Positions 1 to 53,883 of a stretch of DNA of 53,883 nt are shown here, piece by piece. The notes under the pieces are model-generated. The model searched no databases. It was not told the origin of the DNA and saw only the letters and a list, made by a program, of their open reading frames with translations. The position numbers and the translations under genes were made by a program. Source of the stretch: Deltaproteobacteria bacterium (GTDB lineage Bacteria; Desulfobacterota; BSN033; UBA1163); contig VGSD01000001.1 in the NCBI GenBank assembly GCA_016875155.1, positions 1 to 53,883 of the forward strand. The letters run 5' to 3'. Within the stretch, counting starts at the first letter, position 1; every line of letters starts with the position of its first letter.

Positions 1-20
1 CCCCCTTTGGCAAAGGGGGG
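1..20. repeat. GC-rich perfect hairpin at the window edge
   Basis: CCCCCTTTG and CAAAGGGGG form a perfect 9-bp stem with a 2-nt loop, followed by a second G-run and ATTT. It may be the end of a terminator or a dispersed intergenic palindrome; the neighbouring gene lies outside the window. Confidence 0.5.
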
Positions 21-338
21 AAGGGGGGATTTATCGGCAGGCATTTCCTTCTTACAAACATGTTTGTTTTAATGAGGCGCTAAGCGCCTAAAGTGCCTAA
101 AGTTAAAAAAGCAAATTCCTATACAATCCAGTTATTTTGAAAAGTTATCAAACCTCTGGACTCCGGTTTTCAGCGGAGTGACGACTTTTTACGAAGCCAT
201 CCTAATTGAATCGGTCCATAATGAACCTTGCCTATTACATTATATCCAGGCTTGCGGTTTTTGTTAATGATAAACATGTGGATAAATGTAACCCTTCAGT
301 CACGAGTGGCTATGACAGGAATATCGGAGGAAATAACC

Positions 339-443
339 ATGGAAAAGATTATTTTTTGGCCGGGGGCCCAGGCCGGTACGCGCCGGAAGCATCGGCCGGG
401 ATATCCCTGTTCATGGTGTGCTCACTCTACCTCCGCCGGATGA
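339..443 (+). CDS. possible 34-aa ORF with strong ribosome binding site, or gene remnant
   Basis: The ORF begins with MEKIIFWPGAQAG and is preceded by GGAGG with an 8-nt spacer, an unusually good start signal in a stretch that otherwise holds no gene. The translated tail is rich in Arg, His and Cys and looks like frame-shifted sequence, so this may be the start of a decayed gene rather than a working peptide. I recognise no family. The rest of 21-676 shows no convincing gene. Confidence 0.25.
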   Translation: MEKIIFWPGAQAGTRRKHRPGYPCSWCAHSTSAG

Positions 444-676
444 GGCGGAAGGCGTCAGCCCCACCCCATCCACGGAGAAATCAGCGCCTCATGATTCCAA
501 GCGGACTGGGCTGGCCCCCCGGCCATGGGCGCCCTTGGCCTTTACGCCGAACCTTTCCTCCTCCGACCTTGGCCATTCACCCGTGACTCAAGGGTTACAG
601 ATAAATTCATTTTGTCATGGACGCCAGGCGGCATTTTATGTAGAATGGCGAAAAATTTAAAAACAATGGAAAGGCC

Positions 677-1807
677 ATGGAAAATAATCTAATACTCGCT
701 GAACTCAAGGATATTGCCGCATATCCCTATGCGCATCTGCAAAACTGGAAAATAAAAACAGGTGGGAAAATCCTGGGCTACTTCTGCATCAACACCCCCG
801 AGGAAATCATCCAGGGCGCGGGCTTTTTGCCCGTCCGCCTTTTGGCGTCGCCGGAACGAATCTCCCTGGCATCCAAACATCTGCAAAGCTATAGCTGCTC
901 ACTGGTTCAGAGCTGCCTGGAGTCGGCCCTGCGGGGAGAATTAGATTTTCTTGACGGGACGATCTTCCCTCACACCTGCGACTCCATCCAGCGCCTCTCG
1001 GACATCTGGGCAGAAAACCTGCGTTTTCCCTTTCACTGGGATCTGGTGCTGCCGGTAAAGCTACATACGGAAAGCGCCAGGTTTTATCTTATTCAGGAAC
1101 TCCACCGCCTCCGCCTGGGGCTGCAGGAATTCATTGGCCGAACCATTACAGATGATGACTTACGTTCCTCCATCGCCCTGGCCAACGCCAACCGTTCCCT
1201 CCTCAGAGAAATCTATCAGCGCAAAACCAGCCATGCCGGCCTGTTCTCCGCCGCAGAGTTCTCAGCTATCGTTAAGACAGCCACGTTCTTACCCAAAGAA
1301 GATCACAACCATAAGCTGAATAAATTGCTTTCCCGGGCAGAAGAAGTTATATCCCGCGCCAAAGGCGGGATACGGCTCTTTCTGATAGGGAGCGTTTGCG
1401 ATCAACCGCAAGTTTTTGACCTCCTGGACAACTGCCGGGCTTCCATTGTCGGGGATGACCTGTGCACGGGATGGAGATATTTTTCCGAAGATGTATCCGT
1501 GGAAGGAGATCCCATCGAAGCCCTGGCTGACCGTTTTATCCGCAGGGTACCCTGCCCCTGTAAATTTAACCCTGGAATCGATCGGGCAGGGGAATTGCTC
1601 AAAAGGATCGAAGGCTCTCAAGCTCAGGGGGTCGTCTTCATCCTTCTCAAGTTTTGCGATCCCCATGCCTTTGATTATCCCTACCTCAAAGGAAAGCTCG
1701 AGGAGCACAAGATTCAGAGCTTACTCCTGGAGATCGAACCAGGAGGGTTGCCTATCGGGGCGATGGAAACCCGATTAAGGGCTTTTGTAGAGACATTGGA
1801 ATCTTAA
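677..1807 (+). CDS. 2-hydroxyacyl-CoA dehydratase / benzoyl-CoA reductase-type subunit (HgdB/BcrC-like)
   Basis: This 376-aa protein has the architecture of the HgdB/BcrB/BcrC/FldB family. Members bind a [4Fe-4S] cluster and use low-potential electrons from an ATP-driven activase to dehydrate 2-hydroxyacyl-CoAs or reduce aryl-CoAs. Visible family signs are the N-terminal GYFCINTPEEII segment, conserved cysteines (in SCSLVQSC, HTCDS and the C-terminal KFCDPHAFDYP), and a C-terminal LLLEIEPGG segment matching the family's LxxExD region. A second subunit of the same superfamily follows 107 bp downstream, the usual heterodimer arrangement. The ATG follows GGAAAGG with a short spacer. No activase (HgdC-type) is in the window, so substrate cannot be assigned. 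Confidence 0.85.
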   Translation: MENNLILAELKDIAAYPYAHLQNWKIKTGGKILGYFCINTPEEIIQGAGFLPVRLLASPERISLASKHLQSYSCSLVQSCLESALRGELDFLDGTIFPHTCDSIQRLSDIWAENLRFPFHWDLVLPVKLHTESARFYLIQELHRLRLGLQEFIGRTITDDDLRSSIALANANRSLLREIYQRKTSHAGLFSAAEFSAIVKTATFLPKEDHNHKLNKLLSRAEEVISRAKGGIRLFLIGSVCDQPQVFDLLDNCRASIVGDDLCTGWRYFSEDVSVEGDPIEALADRFIRRVPCPCKFNPGIDRAGELLKRIEGSQAQGVVFILLKFCDPHAFDYPYLKGKLEEHKIQSLLLEIEPGGLPIGAMETRLRAFVETLES

Positions 1808-1914
1808 GCACCAAATATCAAACAAATTACAATGACCAAAACTCTGATTCAGACTTTACGAATGCATCAAATTTTGAATATTGAATTTTGAATTATTTTC
1901 ATTAGGGGGTAGTG

Positions 1915-3156
1915 ATGGCCGAGGCAGGAAAAGACAAGGATAAGCAGCGTCTGCGCGCTTCTCAGAAGATGAAGGAGTTGATGACTCGGTATTATATGGG
2001 AGCCAAAATGGCCGAAGGCACGGATAAGAAGATCGCCTGGATTACCAGCGGCGGCCCGGTCGAATTTCTCATCGCCGCCGATGTTATTCCCATTTACCCG
2101 GAAAACCACGGAGCCATGCTGGGCGCTTCCCGCATATCCGTCGAGCTTTGCGAAGTGGCCGAGAACCTTGGTTACTCCCGGGACCTCTGCTCCTACGCCC
2201 GGGGCGACATTGGCTCGGTCCTCACCAAGAAAAGCCCCATCGGCGGCCTGCCGCGGCCGGACTTTTTACTGGCCTGTAATAACATCTGCGGCACTGTTTT
2301 GAAGTGGTACCAGGCCTTGAGCCGCCTTTTTAACGTCCCTCTTTTCCTTCTGGACACGCCGTTCATACACCACAAGCTAATCCCGGAAAGCATAGATTAT
2401 GTTCGCCGGCAGTTTGAAGAACTCATCGATTTCATAGAAAAGCAGACCGGAAATAAATTCGACCGGGGCCGTCTAACCGAGGTCGTACGTTATTCCGCAG
2501 AGGCAGCGATCCTCTGGAAAAACGTGCTGGATCAGTGTGCAAACCGTCCGTCGCCCATGAGCTGTTTTGACGCCTTCATTAATATGGCTCCCATCGTTAC
2601 CCTTCGGGGAACGGCAGAAGTTACCCAATTCTACCGGGAAATGAAGGATGAGCTTCAGGAACGCATCCCCCGGGGAATAAGCGCAGTGCCCGAAGAAAAA
2701 TTTCGCCTCCTCTGGGATAACATTCCCATCTGGTACAAGATGCGGGAGCTTTCCGATCTTTTTGCTTCTTACGGAGCATGCCTGGTTGCAGACACCTACA
2801 CCAATGCCTGGGTCTTCGAAGGAATGGATACAGCGGATCCTCTGGATGGTCTGGCTCTCGCCTATACCACCGCTTACCTGAACATCAGCCTTGATCTAAT
2901 GGTTGAGCGCATCCTTGATTTACTGCAAAGGTTCAACGTTGATGGCTTGATCATCCACTCCAACCGTAGCTGTAAACCCTATTCTCTGGGCCAGTACGAC
3001 ATTCAAAGGCTTATCTACCAGAAGACCGGAATACCCAGCCTGATGATCGAGGCAGATATGACCGACTCCCGGGTATATTCGGACGCTCAGGTGAAAACCC
3101 GGGTCGAAGCCTTTATGGAGACGCTGCAGAACCGAAAAATGGAAGCGCGTGTTTAA
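1915..3156 (+). CDS. 2-hydroxyacyl-CoA dehydratase / benzoyl-CoA reductase-type partner subunit (BcrB/HgdA-like)
   Basis: This protein of about 413 aa is the second subunit of the HgdA/BcrB type. Family features are the N-terminal KKIAWITSGGPVEFLIAADVIPIYPEN segment (position where the family reads G..P.E.....G..P..P.N), conserved cysteines in VELCEVAENLGYSRDLC, the CNNICGT stretch, and the C-terminal SCKPYSLGQYD...GIP.L.IEAD segment where a cysteine ligand and the CoA/Fe-S site lie. I take the ATG at 1915 over the GTG three bases upstream, because AGGGGG is well spaced to it. It is probably co-transcribed with the preceding subunit and the regulator that starts 9 bp after its stop. Confidence 0.85.
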   Translation: MAEAGKDKDKQRLRASQKMKELMTRYYMGAKMAEGTDKKIAWITSGGPVEFLIAADVIPIYPENHGAMLGASRISVELCEVAENLGYSRDLCSYARGDIGSVLTKKSPIGGLPRPDFLLACNNICGTVLKWYQALSRLFNVPLFLLDTPFIHHKLIPESIDYVRRQFEELIDFIEKQTGNKFDRGRLTEVVRYSAEAAILWKNVLDQCANRPSPMSCFDAFINMAPIVTLRGTAEVTQFYREMKDELQERIPRGISAVPEEKFRLLWDNIPIWYKMRELSDLFASYGACLVADTYTNAWVFEGMDTADPLDGLALAYTTAYLNISLDLMVERILDLLQRFNVDGLIIHSNRSCKPYSLGQYDIQRLIYQKTGIPSLMIEADMTDSRVYSDAQVKTRVEAFMETLQNRKMEARV

Positions 3157-3165
3157 AGGGCAAAA

Positions 3166-3447
3166 ATGGAAGAAAAGCCCCAGACGTTGCGGAAGGAGAT
3201 AGCCAGGGCTTTAGAGGAAGGGCCGATGGATCTCAGGGAAATTTCCCAGCTCTTCGGGATCCGCCAAAAAGAAGCTTTGGATCACCTGCAACATATATCC
3301 AGATCTTTCCGGTTAAAAATGGATCCGGCCGTCTGCCGGCGCTGCGGTTTTTCCTTCAAAAAAAGAGAGCGTTTAAACACCCCCAGTCGCTGCCCGATCT
3401 GCCGGCGCGAATCCATCTCTCCTCCCCGCTACCGGATCATCGACTGA
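3166..3447 (+). CDS. HTH plus zinc-ribbon transcriptional regulator (COG3357-like)
   Basis: This is a 93-aa protein with a winged-helix-like N-terminus (MDLREISQLFGIRQKEALDH, residues about 21-40). It is followed by a four-cysteine zinc ribbon, CRRC ... CPIC (about residues 58-80). The combination matches small archaeal/bacterial regulators of the HTH-Zn-ribbon type. It is separated from the dehydratase subunit by 9 bp, so it is likely a local regulator of that operon. Its target is inferred only from position. Confidence 0.7.
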   Translation: MEEKPQTLRKEIARALEEGPMDLREISQLFGIRQKEALDHLQHISRSFRLKMDPAVCRRCGFSFKKRERLNTPSRCPICRRESISPPRYRIID

Positions 3448-3731
3448 TGCAACTGTCAGGACATTTTTAATCCTCTTTTTTGCTGCCCTTTGGGATAATA
3501 CTACCTGCCGGCGGAAGCCTTCGAATAAAGTAAGATAGGCCCTTTTAGATTCGATGGGTGGTTTAACGATTTTTGACTGACAAAACTTTTGCGTAATCGG
3601 AAGACTGGCTGAAGCAGAAAGCTAAACAGCGAATCGGATTATTGGCTTTTTTAGTTACGGGGTCTAAGAATTTCCTGGAAGTTGTGGCTTTGGGGGTCAT
3701 TATGAAAGATTTATTAGGTGTGAAATCCCTA

Positions 3732-4916
3732 CTATAGGCGGACTTCCTGGTCTGCCATCAATTCATTTCGGATAATCCGTCCCATTGAAAAGGCGCTATC
3801 GGGTGAAATTCCGTCCATATCGAGTCCGCTCAAAAGGAAAAGTTCCCGTCTGGCGCAGCGTTCTTCGGCTGAAGGACATGACCCTGGCAATTGGGAGGAA
3901 TGAAAATGAATTTGAGGTCCAACCGATTTCCGAAGCCGTAAATGAAGAGGCGCGCAAACAGGCCCACACCGTAAAGGTATGCTTTTCTGCTGGGCCTTTA
4001 GAATAAGTTTTTCGCGATCCCTATTATTTCCTATAGTGAAAGGAATTCCGTAGGGAACCGGCTCTTCTTGGGGGAGAGACCATTGAGGAATCAAGACATC
4101 CTGAGAACCCAGGCCTTCCCAGAAGCTTTCGAAAACTTTCCTTCGATGTTCAAGGATCTGCCCCATCGAGTCCAAATCGGATAGGGCAAGGATCGCGGCT
4201 AAGGGGTGCATACGGTAGTTTAGGGAGAAGATTTCAGGTCTTTGGCTGGCTGGCCATATCCTTTTCGTTCTGTCCTCATGTTGTGTCAAACAGATTGCTT
4301 TTTCATAAAGGACTTTATCATTAGTCGCTAATATTCCTCCCTCTCCGCCGGAAATCAATTTGCCCCGTCCCAAAGAAAAACAGGTCATATCTCCCCATGC
4401 TCCAGCAGGCATGCCTCTATAACGTGCTCCTATGGCATGGGCACAATCGGCTATCAACACGGCATCACAATTTTCAGCGATCTGCTGGAGAGCAGTCATA
4501 TCAGCTATATGCCCAAATAGGTGAACACATATGATGGCCCGGGTCTTGGAGCTTATCCTTTCGGCCACGGAGATGGGATCAAGGTTAAAGGTATCGGGAT
4601 TGATATCCGCAAAGACAGGAGTTGCTCCAGCATACAGTACCGGGGATATGCTTTGTGGCCACGAATAGGAGGTGACAATGACTTCGTCTCCGTGGGCGAC
4701 TCCGGCGGCCAGCAAGGCCGCATGGATCGCAGCTGTCCCACTGGACAGCGCCAGGGTAAAGCGAGTCCCGGCAAGGTCCGAAAAAGATGCCTCCAGCCGG
4801 GAAATAGGTCCACACCCCTCCAGGTCACAAAGCATGGAAAAATCTTCTTCCCCTTTTAGCAGCGCAGCATGGAGGACCTGTAGCTGGTTTTGTGTCAGGC
4901 AGCCGGGCTTTCGCAT
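3732..4916 (-). CDS. DegT/DnrJ/EryC1-family PLP aminotransferase
   Basis: This fold-type I PLP enzyme, about 394 aa, usually transaminates keto-sugars attached to nucleotides or antibiotics. Motifs in order are LSSGTAAIHAAL (cofactor phosphate site), EVIVTSYSWPQSISP, D in VLIADCAHAIGA (pyridine nitrogen contact) and FSLGRGKLISGGEGG, where K is the expected Schiff-base lysine. The ATG at 4916 is preferred because GGAGGAGAG sits just upstream; an ATG 27 nt earlier has no comparable site. It lies 30 bp after the AAA+ ATPase and is the last gene of the minus-strand module. Its substrate is unknown, and no other sugar-nucleotide gene is adjacent. Confidence 0.8.
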   Translation of the reverse strand: MRKPGCLTQNQLQVLHAALLKGEEDFSMLCDLEGCGPISRLEASFSDLAGTRFTLALSSGTAAIHAALLAAGVAHGDEVIVTSYSWPQSISPVLYAGATPVFADINPDTFNLDPISVAERISSKTRAIICVHLFGHIADMTALQQIAENCDAVLIADCAHAIGARYRGMPAGAWGDMTCFSLGRGKLISGGEGGILATNDKVLYEKAICLTQHEDRTKRIWPASQRPEIFSLNYRMHPLAAILALSDLDSMGQILEHRRKVFESFWEGLGSQDVLIPQWSLPQEEPVPYGIPFTIGNNRDREKLILKAQQKSIPLRCGPVCAPLHLRLRKSVGPQIHFHSSQLPGSCPSAEERCARRELFLLSGLDMDGISPDSAFSMGRIIRNELMADQEVRL

Positions 4917-4946
4917 ATTTTTTCTCTCTCCTCCATTAGCCATAGG

Positions 4947-6707
4947 TCACCTCATGGCTCGTTGAGAATAGCGATTTCTTCTGACCAAAGATATTTCCCG
5001 GTGCAAATTTGAAAGGTTCAGCCTCCCCTTCTCATCGACAATTCCCGACTCGATAAGGTTTTTGGGAATCTCACTTCCTTGGCGTAAGCCATCATAGTCG
5101 TTCCAGGGAAGGAGAGATTGGGAGCTACAGAGGGATAGGGATACGAGGGTCATAAATTCCATATCCACCAAGTCCTCCCGGCAGATATGATCTCTTGCCG
5201 CCAGAGATAAGTGATGCCCCTGGATCTGGGCCCCCATTTTTTGGGCTTCACGATCAGCCCTTAACCCTGCCGCAATCAGGATTTCCTGGATATCTCGCCC
5301 CGTTAGGGATAGCTGCTGAATTGCCGCCAAAATCGTTTTTTCGTCAAGGCCGATGATTTGCCGGTTAAAACGCTTCAAGAGGATCGGCACCAATTCCTGG
5401 ATCTCTTCTTTTCCCGGTTTCAAAAAGGGAATGGAGACTCCGAACCTGTCAAGGAGAGCGGCGTCCAAAAGATCAGGTCGATTCGTGGCCCCTATGAAAA
5501 TGACTCTACCACGAAGGTGCAATGAGCCAAGCCAACTGAAAATCCGGGCCAGAAGCCGCTCTGAGGTCCCTGAATCTCCTGAAACCCCGGTTCCCCTCTG
5601 CCCCAGTATCTGGTCAATTTCATCAAAGAAAAGGATGGATTGCGGATACTGCTCGATTACCTTGATCACATACTCCAGGTTCATTTCGCTCTGGCCAACA
5701 TAAGGGTTGCGCACATTGCGCATTTCCAGCAAAGGCCAGCCAACTTCCTTCGACAGCGCCTTAACCAGGTGAGATTTTCCCACCCCTGGAACTCCTTGCA
5801 AAAGAAACGCCTGGGGGACTCCTGCTCGACCTGCCCGAATTTGAGGAATAAGATTCAGGAAGTAGGCCTTAATCGTCTTCAGACCGGCAACTCCTTCAAA
5901 ACCTTCCTGGGGCTCAGAAACTTCAAGAAGATCATGGGCAAGGTTGCGAATCGCCCTCGCTTTGGATACTCGGACCTGCTCCTTTCGTATGGGGTTTCCG
6001 AAATGGGCGGCAGTGCGATAAAGCTCTTCGATACTTGAAAGTGGCATTCCAGCCGTCAATCTGGATAGCCCTTCCGGATCAAGGCCAGGTTCCCGCTTCC
6101 CGAAGTCCTTTTCTCCCTCCCCTGCAAGCCTTTCCAGGAAATCAATGAAGGCCCTTCGCTCTTCCATGTTGGGAAGGTCTACATCTATGGTCCGATATCC
6201 TCTCGACCGAACTAATAGGTCCTCCGGTAGCGCGCTGTAAGTTACCAGTACAATTCTTGAAGGAGAAGAAGCAATGGCATCATCCATTCCCAGGGTATGA
6301 AGAATTTCCCCAAAGGCGATGCTGTCCTGGCGATGGGCCCCTCCTGACCCCTGGGAGGGTGCGATCCTTTCCCCATGGAGGATTAAAACGATCCACCGTT
6401 CTTGGGGATTTCTTAGGAGGCGGTTCAAGCGGTTGAATATTTCAATGGGATCGTTCTGAGAGGAAAGTTCCTGCATAGCTGGAGTGCCTTCGCCATCGGG
6501 GGATAATTCCCGGACTCCCATACTAGGGGCATATTGGACGATCCGGTATCCCTGGCGGGAGAAGTATTGGGCGAGAAAATAATTGAGGTTCGCCGGACCG
6601 ACCTGATTCTCCGGGAAGTGGAAGCGATCTTCCGTGTTCAGCGTAAGAATGACATGCTTACGAACAGCAAACGTCTCTTCTATTTCTTCTAAAAAACGCG
6701 GCTTCAT
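4947..6707 (-). CDS. AAA+ ATPase with degenerate N-terminal AAA-like domain
   Basis: This protein of about 586 aa has a C-terminal AAA module: Walker A GVPGVGKS (about 305-312), Walker B SILFFDEID (about 357-365), a GATNRPDLLDAALLDRFG segment carrying sensor 1 and the arginine-finger region, and a helical lid. This is the FtsH/p97/spastin-like subclass that remodels or unfolds proteins. The N-terminal ~260 residues look like a nucleotide-binding fold that has lost its Walker motifs, as in tandem AAA proteins. The ATG at 6707 has GGAGGTTAAT upstream; the in-frame TTG at 6719 is less likely. It follows the coiled-coil protein with 1 nt between stop and start, so the two are probably translationally coupled and may be partners. 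Confidence 0.8.
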   Translation of the reverse strand: MKPRFLEEIEETFAVRKHVILTLNTEDRFHFPENQVGPANLNYFLAQYFSRQGYRIVQYAPSMGVRELSPDGEGTPAMQELSSQNDPIEIFNRLNRLLRNPQERWIVLILHGERIAPSQGSGGAHRQDSIAFGEILHTLGMDDAIASSPSRIVLVTYSALPEDLLVRSRGYRTIDVDLPNMEERRAFIDFLERLAGEGEKDFGKREPGLDPEGLSRLTAGMPLSSIEELYRTAAHFGNPIRKEQVRVSKARAIRNLAHDLLEVSEPQEGFEGVAGLKTIKAYFLNLIPQIRAGRAGVPQAFLLQGVPGVGKSHLVKALSKEVGWPLLEMRNVRNPYVGQSEMNLEYVIKVIEQYPQSILFFDEIDQILGQRGTGVSGDSGTSERLLARIFSWLGSLHLRGRVIFIGATNRPDLLDAALLDRFGVSIPFLKPGKEEIQELVPILLKRFNRQIIGLDEKTILAAIQQLSLTGRDIQEILIAAGLRADREAQKMGAQIQGHHLSLAARDHICREDLVDMEFMTLVSLSLCSSQSLLPWNDYDGLRQGSEIPKNLIESGIVDEKGRLNLSNLHREISLVRRNRYSQRAMR

Positions 6708-6708
6708 A

Positions 6709-7533
6709 TTAACCTCCAATCTTTATTTTTGAGCGACAGGGAGTTTCCTGGCTCTGTTCCCCCTTCATCCTTTTAAAAACTGGGAATAAAGGTTCAAGTC
6801 TGCCAGTAAGTACGCCTCCTTCCGGTCTCCCATGAAACTCAGAGGAGGTTCGGGTTAGCTGGATCCCTTTTTGCGATAGGGCTTTTTCCGCCTTCTGGAC
6901 CTCCCCCAGGCAAGAAAACCCCGAAAACCCGCTGAAATCCAATGAAATCTCTCCCCAGGCATTTGCCTCCATCCAGACGCAATACCTGTTCATACTGGCC
7001 TTCATGGCACCTCCGTTACGTTCGAGGCTATAGCCGAGGTCGGCGAGCGCATCTGAGGCGGTTGCTAATAGGGCCTCTTTTTCTAAATGGCAGAGCTCCT
7101 TCTGCACAACGGAGGCAAGGTCTTCTATTCTTTTTTGAATCTGGTGAAGAGAATCTTCAGCTTCCTCCCTTCTTGTCCTAAGGCCAACTTCCTTTACAAT
7201 CCCTACCTCCTCTCGTATGGCCTGCAGCTCATTAGCCCTTGTCTTTTCTGCATAGGCTTCGAAGATTGGAACCGAGCAAAAAGACCTAAGCATGGCGTCT
7301 GCGCGACTCCATCCCTTTTCTATGGGTAGATTCTCCTGGCGGCAAGGATCTGAGTTAGGGTATTTTTCAAGTTCTTGCTGCAGGGCAGCCTGGAGCTGTT
7401 CAACCCGATCTTTAGCTGTAGACCAAGCTTGTTGATCGTGGAATAAAATGCCTCTTTTTGCTAAATTTATTTGAATAATCTCCCCAGCTTTTCCGCTAAG
7501 AGCTCTCATCCTGTAGGAAACACTTTCACTCAT
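6709..7533 (-). CDS. coiled-coil protein of unknown function
   Basis: This is a 274-aa protein without a recognisable domain. Two long helical, heptad-like segments are visible, at about residues 30-55 and 95-160 (rich in E, R, L and Q). A C-terminal domain contains WGEISLDFSGFSG and a tail of basic residues. It has no signal peptide or membrane helix. Its start overlaps the stop of the upstream membrane-protein gene by 4 nt, and its stop nearly abuts the AAA+ ATPase start. This makes it a likely cytoplasmic adaptor between the two. Confidence 0.65.
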   Translation of the reverse strand: MSESVSYRMRALSGKAGEIIQINLAKRGILFHDQQAWSTAKDRVEQLQAALQQELEKYPNSDPCRQENLPIEKGWSRADAMLRSFCSVPIFEAYAEKTRANELQAIREEVGIVKEVGLRTRREEAEDSLHQIQKRIEDLASVVQKELCHLEKEALLATASDALADLGYSLERNGGAMKASMNRYCVWMEANAWGEISLDFSGFSGFSCLGEVQKAEKALSQKGIQLTRTSSEFHGRPEGGVLTGRLEPLFPVFKRMKGEQSQETPCRSKIKIGG

Positions 7534-8648
7534 TGTTGCCTCCTGAATGGGTTGAACCCAATTTCATCATGATGCCCGTTTCCCGAGATCGGGGTAGGTG
7601 AAGATGGTTCAATAGCGGGTTGACTTGGCGCGTTGGCTGTCTCGACCTGGGTTGGGGTGCCAGTTTGGCTCGGAGGCCTAAAATTGAAAAGGCGCAGGAA
7701 ACTTCCCCCGATTTCAACGAGCAGATCACAAAGGAGCTGAATGGCGGTCAATAGGCGCCAAAGAAGGACGGTTACAATCCAAAACGGGAAGAAGAGAACC
7801 CCGATTATCATAGAAGACCCAGCAATGGCTAGCAAAATCAAAAATTTTAATAGGAATGCCAATCCCCAACCAGCGGGCACGGTGGAAACAAAAGAAAGTG
7901 CGGCGATAGTCGTCGGGGCCATCAGGAAAACAAAGTCAGCAAAAGAGCTTTCTCTGCCCTGAGAGGCTGGAAATTTTTCATTTGTAGATTCTAAGCCCAG
8001 GTTAAATTTCGACCCAATATTTTCGATCCCACCCTTGTCGAGGGAAGGTAGAGGGATTTCCTCTGCAGAGGCAGTATGGATTACTTCTTTCAGATTCCAC
8101 ATTCTCCAGTAGCCCATGGAAGCGCCGGTGAAGATTGCGAGGCCGATGATTGATAAAGAAGTCCAGAAAAGAATTTTCCGGGTCCTCAGACTGGAATATC
8201 TTCTCCAGGGTCCCAAATGAGTCCACCCAACTAGATCCGTTAGAATGGTACCCCAAAACAAAGAAGTGGATATCAGCGTCAGGGCGGTCAAGGTGGATGT
8301 ATCAAATAATTTAAAATTTGGCTTCTCTAGGCCCATACCCTCTGCAGTGAGGAGAATTACTCCATAGTCGCAGAGGGCAAAGATGGCGAAAAGGATAGTA
8401 TAAATACTGGCTCCGACTAAAAAATATATTGGGGATTCTCCTTCCTGGCCGGATTCCCGCCGCAATTGCCCCCCCACCCAGTTCCAGATTCGGCGGAACG
8501 TATCCCGCAGGTTCTCCATGATAACATTGAGGGGATGGTAAAAAATGGCAAAGACCCCTTGCACCAGCGCACGGATGGGCTGGGCAAAAAGGGAAAAAAA
8601 GCAGCAGATGCCTAACCCAATTAGAAAATATAAAATGAAGTCGTGCAT
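7530..8648 (-). CDS. polytopic membrane protein of unknown function
   Basis: This protein of 372 aa has about seven hydrophobic segments: after the start (MHDFILYFLIGLGICCFF), near AVFAIFYHPLN, IYTILFAIFALCDY, TALTLISTSLFWGTIL, KILFWTSLSIIGLAIF, and two near the C-terminal half. It ends in a Pro/Thr/Ser-rich cytoplasmic tail. The ATG at 8648 overlaps the stop of the VWA gene as ATGA and is preceded by AAAGGAGGG; a longer frame to 8843 runs inside the VWA gene and lacks such a site. I recognise no family. It likely anchors the envelope module in the inner membrane. Confidence 0.75.
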   Translation of the reverse strand: MHDFILYFLIGLGICCFFSLFAQPIRALVQGVFAIFYHPLNVIMENLRDTFRRIWNWVGGQLRRESGQEGESPIYFLVGASIYTILFAIFALCDYGVILLTAEGMGLEKPNFKLFDTSTLTALTLISTSLFWGTILTDLVGWTHLGPWRRYSSLRTRKILFWTSLSIIGLAIFTGASMGYWRMWNLKEVIHTASAEEIPLPSLDKGGIENIGSKFNLGLESTNEKFPASQGRESSFADFVFLMAPTTIAALSFVSTVPAGWGLAFLLKFLILLAIAGSSMIIGVLFFPFWIVTVLLWRLLTAIQLLCDLLVEIGGSFLRLFNFRPPSQTGTPTQVETANAPSQPAIEPSSPTPISGNGHHDEIGFNPFRRQQ

Positions 8649-9340
8649 CACTTTCCCTCCTTTGCAGGACGCCGGAGTGAAAATTGGCTGTCCGGTGGCA
8701 GAAAAATGACTTTTTGGGCTTTGCAGCTTTTCAAGGTTTGCGTCCAATACGATTTTAACTTCTGGGTTGAGGCCGCATTTTCTTTGGATTCGAATGCAAC
8801 CACCACGACTACAGATCCCAAGAGGTCCAGGGGAATCCGGCAACCGACATTGTCGTGCATGTCTGAAGCCAATATGATCATTCGCATGTCCGTCCCGTCT
8901 TCAATCTTGAATCGATCAGCGGCAGCGGCTAAAAAACCCCAAATATCCGTTTTGGGCGCTCTTACCGGGGAAAGATTAGACAATATGCTTATTGCCTCGG
9001 CTTGAACTGCCCTTGCCCGCTTTACCTGCCTTTCCCATTCGAGATGCGCCCTTCGGTCAAATTTGTTGGCGGGGGCGGGGGGGATGGGGGGCACTTTCAG
9101 TCGGAAGAGGGAACAATCGTCATTGTAGGATCTACCTGTAATTCTCCTTGCATAAAGGACGTCTCCTCCATCTAGGTCCCGGATCATCGACACTGCCAGG
9201 CTTAAGCCCCTCTCCCGCATTGTGAAGCTTCCGGTTTCATCGATACCAAAGACTATTATGCGGTTGGCAAGAACCGGCCCGGGGAAAAGTAGAAGCCCAA
9301 ACCCTCCGATAAGCAACATCAAAAAGAACCCAATATTCAT
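8648..9340 (-). CDS. secreted/anchored VWA-like protein
   Basis: This 230-aa protein begins with a hydrophobic signal or anchor segment (FFLMLLIGGFGLLLFPGPVLA). It is followed by IIVFGIDETGSF, which resembles a metal-ion-dependent adhesion site (DxSxS-like, here D-E-T-G-S). A second acidic loop, IILASDMHDN, corresponds to the distal MIDAS aspartate. The fold call rests on these two motifs and their spacing, so it is moderate. It starts after AAGGAGGG and its stop overlaps the next gene's start. VWA plus AAA+ pairs often work together in assembling complexes; here the two are separated by a membrane protein and a coiled-coil protein in one operon. Confidence 0.6.
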   Translation of the reverse strand: MNIGFFLMLLIGGFGLLLFPGPVLANRIIVFGIDETGSFTMRERGLSLAVSMIRDLDGGDVLYARRITGRSYNDDCSLFRLKVPPIPPAPANKFDRRAHLEWERQVKRARAVQAEAISILSNLSPVRAPKTDIWGFLAAAADRFKIEDGTDMRMIILASDMHDNVGCRIPLDLLGSVVVVVAFESKENAASTQKLKSYWTQTLKSCKAQKVIFLPPDSQFSLRRPAKEGK

Positions 9341-9351
9341 TGGAACCCTCC

Positions 9352-9855
9352 TTATTGCAGGGGAATAACTTTTTCAATCGCCTTTGGGGGAATTGGCTTT
9401 GTAGAGGTTATTTCGCCGACCCCAGGCGATCCTCCTAAGGATTTATTCATCCGAACCGGCTGTCCTTTGGGCAAATGTATGGTTTCTCGAACTTGGGGAG
9501 GTGTGGGCAGACCATATCTTCTTTGCGCCTTTTCCGGGCTTAACGGCCTGCCTCTGCTGGCCCGGGAGGTCATGTGGCTTTGGGGCATGATCCCCTTTCG
9601 GATTTCCTGCTTGGCCCTATCTTGGCTGGTATATCTGAAGACTCTGCGTTCGGCCGCAAGCGCGCGAACCTTTGTGGCCTTGTCGCGCATGAGGTCCCGG
9701 CGAAGAATTTCAGGATTCACCTTATGACCCGCCTTCAGGGAGGGACTCCTCATGGCCCGGGCAGCCGCCTTTCCCGCTACCCCGCCTTCCGCCTGCATGG
9801 GGAGAAAAGCGGTAGCGGCTGCCAATACCAGGGCGCCTATCAAGTAACGGATCAT
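9352..9855 (-). CDS. secreted basic protein of unknown function
   Basis: This 167-aa protein has a clear signal peptide (MIRYLIGALVLAAATAFLPMQA). The mature part is very basic, with many R and K. The C-terminal ~50 residues (LPKGQPVRMNKSLGGSPGVGEI, then Pro-rich) resemble the end of some secreted enzyme or toxin domains, but I would not assign one. AAAGGAGG precedes the ATG. It is cotranscribed with the VWA-like gene 11 bp downstream. Confidence 0.6.
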   Translation of the reverse strand: MIRYLIGALVLAAATAFLPMQAEGGVAGKAAARAMRSPSLKAGHKVNPEILRRDLMRDKATKVRALAAERRVFRYTSQDRAKQEIRKGIMPQSHMTSRASRGRPLSPEKAQRRYGLPTPPQVRETIHLPKGQPVRMNKSLGGSPGVGEITSTKPIPPKAIEKVIPLQ

Positions 9856-9873
9856 AGCTAACCTCCTTTAAAT

Positions 9874-10215
9874 TTATATTCTGCGCCCTGCCCGGGTTAG
9901 CAGGAACCAGGCGATGCGAAAGGGCGCACGGATCAGGTCACAGATAAGGAAGGAGACGACATTGGCGAAAATCCTTCCGCCCAAGAGAAGGCGGAAAATG
10001 GAAAAGACGAAAACAACAAACAGAAGCACGAGCATCCATCCCGGGAAGGCATCAAGGAGGGAGTCCATAAAAGGCCCCAGCAGAGCAATCAGAATTATAA
10101 TGAATACCAATTTCAGAGCCGCCTTCCGTAATCCAACGATCATCATGAAGCCGGCAATAATTAGGATAAGGAGCCAGGCTTCTTCCGGCATGAACCATAG
10201 CCACCCGCTGAGCAT
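9874..10215 (-). CDS. small inner-membrane protein with about three membrane segments
   Basis: This 113-aa, very hydrophobic protein has segments around residues 12-50, 58-78 and 82-105. It ends in an Arg-rich cytoplasmic tail (TRAGRRI), consistent with the positive-inside rule. AAGGAG lies upstream of the ATG. It is the first gene after promoter-like site 10365-10380 and 18 bp ahead of the secreted protein. No family recognised. Confidence 0.65.
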   Translation of the reverse strand: MLSGWLWFMPEEAWLLILIIAGFMMIVGLRKAALKLVFIIILIALLGPFMDSLLDAFPGWMLVLLFVVFVFSIFRLLLGGRIFANVVSFLICDLIRAPFRIAWFLLTRAGRRI

Positions 10216-10364
10216 TCTTTAATTCTCCTTCCTTTTATCGATTGCGGAGTTTCGCCTCCCAGGCAGCCCGACCGCACCCGGAAAGCCCTAAGTTTGAAGA
10301 AGAGATTTTCAAAATTCCTTCGCCCAGCAATCGCGCAGCGAATGCAGGAATCCATTTAAAAGGG

Positions 10365-10380
10365 AGCAACCTGCTTACCA
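10365..10380 (-). promoter_or_regulatory. -24/-12 (sigma-54-type) promoter-like site
   Basis: On the minus strand the site reads TGGTAAGCAGGTTGCT, with GG and GC elements at the sigma-54 spacing. It lies in an untranslated gap about 150 nt ahead of the small membrane protein gene and resembles four other sites in the window. An in-frame ATG overlaps it, but the resulting 48-codon frame has no ribosome binding site and I do not call it a gene. Confidence 0.55.
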
Positions 10381-10421
10381 TTAGGCGGAGGAGGGATACT
10401 CGGAAGGCCGAAAATTCTCTG

Positions 10422-10733
10422 TCAATGGATTCCCCTTAGCAGTGGGTTAAGGCTTGCCCATTTGCCTTTTTTCTTTATCTGGCGGAAGGATCTTCGGTTC
10501 TTGTAAGCGGTAATGATAACTCCGTCCGCCGGCCTTACCAAAAGAGTGGCCCCCTCCAACTTTGATAACCTATCCCTGCGCCGGAACTCATCGGGAATAT
10601 CCTTTCTCCTTAAGGTGTAAAAAGTGACCCCCGTGCGATGGATTTTGCAACCGAGTCTCATCACCATTTCGATATCCGAAACCTTTATCCCCCTTTGCGC
10701 AAATCTTCTTTCCGCATGATCGGTTACTAGCAT
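10422..10733 (-). CDS. DUF4258-like small protein
   Basis: This protein of 103 aa begins MLVTDHAERRFAQRGI, the His/Arg signature seen at the start of DUF4258 proteins (small basic proteins often near toxin or mobile genes). It continues with a beta-rich part containing TFYTLRRKDIP and LLVRPADGVIITAYK. The ATG at 10733 is chosen because AGGAGG sits five bases upstream; an ATG 129 nt earlier would add a basic, low-complexity leader crossing the promoter-like site at 10772. It heads the envelope module. Confidence 0.6.
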   Translation of the reverse strand: MLVTDHAERRFAQRGIKVSDIEMVMRLGCKIHRTGVTFYTLRRKDIPDEFRRRDRLSKLEGATLLVRPADGVIITAYKNRRSFRQIKKKGKWASLNPLLRGIH

Positions 10734-10771
10734 GGAAGCCTCCTTTGGTTGGACTTTGCTATGAAGCCTTA

Positions 10772-10787
10772 AGCAACTGATTTGCCC
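10772..10787 (-). promoter_or_regulatory. -24/-12 (sigma-54-type) promoter-like site
   Basis: The minus strand reads GGGCAAATCAGTTGCT. The predicted transcript start is about 10761, giving a leader of about 28 nt that includes the AGGAGG of the DUF4258-like gene. It shares GTTGCT and spacing with the sites at 10365, 13524 and 44035. Confidence 0.6.
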
Positions 10788-10889
10788 CAGCCGTCCTTTG
10801 GTTCGCTTGGGTGATTTTTGCGGTTTTCTCCCTGATGAACGAAGTTTACTAAGCACCTCCATTTATCCAGCACGAACCTCCTTAAAAAC

Positions 10890-10926
10890 AAAAAGACCGG
10901 AATGGACGGGCCTCCCGGTCTTTTTT
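10890..10926 (-). terminator. intrinsic terminator, symmetric
   Basis: AAAAAGACCGG and CCGGTCTTTTT flank a 14-nt loop, giving a GC stem with a T-run on either strand. On the minus strand it would end any transcript entering from 11.1 kb and so separates the candidate small RNA from the DUF4258-headed operon. Confidence 0.75.
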
Positions 10927-10971
10927 ATAGTTGATAGGCTTTCATCTTGGCTCCTGCCTTGCACACCTAGG

Positions 10972-11005
10972 GGCAGGATTCGTTCGCTCATCTCTGGTCG
11001 GTGTC
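10972..11005. repeat. diverged direct repeat, copy A
   Basis: The plus strand begins GGCAGGATTCGTTCGCTC and ends GGTGTC. It resembles 11353-11387 at roughly three quarters of positions with one indel. It falls inside the candidate small RNA. Confidence 0.45.
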
Positions 11006-11133
11006 ACCAAAGCCCATCAAGGCTTCTGTCCCCAGGCTTCCCCACTGCGCCCGGATAGCCCGAAGCTGCCAGGCCATTCAACTACTAAACCTCCATTTGG
11101 ACCCTCCTTGCTGGGAATTTCATGTTATCCTAA

Positions 11134-11149
11134 GGCAACTCGATCACCA
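11134..11149 (-). promoter_or_regulatory. -24/-12 (sigma-54-type) promoter-like site
   Basis: The minus strand reads TGGTGATCGAGTTGCC, with GG and GC correctly spaced. It is followed by no gene but by a terminator about 210 nt on, suggesting a non-coding transcript. Confidence 0.5.
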
Positions 11150-11352
11150 ATTTCATTTGTGACGGAAGCGAGATATCTTCTATAAAAAGGTAGAGAAAAT
11201 GGGGAAATGATAAGGAATGAGCAGGATATTAATCGATTTTGAGCTCCCCAAGCATCTGGAAAGGGGAGATGGATTAGGGTTCCTATCGGGAAAAATTCGG
11301 CGAATAATATTCTATAAAATCATCCCTCCTAGCTGTCCCCAGCACATGCTAA

Positions 11353-11387
11353 GGCAGGATTTGTTTGACTCCTCTTTTGCCGGTGTC
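11353..11387. repeat. diverged direct repeat, copy B
   Basis: This is the second copy of the 10972-11005 element, in the same orientation, next to a GCTG/CAGC hairpin. Apart from this repeat, 11150-11624 shows no gene I can support. Confidence 0.45.
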
Positions 11388-11624
11388 GCTTTACTACCCA
11401 AACATCAGTGTTGACTGCTGGTCCCCCAATTGCTATAGAGGCCCGCAAAAGTAATGCAATGGAGCCCAACCTTTTTGGCCCGTATTTATGGACTCTTACC
11501 GTTAGCTGTCTGTTGCATTATTTATATTGCTCCTTATAAAAGTTCGATTTTAAGCGTAACATAAAAGGCCATCCTTATGGATGTCCTCTCATCCTCAAAA
11601 TACCGGCTTGAATATGGTTATCTG

Positions 11625-11888
11625 TTATTTGGCTAACTTTCGGTAAATATCACATAACCGATTGTTTGCACGGACTCTTAGAATCCTTTTCCACTGCTCC
11701 TCGCGTTTTGATAATGGCAAAACATACTCCCCAAATCTGGGTGTGGCTTGAAATTGTCCTTCTTGATCTTTCACAAAATATTCAGTGCTACTTCTTAGGT
11801 AACAACCCTCTTCGAGTTCCATAAGTAGTTTTTTGGTAAGTTTTCTCACTTCGGCCACTCGAGAAATTGAAATCCGCTCTTTGTCCAT
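11625..11888 (-). CDS. 87-aa protein of unknown function
   Basis: The start MDKERISISRVAEVRK is supported by AGGAGG eight bases upstream. A longer frame to 11999 exists but has no such signal. The protein is basic and soluble, with a helical N-terminus and a C-terminal RVRANNRLCDIYRKL segment. No family recognised. It stands alone between two gene-poor stretches downstream of the polymerase cluster. Confidence 0.55.
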   Translation of the reverse strand: MDKERISISRVAEVRKLTKKLLMELEEGCYLRSSTEYFVKDQEGQFQATPRFGEYVLPLSKREEQWKRILRVRANNRLCDIYRKLAK

Positions 11889-12021
11889 TTTAAATCCTCC
11901 TGCAACATTTCTCGGGATGAAATCCTCCCAACCTAAATTGTGCTTTACAGATTTTAATTCATCATTGCGGTAATCATTTCTTTTCCGTTTTAGAAGCAAA
12001 ACCCTACGATCCCATCCCTCC

Positions 12022-12055
12022 CCTGTGTTTCATTTAGTAATCAAGTAAACACAGG
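12022..12055. repeat. perfect 9-bp inverted repeat
   Basis: CCTGTGTTT and AAACACAGG are separated by 16 nt. It lies just downstream of the broken gene at 12075. It could be an operator, a weak hairpin or an element boundary; there is no T-run. Confidence 0.45.
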
Positions 12056-12074
12056 AACTTCGAGAAAGATGTGA

Positions 12075-12374
12075 CTATAAAATCCCTTTGCTATCAAGAA
12101 TCTGAAAAGTGGTTCTTCGATTTCTGGCCCACCAAGGAAAGCAAAAAGCACTTTCAGTTGGGTCAAATATTGCTCTGCACCACCCTTCGTGAAGCCGCAA
12201 GACCCATTGTCCTTTGACTCTCAGAAATTCCGCACCCGGAAAACTTCCTTCAATCTCTGCGCTAAATCCTGTTTCAAGAATAATTCGGTCTGACCCCCCT
12301 CCTTGCTCAATGAGGATAGCCTATTCTAATCCGCCAATTTCAGGTTTTATGATTGGATGCATTCCTCCCTTCAT
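12075..12374 (-). pseudogene. small gene interrupted by an in-frame TAG
   Basis: The reading frame starts at ATG 12374 (or 12362) and meets TAG at 12321-12323. It then continues open for 81 codons with protein-like sequence (for example FLRVKGQWVLRLHEGWCRAIF) to a second TAG at 12075. The part after the first stop has strand-consistent composition and is Trp-rich. Either the gene is broken, the true start lies after the amber codon (an unusual ATT follows GGAGGGGGG), or the amber is suppressed. No family recognised. Confidence 0.45.
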
Positions 12375-12396
12375 AGAATTTCAAGACCTGGATCTG

Positions 12397-13479
12397 CTAA
12401 TTTAGCGGTATAAGCCGGTCTTCCCACCTGACATATGGGGCGTGGCGCACCTGCGAATCAATATGGGCATCGATCAAGGATCCTGCCCATGATTCAAGTG
12501 CACACCTTACAGAACCTGGCACTTGGGGGTGTTGGATCATTTGGGTGACATCGTTAAAAATGTGGAAATATGTGCTCGTTTCACTGTAAGGATTTTCCTC
12601 CGCCATTGGTAGATGATTTTTTAGGCGCCTATGAATGAAATTATAAATGTTCTTCCGATGCGCTCCGATTTGTCTCGCCGCCATCCAATGAATAGCATTG
12701 ATGGCTAAACCAACTTCGGTACTATCTAATGTTATTTTCCGCATGCGATCTCGCACCTCGACAAGCGTTATCGGAGGCCTAAAGGCATCTGAGTAATTTT
12801 TTAGCATACTCCTAATTGTGGAACCATTTTTGCAGATTAGCCTGTATAAGAATGCAATCACTTGGGGATAGCTATTAGGGGAATAAATATCGCAGTTGCT
12901 AAATTCGATGCCAAACTGAAAATAGTCGCCGGGAACAGGTTCTTCTTTAAAAGTACTCAATCTTCTAAGATGGAGCGAGTATCCGATAAGCCTTATCTCA
13001 AGGAGACTATCTTTTTCCGGGAAAGCCTGAGAGTAAGATTCGAGGAACGCGTGATGATAAATGGGTAAGGCTTTTGGGGGTGTTATTGCTTCCAAGGCCT
13101 GGTTTGTTTCATCGATCCAGCAGAGTATTTTCGTTTTTTTCTTTTTCTCCAGCAAATTATTCAGGATAGGGATTACATAATTTTTCGGGCAGATATACTG
13201 AATGAAACTTTCAGGGACATTCAAATTCCCTAATAGGTCCTCCAACCCTTTGGAGGAAAAATTATAACGATCATCTCCCATTTCAATTTTTACGTTGTTC
13301 CCATCCTCGATAAACCTGCAATTTCCAAGCATTAGGGGGAGGTTTCGGCGAGGCCGCCGAGCAAAATAGTCTATTGCGGCATTTATGGATTCAAACTTTT
13401 CATCGCGCTTTCTGTAATCCACCACAATGGGAATATTCTGATTTTTGGTTTTCTTAATGTATTTCTTGGTTGTTGCCAT
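12397..13479 (-). CDS. DUF932-like protein
   Basis: This 360-aa protein has a highly charged N-terminus. Its centre, FGIEFSNCDIYSPNSYPQVIAFLYRLICKNGS, matches the pattern of DUF932 phage/plasmid proteins (a '...NSE.G...........RLVC.NG' segment). The LLGNLNVPESFIQYICP segment corresponds to the family's early conserved helix. The function of DUF932 is not known; members are common on mobile elements. It starts 55 bp after the sigma-54-like gene with GAGGAG upstream and appears to have its own -24/-12-type promoter at 13524-13539. Confidence 0.6.
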   Translation of the reverse strand: MATTKKYIKKTKNQNIPIVVDYRKRDEKFESINAAIDYFARRPRRNLPLMLGNCRFIEDGNNVKIEMGDDRYNFSSKGLEDLLGNLNVPESFIQYICPKNYVIPILNNLLEKKKKTKILCWIDETNQALEAITPPKALPIYHHAFLESYSQAFPEKDSLLEIRLIGYSLHLRRLSTFKEEPVPGDYFQFGIEFSNCDIYSPNSYPQVIAFLYRLICKNGSTIRSMLKNYSDAFRPPITLVEVRDRMRKITLDSTEVGLAINAIHWMAARQIGAHRKNIYNFIHRRLKNHLPMAEENPYSETSTYFHIFNDVTQMIQHPQVPGSVRCALESWAGSLIDAHIDSQVRHAPYVRWEDRLIPLN

Positions 13480-13523
13480 AATATTGCTCCTCTTTTCTCA
13501 TCTTGATTGTCCTATGAGCTATG

Positions 13524-13539
13524 AGCAACTAAATTACCA
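13524..13539 (-). promoter_or_regulatory. -24/-12 (sigma-54-type) promoter-like site overlapping a stop codon
   Basis: The minus strand reads TGGTAATTTAGTTGCT. Its TGG and TAA are the last Trp codon and stop of the sigma-54-like gene. The predicted start is near 13513, about 34 nt ahead of the DUF932-like ATG. It could make that gene a target of the factor encoded just upstream. Confidence 0.6.
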
Positions 13540-14844
13540 ATTTAATTCTTTCTTTATCTCCTCCACAAGGCTAATTAGCGTCTGGTGATCATTCGAAGAG
13601 CGTTCTCCCGTTCCTCCCGCTATTCGGAGGTCATTCCAACGTTCCTTCGGGTATATTTTTCGGATTTTAGGCCATAATGTCTTGCGAATCTGCTGTTCAT
13701 TGACTTCACTCTTCTTCCACAATTGCTGTAAAATAAATGTCTGATCAGGGGCTGTTAAAGCGGGCCTTCCTCCACGTATGACATGGATCTCAAAAGCCTT
13801 CATCAAGATATCTTGTTTCTCGTTAAGCTTGGCGGCGACTTCTCCAAAAAAGATCTTCAAGGGCCAAGTAGATCGGCTAAAGGGTGCCCTAATCCATTTA
13901 TTATTGATTACTCTTGTGGTCCTGGTTTTTTCTATCTTTAGCCCATTTCTATTGGCAAATTGCGTAAATGCACTCTGGTTCTTTGGAACCAGTCTTGTGA
14001 ACGCAACGTCTTCATCTTTTGCCTTTAGAAACTCGCTCTGCTCCTGAATCAGGAATTTCGCCATGACCCTTAATGCCCTGCGCCTTGCAGCAATTAATTG
14101 CGTTAATTGAGGACCGGTCACTGAAAAACGGCTGGACAAGGGAAAATGAACTTTTTTCGCCACGTATTGGCTATGGATGTGAAGTCTATCGAGGAAGCCA
14201 AGATTAATTCGATAATCAATTTGACCATCTTCCTTTAAGAAAAAGATGAGATCCACTTCCGAACGAGTGCTTAGATCGATCTCGCGCTCCGGATTCATTT
14301 TGCCAGTAAATTGCTCAAAGATATTAGAAAACCACGCCCTTAGCTCTGGCTCCATCTCGGTGAAGGGCGGAAGTCGATCGGGAGCTTGCCATTTCTCAAG
14401 ATTCTTTTCAATTTTCTCTCTAAGTTTATAGTCTTGAGATGGCCAAAAACGTTCTTCTAATTTCCTAAAGGCGTAGGTGAAGAAAGATTCACAGGCGTCA
14501 GGCAGATGGGGCTCAGCATCATTTGAATTTCCGGTTTCAATATCGTCTAGTTTCATGCAGGGCCGATCATAACAGTCAACCACATCCTTCTCTTCTTCCC
14601 CCTGAACCTTTGTTCCAACCCATCTTTTTCCCGGAGTTTCCCCTATTATCTCAACGAATGGCAGAGCCCAAAGGGCGGACTCATAATTAATTTCAATTTC
14701 CTGAAGAGATGCTTCCAATATGGCACTCTGGGCTAACGTATAACCTCTTTTTTTCTTCTTTTTGGGGGGCGGGCCCCCTGGCTTTTTTATCGGCCATCTA
14801 TCTTCTTTTAATTTATTATTTCTTTTAACATCAGGGCTTCCCAT
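13534..14844 (-). CDS. divergent sigma-54 (RpoN)-like factor
   Basis: This 436-aa protein matches RpoN region by region, though weakly in pairwise identity. Residues about 37-66 (ILEASLQEIEINYESALWAL) fit region I, the Leu/Gln helix that contacts the AAA+ activator. Residues 195-230 (EVDLIFFLKEDGQIDYRINL...LHIHSQY) fit the 'PDv.V....g.y.v.lN....P.L.in..Y' part of the core-binding domain. Residues 253-336 follow the family's 'R..TL.rV...Iv..Q..FF' to 'HeSTvSRvt.nKy...PrG...LKyFF' run with matching spacing (here EKTRTTRVINNKWIR and WPLKIFF). The classical RpoN box (ARRTVAKYRE) is not recognisable, so -24 recognition may differ. A Lys/Pro-rich leader (18-33) is extra. It starts 16 bp after the fused polymerase gene. 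Confidence 0.8.
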   Translation of the reverse strand: MGSPDVKRNNKLKEDRWPIKKPGGPPPKKKKKRGYTLAQSAILEASLQEIEINYESALWALPFVEIIGETPGKRWVGTKVQGEEEKDVVDCYDRPCMKLDDIETGNSNDAEPHLPDACESFFTYAFRKLEERFWPSQDYKLREKIEKNLEKWQAPDRLPPFTEMEPELRAWFSNIFEQFTGKMNPEREIDLSTRSEVDLIFFLKEDGQIDYRINLGFLDRLHIHSQYVAKKVHFPLSSRFSVTGPQLTQLIAARRRALRVMAKFLIQEQSEFLKAKDEDVAFTRLVPKNQSAFTQFANRNGLKIEKTRTTRVINNKWIRAPFSRSTWPLKIFFGEVAAKLNEKQDILMKAFEIHVIRGGRPALTAPDQTFILQQLWKKSEVNEQQIRKTLWPKIRKIYPKERWNDLRIAGGTGERSSNDHQTLISLVEEIKKELNW

Positions 14845-14860
14845 GTTCCCCCCCCGCTTG

Positions 14861-17800
14861 CTACTGATATCGTATTTGACCGGCGATAATCTTTTCCTTC
14901 AATCCCTTGAGATAGTCAGTCTCCTGGTATAGGGCTGCCTCGGCCAGATTCTGTGCCAACCTCCTGAAACTCAAACGGCTGAGAAAACCTTCGCCGGCTA
15001 GAGCCGCCTGAAGCAATGTGCGCCATTCGATTTTTGGAGCTAGATGTACCATGGAGCGCAAAACAACCTCGAAATGGTGATCCGCAACTCGACTGTTGGC
15101 GTTGTAAATCTTTTGTAGCACATGGAGTAGGTACTCTGTAGCTGCAAGCGGGCTCACTTTCTGATTAAAAAGCTTTTTTATCGAAATCTTTTGATTGTTC
15201 TGCAACGTCCTGGTAAAGAAAACTCGCTGCCCCATTTGAACGGAGAAAACCTCGTTTTCCCTAACCACACTCTTTATCTTGTGTTCATCAAGTTTGTAAA
15301 CCGTTGTGCCATCTGTTTGCGATTCCTCTACGAAATCGATCTTCCCATCCTTACGAAGCCTTTCCTCCATTTCCAGAGACCATCCGGCCACGGGATCAAT
15401 ATCCACCAATGGGAGACGCTGCTTTTTTCCTTCTCCAGTAATTTCCAGCCACCTAAATCCACTGGGGCTCTTGATGATCTGCGCATCGCCCGTGATGGAT
15501 GACTTGACAGGTTCTTCGATCGTGCCCATGAAGAAGGCTCTTCTAGCCACTTGCAGCCCTTGGCTGATGCCCTGTCCGGCTATGCCTCCGGTATGAAAAG
15601 TTCTTAGGGTTAGCTGGGTTCCAGGCTCACCAATCGACTGCGCGCCGATAATTCCAGCGGGGTAACCGAAGGAAGGTTCTTTACCAGTAGACAAATCTAA
15701 ACCGTAACATTTCTGGCAAATCCTCCAAACCTGGGGGATCTGGATTTTTTCTTTTCCCTTCCAAGCCTTGAACTTTATTTGGGCTCTAAGCTCATCAAGA
15801 CGAAATTCCTGCAGCGATTCATCCATCTTGAGCTGATTTAACCGGACCTTTCCGATTTCAAAGCGATCGTTTTCAGTCAGGATTGTTCCTGCCTGGATGG
15901 GCGGCATTCCTGGAAGCTGAATATCTTCCCCCAGCAAAGCATCCGTCGGCCAGTCCAACAGTGAATATTCTTCTTCTCGGAAGACCTCAATTGCCGGAAT
16001 ATGATGCCTGGCTATTTTTAAAAGGTTCGCCTGATCAAGAGGTGTTCCCAGAATTAAACCAAGTTCGTTAATTGGTGAGGCGAGGATTCTTCCATTCCAT
16101 TGATTAAGAAAGCTTTTCCAAAGCACGGAATTTTGGTCCAGAGCCTGGCACGTGATTGGAGAACGGATCTTTACCCACGTTACCCCTGAGTCACTCAATT
16201 TCTTGGCCATCTCCGGTCCGATCGTAGTATTTTTGGGGATTTTTTCACCCGCCAAGGTGATATCATCGGCCAAATAACGCCCCTCGAGCCGCTGGCCGAG
16301 AGCAATAGTGCCCCCATCGGGGTCTTCAAAAGTGGTTATCCACAGCCCATTTTCCGTCTCACAATCTTCTTCCACGATATAATCCCCATGGGTCGCCTGA
16401 ACTAAAATGTTTGTGAGGTCCCCTGCTGGCCCTGTCATTAACCCTTTATCGCTGAGGCCATGCCGGGCTCCATGGCAAGAGACGAAATACTCAAGGGGAG
16501 ACATCCCCCGAATCAAATTAGATAAAATGGGATATGAAGTATATCGCCCTCCAGGCCTCAACATAATTCCCCGCATCCCCGCAATCTGATTCAATTCAAC
16601 TTTCGCAGCCCGGGATTTAAGTAGTACATCCAGCGCACTTTTCGACGGAATCCTAGCCTCCAAAAGGTCGATCACTTCCTTGGTCCGATCGATCCAAAAT
16701 TGGACTCTTTCCTCTTCGAAAGGCAAGAGGGAGGAATTGTATCTGTCTATGTGGGTCAAAATAAGGTCTTGCAAATCTTCATCTATAATAAAATCCTCAA
16801 GGCTCAGGGTAAAACCACAACGTTTCAAAATATCTCGGAATTCTTTTGACTTTTGCTGTACAATCTTCCGAAACTCTTCTGGCCCCTTTTTATACGCTTC
16901 ATTGAAGGTTTCATAGAGGCTTGGTTGTATTGATCCCCGCCCCGAAAGATAATGGGCTAGGGTCCAATCTTTACCATGATCAACTAGGAGACGCCCATGC
17001 CCCGGCGAACGAAGGGCGTGTGATGGCAGCATCCTTCTAGCTTCACTCATTGAATTTTCCAGCATCGGGACGTGAACCGCCATGGTGTCACCATCAAAGT
17101 CGGCATTAAACGGCGAGCAGATAGACGGATTCAAGTGCAGTACGTCATCCTGTGGATAAAATTTTGGGATGAAGGCCAGGATGCTGAGCCGATGGAGGCT
17201 GGGAGCCCGATTAAGTAACACATAATGTTCACCGGCAATTTCGTCTAACCAAGCCCGAACTTTCGCTTCATTTTCACTCTCACTGATGAAGGTTTTGGCC
17301 ATTTCGATACGAACGGAATCAGGTATTCTTCTGCTCTTAGGAGGATTATATGGGTTGCCATCGAGGTCCAGGATTTCTTCATCTGTAGGGATTGTGGTAA
17401 GACACTTGGCAATTAGCCCATCTCGAAATAGGACTTTCCCCATCCTATACGGTAAACCGACCTGATCGAGCCCAAGTTCAGGGTCAGGAACAATAACTGC
17501 CCTGCCTGAGAAATCGACCCTCTTGCCCAGTAAATGCTCCCGGAATATGCTCTCCTTGCCAGAGTCATGGCCTGCAAGGCAGGATAGAACACTTTCCATC
17601 AACCTTCCAGAGGAGGTTCGGATGGGGTCTTCCAGGATATCCGGGATCTTGTCATTGACCAAAAATCCATGCACCAGGTATGCAAGTTTCTTTTCCTCAC
17701 TGCCAACGATCCATTCGGCAAAAGACGGTAGTGCCTTATTCGCAATTTTCTTTTTAAATTCCTTAATTGCTTCATTCTTCAGGACGATGCGCTCATAATG

Positions 17801-20800
17801 AACGTTCAAGTCATTTTCATATCTTGGATGATGGGTCTTGAAGTGTCGGCCCCTTCTCTCATATCGGAGGTTTTTCGGTAAGACATAGAGGTTTCCGATA
17901 AAGAATGCTTCTTTTGGATGATAACCTTTTTCCAGAAGGGTTTTAACCAGCTCTAACTGTCTCCCCGTACCCTGTTGCTTTTGGACATTTTCCAGCCGGT
18001 TTTTCATTTTGCTTAAATCCATCAATCTGAAATGTTCAAATAGTTCTTCGGGGTCCAGACTATATTTTGATGTCGGATCAAGTACCCATTTGAATTTCAT
18101 CATTTCATTCCTTGGAAAATTAGTGGCAACCTGTTCGGCCAGAGCATGGCGGTCTACCTTCTCTGGTTTTGCGACCGTTTCCAGCCAATCGATGAGGTCA
18201 TCAACGGTTTGGAGTCGTGAACGGTCCTCCCACGCTCTTTTCCAGAATTCTTCCCATTTAATGACCTTTTTAGGAAATAGGTTGATTACAACTCGTTGAA
18301 AGGCTGTCTCTAATTCGTCGGCAATACGCTTGTCCTGGTCATCGTATGTTACCTCTAAGGCCGAACGAAATAAGAAACCCTCCCAGTCCAGGAGGACTTC
18401 AAGACAACGACGGAACAAGGGATTATCGATCGGTGTGCATAGTTCGATAATTGAAGAGGATTCCTTAGCCTGCTCTCGAAGGGTCTTCTTTGGCGAGAAA
18501 GGGTCGCCAAGCATATCCGACCAAAGGCCACTCTCATGAATACCACCGGTCCTGGATACGACGCTTTCTCTCGCCCACTTTTTCCTCTCCTGATCTGAGG
18601 CAATCCTGATCTTAATTCCAGAAAGTCTGGGCCAACTAGGCCCGCCCAACTTAACAAGGGAAACGGCTTTTCCCCACTCATCGATGCCTTGTACGTCCAG
18701 CCCCAGGGCGCGGCAATAGAAAACGAGGCCTTTAAAAGCGCGATGTTCCCGTTGGTGGGCCTCCAAGGGAGCATAGGAAAGTTGATATTGGCCGGAACCA
18801 AGCTTCGTGACACTGAAACCAAATTGGTAAGCAATACGTCGCAATCCATTTTCATCCGGGCAGGTTATCGTAAGCTCTTCATTCTCTTTAATCGTCCATC
18901 CCTTTCCATCTGCGTGCTTCTTGATATGTATCAGGGCTTCCTCCTTTGATCTTTCAATACCGAGGATGTACTCCGAAAGCATCGCTCGAAGATGCTCTGC
19001 GTCGGACTTCATGGATAGTAATTCGTCCAGAATATGCCAGGCGCCATGACCCATTAACGCCCAGACTTCCATTTCCCCGAGACGCTGCGCCTTCTTTCCC
19101 CGTGCCCTCTGGTGGGCCCAAATTTCAAGGATATCAGGATGGCCTGGTAGAGAGGGAATGGCCGGTTGTCCATACGTAGGGTCCAAATAGGCCTCATCCC
19201 GGACCTTCAACTTTTTCTCCGCCAGATGGTCAAGTTTTAAGAAATATTGATATCCAACAGTCATTGGCCGATGTTGACTTTCATGCTGACCAATTGGGAT
19301 TTCCTCCCCATCCTTCCAGAAAAAGAGAAGTTGCTGGTGGCTCAATTGATTTTCCGCCAATCGCTCTTTGATTTTCTCCCACGTCCAGTCTGTGGAGAAA
19401 GGGGCCACTTTTATTTCTTCTTTTTTATAAGCCGCTAGCCAGCCCAGGGCGGTTTCATAAAGCTGTCCCATATTCATACGGCCCGTAATGGTTAAGGGAT
19501 TAATTATGATGTCTAGGTGGGTGTGTGCATATGGAACTTGGCAATTTTGATCCTCGCAGCGGTTTATTTTCGTCTTGAAGTAAGGCATTTCCCTTTCTTC
19601 AATGATCTGCGAGACAACGCCCTTGTTGCCATGACGGCCTGTGAGCTTATCTCCCTTGCGCAAGGAATGTTCCTTTTCGATGAGGATACGTACACGCCTT
19701 GAGACCGGTCGCGGTAAATCCCGTTCAACCCATGACACCTCCTTTACCACCCCGAAGCTGTCATCTGGCGAAAAGAGGGAATCGTTGGCCATGTTACTTA
19801 GATTTTCTTTCCATTGCCTGCGCCCCCTCCGCTTAAGATACGTAGCCATTAACATCTGCGTGCCATATTCTTCGTCTATTAAAACAGGCCTTTCCCTTTC
19901 TGCGAGCGGCCTCAATTTGCTCACTAGCAGCGTGCCCTTCTTGATGGAAGTTCCCACCTTGATAACGCCGTCAGGGTCTAGGAGATCTCTCTCTTCTTCC
20001 CGGATATGTTCGTTTTCCCTGCTAATTTTTTCCCCATGATATTCATCAACAATGATTTCTTCCCCTTCCACATGAGTCAGAATCTTTTCACGAGCAAGCC
20101 GCCCGTTTACCACGATGGCATCTTCATAGGTCAAGAAATCCCATGGGAGGTATCCCACAAGAAGATTTTTTCCAAAGCAAAACCGGCCATTGACGATAAA
20201 GGGACAATCTTTGCCGAATTGGGAAGCAATGATATTTTCAAAGTCTGTTTGAATCATAGGCGGTTCCGGACGGTTCAGAGGCAAAGCCTGCTTTATCATA
20301 TTAGCGCCCATGAGGGCCCGGTTAGCGTCATTATGTTGTATAAAGGGAATCAGTGCCGCTGCGTAACCCAGAAAACTGGTAGGCTTCAGGGTTTCATGGG
20401 TATATTGTTGATCCGTCGAAAGGAGGGTCATTTCCTCTTTATCTGTCTTAGCAAATCTTAACATTTCGAAAAAGCCGCAACCGGCAAAGAGCATTAAACT
20501 TTTTTCCTCTTCATAGGGGTCAAGAAAAACCTTTTTTCCAGTCTCTTTGTCTCTTAAACATACCTCAATCAATCCCTGGTCGTTAATCCTAACGTCCTGA
20601 GCGAGATGAACATTAAATCCTAAATCCTCCCCCTGAGGGCTTTCAACTGGGCATAGCCGACCGAAATCCGTCGGGTGAACGTCGCGTTTATCGAGCAGCA
20701 GAGCCTTTTCGGGGAATCCATCAGGGCCGCGCATGGTTAACCGCCGCTTCTGACTGATCTCAGCGATTGGATTACAGGTATCAAGAAGCTGAAAAAGCTC

Positions 20801-21784
20801 AGACCCTTTATAAAATTGATCGATCCAGGGCTGAAACATGTAGTGGGGGATAAAATCATCAACATGATCGTCGGTAAACTTCAAATTTTTCACTCCCCCC
20901 ATCCACTCTCCTCGAGCCAGCCATTGCTCCTGGACGTATTTATGCATATTTAGAACGGCATCGTTAAGGATTTCAAATAGAAAATCGCCGATTCGTTTCA
21001 CCTTTCGGTTTTTTAGGGAACGATCATCGGTTTGGGGGATCTTTCCATCATAAAAGAGATCCATGATGGCCTTAAGCTCTTCCATTTTGAGCTTACTGTT
21101 TGTCTCGTCGATTTTTTCAGTCAAGCCCCGGAGTAGGTCGGCCATCTGTCTTTTGCCAAGAAAAGACATGTCGCAATGAATGGAGTCCACTATTTCCTTC
21201 ATTTGGTCGCGAGAAATCTCTTTATCATGGCCGATTTTTCCTGAAAACAGCTGAAGGTCTCCTTCGGGGCGGATAACCACTTTCAATACAATTCTCTTGC
21301 CAATTGCCGGCAATATTTGACAAGTGATCACCTTTCGCTCTTCCGAATCCTTTTCGCTCAGGTAGATTCCTGGAGAGGGAGCAAGCTGCATTGTCAAAGT
21401 GAACCGATTGGCAACTTTTTTCCGATTCGACTCTATTATGAATTCACTGTCCTTGGTAGGGGCGGGAATACTTGCCATTAAGCGTTGGAATTTAAATGAG
21501 CCGTTGGTTACAAATTTTCCCTTTATCGAAAAGGTAAACAAGAGGTTCCGGAAATAAGTCCAATTCGCCTTAATACAATCTTCTGGACTACCGGAAGCTC
21601 CTTCAAGCTCCCACTCCGATATGCACAGCTGATGATCATCATCAAGGGGAATGCAACCAAGCTCACCAATGATACGCGGGCATGAGAACTCAGAGGGAGC
21701 TTCCAGCTGCGAGAAGAATCGAATAAAAGAATCATACTGCATGGAAAGCCAATCAGGCTTTTTGGCAATACCTGTAGGACTCAT
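14861..21784 (-). CDS. fused RNA polymerase beta-beta' subunit, divergent second copy
   Basis: A single 2307-aa chain carries both catalytic subunits. Beta part (about 1-1040): rif region 329-355; DVHPTDFGRLCPVESPQG 368-385; GDKLTGRHGNKG 711-722 with both catalytic-centre lysines; RMNMGQLYE 769-777; GEMEVWAL 903-910. Beta' part (from about 1056, GIKIRIAS): clamp helices 1255-1310; LLGKRVDFSGRAVI 1418-1431; catalytic NADFDGD 1560-1566; bridge helix about 1768-1800; trigger loop GEPGTQLTLRTFHTGG 2052-2067 (R2061, H2064). Zinc finger 1 is missing; zinc finger 2 keeps C1808, C1879, C2023 and C2026 with a large insertion. The chain is about 400 residues shorter than typical beta plus beta'. AGGAGATCCT precedes the ATG. 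All key catalytic residues are present, so it is probably active. No alpha or omega gene is nearby. Confidence 0.95.
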   Translation of the reverse strand: MSPTGIAKKPDWLSMQYDSFIRFFSQLEAPSEFSCPRIIGELGCIPLDDDHQLCISEWELEGASGSPEDCIKANWTYFRNLLFTFSIKGKFVTNGSFKFQRLMASIPAPTKDSEFIIESNRKKVANRFTLTMQLAPSPGIYLSEKDSEERKVITCQILPAIGKRIVLKVVIRPEGDLQLFSGKIGHDKEISRDQMKEIVDSIHCDMSFLGKRQMADLLRGLTEKIDETNSKLKMEELKAIMDLFYDGKIPQTDDRSLKNRKVKRIGDFLFEILNDAVLNMHKYVQEQWLARGEWMGGVKNLKFTDDHVDDFIPHYMFQPWIDQFYKGSELFQLLDTCNPIAEISQKRRLTMRGPDGFPEKALLLDKRDVHPTDFGRLCPVESPQGEDLGFNVHLAQDVRINDQGLIEVCLRDKETGKKVFLDPYEEEKSLMLFAGCGFFEMLRFAKTDKEEMTLLSTDQQYTHETLKPTSFLGYAAALIPFIQHNDANRALMGANMIKQALPLNRPEPPMIQTDFENIIASQFGKDCPFIVNGRFCFGKNLLVGYLPWDFLTYEDAIVVNGRLAREKILTHVEGEEIIVDEYHGEKISRENEHIREEERDLLDPDGVIKVGTSIKKGTLLVSKLRPLAERERPVLIDEEYGTQMLMATYLKRRGRRQWKENLSNMANDSLFSPDDSFGVVKEVSWVERDLPRPVSRRVRILIEKEHSLRKGDKLTGRHGNKGVVSQIIEEREMPYFKTKINRCEDQNCQVPYAHTHLDIIINPLTITGRMNMGQLYETALGWLAAYKKEEIKVAPFSTDWTWEKIKERLAENQLSHQQLLFFWKDGEEIPIGQHESQHRPMTVGYQYFLKLDHLAEKKLKVRDEAYLDPTYGQPAIPSLPGHPDILEIWAHQRARGKKAQRLGEMEVWALMGHGAWHILDELLSMKSDAEHLRAMLSEYILGIERSKEEALIHIKKHADGKGWTIKENEELTITCPDENGLRRIAYQFGFSVTKLGSGQYQLSYAPLEAHQREHRAFKGLVFYCRALGLDVQGIDEWGKAVSLVKLGGPSWPRLSGIKIRIASDQERKKWARESVVSRTGGIHESGLWSDMLGDPFSPKKTLREQAKESSSIIELCTPIDNPLFRRCLEVLLDWEGFLFRSALEVTYDDQDKRIADELETAFQRVVINLFPKKVIKWEEFWKRAWEDRSRLQTVDDLIDWLETVAKPEKVDRHALAEQVATNFPRNEMMKFKWVLDPTSKYSLDPEELFEHFRLMDLSKMKNRLENVQKQQGTGRQLELVKTLLEKGYHPKEAFFIGNLYVLPKNLRYERRGRHFKTHHPRYENDLNVHYERIVLKNEAIKEFKKKIANKALPSFAEWIVGSEEKKLAYLVHGFLVNDKIPDILEDPIRTSSGRLMESVLSCLAGHDSGKESIFREHLLGKRVDFSGRAVIVPDPELGLDQVGLPYRMGKVLFRDGLIAKCLTTIPTDEEILDLDGNPYNPPKSRRIPDSVRIEMAKTFISESENEAKVRAWLDEIAGEHYVLLNRAPSLHRLSILAFIPKFYPQDDVLHLNPSICSPFNADFDGDTMAVHVPMLENSMSEARRMLPSHALRSPGHGRLLVDHGKDWTLAHYLSGRGSIQPSLYETFNEAYKKGPEEFRKIVQQKSKEFRDILKRCGFTLSLEDFIIDEDLQDLILTHIDRYNSSLLPFEEERVQFWIDRTKEVIDLLEARIPSKSALDVLLKSRAAKVELNQIAGMRGIMLRPGGRYTSYPILSNLIRGMSPLEYFVSCHGARHGLSDKGLMTGPAGDLTNILVQATHGDYIVEEDCETENGLWITTFEDPDGGTIALGQRLEGRYLADDITLAGEKIPKNTTIGPEMAKKLSDSGVTWVKIRSPITCQALDQNSVLWKSFLNQWNGRILASPINELGLILGTPLDQANLLKIARHHIPAIEVFREEEYSLLDWPTDALLGEDIQLPGMPPIQAGTILTENDRFEIGKVRLNQLKMDESLQEFRLDELRAQIKFKAWKGKEKIQIPQVWRICQKCYGLDLSTGKEPSFGYPAGIIGAQSIGEPGTQLTLRTFHTGGIAGQGISQGLQVARRAFFMGTIEEPVKSSITGDAQIIKSPSGFRWLEITGEGKKQRLPLVDIDPVAGWSLEMEERLRKDGKIDFVEESQTDGTTVYKLDEHKIKSVVRENEVFSVQMGQRVFFTRTLQNNQKISIKKLFNQKVSPLAATEYLLHVLQKIYNANSRVADHHFEVVLRSMVHLAPKIEWRTLLQAALAGEGFLSRLSFRRLAQNLAEAALYQETDYLKGLKEKIIAGQIRYQ

Positions 21785-21800
21785 AGGATCTCCTGCTCAA

Positions 21801-23255
21801 TTATGTTTTCGAGATGACATCAATTTTAGCCCTGCCAAATCTTGATTCAATTTCTTCCGAAAGAGATTTTATGACACTCCCTTTTTTACCAATAACTTTT
21901 CCCGGTGTTTGGCTATAAATTTTCACTTTTATTGGTTCTCCCATCTGAACCGCAATCTCACCTGGTTTCGCCGGAACAAAATCAGAGATAAATTTCTTGA
22001 TTTCTTCTTCTTTGGTAGGATGAGTCTCCTCTTTCGTAAGATGAAAAGCAAGTAATGAATCGCTGAATATTATTCCCCGGACCGTGTGTGTTGCAGCCTC
22101 AAGAATATTTATTGCCCTCTTTTCGCTGATAGTCAGCCCTCCCCTCTTCGGATGAACACAGTCATTCCTAAGTTTAAAAATATCTTCGATCTCTTCTTCA
22201 ATATTTTTATCAAGGATTTTCATTGATCGCAAAATATTCAATTTTTTTCCCATCGTAATCGTTTCAACGCTCTCTTTATCCAAAAATAACTTCACGATTG
22301 GATCGTTCCGCCTATCGTTGATTAGTTTGTCCATCAATGTCTCGATACCCAGGGCGGACTGGATGATGACCTCCGCATAATGAGTTATATCGTGACGAGA
22401 TAAAATGGTGCGAACTGACCAGCTGTCTTCCCTCATGGTTAAGAAATAATAGGCTTTCCTTAAGTAATGAATTACATCTTCAAAATAGGGTGGACCCGCA
22501 CTGCGGATGTCGCTCTCTAAATTGAGTATTTCTCTCCAAACTTCTCCTGCTTTGCTCTGTTGTAAGGCGGTCAGGAGGATCTCTTTCAACGTCTGATAAT
22601 AACCGAGATAATTCTTATCCGCTTCCTCAAATTCCTTGACAAAATAATCGAAAGCCCCCTCAGCGAAGCACTTCCGTTGGTATTTGATTGTATCTTCTCC
22701 GGTGAAAATTACCACAGGAAGGTCAAGCCTTTTTCCCTTAATTTCATTCAATAATGCTATCCCATCTTCGGGATCAGAAGGGAGCTTCAAATCCAGGAGA
22801 ACAGCCCCAATGCTTAAATTCCCTAAGTTTCCCAAAGCCTCCTCTTTACTGGCTGCATACAATACATTCTCTCTCAGAATGGCGTCAAACAAAAATTTCC
22901 AACCAACAGATTCATACTCATCGTCGATCAACAGCACTTTCTTCCCCAATTCAGAGAGTAACTTCGTTAACTCATTTTTCGGCCGGCTCTTTAATTTTTT
23001 CCTGAAGGGGATGCTCTTTCTAATGTAACTATCGACATCAATTACTATCCCGGCGTGACCCATTTTATCCCTCAAGGCCTTTGCTACATTGATAAATTGG
23101 TCTTCGGCGAGGTCACCGCTATTAAAGGCGCCGACCAGTATTCTCATGGATGCCTTATGAGCCTTAAACAAGTGGGCAAATTCCCTGTCCGCTTCTTTCT
23201 GATCCAATGCATAGGCTCGATTTAGAACTTCTTCCAAATCATTTCTTTTTGCCAT
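21801..23255 (-). CDS. receiver / HEPN-like / KH-domain protein
   Basis: This 484-aa multidomain protein consists of an N-terminal helical part (1-100) and a response-regulator receiver (about 105-235, acidic pair D111/D112, phosphorylatable D155 in LLDLKLP, T in IFTGED, K207). A helical domain follows with RNDCVH at 363-368, which fits the Rx4H motif of HEPN RNases. A C-terminal KH domain carries the GKKG loop at 456-459 (GKVIGKKGSVI). KH domains bind single-stranded RNA, as in NusA. It ends 16 bp ahead of the fused polymerase gene, so a role in RNA-linked control of that enzyme, set by phosphorylation, is attractive but inferred. GGGAGG precedes the ATG; it overlaps the upstream gene by 17 nt. 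Confidence 0.75.
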   Translation of the reverse strand: MAKRNDLEEVLNRAYALDQKEADREFAHLFKAHKASMRILVGAFNSGDLAEDQFINVAKALRDKMGHAGIVIDVDSYIRKSIPFRKKLKSRPKNELTKLLSELGKKVLLIDDEYESVGWKFLFDAILRENVLYAASKEEALGNLGNLSIGAVLLDLKLPSDPEDGIALLNEIKGKRLDLPVVIFTGEDTIKYQRKCFAEGAFDYFVKEFEEADKNYLGYYQTLKEILLTALQQSKAGEVWREILNLESDIRSAGPPYFEDVIHYLRKAYYFLTMREDSWSVRTILSRHDITHYAEVIIQSALGIETLMDKLINDRRNDPIVKLFLDKESVETITMGKKLNILRSMKILDKNIEEEIEDIFKLRNDCVHPKRGGLTISEKRAINILEAATHTVRGIIFSDSLLAFHLTKEETHPTKEEEIKKFISDFVPAKPGEIAVQMGEPIKVKIYSQTPGKVIGKKGSVIKSLSEEIESRFGRAKIDVISKT

Positions 23256-23724
23256 GGTTCCCTCCCCTTTTTAATTTGAATATCTTTGCCAAATCACTCA
23301 AACTTATGGGAAGCTGATAGAAATCATAATATGAATCTGGTTCTAAGAGGATTCTATATTTTTCACTTCTATTCCGCAGTTGCTCCAGACTTTGAAAGGA
23401 AATAATGCTGATTTTGCGCCTTGTTTGCTCCTTTTCGATGTGTTCTCGAATGTTCTCATATATTGGGAGCAGCAATTCAAGACCGTCGTATGAAACGCTC
23501 GCGCCCTCATGCTGATAGGAAAAATTTGCATTGATTAAAATGTTGTATTTATGGGCATTTTTCTTGAGAAAGCTGTGCAGTTGTTCGGGATTTCTCGCCA
23601 AGTTATCAGAAAGTAACTCTATTTCATCTTTACTTCTTTGAAAATAATCGACAAAAACAGAAATAAATACTGCTGATAGTAATGGATGTCTTTCGATGAT
23701 TAAAATTTGCGATTTTGCCCTCAT
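23239..23724 (-). CDS. pseudo-receiver-like protein
   Basis: This 161-aa protein has a receiver-like pattern: first strand QILIIERHPLL, third strand NILINANF with Asn where the phospho-Asp would be, and a late strand-turn FYQLPISLSDLAKIF like the receiver 'K-P...eL' end, with the Lys absent. It is therefore probably a non-phosphorylated receiver acting as an interaction module. It overlaps the NtrC-type gene by 4 nt upstream and the KH/receiver gene by 17 nt downstream. The family call is tentative. Confidence 0.5.
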   Translation of the reverse strand: MRAKSQILIIERHPLLSAVFISVFVDYFQRSKDEIELLSDNLARNPEQLHSFLKKNAHKYNILINANFSYQHEGASVSYDGLELLLPIYENIREHIEKEQTRRKISIISFQSLEQLRNRSEKYRILLEPDSYYDFYQLPISLSDLAKIFKLKRGGNHGKKK

Positions 23725-25190
23725 TGCTTATATCTTCCTGTTAATCGGATCTGGCATTCAGATAGGATTCGCCGCATGTTATTGTACGTCGTGTCAAGAA
23801 GGGTCGCCATTTCCCTGGCAGTTATACGACGCTGATGCTCGCGCCGCCACCGCGATTCGATCAGCAGCAGGATCTCCCGCCGGATTTGGCTCTTAGCAGC
23901 AAAGGTATCCTTCAAATCTTGCCATTTGATTTTTCCGAGAAAAATCTGATCGATTAAGGCCGGAACATCAGGAAAGACAGGACGATTAGGCTTGTCATTT
24001 TGAGTAAGATCTGGAAAATTGATCGTCTGGAGGATATTTTCTTCGGCTAATGCTACAGCCCGGTGAATCACATTTTCCAATTCCCGGATATTACCGGGCC
24101 AGGTATACCCCACCAATAGGGACTTTACATCATCACGTAGAATGGGAAGTATTTTCTTTCCCGATTCGAGATTTGCTTTTTCCACGAAGTATTTAAAAAG
24201 CAGAGGGATATCTTCCTTCCTTTCTCTCAGAGGGGGCACATGAATGGAAACGACATTCAATCGAAAAAAGAGATCTTCTCGGAAACGACTTTCCTGGATC
24301 ATTTGTTTCAAATCCTTATTCGTAGCCGCTATGATCCGTGCACTTGAAATGATACTTTGATGACCACCGACACGTTCGAATTTCCTTTCTTGGAGAAATC
24401 GGAGCAGTTTGACCTGTACTTCGGGGGACATATCGGCGATTTCATCCAGAAAGAGGGTCCCTCGGTCACCGACCTCGAATTTTCCCTTTTTAGTAACGAT
24501 GGCTCCGGTGAAGGCGCCTCTCTCGTGGCCGAACAGTTCACTTTCCAGGAGATCTTTCGGAATGGCTGCACAAACAATGGTTTGAAAGAGTTGATCCCTT
24601 CGCTTGCTAAGTCCGTGTATGGCACGAGCAACGAGCTCCTTGCCTGTCCCCGATTCACCGGTTATTAGAATGGTTACATCTTGATCTGCCACTTTATTAA
24701 TCATCTCAGCGACCATTTTCATACCTGGGGTTTCGCCCACTACAAATCCGTATTTTTCAAGATTAGCCTTAATGGCAGATTCGGGGCTTTGGGTTAACCT
24801 ATTGGATCGATATTTTTCGATCAACTGGTCAAGCCTATGGGCCAAATCCGAAAAATCACCATCGGTAATAGCCGCTTTTGCATACCGATAATCCGCCAGC
24901 GCATAATCTTCTGGCTGAAACTCGGCCTTATCCATGGTGCCCGTGATCATCATAACTGGTAAATCTGAAAAAAGAGCTTTAATCTTCTTAAGAGTTGGTT
25001 TTCCCAAATTGCCACCAGGGAATCGAATGTCCAGCATCACCACATCCGGCTGATAGGCCTCAATGATCTCAACCGCTTTGGAAGGGTCGGATTCACATTT
25101 AATTTCAAAACCATAGGAACTCAATTCTTTTCGAAAAATATCTTCCCATAACTCCAGCTCATCATCGATAAAGAGGACACGCTTACTCAC
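23721..25190 (-). CDS. NtrC-type sigma-54 activator (receiver + AAA+ + HTH)
   Basis: This 489-aa bacterial enhancer-binding protein consists of three parts. The receiver is about 1-125 (acidic pair D9/D10, D54 in VVMLDIRFPG). The sigma-54 interaction AAA+ domain is about 148-385, with Walker A GESGTGKE 178-185, the GAFTGA loop 225-230 that touches sigma-54, and Walker B TLFLDE 245-250. A C-terminal DNA-binding helix-turn-helix (about 450-489, ITAREMATLLDTTYNNMRRIL) is not the usual Fis type. An intact GAFTGA strongly predicts a sigma-54 partner, and a divergent one is encoded nine kilobases downstream in the same run. Start and stop overlap neighbours by 8 and 4 nt. Confidence 0.93.
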   Translation of the reverse strand: MSKRVLFIDDELELWEDIFRKELSSYGFEIKCESDPSKAVEIIEAYQPDVVMLDIRFPGGNLGKPTLKKIKALFSDLPVMMITGTMDKAEFQPEDYALADYRYAKAAITDGDFSDLAHRLDQLIEKYRSNRLTQSPESAIKANLEKYGFVVGETPGMKMVAEMINKVADQDVTILITGESGTGKELVARAIHGLSKRRDQLFQTIVCAAIPKDLLESELFGHERGAFTGAIVTKKGKFEVGDRGTLFLDEIADMSPEVQVKLLRFLQERKFERVGGHQSIISSARIIAATNKDLKQMIQESRFREDLFFRLNVVSIHVPPLRERKEDIPLLFKYFVEKANLESGKKILPILRDDVKSLLVGYTWPGNIRELENVIHRAVALAEENILQTINFPDLTQNDKPNRPVFPDVPALIDQIFLGKIKWQDLKDTFAAKSQIRREILLLIESRWRREHQRRITAREMATLLDTTYNNMRRILSECQIRLTGRYKQ

Positions 25191-25914
25191 CTTTAACCAA
25201 CTCCTTCGCTTCTGAAAGGATTTCGGATACCTGACGAATCCTTTGAATACATTCGGAAAATGACATTAACAATTGCTCCTCTGATACTTTGTCTTTTTCG
25301 ATGTGACCCAAATCTTTCATAATCTCTTTAAAAAGCTTCCTTAGGTCTTCACTTCGGGAAAGATCCACTTGGTTAATTAAATCCAGAAGATGCCCAGATT
25401 GAGCAACGCGTTTTTTGATTGAGGAGATGTTTAACTTTTTTCTAATAGTAGCATTATCCAGCGGCCTTTTCGGTAGGAAACGCTTGATAAGATTCAAAGA
25501 GGTCTCCATTGACATCCAAAGGTTGTCGAATCCGTGCTTGAATTCACGGATCTTCTCGATCAAGAATTGTTTTCTTACGCCTTCATCCGCAGCGCTTTCT
25601 AAACCGGGCTCCTCATACCTCATGGCCTGGTTTAGTGCACTCTTTATTTCATCCAAAGATGAAGGAAGTTTGATATAAAATATCCCTGAGGCCTCAAAGA
25701 TTTCTTTGCCCCACATTTTCTTTAATCTATCCAAGCTGTCGAAACCATAAATCAAGATAGCCTTTCGATCCCCTTGAGCCCTGCGTTGATAAAGCAATTC
25801 CATATTCCGTTTTGGATTCTCGGACTTCCCGGGTGGACCATAAACGCTGAAAATCTCCAAGCCTTGGCAATCCGGATAGACGCTGTAGAAGATTTCTTTC
25901 ATCAAATCATTCAT
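25183..25914 (-). CDS. possible phosphotransfer protein (receiver-like N-terminus, helical His-containing C-terminus)
   Basis: In this 243-aa protein, residues 1-98 end with a receiver-like strand and helix (IFYIKLPSSLDEIKSAL), but the phospho-Asp is not evident. Residues 115-240 are all-helical and contain REFKHGFDNLW, where H127 resembles the phosphorylatable His of dimerisation/phosphotransfer helices. It is placed directly between the unknown protein at 25911 and the NtrC-type activator. It may carry phosphate from the large kinase to the receivers; this is inference. Confidence 0.45.
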   Translation of the reverse strand: MNDLMKEIFYSVYPDCQGLEIFSVYGPPGKSENPKRNMELLYQRRAQGDRKAILIYGFDSLDRLKKMWGKEIFEASGIFYIKLPSSLDEIKSALNQAMRYEEPGLESAADEGVRKQFLIEKIREFKHGFDNLWMSMETSLNLIKRFLPKRPLDNATIRKKLNISSIKKRVAQSGHLLDLINQVDLSRSEDLRKLFKEIMKDLGHIEKDKVSEEQLLMSFSECIQRIRQVSEILSEAKELVKGE

Positions 25915-26537
25915 GGGATCAGATCATCCAATTTTTTGATCTTAAATGGAAAGATCAGCTTTTTGCGGAAAGGAATATCCTCGGGGATTTTAAAGTCCAT
26001 GCAGATTATTCGCTCGGTAGGAAATCCGTGATCCGCAAGCTTTACTGCGAAGCTGCTGCGGCATACAAACAGGGTTTTCCCGTCTTTGAGAAGGTCGCGA
26101 AGCGGGAACATGCCACCTAAGGCGCCGTCATACCGCCGGAACAGTTGATACCTATTTTTAAAAATCTGCAACATAACGTCTTTGAGGAGATCGTGATCCA
26201 TTTCTATTACGATCTGTTTGTCCGCATTATTTCTAAAAACATCAACAGGGAGCGATAAAAAGTTCGGTTCCATGTTCTCCAGTCGGTTTTGGGAAATCTC
26301 ATCTTTTAACTGGTCCACCCATTCGGCTATTTGTTCATCTACGGGATTTTCTTTTAATTTACCCTCTATGGCTTCCAGTAGGTGAACAATTTTACCGAAC
26401 TGCTTCCCTGCACATTCCACGCAAAACTTTTTAAAAAAGCTCACCTGATTAATCAGGTGATTAATTGGCTCCGGAAAGCCTTTGAGCCGTTGATGATTGA
26501 TCCACCATGGTAAATTACCGAATTTAAGGATTGTCAC
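25911..26537 (-). CDS. unknown protein of the polymerase cluster
   Basis: This is a 208-aa soluble protein with a GTG start overlapping the upstream stop by 14 nt. A helical half (35-105, with the pair CVEC at about 39-42) is followed by an alpha/beta half containing KTLFVCRSSFAVKLADHGFPTERIICMDF, which hints at a receiver-like or Rossmann-like fold. I recognise no family. The overlaps with both neighbours argue that it is a real component. Confidence 0.5.
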   Translation of the reverse strand: MTILKFGNLPWWINHQRLKGFPEPINHLINQVSFFKKFCVECAGKQFGKIVHLLEAIEGKLKENPVDEQIAEWVDQLKDEISQNRLENMEPNFLSLPVDVFRNNADKQIVIEMDHDLLKDVMLQIFKNRYQLFRRYDGALGGMFPLRDLLKDGKTLFVCRSSFAVKLADHGFPTERIICMDFKIPEDIPFRKKLIFPFKIKKLDDLIP

Positions 26538-28716
26538 TCTTTATTACCCCAATTATATTATAATCGAGAGTAAATACTGCCTGATTCTTTAGACTTTCCT
26601 TAGAGGTAGGAGGGACGAGCTTAGCTTTATCGATGGCCACCTTTTCGCATTTTGTCATCAAATAATATTCCTGAATGGCACGAAAAATCACCGCTTTTTT
26701 AATTTCATCCTTGCTCTTTTTATTAATATATTGATTTATTCGATATCTCCAGAGATTTGACTTCAGATCGTCAAGATCTGGACCATCGGGCAACGAGGTG
26801 TATATGGCCATAGGAATCCTCAATCCCTTCTCTCTAAGTTCGTCCAGAACATCTATGCCGACTTTTTTCCCTTCTTTATCCAGCAAATCTAAGAGTACCA
26901 TGGACGCTCTTTTCACGAATTCGAGATAAGCTTTCCCCTTAAAATCTGAATAATCCACAGATACAGAATAATCCTTCAATATATCCTTAACATTGCCCAA
27001 TTCGTCAGCTTCGTCATCGATTAAAAGGATAGAAGCTTTATCATAATTCAAGTCTAACAAACAGGGTTGGAATCTTAATATTATTCTGTAATTCTTCTTA
27101 AAATGCTCACGATAATTTATCCGGAATAGTTCCAGGGGATAAATAAGCATTTCGTCCATGTATTGGTAAAGGCGCCTTGCCCCTTGCTCTTCACCCGGGC
27201 GGATCATTAATGCCCAGATTTCAAAGAATTGATGACGAATATCCAAAATATTCTCTTTCAATAATTGTGGTTTGATCACAGGTTCAAAATTAACTTCAAC
27301 GCCAAGCTCGTGATAGGGTTCGACAATCCGCTTCTCAAAATAATAGCGCGCAATGTCAACAAGGTTTGAGGTATTCAGCCTGTTAAATTGAATAATCCAG
27401 TTGATCCTTCCCAGGAATGCTTCTGAAAACTGCAGACGGTCCTTTTCATCCTTTGCTTCTTGCTTTAATTGATTTTCGATTTTATGGCGTCTCTCCTCGG
27501 GCGAAACATCATCTGAGATTATGCCTTTGTTTGTTGTCATGATGATAAAGCAGTCCCGAAAGTAGACATCCCGTCCTCTGCCATCTTTGATCGTCCCCTC
27601 GAAGATCTTATAAAAAAGTTGAAGAACAGATGAATGCCCATGATCCAATTCATCGAAGATAATGATGTGCCGTGGATATAAACGGACCGGTTCAGTTAAT
27701 ATGCCACCAGCTTCACTCTCTACGTATCCTCTTCCGACACCAATGAGTTTGTTCACCGAGTGCTCGTCTTTGTATTCTGCAAGGTTGATCTGCAAAAACC
27801 TATAACCGGGTAGGATACCAGCTAATTGTCGACAGAGTTCTGTTTTGCCAACTCCACTGGGGCCAACGAATAGGAAAATCTGCCTCGGTCTGTCATCGAT
27901 GCGCTTGGAGCCGTATACCATCAACGCAACGTCGACGACGCGCTGGATGGCCTCGTCCTGGCCAAAAATCAACTGGCGAAGTTTGTCCTTTATTCCAGTA
28001 ATTTCCTGAGGTTTCCTCTCATCGAGCAACTGATCGTCCTGTAGGTAAATCTCGGAATTAAACGGCAGCGTGGATTCAATTATCGCTTTTATAAGGCAAT
28101 CCAGTTGGGCGTTTCTGGCAACCTCGAATGAGTCCCTTATATTGTTCTGTTCTAACGCGGGACATATTTTTACGAAATGATGCCGTTCTAATTGCCCATA
28201 AATCCTTCGCAATTCCAAAAACAAGTCGGGTGCTCCCGATGAAGAGTTTTTTTGGGATTCCTCAATACTTTCTTCCAGTGATTTTTTACATGCAATAAAT
28301 TCCCATTGATCAAGAAGAGAATTCTCTTTCCGGAAGGCTGTTGGTACGCGACAGCAGGAAAGAACAAAGAAAATTTTGTGATTATTCATATAAAAATTGC
28401 ACATTTGCACAAGTCGCGAGTAAAATCCGCCAGGGTGCTCTCCGGCATGCGCAAGAAGATGTAAATTGGGAATCACAATATATTTTGTCATATCGGAATT
28501 AACGAGTTTCTTTATTTCCGCCGTTTCCTTTTTACAGGCCGGCCCTAATTTAAATAAAGATGAATTTTCCATATCCTCGAGACGTAATTTTCCGTCAAAA
28601 ACGAGTGGCCACCTCAAGTATAAGATGCCCTGGCTGCTCTGCAAAAAAGCATCGATTTCCTTTGAGGTATCTTCTTCGATCATCCCGTAATAGAATTTAC
28701 TCCGAGCCCCCGGCAT
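26524..28716 (-). CDS. Clp-type AAA+ ATPase fused to a response-regulator receiver
   Basis: This protein has about 730 aa. The N-terminal ~235 residues are of unknown fold. The AAA+ module is of the ClpA/ClpB second-domain type: IFGQDEAI at about 251, Walker A GPSGVGKTE (about 285-293), Walker B IIIFDELD (about 351-358) and sensor MTTNKG (about 393-398). The C-terminal receiver, about 561-690, starts ILLIDDEADE, with the Asp in MVLLDLLD, Thr in IYTSLPDG and Lys in YINKKSKDE. A Clp-type unfoldase switched by its own receiver is unusual. The ATG at 28716 sits two bases after the stop of the 45-aa ORF; the ATG at 28752 lies inside that ORF. Confidence 0.8.
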   Translation of the reverse strand: MPGARSKFYYGMIEEDTSKEIDAFLQSSQGILYLRWPLVFDGKLRLEDMENSSLFKLGPACKKETAEIKKLVNSDMTKYIVIPNLHLLAHAGEHPGGFYSRLVQMCNFYMNNHKIFFVLSCCRVPTAFRKENSLLDQWEFIACKKSLEESIEESQKNSSSGAPDLFLELRRIYGQLERHHFVKICPALEQNNIRDSFEVARNAQLDCLIKAIIESTLPFNSEIYLQDDQLLDERKPQEITGIKDKLRQLIFGQDEAIQRVVDVALMVYGSKRIDDRPRQIFLFVGPSGVGKTELCRQLAGILPGYRFLQINLAEYKDEHSVNKLIGVGRGYVESEAGGILTEPVRLYPRHIIIFDELDHGHSSVLQLFYKIFEGTIKDGRGRDVYFRDCFIIMTTNKGIISDDVSPEERRHKIENQLKQEAKDEKDRLQFSEAFLGRINWIIQFNRLNTSNLVDIARYYFEKRIVEPYHELGVEVNFEPVIKPQLLKENILDIRHQFFEIWALMIRPGEEQGARRLYQYMDEMLIYPLELFRINYREHFKKNYRIILRFQPCLLDLNYDKASILLIDDEADELGNVKDILKDYSVSVDYSDFKGKAYLEFVKRASMVLLDLLDKEGKKVGIDVLDELREKGLRIPMAIYTSLPDGPDLDDLKSNLWRYRINQYINKKSKDEIKKAVIFRAIQEYYLMTKCEKVAIDKAKLVPPTSKESLKNQAVFTLDYNIIGVIKSDNP

Positions 28717-28718
28717 GT

Positions 28719-28856
28719 TTATGGATTCCCTTTTGCGATTGAAAATTTCCAATCCTGAGTGATTTCACTGAGAATCTTTTCGACTTCCGCCATCCCTGCT
28801 CCTGAAAAATCATTCCAGAGATCAATAACTTGCTCTAATTCGAAAAAACCACTCAT
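28719..28856 (-). CDS. 45-aa ORF coupled to the Clp/receiver gene
   Basis: The ORF begins MSGFFELEQVIDLWNDFSG; it is acidic, helical and too short for most automatic calls. Its TAA is followed after two bases by the ATG of the Clp/receiver gene, a spacing that suggests coupling. The ribosome binding site is weak (GGA before AAAAAATG). The composition looks coding, but no family is recognised. Confidence 0.45.
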   Translation of the reverse strand: MSGFFELEQVIDLWNDFSGAGMAEVEKILSEITQDWKFSIAKGNP

Positions 28857-28967
28857 TTTTTCCGGAGCAAGTATTTACACTAGCATCTTTATGTAATTCT
28901 TATCAAAGGCCCCCAGCACACATTGGATACCTTTCGATTTCAAATAGTCCGAACAAACCTTGACATG

Positions 28968-29783
28968 TTACCGATGGTCCATAAGCTTCTTCTCAAACGC
29001 ATCAATTTCTCTATTAAGATTTGCCGCAAATTCCTTTAACTCTTCAGGGAATTTCATCGCCGGAATTTTCAATTGTGCTTTCTTGATTAATTCCTTATAT
29101 GAAGGGAATTTATTAAATTGATCCCAACGAAAGCGAATTTCAGGATCGTTCTTTAATTTTTCAATGCCCTCTATAATTCTTCCCTCTAAATCATTTGGCG
29201 GCGAAAACAAGGGGTTCTCTGACTTTGCCTGGCTGATCAAATCATAAGCCACCATTATTGTCATTAATTTTTCCCGAAGAAATAGGGCAATGTCCAGTCC
29301 TGGAAGAAATAATTTCCATAATCTGTCATAATAATCCCTGTAATCCTTCTCTCCGATTTTCTTCAGAAGTGGCAACAAACCCTCTGACCAAAAATACTCT
29401 TCTGCCTCGCGATGAAATAGGAGAGGTTCTGTTTGACACACCTTAGTTCTTCCTTCACATCTTTCTCTTTCAATAGACGATAGAATCACACTAATATGAT
29501 CATTGGTCCTCTTACTTTTATGAGCGGCGATGCATATCCTCTCTTTCATCGTGCCGTTTATGATATTTTCTAACTTCTTTTTTAACCCACTATTTTCCTG
29601 ATCAATATAAACCAGATTATAATCAAAATCCTCTTCCTTCACATCTACCTTGATAACTACCCCGTTCGTCCAAAATATTTCAGGAGCGTTTTGCCTTCTC
29701 ATTTTTCCCCTAATAATTTTCCAAATTTCATTATCCACCGTACATACTATTATAATTAGCCTATCTTGCTCAAGTTTATCCAT
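28968..29783 (-). CDS. unknown protein downstream of the large kinase
   Basis: This protein of about 271 aa has a receiver-like or small alpha/beta N-terminus (RLIIIVCTVDNEIW ... DYNLVYIDQENSG) and a long helical C-terminal part from about residue 125. The ATG at 29783 overlaps the kinase stop by 8 nt and has AGGAGG ten bases upstream. It is probably translated with the kinase and may be its partner. After its TAA the same frame stays open for 30 codons with protein-like sequence. Confidence 0.5.
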   Translation of the reverse strand: MDKLEQDRLIIIVCTVDNEIWKIIRGKMRRQNAPEIFWTNGVVIKVDVKEEDFDYNLVYIDQENSGLKKKLENIINGTMKERICIAAHKSKRTNDHISVILSSIERERCEGRTKVCQTEPLLFHREAEEYFWSEGLLPLLKKIGEKDYRDYYDRLWKLFLPGLDIALFLREKLMTIMVAYDLISQAKSENPLFSPPNDLEGRIIEGIEKLKNDPEIRFRWDQFNKFPSYKELIKKAQLKIPAMKFPEELKEFAANLNREIDAFEKKLMDHR

Positions 29784-32700
29784 TATCAATAGTCCTCCTC
29801 ACAGAGAAGATCGTTTGGGCTAACGCATATTTGTCTCCCTCGGCTATAAGATTTTCAAGTGCCCCTATAGGAATGTATCGCATACCTTGTTTCATATTCG
29901 GCGGCTCTCCTCGCCCTGAATCGATTAAAACAAACGGATATTTGTGCCTGGCCTTCTCTAAAAAATCGCCTTTAATTTTATCCAATATTCCCATGTGTAT
30001 TATCAGGAAGGGAACATTATCATATTCCGAAAGAACTCTTTTCTGATCACCTTCAGAAATGACGTAGTCGTCCACAGGTATCAGAAAAATCCCCCTTTTT
30101 TCCAGCAGCTTCGCATAATTTGATGTATAAGATCCCCCACCCGCAATATCAAACACTTTATCATGCTGAGAATTCTTCCATAGTCTTTCGTCAATAATGA
30201 CAACCTTAGTCATCGCAGATTCCATCACCTCACATACAAACAATTTCCTCTCTTCAGATTTTGTATAAAGATTTTCGAGAAGTTTTCCAAAGGAGTTACC
30301 TCCCGACGTATCATGGTAGTAAAAAGACGAGTCGAGGCAAATATGGCTATAAAACCCATGGTTATCGAATATTATCCAATCACCCCAGTTTTTGGGCGAA
30401 AAATTGATTAAGTCCTTTTTTACATAACACTTAAAGGGCATTTTCATTTGCCACTTCTCTTCCTGTCCGCCCCTTCCGCGGATTAATACTTGCTTGCTTC
30501 CATTAAATTTCGCCCTGACGTACAATTCATAGGCTTTGGTGACAAAACCTCTGGGATTTGAACTAATTGAGCCAAAAGGAATGACCTTGTCTGGGACACA
30601 GACTGGTTTGTGCCATTCGAGCCACCTGCAAGATTTCCAAGGATTGTTTTCTCGGGCGACTATTATCCTATACGGCAACTGGTCTCTGAATTTAGAGAGA
30701 ATTTTGTCAATTTCCTCATAATCAGCTGTTCGAAAAATAATAAAACGGTGTGGGACTGTTTCATTTCTGGCAAATATTTCCTGTAATTGGTTTTGAGCGT
30801 AGCAGTATATCCCCTCATTGATATTCTCCAGGGAATTTGAGTCATGTTCTTCTTTTTTATCAACAATAATGCAGACTTCCTTTGGTTTTCTTAAATAAAT
30901 ACTTAGTTTCAAATTCTGTCCGCATGCTCCATTACTCATATTCTTAGCGCAATCGGCGTAACACTCAAACGCTACTAAGGGTGGGGAATTTTCTTTACCC
31001 TTTTGGATTACCGATAATTCGTCAACAGTAGCCTTTCTCAAAAAATTTGCAGATATTTTCATTTCCTTTACCCCCCAATCCTCCCGCACCAACTTTCCCT
31101 CTTCGTCAACGAACCGATTCTCTTGCAGAGATCGATGCAAACGATCTCTGACTGTTTCACCATTCTCATCTTTAATGAGACAATTTCCTATATTATCCGA
31201 TAGGACAACTTTCCAGTAATCCTTATAATTGCTATCTTTAGATATATCAATAGTAAATACTAACGCCTTTTTTGTATTTGACCCCTTAATTTGGTTTTTT
31301 AAATGTTGCCCACCATATTTCGTGCTATTTCTAATAAAATTTTCAAAAATAGAATATAAAGCTTGGCGCCCAATAAGGCCATGGGGGATGGACGCAGAAA
31401 TGCCTTTCGGTTGTTCATTAAAAACAATGCTCATGCAATCAGGCTCAATTTCTTTCTGTCCCTGCACATTTTTGTTGGGTAACAACCGCTGGCATTTTTC
31501 ACGGTCACATTGCCCTTTTTCATTTATGCACCCTCTTTTATAAGTAAACCCTTCTGAACGACCTATATTATCTAAGAGAGCATCTTGACTCTTAAAATCA
31601 TCGATAATTTCGGCAAGCCGCAAACTCTTTTCCCAAGAAGGGACCGTTGTGGCCATTTCAGCAATAAAGTCCATCCTCTGTTTGAGATAATCGATAAGGC
31701 TTGCCGACTTCTCGATTATCTTTTTCTGCTCACCATAATCTTCTTTCCTTGGCGACCACTCTTTTTTGGCTATATTCTTGTCTGCCCGTTCAATTTCTCT
31801 TTTCGTTAAGTTAGTCCAATAAGATAATACGTGTGAGCCGACATTATGGGACATGTTCCGACTCATAATCGCAGCTACGGCCGCTTTGGTGGAATGCTTC
31901 AATACATTCTGCTTTTGATTAGCTGCATTCGCCGTTTGAACAAAGAGAAAGTTAAGTTCGCGCAATAGTTCTTGGTTGTGCCAGGTGAGAATGTAATCAC
32001 TAAGGTCAAAATAAAGATCGAACACCCCTTGAATTTCGTCCGAATAAGCTCCGCCTTCTAATTTTTCAGTACGTACCGGCAATAAAAAACGTGATCTTAT
32101 ATTTATTCGATCTTTCTTGTAGACCTTACTTCCATTTGGGCAGAAAACATACACCTTAGCTTGGTTTTTATGCCAAGCGTCTATTACGTCCTCGAAAGAT
32201 GGATTGTTAAATTCATACTTCCAAGTCGCATCAATTTCCCCCCCCTTTATTTCCTTGAGAAAATAATGTTCTTCGGACCCTTCAAAGGCATGAAGATATT
32301 TAGGGGCGTGGGGATGGCCAGACCGCTGCTGTGCTTCGATTATCTGGCGGAGGCTCCAAAAGCCACCTGCCACAATATTAAGGACTTTTGGCAATAACGA
32401 CAAAAGGATGTTCGGTACTTCATTGATGGTCTTTTTCTCTAATTCATTGAGAGCTTTAGTATAGACCTCATAAATGAGAGAGTGGAAGAGCAAAGGACCG
32501 AATTCGCGTGAGATACGCAGAAAGGTAACTGAATCTTCATTCAACCTATTTTTAAATTTTGTCGCGTTCTCGCCCTTTTCTCTATCAACAATGATAAACA
32601 TCACACCCAATTTTTGACCAAGATAACCCAACGGGGTTGCAATAATGCCATCGTATTTTGCTGTAAAAAAAAGGCCTTCGACGAAATGGCGAAGGGCTTC

Positions 32701-33852
32701 ACCTGCAAGATCAGGTTGGGTTTTAGCAGGGGGGGGATTATCTGGATCAAAAATTAAATTACGGCTTTCCCAGGCATTCCAGATATACCGCGTAATTCCG
32801 GTTTGCGTTCGCTGGATTACGTTCTGGAGCAAATACTGAGCCGCGGTTTTAAGTCCGTTATCCGTTAGGGGGGAACCTCTTTTGACAATTTTGGCCACTT
32901 GCTCATAAGCATCGTGGATTCTCCCATATTCTTCTTTATCGGGGACAAGCGCCTTGAAGTCCCTTAGATCCCTCTCAATCTTATCCCAATCGATCTCTGT
33001 TAAGGATTTTTCGGCTTTTCTTTGAAGGTCTATGTAGTCTACCGCCCGATATCGAAGCACTTTCTTTTTCGCATCGTAGAGCAGAGTGGGGAATTGGTAA
33101 GCTGAGCCCATTATCATTCGGCACTTATCATGAAGCTGATGCACCACTTCGTCAGGGTCAAGTAGGTCTTTGCGCCTAGGTGGAGGGACCTTGAAACACA
33201 GATGAGAAAACTTGCAAGGCCCACAAAAACCTCCATCTTCATAAGAGCCTCTCGGGAAGCAGTCAGGATCTTCCTGAGCGCTAAATATCTTAGATACCCT
33301 CTTCACATCCTTCGAGGAGACCGGAAGCGAGGGCGCTAAAGAATAAAAGCGAATAATGCCACGCAAGACCGGTTCGAACTTCGAATCGGTGCAGTTCTTA
33401 TTTGCGCATCGATTGGAATCATACTCAAGAAAGAAAGGGGCATTACACTTAAAACACCTTTTCACCCATAGTGGGATATCGATCAGGGTTTCGATATAAT
33501 TTTCCCCGTAGTCGCTTGTGACTTTTTTTTCTATCGGAATGATTTTAGGCTCCCATATACTTCCGCCTCTATTTAAACGTTTCAAAAAATCTTCACTAAT
33601 TTTATCAACTTCCCCTTCAAATTCTTTTTTTAAGTCTGCTACGTCTTCTTCAAGTTGGCCGTAACAATGAATCTTTTTTTCATGACCATCTTGGGTATTG
33701 AGGTGAACCCTAAAACCTACCCAGAGATCCAAAACAGGTTTTAGCTCTCTGAATAGATTTCTTGTAAAATAGCCTTCGTAATTCAGGGAGAGAATGCTTC
33801 TCTCAAGGATATCCAGAGCTTGTGTGATTTCTTTTCTACTCACTCTCCCCAT
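29776..33852 (-). CDS. giant atypical histidine kinase
   Basis: This is a protein of about 1358 aa. The N-terminal ~640 residues are sensor-like and include two Cys clusters: CFKCNAPFF with RCANKNC (about 134-156), and a CGPC/HLC group near 212-220. The H-box RNMSHNVGSHV has the candidate phospho-His at about 669. The ATP-binding domain carries an N-box, FENFIRNSTKYGG (about 833-845). The C-terminal ~350 residues are uncharacterised; segments such as VVIIDERLW and PFVLIDSG look like receiver-type strands. There are no membrane helices, so sensing is probably cytoplasmic. The ATG at 33852 is preferred over the upstream GTG because AGGAGG is properly spaced. It starts the regulatory half of the run, 40 bp after the M24 peptidase. 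Confidence 0.78.
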   Translation of the reverse strand: MGRVSRKEITQALDILERSILSLNYEGYFTRNLFRELKPVLDLWVGFRVHLNTQDGHEKKIHCYGQLEEDVADLKKEFEGEVDKISEDFLKRLNRGGSIWEPKIIPIEKKVTSDYGENYIETLIDIPLWVKRCFKCNAPFFLEYDSNRCANKNCTDSKFEPVLRGIIRFYSLAPSLPVSSKDVKRVSKIFSAQEDPDCFPRGSYEDGGFCGPCKFSHLCFKVPPPRRKDLLDPDEVVHQLHDKCRMIMGSAYQFPTLLYDAKKKVLRYRAVDYIDLQRKAEKSLTEIDWDKIERDLRDFKALVPDKEEYGRIHDAYEQVAKIVKRGSPLTDNGLKTAAQYLLQNVIQRTQTGITRYIWNAWESRNLIFDPDNPPPAKTQPDLAGEALRHFVEGLFFTAKYDGIIATPLGYLGQKLGVMFIIVDREKGENATKFKNRLNEDSVTFLRISREFGPLLFHSLIYEVYTKALNELEKKTINEVPNILLSLLPKVLNIVAGGFWSLRQIIEAQQRSGHPHAPKYLHAFEGSEEHYFLKEIKGGEIDATWKYEFNNPSFEDVIDAWHKNQAKVYVFCPNGSKVYKKDRINIRSRFLLPVRTEKLEGGAYSDEIQGVFDLYFDLSDYILTWHNQELLRELNFLFVQTANAANQKQNVLKHSTKAAVAAIMSRNMSHNVGSHVLSYWTNLTKREIERADKNIAKKEWSPRKEDYGEQKKIIEKSASLIDYLKQRMDFIAEMATTVPSWEKSLRLAEIIDDFKSQDALLDNIGRSEGFTYKRGCINEKGQCDREKCQRLLPNKNVQGQKEIEPDCMSIVFNEQPKGISASIPHGLIGRQALYSIFENFIRNSTKYGGQHLKNQIKGSNTKKALVFTIDISKDSNYKDYWKVVLSDNIGNCLIKDENGETVRDRLHRSLQENRFVDEEGKLVREDWGVKEMKISANFLRKATVDELSVIQKGKENSPPLVAFECYADCAKNMSNGACGQNLKLSIYLRKPKEVCIIVDKKEEHDSNSLENINEGIYCYAQNQLQEIFARNETVPHRFIIFRTADYEEIDKILSKFRDQLPYRIIVARENNPWKSCRWLEWHKPVCVPDKVIPFGSISSNPRGFVTKAYELYVRAKFNGSKQVLIRGRGGQEEKWQMKMPFKCYVKKDLINFSPKNWGDWIIFDNHGFYSHICLDSSFYYHDTSGGNSFGKLLENLYTKSEERKLFVCEVMESAMTKVVIIDERLWKNSQHDKVFDIAGGGSYTSNYAKLLEKRGIFLIPVDDYVISEGDQKRVLSEYDNVPFLIIHMGILDKIKGDFLEKARHKYPFVLIDSGRGEPPNMKQGMRYIPIGALENLIAEGDKYALAQTIFSVRRTIDNG

Positions 33853-33874
33853 TCTCACCCTCCTTTTGGGAAAT

Positions 33875-33888
33875 TGCTCCTAGGAGCA
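33875..33888. promoter_or_regulatory. perfect 14-bp palindrome ahead of the kinase gene
   Basis: TGCTCCTAGGAGCA is its own reverse complement and fills the short gap between the peptidase stop and the kinase start. It is a candidate operator for a dimeric regulator or a tight hairpin affecting readthrough between the two halves of the run. Confidence 0.4.
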
Positions 33889-33892
33889 CAGC

Positions 33893-34954
33893 TTATTGGA
33901 TAATCACCGTGTCCTCGATTCGCAAGCCCAACCTTTCTTCTGGAATATATAGACCGGGTTCAATCGTCATCACCATTCCTTTTTCAAGTGGAGTATCCTT
34001 ATTCCCTGGGTCATCTGGGGCCAGACCCACAAAATGGCCGATCTTATTGAGATAATAATTACCCAAACCATGTCTTGCAAACCCTTCTTTTGCTATTTCG
34101 GACAATATAGCCAGAGTGGTGCCCACATGGGCATTTCTAAGCACTTCTTGTTGAACCTCCTTGATTATCGCGTATAAGCTTTCTTGCTCATGGGCAAATC
34201 TGGCCGAGGTAGGGAAAGTCCTCGTGAAATCACAAACATAATAATCAAGAGCTGCGCAGATGTCGATTAATACCAAGCTTTGATCTGGCAGCCTATCCCG
34301 GTTCTGTCGGTAATAGGGAATCGCCGAGTTGCTTCCAGAGGCGACGAAGATATCATAAAATATATTAAAACCATTCTTGACAAGGTTCCTATAAATCTCC
34401 CCAGCTATCTGCGACTCAAGAACGCCGGGCTTGATCAATTCATGTAACTCTTCAAATATGGTCTTGATGATTCCTATACCCTTTTTTATAATTGCCACCT
34501 CTGAAGGTTCTTTGATCATCCGCATTCGTAATAGCTGCGATGGCAGAGGTTTGAAGGTTAATCCAGGGAAGGTACCGCGTAAAAGGTCGATCAACTCGGG
34601 AGATATGGGAGTTCGGGAATTTAAGGCGTAATCACAGTAAAGGGTAGATACTTTGTGCTCCGAAAGAAGGCGGATTAAATGTCGGGCGAGCTCACCGGAG
34701 GAAACACTTCGAACGTCTTGGATATCACAAGAAGTCTTTAAATGAGGATATTCAATTGGATTTGCTGCCACATATTCCTTATCTGTTTCCAGGGAAATAA
34801 GGGCAAACGTGTGGAAGGCATCCAGACCCGTGAGATAGTATAGATTTTCGTTGAAATGCTCTGCGCCTTTCCAGAGTAAGAGCCATCCCTGACCCACAGC
34901 TTTCCGCAGCCGGTTTCTTCTTTCGAGAAAATCATGTCGTGCGATTGAGTTCAT
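33893..34954 (-). CDS. M24-family metallopeptidase (Xaa-Pro aminopeptidase/prolidase type)
   Basis: This 353-aa protein has an N-terminal creatinase-like domain (1-150) and a pita-bread catalytic domain. All five metal ligands are visible in order: Asp in LVLIDICA, Asp in VCDFTRTF, His in KIGHFVGL, Glu in MTIEPGLY and Glu in LRIEDTVI. The protein stops right after the last ligand, slightly short for the family. It overlaps the radical SAM gene by 23 nt. M24 enzymes cleave at Xaa-Pro bonds. The two small peptides at the head of this operon both end in Arg-Pro, so they or their products are possible substrates. Confidence 0.88.
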   Translation of the reverse strand: MNSIARHDFLERRNRLRKAVGQGWLLLWKGAEHFNENLYYLTGLDAFHTFALISLETDKEYVAANPIEYPHLKTSCDIQDVRSVSSGELARHLIRLLSEHKVSTLYCDYALNSRTPISPELIDLLRGTFPGLTFKPLPSQLLRMRMIKEPSEVAIIKKGIGIIKTIFEELHELIKPGVLESQIAGEIYRNLVKNGFNIFYDIFVASGSNSAIPYYRQNRDRLPDQSLVLIDICAALDYYVCDFTRTFPTSARFAHEQESLYAIIKEVQQEVLRNAHVGTTLAILSEIAKEGFARHGLGNYYLNKIGHFVGLAPDDPGNKDTPLEKGMVMTIEPGLYIPEERLGLRIEDTVIIQ

Positions 34955-36581
34955 GCAATTTTTCGAGCAAAGCTTGTCTTTGCGTATTCAGGATACTGCT
35001 CAAAAAAGTCGCGAACCGCAGTGCTTTTTGGATAAGGCTTTGCTCGAAATTTAGCACATTTTCTGAATTTGGGGAATAGGTAACCTTCTCAACCTCGGCC
35101 ATAACTTCCTTAAAGACGTCCAGCGAAGTCTCATTAATTAACTTATTATAATCATTAACGATTTCGGAATATTGCCTTAAAACCTCATCACCCAAGGTAC
35201 GCTTTTTTTCTCTTAGGACATTGGAAAGGGCATAGATTGCATATAAGGCAGGTTCAAACTGGCTAAGCGCGGCAGAAACGATGCGGAATAAGATCCGGAC
35301 GCGTTCATCCTCGATTTGGTAAGGAATAAAAGAGTCCATATCAAAGTTTTTAAGCTCCTCCCGGGGAGGGGAAAACACCCGCAGGCGCCCAACTTCAATG
35401 TCATAAGCCAGAGGGGTATCCCTCATAATTGTTAAAATAGAGGTCAGGATATAAGGATCATATACTTTCATCTTTTCTAAAATAGATAATGTCTCCTTTA
35501 CCTCCTCAAAGGTAATCCAGGGATTGAAAAAAATAAATTCCATTTTGAGCTCAGCGCCACTCTCCTTGATGATCCGTATCGCATCCAGGTTCTGGATTAC
35601 CGTGGTTCCTTTGTTATACAGATCCAGAAGCCGCTGCACCCCAGCCTCAACGCCCAAGTAAACAAGTCCAGCTCCTTGTTTAACGGCCATATCCATTAAA
35701 GAAGGATCCTGAACAACACTATCAGCCCGGCAAGAGTAATCAATCCTATTTAATTTAAGATCTTCCTTTTTCAATAATGAAAATAAGTGCCTTACCCTTT
35801 TTTGGCCTAATCTCCCTGGCCCCAAGAAGTTATCGTCCACAAACCAAAGCTCATCGCAGCCGTAGTGGCCTTTGAGGCTTTTAATTTCCTCAACTACATT
35901 TTCAGGGGTTCTCGCCCGATAGACCTTGCCCTGAGGGGTGCCGTAAAAGGCGCAAACGCTACAGAATGAGCACTGTCCCGGGCAGCCTCTGCTGCTGGAG
36001 ATCGCTGGCAGCCCACCCCGTTCTATTAACAGAGGCAATTTGTCCCTAGCCGGAAAAGGGAGAACATCAAGATTAGAAAGAAGAGGCCTAGGAGGCGTAG
36101 CCAATACCTGACCATCGCGGCGGAAAGCAATTCCCTTTATCGAGGGCCAACTTTCCGGCTCATTTAATTGGGCCACAAGCTCAAGCAGAGTTTCTTCCCC
36201 TTCAAAGCGGACGACAGTGTCAATCTCCGGATGTTTCCTCAAAATAGGCTCGTATAAAAATGTCGGATATTGCCCGCCAATACAAACGTGAACTTTCCTT
36301 GGCAGCGCCTTGATGCCTCGGATGACCTGGATGGCTGGGGAAAAGGCAAGGGGAGAAATGATGGAAACTCCCAGTAAATCAAAGTCTTTCGCCTTGATTG
36401 TTTCAATGGTTTTCTCCAAATTTAGGCCCTCTATCTGAGCATCCAGGATTTCAACCGGATAACCTTTAACCCTGAGATAAGCCGCCAAATATCCAATTCC
36501 CAGACTTTCGTGGAGGGTATAGAATTGAGCAAAAGACGCTTCGCGTAATTCAGGGGGACGTACAAGGAGAGTTTTAATCAT
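34932..36581 (-). CDS. B12-binding-domain radical SAM protein
   Basis: This 549-aa protein has an N-terminal cobalamin-binding-like Rossmann domain (about 1-150; YLAAYLRVKGYPVEILDAQ, DLLGVSIISPL, VCIGGQYPTF). The radical SAM core has the [4Fe-4S] motif CPGQCSFC (CxxxCxxC) at about residues 199-206. It is followed by DELWFVDDNFLGP and GVEAGVQRLLD. The ~150-residue C-terminus is helical. Related enzymes methylate unactivated carbons or rearrange skeletons, often in natural-product and peptide-modification loci. Its operon also holds three SAM methyltransferases and two candidate precursor peptides. It lies 8 bp after the first methyltransferase upstream. Confidence 0.88.
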   Translation of the reverse strand: MIKTLLVRPPELREASFAQFYTLHESLGIGYLAAYLRVKGYPVEILDAQIEGLNLEKTIETIKAKDFDLLGVSIISPLAFSPAIQVIRGIKALPRKVHVCIGGQYPTFLYEPILRKHPEIDTVVRFEGEETLLELVAQLNEPESWPSIKGIAFRRDGQVLATPPRPLLSNLDVLPFPARDKLPLLIERGGLPAISSSRGCPGQCSFCSVCAFYGTPQGKVYRARTPENVVEEIKSLKGHYGCDELWFVDDNFLGPGRLGQKRVRHLFSLLKKEDLKLNRIDYSCRADSVVQDPSLMDMAVKQGAGLVYLGVEAGVQRLLDLYNKGTTVIQNLDAIRIIKESGAELKMEFIFFNPWITFEEVKETLSILEKMKVYDPYILTSILTIMRDTPLAYDIEVGRLRVFSPPREELKNFDMDSFIPYQIEDERVRILFRIVSAALSQFEPALYAIYALSNVLREKKRTLGDEVLRQYSEIVNDYNKLINETSLDVFKEVMAEVEKVTYSPNSENVLNFEQSLIQKALRFATFLSSILNTQRQALLEKLHELNRTT

Positions 36582-36589
36582 TTAAGAAT

Positions 36590-37564
36590 TCACCGCGGAT
36601 TAAAAGCGATTATCAGATCATAGAGACCCATTTGGGGGTGATCATTGTCCTCATATAATTCCTTGTATTTATCTAAAATCTTTATGTTTTCAAAGCCAAT
36701 TTGTTCGATCAATTCGGCTAAATTAGACGAAGATACAGGCCAGCCAGATATCGGAATACTTTCGTGTGGAAGGTTGTCAAATGGAGTGCCCGGTCGATTA
36801 TGACAGTATTTAGCAGTGAATATACCGTTTCGAATTTTTATGGAAATCGGCTGGTTGTCAATATTTAAGAAAGCAATGCTTCTCTTGCTCAGTAGTTCAT
36901 GGACTTCTCTGGCGGGAAGTCGAACAACCTTCATGATCCACTGCCGTCCCTCTGACCAGGCAATATCGAAGAAATAATATTTTTGGTCCTCATTTAAGGG
37001 TAAAGGCCTGCCTCCATTGAATACTCTAACAATTTGTCTCTTTTCTATCAAGCGTAATTCTTGCTTCCCTTCGTTTACCCGAAGCACTTCCTGCCAATTC
37101 TTATTGTCCAAAATTAATAAGCCGCCTGGGTTCAGCTTCGCCTTCATATTCCGCAAAGCGGCTAAGAGATCTGCTCCGTCAAGATGATAAATGCTGACTC
37201 CAAGGTTGATAATACAATCGAATTTTCCAACTACATTTTCGTCGAGATTTCTCCAGTCACTTTTGTAGAACCTCACCGCAGAAGCCCCGGCACTCTCAGC
37301 GTTCCTCTTAGTATGCATTAACATCCTTTCGCTGGCATCAGAGCAACTAACCATAAATCCATTTTTAGCCAGGTAAATGGCCACGGAACCAATGCCACAG
37401 GCGCAATCGAGAATAGAATAGATGTCGTGTTTTAATTTTCTCATAAAATGAGTAAGTTTTTCTGTCTGTTCAGGTTTGTAATAAACCGAGTCTATCATCT
37501 GAAACCATTCAGCAAACTGGTCATAGGCAGCAATTAAATCGTGTTTTTCGACATCATTCATCAC
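36590..37564 (-). CDS. SAM-dependent methyltransferase (class I), glycine N-methyltransferase-like
   Basis: This 324-aa protein has motif I ILDCACGIGSVAIYLA (about 54-69) and acidic motif II VSCSDASERML. Motif IV is FDCIINLGVSIYHL and post-I is LNPGGLLILDNKNW. The ~130-residue C-terminus is beta-rich, like small-molecule methyltransferases. The substrate is unknown. It overlaps the next methyltransferase upstream by one base, so the two are probably coupled. Confidence 0.82.
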   Translation of the reverse strand: MMNDVEKHDLIAAYDQFAEWFQMIDSVYYKPEQTEKLTHFMRKLKHDIYSILDCACGIGSVAIYLAKNGFMVSCSDASERMLMHTKRNAESAGASAVRFYKSDWRNLDENVVGKFDCIINLGVSIYHLDGADLLAALRNMKAKLNPGGLLILDNKNWQEVLRVNEGKQELRLIEKRQIVRVFNGGRPLPLNEDQKYYFFDIAWSEGRQWIMKVVRLPAREVHELLSKRSIAFLNIDNQPISIKIRNGIFTAKYCHNRPGTPFDNLPHESIPISGWPVSSSNLAELIEQIGFENIKILDKYKELYEDNDHPQMGLYDLIIAFNPR

Positions 37565-38400
37565 TATTCACCCTTTTCCGCCATCAAGACAAAGGTATCA
37601 TACGTGAATTCCCAATCATCGTCACCGAGGTTTTTGATGGACATATAAGCTTTCTGTTCATCCGATAGGGTTAGGATATCCTCCCTCAAAGATAACCTTA
37701 AACCCTTTCCGCTCTTTTGTGCCTTTTCCAGCCATAGATCGTATTTACCAGGATCAAGGTTTTTGATCTCTTCAATAATAATTTCATCCTTTCGATTGAT
37801 GGTATCTAACCAGTTGTCCAAATTGTTCGAATGCCGGAAGGGTATGATAATCTTGGGGGTAAAATGGATTGCCCGGAGCATTTCCATATATTCGAAATAG
37901 GTGTGGTGGCGCACGGTGGTAGGATCGTGGATAGTCGAAGCAAATTCCCAAAAGTCCCTGACAGGTTCTGGAAAGAAAGCATCGAAAACGATCAGTTTTG
38001 CTCCTGGTTTGCTCACCTTCTGAATACCCTTCAGGGATTTCTGATAATCCTGGAAGTGGTGGACGGAGCCCCAGCAAACTGCAGTGTCAAAATATGATTC
38101 AGAAAAAGTTACCCCAATATCTTCTGCCCGGAGAACCATAAACTCAACATTGAAGTGTAAGACTTCGCGATTTGACACCAGATTCTTGGCGGGCTCCTCA
38201 TTTTCGTCAATGTAAATCTTATTTGGATCAATGGCACAAATCTTCTGTACGCGGTTAGATAGAGCACGCCAAACTGTGCCTGACCCTGTTCCTACATCCA
38301 AAACTACATCATTAGGGCTGGGGGAGGCCAGTTTGGTCAAGGCATCAAGATATCTTTCCTGACCAGCCTGGCTGCGATAATATTCAGCTATATTCTTCAT
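37564..38400 (-). CDS. SAM-dependent methyltransferase (class I, type 11-like)
   Basis: In this 278-aa protein motif I is VVLDVGTGSGTVW (about 33-45), and the SAM-ribose acidic residue is in ICAIDPNKIY. Motif IV is FDTAVCWGSVHHF and the following strand is KPGAKLIVFDAFFP. The GSVHHF motif is typical of UbiE/COQ5-type and natural-product methyltransferases. It overlaps its neighbours by 1 and 4 nt. Confidence 0.82.
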   Translation of the reverse strand: MKNIAEYYRSQAGQERYLDALTKLASPSPNDVVLDVGTGSGTVWRALSNRVQKICAIDPNKIYIDENEEPAKNLVSNREVLHFNVEFMVLRAEDIGVTFSESYFDTAVCWGSVHHFQDYQKSLKGIQKVSKPGAKLIVFDAFFPEPVRDFWEFASTIHDPTTVRHHTYFEYMEMLRAIHFTPKIIIPFRHSNNLDNWLDTINRKDEIIIEEIKNLDPGKYDLWLEKAQKSGKGLRLSLREDILTLSDEQKAYMSIKNLGDDDWEFTYDTFVLMAEKGE

Positions 38401-39155
38401 CTAAAAGATTCCCTTTTCATTATCGAAACCTTATAACTATCACACCCATGTTTAGCCAGAACTGCTATGAAGCCATAGGCGTCTTCGTGCGGGTTATCAG
38501 GATGGGAATTTTTGATGGTTGCCAGGGCCTCCTTCATGAGGTTTCCCCTTAAATCACCGCTGAATGTCCTTTCGAATTGAGATATGAAATCTACTCGATG
38601 AAGGAACGGCCTGAAGAGAATAAATTTGAACCCAGCCTTGAAGGCCATACTCATTTGCTCTTCAAAGGTATAACGTTTGATGATATGATACCTTGTGACC
38701 GGATCTTGCGCGTTGTTTTCTATAGCCCTTAAGAGTTCCCTATATTTTTTGGATTTTTCCTCCACGCAGATCCCGCCCCACAGCAGCTTACCTGTAGCCC
38801 TAAGGACCCGAAACGCGTCCCCAAATATCTTCCACGGATCAGAGACATTGTTTACTGTGCCGTAAAAACTGACAACATCGTATGAGCTATCCGCACAGGG
38901 GAATCCTGATTTTTCTTCCCAGATTCCGAAAGTTAATGCATTGCCAACATACCTTCTCAACTTTTCCTGCTCCAGGAATGATATCATCGAAGGACGGGTA
39001 TCTATTCTGTATACATGATGGCAAGATGCGGCCAATGCGAACGGGAGGGTTGTGGAGGATGATCCAGGGCCTACGCTTAATACCCGGTCATTTTCATTTA
39101 TAGATCCGATCCGAATATACTCTTCTATGAATTCGTCATTGACGTCCCGCTTCAT
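38397..39155 (-). CDS. SAM-dependent methyltransferase-like protein
   Basis: In this 252-aa protein motif I reads RVLSVGPGSSSTTLPFA (about 24-40), with the acidic residue in VYRIDTRPSMI and YDVVSFYGTVNNVSDPWK for motif IV. It is the most divergent of the three methyltransferases. It starts 3 bp after the LivF stop, linking the transporter and modification genes in one transcript. Confidence 0.75.
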   Translation of the reverse strand: MKRDVNDEFIEEYIRIGSINENDRVLSVGPGSSSTTLPFALAASCHHVYRIDTRPSMISFLEQEKLRRYVGNALTFGIWEEKSGFPCADSSYDVVSFYGTVNNVSDPWKIFGDAFRVLRATGKLLWGGICVEEKSKKYRELLRAIENNAQDPVTRYHIIKRYTFEEQMSMAFKAGFKFILFRPFLHRVDFISQFERTFSGDLRGNLMKEALATIKNSHPDNPHEDAYGFIAVLAKHGCDSYKVSIMKRESFR

Positions 39156-39158
39156 TGT

Positions 39159-39872
39159 CTACCCTCCCAAATAAAGATTCTTTAATTTCTCACTACTTAG
39201 GATTTCGGACGGTCGCCCTCTGAATACAACCTTACCCAGATGAAGAACATAAGCATTGTGCGCTACCTCCAAGGCCTTCTTCACATTTTGTTCCACCAGT
39301 AGGATGGCCACTCCAAGGCTATTTATAATTTTGATCGAATTAAAAATTTTATCAACTGCCTGTGGGGCTAAACCCAGAGAAGGTTCGTCCATCAAAACCA
39401 GTTTGGGGTTAACCATCAGTGCCCGGCCAAAGGCCAGCATTTGCTGCTCCCCCCCACTGAGATTTTTTGCAGCCTGGCCCCGTCGAGTACCGAGAAAAGG
39501 AAAAAGCTGGAAGACTTTTTCCTTATTTCCCTTCAGCTCGTTCCGGTCTTTAAGAATAAATCCACCCATTTCCAGATTCTCTTCCACTGACATTGAGCGA
39601 AAAAGTCTGCGGCCTTCTGGAATGAAAGCTATTCCCAAATGAGCAATCTTGTTTGAAGGATGGTTGCAAATGTTAGTTCCTTGGAAAAAAATCTCTCCAT
39701 CTTTAATTTGGGCCTCCTTAAATATGGCTTTGAGCACGGTAGATTTTCCAGCTCCGTTTGGTCCCAAAAGGGCCACAACCTCATGCTGAGCTGTCGACAG
39801 ATTCACATCTTCAAGGACTAGCTTTCCTGGTCCCGTATAAAACGCCGAAAGATTACGTATTTCCAGTAGCAT
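39159..39872 (-). CDS. livF: branched-chain amino acid-type ABC transporter ATPase (LivF-like)
   Basis: This protein of about 237 aa has Walker A GPNGAGKST, signature LSGGEQQM, Walker B LVLMDEPSLGLAP and switch His in LLVEQNVKKAL. The GLAP and VEQN variants are typical of LivF. The ATG at 39872 (MLLEIRNLSAFYTG) is preferred to an upstream TTG inside livG; it is 7 nt after the livG stop. With its four neighbours it forms a complete HAAT-family importer for branched-chain or other amino acids, short peptides or amides. Confidence 0.9.
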   Translation of the reverse strand: MLLEIRNLSAFYTGPGKLVLEDVNLSTAQHEVVALLGPNGAGKSTVLKAIFKEAQIKDGEIFFQGTNICNHPSNKIAHLGIAFIPEGRRLFRSMSVEENLEMGGFILKDRNELKGNKEKVFQLFPFLGTRRGQAAKNLSGGEQQMLAFGRALMVNPKLVLMDEPSLGLAPQAVDKIFNSIKIINSLGVAILLVEQNVKKALEVAHNAYVLHLGKVVFRGRPSEILSSEKLKNLYLGG

Positions 39873-39879
39873 GGCCTTA

Positions 39880-40629
39880 CTATCCCAGGTACGCCTCAAT
39901 CACCCGCGGATTATTCCTGATTTCTTCGGGTACCCCTTCGGCGATCTTTTCCCCGTGGTCCATGACGATTACCCAGTCGGCCACCTCAAATACGAAGGGT
40001 ATGTTATGTTCGATTAAAAATATGGTTACCCCCACATTTTTCATCAGTCGTTTAAGAAGTGTATTTATATTGTCAACCATTACAGGATTTAAGCCAGCCA
40101 CTGGCTCATCCAGGAGAAGCAGGTCTGGTTTTGCTGCTGTTGCCCTGCATATTTCAACCAATTTGGATTGTCCATAGGACAGATCAGATGATAGGGCATT
40201 TGCCTTGTCGGATAAATTCAGCAAATTGAGTTCATCCAGAAGTTCCAAGCTGTGTTGTTGCGCGAGCTTCCTGAATTCCTTCCGATGGCAGAGGACTGAC
40301 CATAAGCCTTCGTGTTTTCCTTTGCGTTTGGATATAAGCAGATTGTCCATTACCGTCAGGGTTCGAAATAGTTTTACTTCTTGAAAAGTGCGAGATATTC
40401 CTAGTCTTGCGATTTCATAAGGAGGCCTATAGGATATCTCCTGTTCTTTCCAATAAACCCGTCCGCCAGTTGGTGGTAAAAAGCCCGTGATGAGGTTAAA
40501 AAGGGTTGTCTTTCCTGCCCCATTGGGGCCGATGAGAGCTGTGATCTTCCCGGGGATCAGTTTTAGTTCGAAGCTTTTAACTGCTTCAATACCATCAAAA
40601 TTTTTGGTTAGATTAATTGCTTGAAGCAT
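39880..40629 (-). CDS. livG: branched-chain amino acid-type ABC transporter ATPase (LivG-like)
   Basis: This 249-aa protein has Walker A GPNGAGKTT, signature LSYGQSKLVE, Walker B LLLLDEPVAGLNP and switch LIEHNIPFVF. The 'YGQ' signature and 'AGLNP' are LivG hallmarks. Its start overlaps the livM stop by one base. Confidence 0.9.
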   Translation of the reverse strand: MLQAINLTKNFDGIEAVKSFELKLIPGKITALIGPNGAGKTTLFNLITGFLPPTGGRVYWKEQEISYRPPYEIARLGISRTFQEVKLFRTLTVMDNLLISKRKGKHEGLWSVLCHRKEFRKLAQQHSLELLDELNLLNLSDKANALSSDLSYGQSKLVEICRATAAKPDLLLLDEPVAGLNPVMVDNINTLLKRLMKNVGVTIFLIEHNIPFVFEVADWVIVMDHGEKIAEGVPEEIRNNPRVIEAYLG

Positions 40630-41498
40630 TAGCGTAACTTCACCCTACCCAAAAGCCCACGGGGCCTGAAATACATGATAAGGATAAGCAGCATACCATA
40701 GATCATTTGCCTGATAACTGCCGCGAAGGGGCCGGGCAAGCCAATAAAACGCATTAATTCTGGTAATGCCACTAACACAAACGCACCCAATATGACTCCA
40801 TGAATACTTCTCAACCCTCCCAGCAATACCATGGTGAAAATCAAGATGGATTCATTAATGGTAAAGAGATTGGGGTTGATATATCCAACATAAGAAGCGT
40901 ATAGGCCACCGGCTATTCCGGCCCAGAAAGCAGAAAGCCCCATAGCCAGTACTTTGAAATACGTCGGGTTTCTTCCCAGAGCTGCTACCCCATCTTCATC
41001 CTCGGCGATCGAGAAAAGGATCTGTCCAAAAGGTGACTTTTCGATTAAATAGATACTCCCTACACAGATGATCCAAATAAGTAATAAAAAGAAGAAGAAT
41101 GAGAAATCTGTATCAAATCTTATTCCTAAGATTTGTATAGGAGGGATATTAGTTATTCCTCTGGCCCCCTCCGTGAGTGTATCCCAGTTAATCAGTGATT
41201 TAGAAAATATTTCACCAAATCCAAGCGTGGCTATGAGGAAGTAATCGCCTTTCAAACGAAGGGTTGGAATTCCTATGAGGAGACCACAGATCCCCGCAAA
41301 GACCCCACCCAGTAAAAAAGCTGTCCAAAATGGCACACCCATTTTGGTCGTGAGTAATCCAACCGTGTAGGCCCCTACGCCATAAAAAGATGCATGGGCT
41401 AGTGAAAGAATGCCTGTATAACCACAAGCAATGTTGAGGGAGACTGAAAGGATGCTAAAAAGGCCTCCCAATATAAGAATATTAAATAAGTAACCCAT
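40629..41498 (-). CDS. livM: branched-chain amino acid-type ABC permease (LivM-like)
   Basis: This 289-aa permease has about eight hydrophobic segments. The family motif CGYTGILSLAHASFYGVGAY is close to the N-terminus and the cytoplasmic EAA-like loop AEDEDGVAALGRNPTYFKVLA precedes the C-terminal membrane segments. It is adjacent to livH with no spacing. Confidence 0.9.
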   Translation of the reverse strand: MGYLFNILILGGLFSILSVSLNIACGYTGILSLAHASFYGVGAYTVGLLTTKMGVPFWTAFLLGGVFAGICGLLIGIPTLRLKGDYFLIATLGFGEIFSKSLINWDTLTEGARGITNIPPIQILGIRFDTDFSFFFFLLLIWIICVGSIYLIEKSPFGQILFSIAEDEDGVAALGRNPTYFKVLAMGLSAFWAGIAGGLYASYVGYINPNLFTINESILIFTMVLLGGLRSIHGVILGAFVLVALPELMRFIGLPGPFAAVIRQMIYGMLLILIMYFRPRGLLGRVKLR

Positions 41499-42365
41499 TT
41501 ACTTTTTTCCCAAAATGCCGCTTGGCTTGAAAAGAAGAATCAGCAATAAGATAGCAAAGCTGATACTATCCTTATTTGCGCTAGAGAGATAAGCAGCCCC
41601 AAGATTTTCTGCCAATCCGATGCAAAATCCACCGATAACAGCTCCTGGAATATTCCCGATCCCACCAAGTACCGCTGCTGTAAATCCTTTAAAACCGGCT
41701 AGTATCCCCATGGTTGGGGTGATATTTTGGTCGTAGCCAACAAGGATGCCAGCAACGGCAGCCAGAAGGCCACCAATGGCAAAAGTAATGGACGTAACTT
41801 CGTCCGTATCAATCCCCAAATGACTAGCCGATATTCTATCCTCAGCCGTGGCTCGAATGGCCTTCCCAAACCTTGTCCTTTTTAGCACTAAAGCTAGAAG
41901 GGCCATAAGACCAAGAGAGCTGATCAAAGTGTACCCCTGGACAGGGGTTAGAGTAGCCCCAAGGAAGTCGAAGGATGGTTGAAAATATGCATATTTAAGG
42001 AGCGTTTTAGCTTGCACTCCAAAAAATAAGATTGCTACAGCTTTCAAAAAGGTAGAAGCTCCTATCGTGGTAATCAAGGGGATAAGCCGAGAAGATTCTT
42101 TAAACGGGCGGTAAGCAATTCTTTCCAAGGCGATACCGAGTAGGGCACCAATTAGAATTGCCCCAAAAAAGGACGAATAAATGTTCCAGTCCAGCTGAAT
42201 ATAAAATAGAAAGAAACAATAGGCTGCCCCCATATAAAGTTCACCATGGGCAAAATTGATGAGTCTTCCGACACCGTATATCATGGTATACCCGAGAGCA
42301 ATCAGGCTGTAAGCGCTACCGGCGATAAGCCCATTAAAAATTATCTGTGTAAGCATAGCTCTCAT
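41499..42365 (-). CDS. livH: branched-chain amino acid-type ABC permease (LivH-like)
   Basis: This permease of about 288 aa contains the LivH signatures SAYSLIALGYTMIYGVGRLINFAHG-type N-terminus and the loop ATAEDRISASHLGIDTDEV. The exact start is unclear: ATGs at 42365 and 42356 both give a normal N-terminus and neither has a strong ribosome binding site. A TTG at 42416 adds an atypical leader. A gap of about 69 bp separates it from livK. Confidence 0.88.
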   Translation of the reverse strand: MRAMLTQIIFNGLIAGSAYSLIALGYTMIYGVGRLINFAHGELYMGAAYCFFLFYIQLDWNIYSSFFGAILIGALLGIALERIAYRPFKESSRLIPLITTIGASTFLKAVAILFFGVQAKTLLKYAYFQPSFDFLGATLTPVQGYTLISSLGLMALLALVLKRTRFGKAIRATAEDRISASHLGIDTDEVTSITFAIGGLLAAVAGILVGYDQNITPTMGILAGFKGFTAAVLGGIGNIPGAVIGGFCIGLAENLGAAYLSSANKDSISFAILLLILLFKPSGILGKK

Positions 42366-42433
42366 AATAAAAAGGGGTAGCAGACAGAAGATAGATCGAT
42401 CCGCCACCCCTTGCAAAGCTCACATCGATTACC

Positions 42434-43567
42434 CTAGGGTCTCTTATATGGAATATAATGTCCGTTCTTAATCTGAATAATCTCAAATGTCTTGGTAATT
42501 ACATCCCCATTCTGATCGAAGCCAATAATTCCAGATGCCCCCTTGTAATCCTTTTTTTCGTATAGGGCATTCTTGATTTTCTCACCCGAAAAACCAGATC
42601 TCTTAATCGCATCTACCAAAATATTAAGAGAGTCGTAACCCGCTGCCGAGTTGTAACTGGGCTCCTCATTAAACTTCGCTTTGTACTTATTTGAGAAGTT
42701 CTTATATACCTCTCCTGAAGGTTCGGTGGGCATTGTAAAGATCACTCCTTCTGCCGCCGCTCCCGCAGCTTTCAGGATTGCTTTTTCACTGAAATTATCG
42801 GCCCCTACAATCTGACCAGGTACCTTCAGTTCTTTTATCTGCCGGAGGAAAATAGCAGATTCATCCGGATGAAGCGGTATGTAGATAAAATCAGGCCGGA
42901 GGGATTTTATCTTGACTAATTGTGTTCTAAAATCTTTCGTACCCGGTGTGCACCCCTCTGCAGCCAGTATGGTGCCTCCTAATTTATTAAAATTCGACTG
43001 GAATTCCTTCTGAAGACCTCCTCCCCAATCGTCATTTGTGAAGACAACCGCTCCCTTTTTAAGGCCCATTTCATAAACAAATTTTGATGCCATAATCGCC
43101 TGGAAAGAGTCGGAAGGGGAAATCCGAAACACGAAGTCACCAGCCTCCGTGATCTTTGCTCCTGATGCTGATGGAGAAAGTAGAACAGTTTTTGTTCGGT
43201 TGGCAGTTTCAGCGATCGCAAGTGTACCAGCCGTCGTGGTTTCGCCGATCACAGCAGTAACCTTATCGATGTCTATAAGCTTTTTAATGGCACTAATGGC
43301 CTTGTTGGGGTCCATTTGAGAATCTTCGAAGACAACGTCTATCTTTTTCCCACTAACGCCGTCTCCGCCATTGATTTCTTCGGCGGCCAACATGATGCCA
43401 TTCCTCTGAGCAATCCCATAAGAAGCCGCCGGTCCTGTCAAAGGCCCGATAAAGCCAATTTTAACGACCTCAAATTTCTTGGAACATTGTGGTAAGACAA
43501 TAAAACTAAAAATGAACAGAACAAGGAAGGCAAAATATAAGGAACTCTTGGATAAGGGATTTCGCAT
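42434..43567 (-). CDS. livK: periplasmic substrate-binding lipoprotein (LivK-like)
   Basis: This 377-aa protein has an N-terminal hydrophobic segment ending LPQCSKK; the Cys is a likely lipidation site although the lipobox is not ideal. The mature part starts with VVKIGFIGPLTGPAASYG, the hallmark of the type I periplasmic-binding (LivJ/K, peripla_BP_6) fold. The ligand loops VIGETTTAGTLA and LSPSASGAKITEAGDFVFRI correspond to the amino-acid contact regions. The ligand cannot be read off. It lies 39 bp after the second candidate peptide gene, so the peptides and the importer share a transcript. Confidence 0.9.
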   Translation of the reverse strand: MRNPLSKSSLYFAFLVLFIFSFIVLPQCSKKFEVVKIGFIGPLTGPAASYGIAQRNGIMLAAEEINGGDGVSGKKIDVVFEDSQMDPNKAISAIKKLIDIDKVTAVIGETTTAGTLAIAETANRTKTVLLSPSASGAKITEAGDFVFRISPSDSFQAIMASKFVYEMGLKKGAVVFTNDDWGGGLQKEFQSNFNKLGGTILAAEGCTPGTKDFRTQLVKIKSLRPDFIYIPLHPDESAIFLRQIKELKVPGQIVGADNFSEKAILKAAGAAAEGVIFTMPTEPSGEVYKNFSNKYKAKFNEEPSYNSAAGYDSLNILVDAIKRSGFSGEKIKNALYEKKDYKGASGIIGFDQNGDVITKTFEIIQIKNGHYIPYKRP

Positions 43568-43606
43568 ATTGCGTTGCTCCTTTCTTAAGGAAGATTTGCT
43601 GGATTT

Positions 43607-43789
43607 TCATGGCCGATATCCACCCTGCATGATACTCCGGTCAATTTTAAATTTGAAGCGCGAAGGATCTTGAATAAGGGACTCCACTCGAACCCCAAAT
43701 TTTTCACAGGTTGCCATTGCATCGGCAAACAAATTTGACCTCAAGTCTTTGTCTTCAATGGCTTTTTTGATTAGTTCGTGGATAGTCAT
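43607..43789 (-). CDS. candidate precursor peptide 1 (C-terminus GGYRP)
   Basis: This 60-aa peptide has AGGAG well spaced before the ATG. It begins MTIHELIKKAIEDKDLR, a helical stretch similar in pattern to Nif11/nitrile-hydratase-leader-type RiPP leaders ('D..LR..L......'). It carries one Cys (C28) and ends DRSIMQGGYRP. The adjacent upstream gene encodes a paralog sharing MTI, DLR, LF, TC, GV, DRS and the terminal GGYRP. The operon holds three methyltransferases, a B12/radical SAM enzyme and an M24 peptidase. A ribosomally made, modified peptide is the best reading; it could instead be a small regulatory protein. Confidence 0.7.
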   Translation of the reverse strand: MTIHELIKKAIEDKDLRSNLFADAMATCEKFGVRVESLIQDPSRFKFKIDRSIMQGGYRP

Positions 43790-43829
43790 AACTCATCTCC
43801 TAAATAAGACTGAAATCGGCTCCTTGTAA

Positions 43830-44009
43830 TTATGGCCTATAACCACCTTTCCTCGCGCTCCGATCAAAAAAGGGTTGTATGAGGCCGGAATCAAAGACAG
43901 AAGTATCAATTAACACACCTAACTCCCTGCACGTCTGTAGCGGTTCGCTAAATAGCTTGGTTCTCAGATCTCCATTCCTGGTGGCTAATTTGGGCCTATT
44001 TATGGTCAT
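43830..44009 (-). CDS. candidate precursor peptide 2 (C-terminus GGYRP), short ORF
   Basis: This 59-aa peptide is one residue under a common reporting cutoff. It begins MTINRPKLATRNGDLRTKLF, has one Cys (C27, in QTCREL) and ends DRSARKGGYRP. AAAGG lies nine bases before the ATG. It is the first gene of the minus-strand run, directly behind a strong -24/-12 promoter-like site. Conservation with the 43607 peptide is patchy in the middle but exact at both ends and at the Cys, the pattern expected for tandem precursor peptides processed by one set of enzymes. Confidence 0.7.
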   Translation of the reverse strand: MTINRPKLATRNGDLRTKLFSEPLQTCRELGVLIDTSVFDSGLIQPFFDRSARKGGYRP

Positions 44010-44034
44010 AGTTGTAGTACCTTTCTATAGGATT

Positions 44035-44050
44035 AGCAACGAATATGCCA
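44035..44050 (-). promoter_or_regulatory. -24/-12 (sigma-54-type) promoter for the peptide/Liv operon
   Basis: The minus strand reads TGGCATATTCGTTGCT, which fits the sigma-54 consensus TGGCAnnnnnnTTGCT at all invariant positions. The predicted transcript start near 44024 leaves a leader of about 15 nt that carries the ribosome binding site of peptide 2. Confidence 0.75.
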
Positions 44051-44869
44051 AGGTCAAGCTGGCTCATAATTTTTTCATCTTTTTTATTTCCGAAATCCTC
44101 TGAAATTTTTATAACAAATTGATATTATTTAATAATTATTAAAAATATCGAAGAAGATATGGCCATATAAGATCGATGCGCTGGATTAACTTGAGTCTTT
44201 AAGCAACCCTATTACCAATTTTTGATACGAAAAACAAACCATTTCTGTTACAATTTCCTAACATTTTCCCCATTGATCCAGAAAATAAAAGGGTCCAAAA
44301 CGGAGATCCAGTTGGGCGCATAGAGAAAATTCTCTCTGTTATCATGATTTCTCTTTGTTGCAAAAAGCCCTGGCGCGACTACACCTCCAGATCCGCTAGA
44401 TTTTTCGAAACCATCATGTTAATGGTGGCACTGAACTAATCTTTTGGAAACTCTGAAAATATTTATCCCGCAATTATTGGCTATCTGAGAAAAAAATTAC
44501 AAACATTTTTTAAACGGGGGAAAAATCCTTATCCAGATGGCATTCAGAAATAATTTGACAGAATCCCGCCAAGATCTTTTTTCATCTTCGAAAAGGATTT
44601 GATGGAATCTCTTTGAGAGCGGCACGAATCGAAGATTTTTTCTTTTCGTTCTTTTTCCATTGTTCAAGAAAAAATTTTTGACCTCCCAAAGCCATTTCAA
44701 GAAATTTTTCTCCTTTTCTTTCGATCAAATGATGAGAGAAAAAAAACCAAGAACCTTAATGTAGGGAATTCTTGATCACATAATTTGAAGGTGATATTAT
44801 CTTAAAACCAAAAAAATCAAAGTATTTTTTGATTTGAATCGCCAATATCTGTCTTTAGCGATACATGAC
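44051..44869. other. AT-rich divergent intergenic region
   Basis: About 820 bp separate the minus-strand peptide operon from the plus-strand CYTH gene. The region is AT-rich, as expected for enhancer and upstream activator sites of a sigma-54-type promoter. A 67-codon minus-strand frame at 44497-44700 starts with TTG behind AAGGAG, but its basic, low-complexity composition makes me doubt it. I see no RNA gene or other feature. Confidence 0.4.
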
Positions 44870-45388
44870 ATGCCCCAGAATATCGAAATAAAGGCTCTTT
44901 TGCCAAATCCCTCCCGGGTTAGGGAAATTGCTGAGCAGATTGGTGAAGATAGAGGGATTAGCTTTCAAGAAGATACTTATTTTGCCTCACCCAAAGGCCG
45001 GCTCAAGCTGCGCCACCTCTCCCTCACACAGGGGGAATTGATTTACTACGAAAGACCGGATAATTATGGTCCCAAAAAAACGGATTATTCAATATCGATA
45101 ACGCATGATCCTGATGGGCTACGACGGCTTCTATCAGAAGCCCTTGGGGTTGAAGGGGTAGTCCGGAAGAAGCGGCATCTTTATCTGGTTGGGCAGACAC
45201 GAATTCATGTCGATGAAGTGGAGGGGCTTGGTAACTTCCTTGAATTAGAGGTCATCCTCCAAGATAGGCAGAAACCCGGCGACGGTATGATCATCGCAAA
45301 TGAGTTGATGGGAAAACTCGGGGTCAGAAAGGAAGACCTGGTTGCTGAAGCTTACATCGATTTGATCAAGCATAAAAATTTCAGGTAA
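44870..45388 (+). CDS. CYTH-domain protein (CyaB-like, class IV adenylyl cyclase family)
   Basis: In this protein of about 172 aa the N-terminal NIEIKA gives the ExExK-type signature of the CYTH triphosphate tunnel fold. Later motifs are KLRHL, YYERPDNYGPKKTDY, VVRKKRHLYL, RIHVDEVEGLGNFLELEV, and a C-terminal SYIDL-like AYIDL, as in CyaB-type proteins. Family members include adenylyl cyclases and thiamine- or inorganic-triphosphatases, so activity is open. The ATG at 44870 is preferred to a TTG 36 nt upstream. Confidence 0.82.
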   Translation: MPQNIEIKALLPNPSRVREIAEQIGEDRGISFQEDTYFASPKGRLKLRHLSLTQGELIYYERPDNYGPKKTDYSISITHDPDGLRRLLSEALGVEGVVRKKRHLYLVGQTRIHVDEVEGLGNFLELEVILQDRQKPGDGMIIANELMGKLGVRKEDLVAEAYIDLIKHKNFR

Positions 45389-45595
45389 TAAACTCAAATC
45401 AAAAGATGCTTGGTGCAAGATGCTTCCTTGAAATTTCCTCGCCTATAGTTTGGCTCAAGCGATATATTAGCGAGGACCATCATATCTATGAGGTCAAATC
45501 CGGTTGTCAAGAGCCAAGTTAATTCCTCATCCCTGGGGCCAAGGTAAAATTAAGTCGAAGAAGCTTAAAATCTCAGGGGAAAATTGGAGGTGAAA

Positions 45596-46495
45596 ATGGG
45601 CAATTTGTTCCTGGATAGATTGCCGAAAGAAATATTAGTCATGAGCGGGGCCATGGGCACTATGCTGCACCAGGCCGGCGCGGACTTGGCTGGATGCATT
45701 GGCCAGTGGATAATAGAGCATCCTGATGAATATCGCCAGTTGGTTAAGGAATACTTCCAGGCGGGATGCGATATCGTCGCTGGAGCTACTTTTTCTTTAA
45801 ACCGGATTTCCCTGACGAAGTTTGGTCTTCAGGAAAAAGTAGAGGAACTCAACCGCGGGGTCATCCGGATCATCAAAGAAATTAAGCCCGCTCAAGGATT
45901 TGTAGCCGGGAATCTCGGCCCTTCAGGTAAGCTCCTGCAACCCCTGGGCGAGCTATCTTCCCAAGAGCTCATGGAGGCTTACGCGGAGCAAGCCCGGATA
46001 TTGGCCGGGAGTGGCGCGGAGATTATAAACATTATTACCATGTATGATCTGGAAGAAGCGGTCCTCGCTCTGCGGGCAGCCAAAAAATTTACCTCCTTGC
46101 CGGTCATTGCCTCCCTGGCCTTCGACCCGGCGGCCAAAGGTTACCGCACCATGATGGGAGCGAGCCCGGAAGCGGTCGCCAGGAGACTGGAGGAAGAAGG
46201 AGCAGACGTGATCGGAGCGAATTGCGGCCGTATTACTCTCGGGCAGATGACGGAAGTAATCAGGCTTATGAAAGATAGTTGCCGGAAACCTCTGATGGCC
46301 AAACCAAATGCCGGCTCGCCGCAGGTGGTGGAGGGGGAAGAAAAATATACGGCCGGCCCAGATGAGTTTGCTGGACATGTAGGAGACTGGATTCAGGCCG
46401 GAGCACGCATTGTCTCGGCCTGCTGCGGCTCCGGTCCGGCTCATCTGCGGAAAATGGTGGAAAGACTCCGAGAAACAGAGAAACCCAAGGAATAA
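45596..46495 (+). CDS. homocysteine S-methyltransferase-domain protein (MetH N-terminal-like)
   Basis: This protein of about 299 aa equals the Hcy-binding domain of methionine synthase. The zinc-binding cysteines are visible in GANCG and in the terminal CCGSGPAHLRK. Other marks are GAMGTMLHQAGA, GATFSLNRISL and AGNLGPSGKLLQPLG. No cobalamin or folate domain is fused, so the methyl donor must come from another protein. Candidates include stand-alone corrinoid proteins, as in methylotrophic or acetogenic anaerobes. GGAGG precedes the ATG at 45596. Confidence 0.85.
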   Translation: MGNLFLDRLPKEILVMSGAMGTMLHQAGADLAGCIGQWIIEHPDEYRQLVKEYFQAGCDIVAGATFSLNRISLTKFGLQEKVEELNRGVIRIIKEIKPAQGFVAGNLGPSGKLLQPLGELSSQELMEAYAEQARILAGSGAEIINIITMYDLEEAVLALRAAKKFTSLPVIASLAFDPAAKGYRTMMGASPEAVARRLEEEGADVIGANCGRITLGQMTEVIRLMKDSCRKPLMAKPNAGSPQVVEGEEKYTAGPDEFAGHVGDWIQAGARIVSACCGSGPAHLRKMVERLRETEKPKE

Positions 46496-46568
46496 GAAAC
46501 TAAATTTTCAGGGGCAAGCTGCCCCACTGTTCAACCATCTCCGTAATCCGGAAAAGCCGCTCCACTCT

Positions 46569-46814
46569 CTATGGGTCATTTTTTCCCTCCCAAGGGTTCC
46601 AGGGGCGTCCAACCTGTCTTAGTGATCCCTGCCTTTCTTCTATCAAAACACCGCCAACCACTTTCTTCTTTTTTATAAAGACATAAAAGGTTTCGCCGGA
46701 AAAATCCGGGCCACAAACATCTTTGGGGTCGATGATATTTTTGGATTCATCATAAACAGAACTATAAAGCTTGTCACATTGGAACTGAGTTGACTGAAAA
46801 AAACTTGCTGGCAT
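46569..46814 (-). CDS. possible 81-aa hypothetical protein
   Basis: The frame has protein-like stretches (DVCGPDFSGETFYVFIKKKKVVGGV), but no ribosome binding site is seen before the ATG and no family is recognised. It may be a remnant. Confidence 0.3.
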   Translation of the reverse strand: MPASFFQSTQFQCDKLYSSVYDESKNIIDPKDVCGPDFSGETFYVFIKKKKVVGGVLIEERQGSLRQVGRPWNPWEGKNDP

Positions 46815-46909
46815 GAAGTATCAATATTATTAAAAGAAGAGGTGGTCAAAGTATAAACTGATGTCCCCTATTTCTCAGCTCCCCCTCGTTCTTGAGGAAA
46901 GAATTTTTA

Positions 46910-47353
46910 TTAAGGGATCAATATTTCTATTTCTTTGAACTTCGTGAAATCACTATGATTGTAGGTGTAAAGGCGGGTGACATTATTCGAAAGCATGGTG
47001 GCGATCAATTGTAAATCGAAGATTTCTTGTTTGCTGACGTCGTAACGAGCCAAGAGGTCTAAAATCCTTTGGATAATATCCGGCCCGGGATAAATTTTCA
47101 GGATGCTTTCCGCTTGATAATATTTCTCCATCTCCAATAACGCCTCTCTTTGCGATATTGGGTTTCTAACCCTCCTGGGATCAGTTACGATAGCGAAGAA
47201 TTCATTTAATACTTGGGGACAGATACATAGGGAAACGTTTTCAGCCAGTCCTCTTTCCCTTAAAGAAAAAGAGGCTCCGTGAAAGGGTGAATCTTCATCT
47301 GCGGCATAAACTATCACGTTTGTATCAAGGAGGGCGGTTTCAGAGGTAATCAT
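46910..47353 (-). CDS. PIN-domain RNase toxin (VapC-like)
   Basis: This protein of about 147 aa carries the acidic residues of the PIN nuclease site in order: Asp in LLDTNVIVYA, Glu in LNEFFA, Asp in IFDLQLIATML and Asp in YNHSDF. The ATG at 47353 follows GGAAAG and overlaps the antitoxin gene by 14 nt. VapC-type toxins cleave tRNA or rRNA. Pairing with the small upstream gene supports a toxin-antitoxin module. Confidence 0.85.
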   Translation of the reverse strand: MITSETALLDTNVIVYAADEDSPFHGASFSLRERGLAENVSLCICPQVLNEFFAIVTDPRRVRNPISQREALLEMEKYYQAESILKIYPGPDIIQRILDLLARYDVSKQEIFDLQLIATMLSNNVTRLYTYNHSDFTKFKEIEILIP

Positions 47354-47534
47354 AGATTTCTTTCCGGGTGAAATTCCCCTTGGCGCCCAATTTCCAAGCA
47401 CCAAAATTGATCTTTCCTTTTTCTGTGCCCGCTTCGCCTTTCTTTTTGCCTTTTTCCCGCAAAAAATCTATGAATTTTTGGACGAGTTTTATTTCTTCCT
47501 CGGGCAAATCATGGGTATCAATAACTTTAGCCAT
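47340..47534 (-). CDS. cognate antitoxin of the PIN toxin
   Basis: This 64-aa protein has a helical, charged N-terminus (LPEEEIKLVQKFIDFLREK) and a Lys/Gly-rich C-terminal half ending FTRKEIYDYL, typical of VapB-like antitoxins whose tail wraps the toxin. It precedes and overlaps the toxin gene. GGAGGG lies before the ATG. Confidence 0.7.
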   Translation of the reverse strand: MAKVIDTHDLPEEEIKLVQKFIDFLREKGKKKGEAGTEKGKINFGAWKLGAKGNFTRKEIYDYL

Positions 47535-47913
47535 TCTACACCCTCCTTTTTTCTTGTCACCCCTCTGCTTTTGCTTTTGATATTATTAGGTATTTAAGAA
47601 AATGTCAATTCGGCTGGCGCTCTGGAAGGTGTAGAGGATATCGTCACTTACCTCATCTCGGAGGCCATCCAGTATCCCGGCTTGAATCGGCCGTTTCCCT
47701 AAATGCTTTATTATTAATGCCCCCTGTCATTCTTTGATTTTGTACCAAATCTTCACCTTTGCCTGTTACTTAAAAATCCGATGGATTGATACAAAAGAAA
47801 CTGAATTATTTAAGGGCATCCCTTTTTCTGATCCCTTTTTCTGAAAACCCCTCTGCCTAATAAATATTGACAACTGAAGATGTAATCCCCGGCCCATCTT
47901 TGCTGAAGAATTT
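47535..47913. other. intergenic stretch with a possible coding remnant
   Basis: There is no intact gene. On the plus strand a 34-codon frame without a start (around 47602-47700; reading GVEDIVTYLISEAIQYPGL) looks like the tail of a decayed gene. Confidence 0.3.
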
Positions 47914-48258
47914 CTACTCGTTTTTCTGTAGGATATTAGCAAGGGCTTCTATGAGCGGTGGCAGGTCATTTTTAATGGTATCGAAGAGGATTTCGTAATC
48001 TACGTAATCATACCCATGAATGAGGCGGTTACGGGTACTGATGATTTTGGGCCAAGGTATTTGAGGATATTGGGTTTGGATATCGCGTGGAACTTGACTG
48101 GCGGCTTCACCAATGAGTTCTGCCAGATGAGTTAAGGCCAGACCTAATTGCCTGTTCTTTTCTAACTCTGTAGAAGTTCTTTCCCCGGCCATTTGAACGG
48201 CTTCACGGGCGTAGTCCAGCATATGGCGGAAGCGCACGAGCGGGTCATGAACGGACAT
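47914..48258 (-). CDS. hepT: HEPN-domain toxin of a HepT/MntA pair
   Basis: This 114-aa protein of the DUF86/HepT type carries the RNase motif RNRLIHGY (Rx4-6H) near residue 76. HepT is inhibited by AMPylation from the MNT partner. It overlaps mntA by 14 nt in the order MNT then HEPN. Confidence 0.88.
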   Translation of the reverse strand: MSVHDPLVRFRHMLDYAREAVQMAGERTSTELEKNRQLGLALTHLAELIGEAASQVPRDIQTQYPQIPWPKIISTRNRLIHGYDYVDYEILFDTIKNDLPPLIEALANILQKNE

Positions 48259-48556
48259 ATTGCACTTCCGCTTCCAGAAGGATTTTGTCCCGAAAATACT
48301 TGCTTAGAGATTTGGGGGTGTTCATATCCACTTTCCGACCGCCCAGAACTTGGGATAGTTCTTCTTCCAAATCATATAACTTAAAAAAACCCACTGTCGT
48401 GCCCGGGACAAATTCTACCAAAACATCCACATCGCTGTGGACGTTGAAGTCTTCCCGTAAAATGGAGCCAAAAAAGGCCAAGCTGCGGATATTGTGTTTT
48501 TGGCAAAAAGCAGCAATTTTTTCGTGTGGTATAGAAAGGCGAAGCTTTGTTTTCAT
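48245..48556 (-). CDS. mntA: minimal nucleotidyltransferase antitoxin (MntA-like)
   Basis: In this 103-aa protein the active site reads FFGSILREDFNVHSDVDVLVEF, that is GSx10DxD. It transfers AMP to the HEPN toxin in characterised pairs. It precedes and overlaps the HEPN gene. Confidence 0.88.
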   Translation of the reverse strand: MKTKLRLSIPHEKIAAFCQKHNIRSLAFFGSILREDFNVHSDVDVLVEFVPGTTVGFFKLYDLEEELSQVLGGRKVDMNTPKSLSKYFRDKILLEAEVQYVRS

Positions 48557-48864
48557 AACTTTTCCGGGTTACAGGTTTTAAAAGAAGACCATTTCCTGAA
48601 CCAACATATAATACGAGTATAATCCATTCTTTTGTTCACCTCAATACTTTTTCATTTCGTGTAAGTCCATCCTCTTTCATTTACCTTCCTTTTTATACCG
48701 GATTTGCAGGATCAGACGGGCGCGGGAGATTTCGCCGGGGAAAATCAGGGCAGAAAAATTCGTCAACCCATCACTAGTAATGCGACCTCAATACCGAATT
48801 ACCGATGCCTGGACCTCGAATCTTACTCCCTTATTGTTCCCCAGGAATTCACTTCCTTGACAGT
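48557..48864. other. intergenic stretch without a gene
   Basis: About 300 bp contain no supported ORF, repeat or terminator; no promoter I would defend is visible for the MNT/HEPN pair. Confidence 0.4.
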
Positions 48865-49647
48865 CTATTGAATACTCTGCATGGATTCCATAAGGTATCG
48901 TGTTATCCGCTCTCGATTTGCGGCGAGGCTCGAAAACTGTTTTTCACACACATCACTGAATCTGGCGAGAACTTTTCGATTGATTTGTTCCTGGTCTTCG
49001 AAAATGGCGAGAGAGCGAAAAGAAATACCCCATTTCTCATATTGAAGCAAAATAATCGTCGCATCCCGGGTTTTGTCATCATTTGGTATTGCCTGAACAA
49101 AAAGAGGACGCGGCATGCTATTGATGCGGCAATCAATCTGATATTTGCTTTCTGGATCATGTTTTCTGTCAAACCAATCAAAATTACGCCTATTTTCGGG
49201 AACATTCTCCTCTATGAATGCCCGGAAATCCTCCATGAAGGTGGAGCGTACTCTCTCGCGGGTGAGAAAAGTTACATCTGAAATTTTCAAAAGGGCCTGG
49301 ATGAAGCTGTACAAGGCATCCCCGTAGCGCTCATCCTGAACTGGGATGACAAGTTCTCCGTCTCGGTCGTGCACACTGAACATAGACAATGCATTCGTTA
49401 TGATCTTTTGCCTTGTGCCTCTCTGGAGATCCTTTTCGTCCATTTCATAAGTCAAGTGCATATAGGTATGTCCTTCGTCTGACAGGACCCACCCACCATT
49501 TATTCTTTTCAAGACGATGGAGAGATGGTCGCCATCTTCAAACATGAATGGAGTAAAAACTCGGTAACGGTCCATCCCTTCAGCTGATAGCCTGAGCTTT
49601 TCGCATAGCTTATTCTTAAAATCTCTCTCGATGTTCTCTATTTTCAT
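48865..49647 (-). CDS. DUF1828/DUF1829-like protein
   Basis: This 260-aa protein has an N-terminal part (about 35-100) with the DUF1828 pattern, [19 protein letters not shown] followed by [17 protein letters not shown]. The C-terminal part (about 135-240) matches the DUF1829-type extension with [17 protein letters not shown]. Such proteins are found on mobile elements and near restriction systems; their function is unknown. It is co-transcribed with the 160-aa gene that ends 3 bp upstream. Confidence 0.6.
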
Positions 49648-49650
49648 GTT

Positions 49651-50133
49651 TTATACCCCCTCAAAGAGCGGCCGTTGAGGTTCAATTGGAGCTTCGAACC
49701 CGCAGTCTTTGATTAAACAAGATAAGGCTTGATGAAAATCAGCGAATCGATCTGTTTTTTCAGCAAAGCTATCCTCTTTGCCTCCAATTTCTTGATATCG
49801 TGCCGTTGCCTGGTGAATGTGAAATTCGTAAAAAGTCTCTCCTTCTATTATATTGGTATGTTCATGACTCTTTCCATTATACCTCCTGAGCCGAAATAGC
49901 TGGTTTAACTTCGGCGGCCTGTATGCAAGGATAATGGAAAAATCTAAAGGGTTCGATAAACTCTGGCGCAAAATCAACCTGAAGTCATGTTCATCGGCAC
50001 CTTGAATATCCAATTCTCTCTCTTTATGTCCAGATTTGACGCGCATCTGTATTTTAGCCCGATAATCGATAGGCAGAGGCTTCTTTTCTTGAATCATTCT
50101 TAATATTTCCGCGTCCGAGAGGAGGATAGCCAT
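49651..50133 (-). CDS. hypothetical partner of the DUF1828-like protein
   Basis: This 160-aa protein has ERELDIQGADEHDFRLILRQS and a beta-rich centre (DFSIILAYRPP). It resembles a DUF6978-type partner that often sits beside DUF1828 proteins; I hold that name loosely. Its stop is 3 bp before the DUF1828-like start, so the two are probably a unit in this defence-rich stretch. Confidence 0.5.
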   Translation of the reverse strand: MAILLSDAEILRMIQEKKPLPIDYRAKIQMRVKSGHKERELDIQGADEHDFRLILRQSLSNPLDFSIILAYRPPKLNQLFRLRRYNGKSHEHTNIIEGETFYEFHIHQATARYQEIGGKEDSFAEKTDRFADFHQALSCLIKDCGFEAPIEPQRPLFEGV

Positions 50134-50355
50134 TAGCTTTTTTAAATCTCTTCCGTCGATCTTGAGATATACTCGTTGATAATTGAGCCTCCCTGATGGG
50201 CACCACGGTTTGGTGGCCGATTCCCCTGGGATTATAATTTAAAATCCCTTAAAAAAGTAGGTAAATTCTTGGGACCATATCAATTTTATCCCGCGCACTT
50301 CGATTTTAATCCCTTATGAGATTTTAGTAAATTTTCCACCATTTCTAGTCTCACT

Positions 50356-51591
50356 TTATAACTTTCCACGAAAGGCCTTGTCCAAAATGGATTGCTCCAG
50401 GCGCTGGAGTTCCGATTCCATTTTGGACTGGCTCGCGTTTATCTCCATTACTCGGCTTTGAATTTCTTCAAGATGAGCGACGATACGGCTCTGTTCAAGT
50501 AGAGTCGGAAGCGGAATTATTGCCTCGTATAAATCCTTATACGTCACAGCAGGATAACTGGCCCCTCGCATTTTGGATACATTCAGTTGATCTATTAAGG
50601 AATCAGAACGGCATAAGTAAAAGAGGAATTTTGGATAAGCAAGTTCACGATTTGCCCGAATAACACAGAAGCCAGTTGAGCATATCTGGTCATCCAGCTT
50701 AGAGGGAACTATGGCAATATTCCTTAGATATGGCCTGGTTGTTGCAAAAATCACATCCTCCGTTCGGATAACTTTGCGGGCTCGATTCGGGGCTTCAGCT
50801 CCTTTCATCTCTTTAGGGGAAACAATCTTTCCCAAGGCATTATCTATGGAGGAAATATCCACGTATATGAAGGTTGTCATTGGCGCTTTTGTTGGGTCTC
50901 GTCTTTCTGTCTGGATGCAACCATCCCCCAATTTTTTCCATCGCCAGCCTTTGGGTAACTCTGAGCCGGAGCGGGGGAAGGTTTCGGCGAGGGCGGATTG
51001 CATTAGGCGGTCGGCGTCCTGGCGGGCGGCGGCGCGGAGGCGCCTGGCCTCCTTGAGCCGCCCCATCAGCGAATCTATTTTCGCCACGATGCGGCGTTGT
51101 TCGTCGAGAGGAGGGAGGGGGAAAGGATAATTTTCCACAAATTCCTGGGGAACACGCTGTTGACCAACGGCCCCTCGAAAGGCCAATCTAGCCTTTTCTC
51201 GAAAAAGTTCTTGCCGCACAAAGAGCCAGATCCATTCTGCAAGAACAAACTCTTTAGGCTGCAATACATGAAATTCAGTTGACCCAAACCCGAAGCCATC
51301 TATCAAGCCGCGGGCTATGGCAGATTTGCCATTTTGCATGCAAGGGGTAATTTTGGCAAAGAGAACATCCCCTTCTCCGAAATAAGTGTAGCCCCTTTGG
51401 ACCTTTGCGTAGGGCCGTGCTTCCAAATCGGCTATTTTGCCGGCAGCCTCATCAATTGCATTCATTGGTACAAAGGAAGTCAATTGAGCTCCATGACGAT
51501 TGAGATGGGGACGGCGTGGATTTACTTCACACACCTCCGCTATTCTCACCCACCGCCAACCAGAGGGAAGCTTGTAAGGGCCCTCGGTCAT
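50356..51591 (-). CDS. hsdS: type I restriction-modification specificity subunit
   Basis: This 411-aa protein has two target-recognition domains, each opening with a W(R/K) segment (LPSGWRWVRIAEV at about 8 and LPKGWRWKKLGDG at about 217). Each is followed by a conserved helix (PLDEQRRIVAKIDSLMGRLKEA near 160 and LLEQSRIVAHLEEI near 370). The two halves set the two half-sites of the bipartite target. It overlaps hsdM by 4 nt. Confidence 0.92.
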   Translation of the reverse strand: MTEGPYKLPSGWRWVRIAEVCEVNPRRPHLNRHGAQLTSFVPMNAIDEAAGKIADLEARPYAKVQRGYTYFGEGDVLFAKITPCMQNGKSAIARGLIDGFGFGSTEFHVLQPKEFVLAEWIWLFVRQELFREKARLAFRGAVGQQRVPQEFVENYPFPLPPLDEQRRIVAKIDSLMGRLKEARRLRAAARQDADRLMQSALAETFPRSGSELPKGWRWKKLGDGCIQTERRDPTKAPMTTFIYVDISSIDNALGKIVSPKEMKGAEAPNRARKVIRTEDVIFATTRPYLRNIAIVPSKLDDQICSTGFCVIRANRELAYPKFLFYLCRSDSLIDQLNVSKMRGASYPAVTYKDLYEAIIPLPTLLEQSRIVAHLEEIQSRVMEINASQSKMESELQRLEQSILDKAFRGKL

Positions 51592-53105
51592 GACCGTCCT
51601 CCAGATTGGCTGTTGGTCAAAAGGTCATCCAGCTCTTCGATAATGCTCAGGATCTCACGCTCCTTTTCCATAAGGCTGGCCACGATCTCCATGGGGGATG
51701 GGAGCTGCTCTCCTTCACGCCGGTTGGGGTTGCGGGCAGTGAGGTCATAACCTCGGGCCTTGATATCGTCCGCGGTAACAATCCAGGAACGTTCCGTAGC
51801 TTCGGGCTTTGCATTCCGCCCTCTCCGATAGGCATCCCAGGCCTGCCACAGTTCCCGGGGCTCGGCAAAATGCTCATCTTGAATGGGGCCGCCCTTGCTG
51901 AATTTTTTTAGTCCTTCGGGAAGGGGGAGTTCGTAATACCAGGTTTCGCGAGTAGGTCCGGGACGCTGGAAGAAAAGGAGGGCGGTCTTCACATCGGAAT
52001 AGGGTGCGAATGTCCCCGGCGGCAGGCTGACGATGGTGTGAAGATTAAGCTGCTCCAAAAGATCACGCTTTACATCGGCAAAAGCCCCTCCGCGAAACAG
52101 GGTGCCTTCGGGAACGACCATTCCGCAACGGGCGCCATCGGGAGCCTTCAGCTTTTTCATAATATGTTGAACAAATAGAAGCTCCGTGGCATTGCTCTGG
52201 ATGGGGAAATTTTCCTGAATATGCCTGCCTTCTGTTCCGCCGAAGGGAGGATTGGTCAGTACAATATCAAAGCGCTCGTTCACCTGCCTGATATTTTCCT
52301 CAAGGGTATTCCGGCGGTAAACTTTCGGGGCGGTTACTCCATGCAAAACCAGGTTCAACGCGCCCAAAAGAGCAGGAACCGCCTTCTTTTCTTGGCCAAA
52401 AAAGGTCTTCTGCTGGAGGACTTCGTTGTCTTCTATTGATTGCTCCTTCTTTTTCATCCTTTCGTAGGCCTGGGCCAGGAAGCCGCAGGAGCCGCAGGCA
52501 GGGTCGTAGACTGTTTCCCCGATTTGAGGATCTATCAGATCAACCATGAAGCGGACGACCGGCCTTGGGGTGTAGAACTCTCCGGCCATCCGGTTTTCGC
52601 TTCCAAGCCTCCTCAGGAGATCTTCATATACCTGGGAGGCGGTAAAGACGTCATCCCTATTGTGGAAATTGATCTTGTCGATAATCTGCAGAACATCCTT
52701 GAGGTTATAGCCCGAGGCGCAAACGATCACGTTTCTCTCCGAGAAAACCCCCCGAATCGTGTCCCGGACCGGGTCCCCCTGGAGGTTTACAAGGTGGGGA
52801 ATCAGGTCGCCGTTTACAAACCGGATCAGATCCTCGGCCGGCCAATCCTTTTTGGCCCACTCCCGCCAGCGGAACTTTCCTTTGAGAATCCGGTAATACT
52901 CTCGCTTATTGATCCTGGCCTGGGTTTCCCATTCATCCTCCTGATCGTCTAAAAATTTCAGGAAAAGCAGCCAGGCGAGGTGTTCCACATACTCCATTAT
53001 CCCGCCGCAGTTATTGTCCCGGCGGAGGATGTCGCAGGCATGCCATATCCCATTGGCCAGGTCGGTTTTTGTCTGGTGGTTTTCGGAGTTTGATCTTGTC
53101 ATCAA
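51588..53105 (-). CDS. hsdM: type I restriction-modification methyltransferase subunit
   Basis: This 505-aa protein has an N-terminal helical HsdM_N domain. Motif I is VYDPACGSCGFL, and the catalytic NPPF sits in FDIVLTNPPFGG, indicating N6-adenine methylation. The spacing and the segment GEFYTPRPVVRFM are those of HsdM. It overlaps hsdR by 4 nt upstream and hsdS by 4 nt downstream. Confidence 0.94.
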   Translation of the reverse strand: MMTRSNSENHQTKTDLANGIWHACDILRRDNNCGGIMEYVEHLAWLLFLKFLDDQEDEWETQARINKREYYRILKGKFRWREWAKKDWPAEDLIRFVNGDLIPHLVNLQGDPVRDTIRGVFSERNVIVCASGYNLKDVLQIIDKINFHNRDDVFTASQVYEDLLRRLGSENRMAGEFYTPRPVVRFMVDLIDPQIGETVYDPACGSCGFLAQAYERMKKKEQSIEDNEVLQQKTFFGQEKKAVPALLGALNLVLHGVTAPKVYRRNTLEENIRQVNERFDIVLTNPPFGGTEGRHIQENFPIQSNATELLFVQHIMKKLKAPDGARCGMVVPEGTLFRGGAFADVKRDLLEQLNLHTIVSLPPGTFAPYSDVKTALLFFQRPGPTRETWYYELPLPEGLKKFSKGGPIQDEHFAEPRELWQAWDAYRRGRNAKPEATERSWIVTADDIKARGYDLTARNPNRREGEQLPSPMEIVASLMEKEREILSIIEELDDLLTNSQSGGRS

Positions 53106-53883
53106 GCAACCGCCTCCGGTACATACAATCTTGCTTGCATTTCTTTCATGGAGGATTGCAGACCTTCAACCCCTCCAAAAATTTGACTGATCCCGATAGC
53201 CCCGCCCATGTCCTTAAAAGGTTGAATCGAAAAGACCCGGGCATCGGAGATTTCTTCGACCCCCGACACTCTATATTTTTCCAGAAGCCCGAGGATAACC
53301 TTTTTGGCTCTTTCTCCATGGCGCTCGATAAAATGCTGCTCGCGGTTGCGAAAAGCGGTGGCCCGTTCATCCCGGCTTTTTATTAACCTACCAAAGGCAA
53401 TATGAGAAAGCAGGTCAAACTGATCCGCATCCGACCTACCCATGACTTCGGCTATCACCTCGGGATGAATGCTCGACGTTCGAAGGTCCTCGAGGAAATT
53501 CTTTCTCTTTCCCGGGTCCACCCATATGGCCCGAAGGTCACCTTCCCTGGGGGCAACCTTTAGAATATTGCGCCGGGTAAAGTCCGTATATTGTTCAAAA
53601 GAAAGCTGCTCGCCAGTCGATTCGATGATGAAGATGGCTTCATCCACAATAGTTACGTCCAGGCCTTTTACCTGGATTTTTGCTATGGGTTCGGATTTAC
53701 CGATTTCATGGAGTTCAACATCGAGGAAGGCGGTCATATCGGCCGTAGTATCTACGCGCATGGTCCTGGTGCGAAAACCTGTAGCTTGAACCGTAAGCTC
53801 GAGCCGGCCTTCGGGCAGGTTTATGAAAGAAAAAGTCCCAATGGAATCCGTGTAATTCGGCCCCAATATGGTATTCGGCCCTG
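53102..53883 (-). CDS. hsdR: type I restriction endonuclease subunit, C-terminal part (EcoEI-type), truncated by window edge
   Basis: The frame is open through the window end, so only the C-terminal ~260 residues are seen. The last ~170 residues follow the EcoEI HsdR C-terminal domain: LSFEQYTDFTRRNILKVAP, FDLLSHIAFG, then YRVSGVEEISD and IFGGVEGLQ. Immediately before it lies a segment like the carboxypeptidase regulatory-like beta-sandwich (YTDSIGTFSFINLPEGRLEL), an unexpected addition to HsdR. The helicase and nuclease parts would lie beyond the edge. Confidence 0.8.
   Translation of the reverse strand, partial: GPNTILGPNYTDSIGTFSFINLPEGRLELTVQATGFRTRTMRVDTTADMTAFLDVELHEIGKSEPIAKIQVKGLDVTIVDEAIFIIESTGEQLSFEQYTDFTRRNILKVAPREGDLRAIWVDPGKRKNFLEDLRTSSIHPEVIAEVMGRSDADQFDLLSHIAFGRLIKSRDERATAFRNREQHFIERHGERAKKVILGLLEKYRVSGVEEISDARVFSIQPFKDMGGAIGISQIFGGVEGLQSSMKEMQARLYVPEAVA

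Follow-up and report, generated by a model that had tools for sequence, protein, structure and literature searches.

The textbook view of bacterial transcription is that of one core RNA polymerase (RNAP) whose sigma factors are exchanged, and the natural beta-beta' fusions of Helicobacter and Wolbachia are the housekeeping enzymes of these bacteria. The stretch of DNA analysed here (53,883 nucleotides, referred to as the window) encodes a fused beta-beta' core, P0001, of 2307 aa (14861..21784, minus strand), which raises the question whether this is an odd housekeeping enzyme or a second enzyme dedicated to its own task. We show here that P0001 belongs to a separate lineage, and that polymerase genes of this kind are repeatedly paired with a sigma-54-type gene.

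A fused polymerase chain with intact active-site motifs

The reading frame of P0001 starts with ATG and has no internal stops. Its beta part matches the Pfam families Rpb2_3, Rpb2_6 and Rpb2_7 (residues 332-931) and its beta' part Rpb1_2 and Rpb1_5 (residues 1420-2247), in all cases over the curated cut-offs, and the E-value of 1.6e-153 against a fused-RNAP model makes a chance match negligible. The minus strand encodes the beta motif GDKLTGRHGNKG with both lysines kept (19619..19654, residues 711-722), the catalytic NADFDGD of beta' (17087..17107, residues 1560-1566), the bridge helix region (16385..16480, residues ~1769-1800) and the trigger loop TLRTFHTGG (15584..15610, residues 2059-2067); the ED pair is found at residues 554-555. 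P0001 thereby combines the NADFDGD, the GDK...GRHGNKG lysines, the bridge helix and the trigger loop that mark a two-barrel RNAP of the multisubunit type. When P0001 is aligned column by column with L171, which is a relative's housekeeping enzyme, the ED pair, both GDKLTGRHGNKG lysines and NADFDGD line up. Also kept are the bridge helix, the LNRAPSLHR segment, the Zn2 cysteines and, in the trigger loop, Arg and His. Most of these motif residues are shared by 90% or more of the rows of the clade described below. Reading frame, Pfam domains and motif alignment thus agree with the initial annotation, which had described a single fused chain with an intact active site. That annotation had put the beta/beta' split at about residues 1040/1056. 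The two-part order holds, and we place the junction approximately at residues 1035-1055 (18620..18682, minus strand), as read between motifs at residues 1016-1030 and 1056-1065.

The chain is trimmed and strongly diverged. A deficit of about 400 residues had been proposed; P0001 is indeed shorter, but by more than that, namely by 531 residues relative to the rpoB and rpoC products of the metagenome-assembled genome (MAG) G001 (1368+1470) and by about 575 aa relative to named Helicobacter fusions (2881-2885 aa). The N-terminal zinc ribbon of beta' is absent from P0001, while the more distant fused enzyme L118 retains CxC...CxxC. No match to Rpb2_1, Rpb2_2, Rpb2_45, Rpb1_3 or Rpb1_4 was obtained in the Pfam scan of P0001, and the domains concerned are the protrusion, the lobe and the funnel; one of these families, Rpb1_3, is listed for P0016, but none for the other 20 relatives. 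The best NCBIfam matches, which are models of housekeeping beta-beta' fusions, give scores of 512.7 against a cut-off of 5372 (NF007172) and 498.8 against 4632 (NF011417). These bit scores are about one tenth of the cut-offs. At the position of the rifampicin-pocket histidine (residue 526 in E. coli), P0001 has Gln (SQKRR versus THKRR in a solved beta chain). Because Gln replaces the pocket histidine, the rifamycin sensitivity of the fused enzyme may be reduced.

A separate clade with its own beta insertion

In a protein search (best 120 of 7888 listed), P0001 groups with 21 relatives, with identities of 35-48% and scores of 1078-2027 bits, and beyond this clade of 22 proteins the score falls from 1078 to 531 bits. 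The 21 relatives carry only a generic RNAP name in their source, and clade members are 1845-2485 aa long, except for P0017 (1518 aa, short contig). The clade is marked by an insertion in beta, C743-x4-C748-x5-H754-x-H756 (19517..19558, minus strand), which is predicted to form a metal-binding knuckle. C743, C748, H754 and H756 are invariant in 22/22 alignment rows, and the insertion, of 15 residues between GRHGNKG and the NPL motif, is present in all 21 clade rows read. It is absent from 13 housekeeping rows, 13 housekeeping-like single-chain rows and 14 readable phage-fused rows (0 in each set), and also from the fused enzymes L002 and L177. The pattern check left L117, L118, 4 of the 18 phage-fused rows and all split viral rows unread; L117 and L118 have, as counted by eye, a 12-residue insertion with HTH at the same place. 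Set A2 holds 20 of the 22 segments, P0003 and P0017 being left out.

In a tree of beta and beta' that included phage and fused forms (77 rows, 1329 columns), the clade (21 rows) lies on one side of a branch with an SH-aLRT support of 100, apart from the housekeeping enzymes. The other groups have supports of 99 (housekeeping), 100 (phage-fused) and 100 (split viral), and the housekeeping enzyme of G001 falls among the housekeeping enzymes. Rows were drawn from 12 of the 79 loci L082-L160 plus L171, 13 of the 99 housekeeping-like proteins P0023-P0121, 17 of the 19 single-chain viral loci plus L169 (16 kept), L002 as a row apart and 10 split viral loci; P0017 was excluded at the start and two short phage rows afterwards (79 to 77). 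The deepest branching order has a support of only 6. The free tree joins the clade with the phage-fused rows at a support of only 6-7, and this joining is neither shown nor rejected. AU tests were run on 74 rows (L177, L117 and VS_L019 left out). They rejected trees in which the clade member P0018 was forced together with the housekeeping polymerase of the MAG that it comes from (p-AU 0.0026, lnL 1132 worse), the clade with the G001 housekeeping enzyme (p-AU 2e-46), or the clade with the Helicobacter/Wolbachia fusions (p-AU 1.5e-8). L118 as sister of the clade was not rejected (p-AU 0.37), which as a tree result is no demonstration; the shared HTH insertion and the shared sigma-54-type partner suggest this relationship.

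Coexistence with ordinary RNA polymerase

A family-specific scan of the genome collection yielded at least one clade member among the matches listed, which are mostly housekeeping enzymes and do not provide a count. This member, L081 (the locus of P0018; 57% identity over a 109-residue probe), resides in G001, an uncultured Desulfobacteraceae MAG. Two genes of G001 match PF00562, the fused one with 168 bits and a canonical rpoB with 459 bits. The canonical rpoB (1368 aa) and rpoC (1470 aa) are on a contig other than that of L081, and their assignment to one organism with L081 follows from the binning into one MAG. From this MAG of one clade member we infer that the organism of the window has housekeeping rpoBC too. 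The fused gene of L081 adjoins lon and aspS-like genes (our own reading). The more distant fused enzymes of G768 (L117) and G769 (L118) likewise occur in genomes that each have a canonical rpoB besides, and G790 has an additional partial fused enzyme (L188). The clade is rare: three Desulfobacterota samples that overlap, drawn by phylum (395 genomes), by order (389) and by class (389), yielded a member in G001 only.

G769 also has a third, different fused RNAP (L177, G769:C266, 3-5021, minus strand), which is 44% identical to L118 over the probe and cut by the contig end. Near it lies an 892-aa gene that, by its look, combines an HD domain and a STAND-type NTPase (our own reading).

A sigma-54-type gene directly downstream of the polymerase

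The new element of this locus is the gene of a divergent sigma-54-type factor, P0122 (436 aa; 13534..14844, minus strand), located directly downstream of the fused polymerase gene at a distance of 16 nt. The signalling-gene surroundings described initially were found again, but this gene had been missed. The pairing was observed in 4/4 loci that have the polymerase 3' end on the contig, namely the window and L081 from the clade, and L118 and L197 from more distant kin; it was seen in none of 158 other fetched RNAP loci. L177, L117 and L188 lack a polymerase 3' end on their contigs and therefore stand outside this count either way; the genome of L117 has a C-terminal polymerase half with a sigma-54-type neighbour on another contig, L197.

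The signal in P0122 itself is marginal. Sigma54_DBD is barely over its cut-off (E-value 7.8e-5, 22.9 versus 22.8), compared with 82.1 bits for the partner of L118, and the L081 factor (P0132) gives no Sigma54_DBD match. Against the full-length RpoN equivalog model TIGR02395, P0122 scores 15.1 bits, below the cut-off of 277.35, and we therefore regard it as a probable sigma-54-type relative, not as RpoN itself. Since the profile match stops at position 99 of 160, an RpoN box is not recognisable in P0122; in the L118 and L197 factors, the sigma-54 DNA-binding domain is almost complete and ends in an RpoN-box-like stretch. Region I aligns only weakly in P0122 and is mostly missing from the L081 factor. 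Sigma-54 chains make up the first 25 fold matches of the P0122 model, beginning at residue 30; the model has a pLDDT of 53.7 and was built on an alignment with 4 canonical RpoN rows, and the best Foldseek match has an E-value of 5.8e-4 and a TM of 0.23. In profile-profile comparisons, the clade factors reach an E-value of 0.033, at a probability of only 1.5, against canonical RpoN and of 0.22 against the L118-type factors. Among the 7999 candidates covered in the protein database, P0122 had no sigma-54-type relative but itself. G768 and G769 encode the sigma-54-type factor in addition to an RpoN. A scan of the window for sigma-54 consensus promoters showed no enrichment, with 9 found versus 5.6 expected at 2 mismatches and 56 versus 57 at 3. 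An extra sigma-54-type gene of G790 adjoins a PAS kinase gene on a 5-kb contig without a polymerase.

Signalling genes of the window operon

All genes of this series lie on the minus strand. The polymerase/factor pair comes after genes for a protein with a kinase fold, for receivers and for an activator with the GAFTGA motif. The predicted sensor histidine kinase P0131 (1360 aa; 29776..33858) matches no Pfam family over the cut-off. It has an H-box-like SHNVGSH and an N-box-like ENFIRNSTKYG, and a model of residues 600-1060 (pLDDT 70.5) matches histidine kinases. P0130 (273 aa; 28968..29789), P0128 (208 aa; 25911..26537) and P0127 (243 aa; 25183..25914) were not assigned to a family. P0129 (26524..28752) is a Clp-type AAA+ protein with a receiver-like C terminus (AAA_2, E-value 1.7e-31; NtrX at 573-652, E-value 8.8e-6), which through its AAA+ part matches the candidate anti-phage families PDC-M37B (PADLOC, 86 bits) and DolB; the remaining proteins of the operon gave weak or no matches to anti-phage models. 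P0125 (23721..25190) belongs to the NtrC-class activators, with a receiver (E-value 4.9e-10), a sigma-54 AAA+ domain (Sigma54_activat, E-value 1.2e-68, 230.4 versus 20.2 bits) and GAFTGA at residues 225-230 (24501..24518). P0126 (161 aa; 23239..23724) matches no Pfam family and is possibly a degenerate receiver (our own reading). P0124 (21801..23255) joins a response-regulator receiver to a C-terminal KH domain, and the RNDCVH motif between them resembles that of HEPN RNases; the signal path may also have an output directed at RNA. The series ends, after a gap of 54 nt, with a 360 aa protein (12397..13479) without Pfam or PADLOC match. No alpha or omega gene was found among the 39 window proteins scanned.

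The window is the one locus with an activator beside the polymerase; none was seen in the flanks fetched for L081, L118, L197 and L198. The input genes of L081 differ, being a TerY-P-like kinase/phosphatase set. A protein database search gave P0131 19 relatives, of which P0144 and P0149 carry methyltransferase domains. When the longest contig listed for each protein was compared by length, those of the P0131 relatives matched none of the polymerase clade's, which is a weak test; by this comparison, the kinase module appears separable.

Mobility, defence setting and viral relatives

The polymerase module is probably horizontally acquired and mobile. In L081, the GC content is 39% for the polymerase, 35% for the factor and 41% for the triad versus 53% in the lon-aspS flank, and the G768 copy lies near a probable tyrosine recombinase gene (our own reading). 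The window also carries type I restriction, HepT, PIN and IetA-like ATPase genes. Given this apparent horizontal acquisition and the defence genes around it, the module seems likely to serve in stress or defence. To the left of the operon, an AAA ATPase matching PADLOC IetA (4947-6719, 75 bits), with uncharacterised genes next to it, may represent a defence system.

Among the viral loci, of which the best 80 of 211 were retained, 19 contain a single-chain RNAP frame. In four pattern scans of limited reach, viral contigs yielded neither a clade member nor a sigma-54-type partner, and the Pfam scan revealed no phage structural genes among the 39 window proteins. A 2154-aa fused RNAP from a bacterial genome record (L169, 9430-15894 of G293:C8) lies near a terminase gpA-type gene and falls in the phage-fused clade. 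It was considered as a member of the P0001 clade (E-value 1.9e-17) and rejected: its best stretches are 22-35% identical, with 25% over the longest, a terminase gene is near, and the gene after it is unrelated to P0122. Another fused RNAP, of 2196 aa (L002, 9167-15754 of IMGVR_UViG_3300018427_002048), is nearer to the housekeeping side (support 92) and outside the clade. Its 37-kb contig from a viral collection encodes a sigma-70 region-2 protein, a NYN domain and a PP2C-like gene (the latter our own reading); the polymerase 3' end is present, without a sigma-54-type neighbour and without a sigma-54 in the record. Lastly, 12 records from Clostridioides difficile that are given as plasmids of 96-150 kb (e.g. 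NZ_CP149721.1) match P0001 at 29-31%, and 11 of the 12 have rpoB and rpoC annotated. Some phage-collection records with housekeeping-like rpoBC (e.g. AGRM01000005.1, OR846602.1) are probably bacterial sequence.

A predicted second transcription machine

We consider it probable that P0001 is the fused core of its own lineage, a predicted second and dedicated transcription enzyme that is likely to be started by the downstream sigma-54-type factor. This prediction of a second, signal-controlled machine is based on the separate lineage and the adjoining likely sigma-54-type gene. The dedicated additional enzyme proposed in the initial annotation is supported, and the repeated partner gene strengthens the proposal; the word 'dedicated' itself keeps the status of a prediction. 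The fused chain would bind the sigma-54-type protein, either in a core completed by host alpha and omega or, like the jumbo-phage enzymes, in one that lacks alpha, and the resulting closed complex would wait at promoters of its own. In the window, the sensor kinase P0131 would phosphorylate the receivers, upon which the NtrC-class activator P0125 would remodel the sigma-54-type factor with ATP, so that the fused enzyme, and not the housekeeping one, would transcribe a regulon. A stress or anti-phage response would be the likely output, and this is the least certain step. The activity of the enzyme, its promoters and its regulon are what we infer from the genes described.

Other explanations account for part of these observations. 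The polymerase might derive from a phage or another element and be kept by a mobile island, mainly to transcribe the genes of that island instead of a host regulon. Fused phage RNAPs do exist, in the viral loci mentioned and near the terminase gene of G293, and the low GC content of the L081 module, the recombinase-like gene near the G768 copy and the restriction, IetA-like and HepT genes of the window are in keeping with such an origin. However, clade and phage-fused enzymes are apart at an SH-aLRT of 100 each (the free tree joins them at 6-7), the limited scans of viral contigs gave no clade member or partner, and no structural gene was seen among the scanned window proteins. We judge this origin to be unlikely. 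A still smaller likelihood is given to the view that the second enzyme is real but its neighbour is a DNA-binding regulator, with initiation by a host sigma or another factor. The strong divergence of P0122, the lack of a Sigma54_DBD match in P0132, and the sigma-70 region-2 protein near the fused enzyme of L002, whose record lacks a sigma-54, would fit; the direct adjacency in 4/4 loci, the near-complete DNA-binding domains with RpoN-box-like ends in L118 and L197, and the GAFTGA activator in the window operon argue against it.

It is very improbable that P0001 is a catalytically dead or regulatory polymerase-like protein. The alternate beta' reported in Beggiatoaceae, which lacks most catalytic residues and is encoded upstream of a sensor kinase gene (PMC4679880), would be a precedent, but P0001 has NADFDGD, the ED pair, both lysines, the trigger-loop Arg and His and the Zn2 cysteines, most of them at least 90% conserved. 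We give equally little credence to a housekeeping enzyme of an odd lineage, the role that such fusions have in Helicobacter and Wolbachia. A housekeeping identity of P0001 was rejected on the tree, the AU tests and the coexistence of a clade member with rpoBC, and the 512.7 versus 5372 bits speak against it as well.

If the fused polymerase is indeed a second core with its own sigma-54-class factor, promoter choice would be made by exchange of the whole enzyme as well. The locus would offer a testable system for the need of sigma-54 for an ATP-driven activator, for the extent to which a core can be trimmed, and for the question whether bacteria have a polymerase in reserve when phages shut off the main enzyme. 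A wider proposal, which we put forward tentatively and with more doubt than belief, is that one-chain RNAP, sigma-54-class factor and activator form a complete second system that would stay silent until signalled, and whose core would differ at the sites of phage inhibitors and antibiotics, so that a defence or stress regulon would run after shut-off of the main polymerase. If this is true, some bacteria would divide transcription between polymerases in a way comparable to that of eukaryotes.

Comparison with known systems

The Helicobacter and Wolbachia fusions resemble P0001 in being single chains with beta followed by beta' and the same catalytic motifs. They differ in that they group with housekeeping RNAPs, apart from the clade, and in the greater length of the named Helicobacter ones. 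The multisubunit-type RNAPs of phages (crAss-like fused, jumbo-phage AR9, mReC, YonO) are, like the predicted enzyme, additional RNAPs, some of them single-chain; unlike it they are viral, whereas the clade member L081 is found in a bacterial MAG with a sigma-54-type gene. The phage-fused RNAPs form a separate clade from that of P0001 (SH-aLRT 100 each), with a support of only 7 for a sister relation. Phages are reported to carry extra RNAPs, some fused, and promoter recognition by the AR9 enzyme to require a subunit of its own, gp226, which has no sequence similarity to sigma factors (PMC7598289, PMC7481178).

Departures from one RNAP per bacterium are also represented by Nonomuraea and Beggiatoaceae, each with a single subunit only. 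The available portions of the reports describe a duplicated, mutant-type rpoB paralogue in Nonomuraea, with a central role given to H526N (PMC5431353), and an alternate beta' in Beggiatoaceae that lacks most catalytic residues and is encoded immediately upstream of the sensor kinase gene (PMC4679880); these portions name neither a second complete core nor a dedicated sigma for either (PMC5431353, PMC4679880). Within the open PMC papers, to which the search was confined, we found no report of a second core RNAP in cells that has a sigma-54 factor of its own. A further related system is RpoN with its NtrC-class activators, and RpoN serves the common core. The likeness lies in the DNA-binding domain, the fold and the GAFTGA activator. 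The P0122-type factor differs from RpoN in being very divergent and in being paired, by gene order, with a core of its own.
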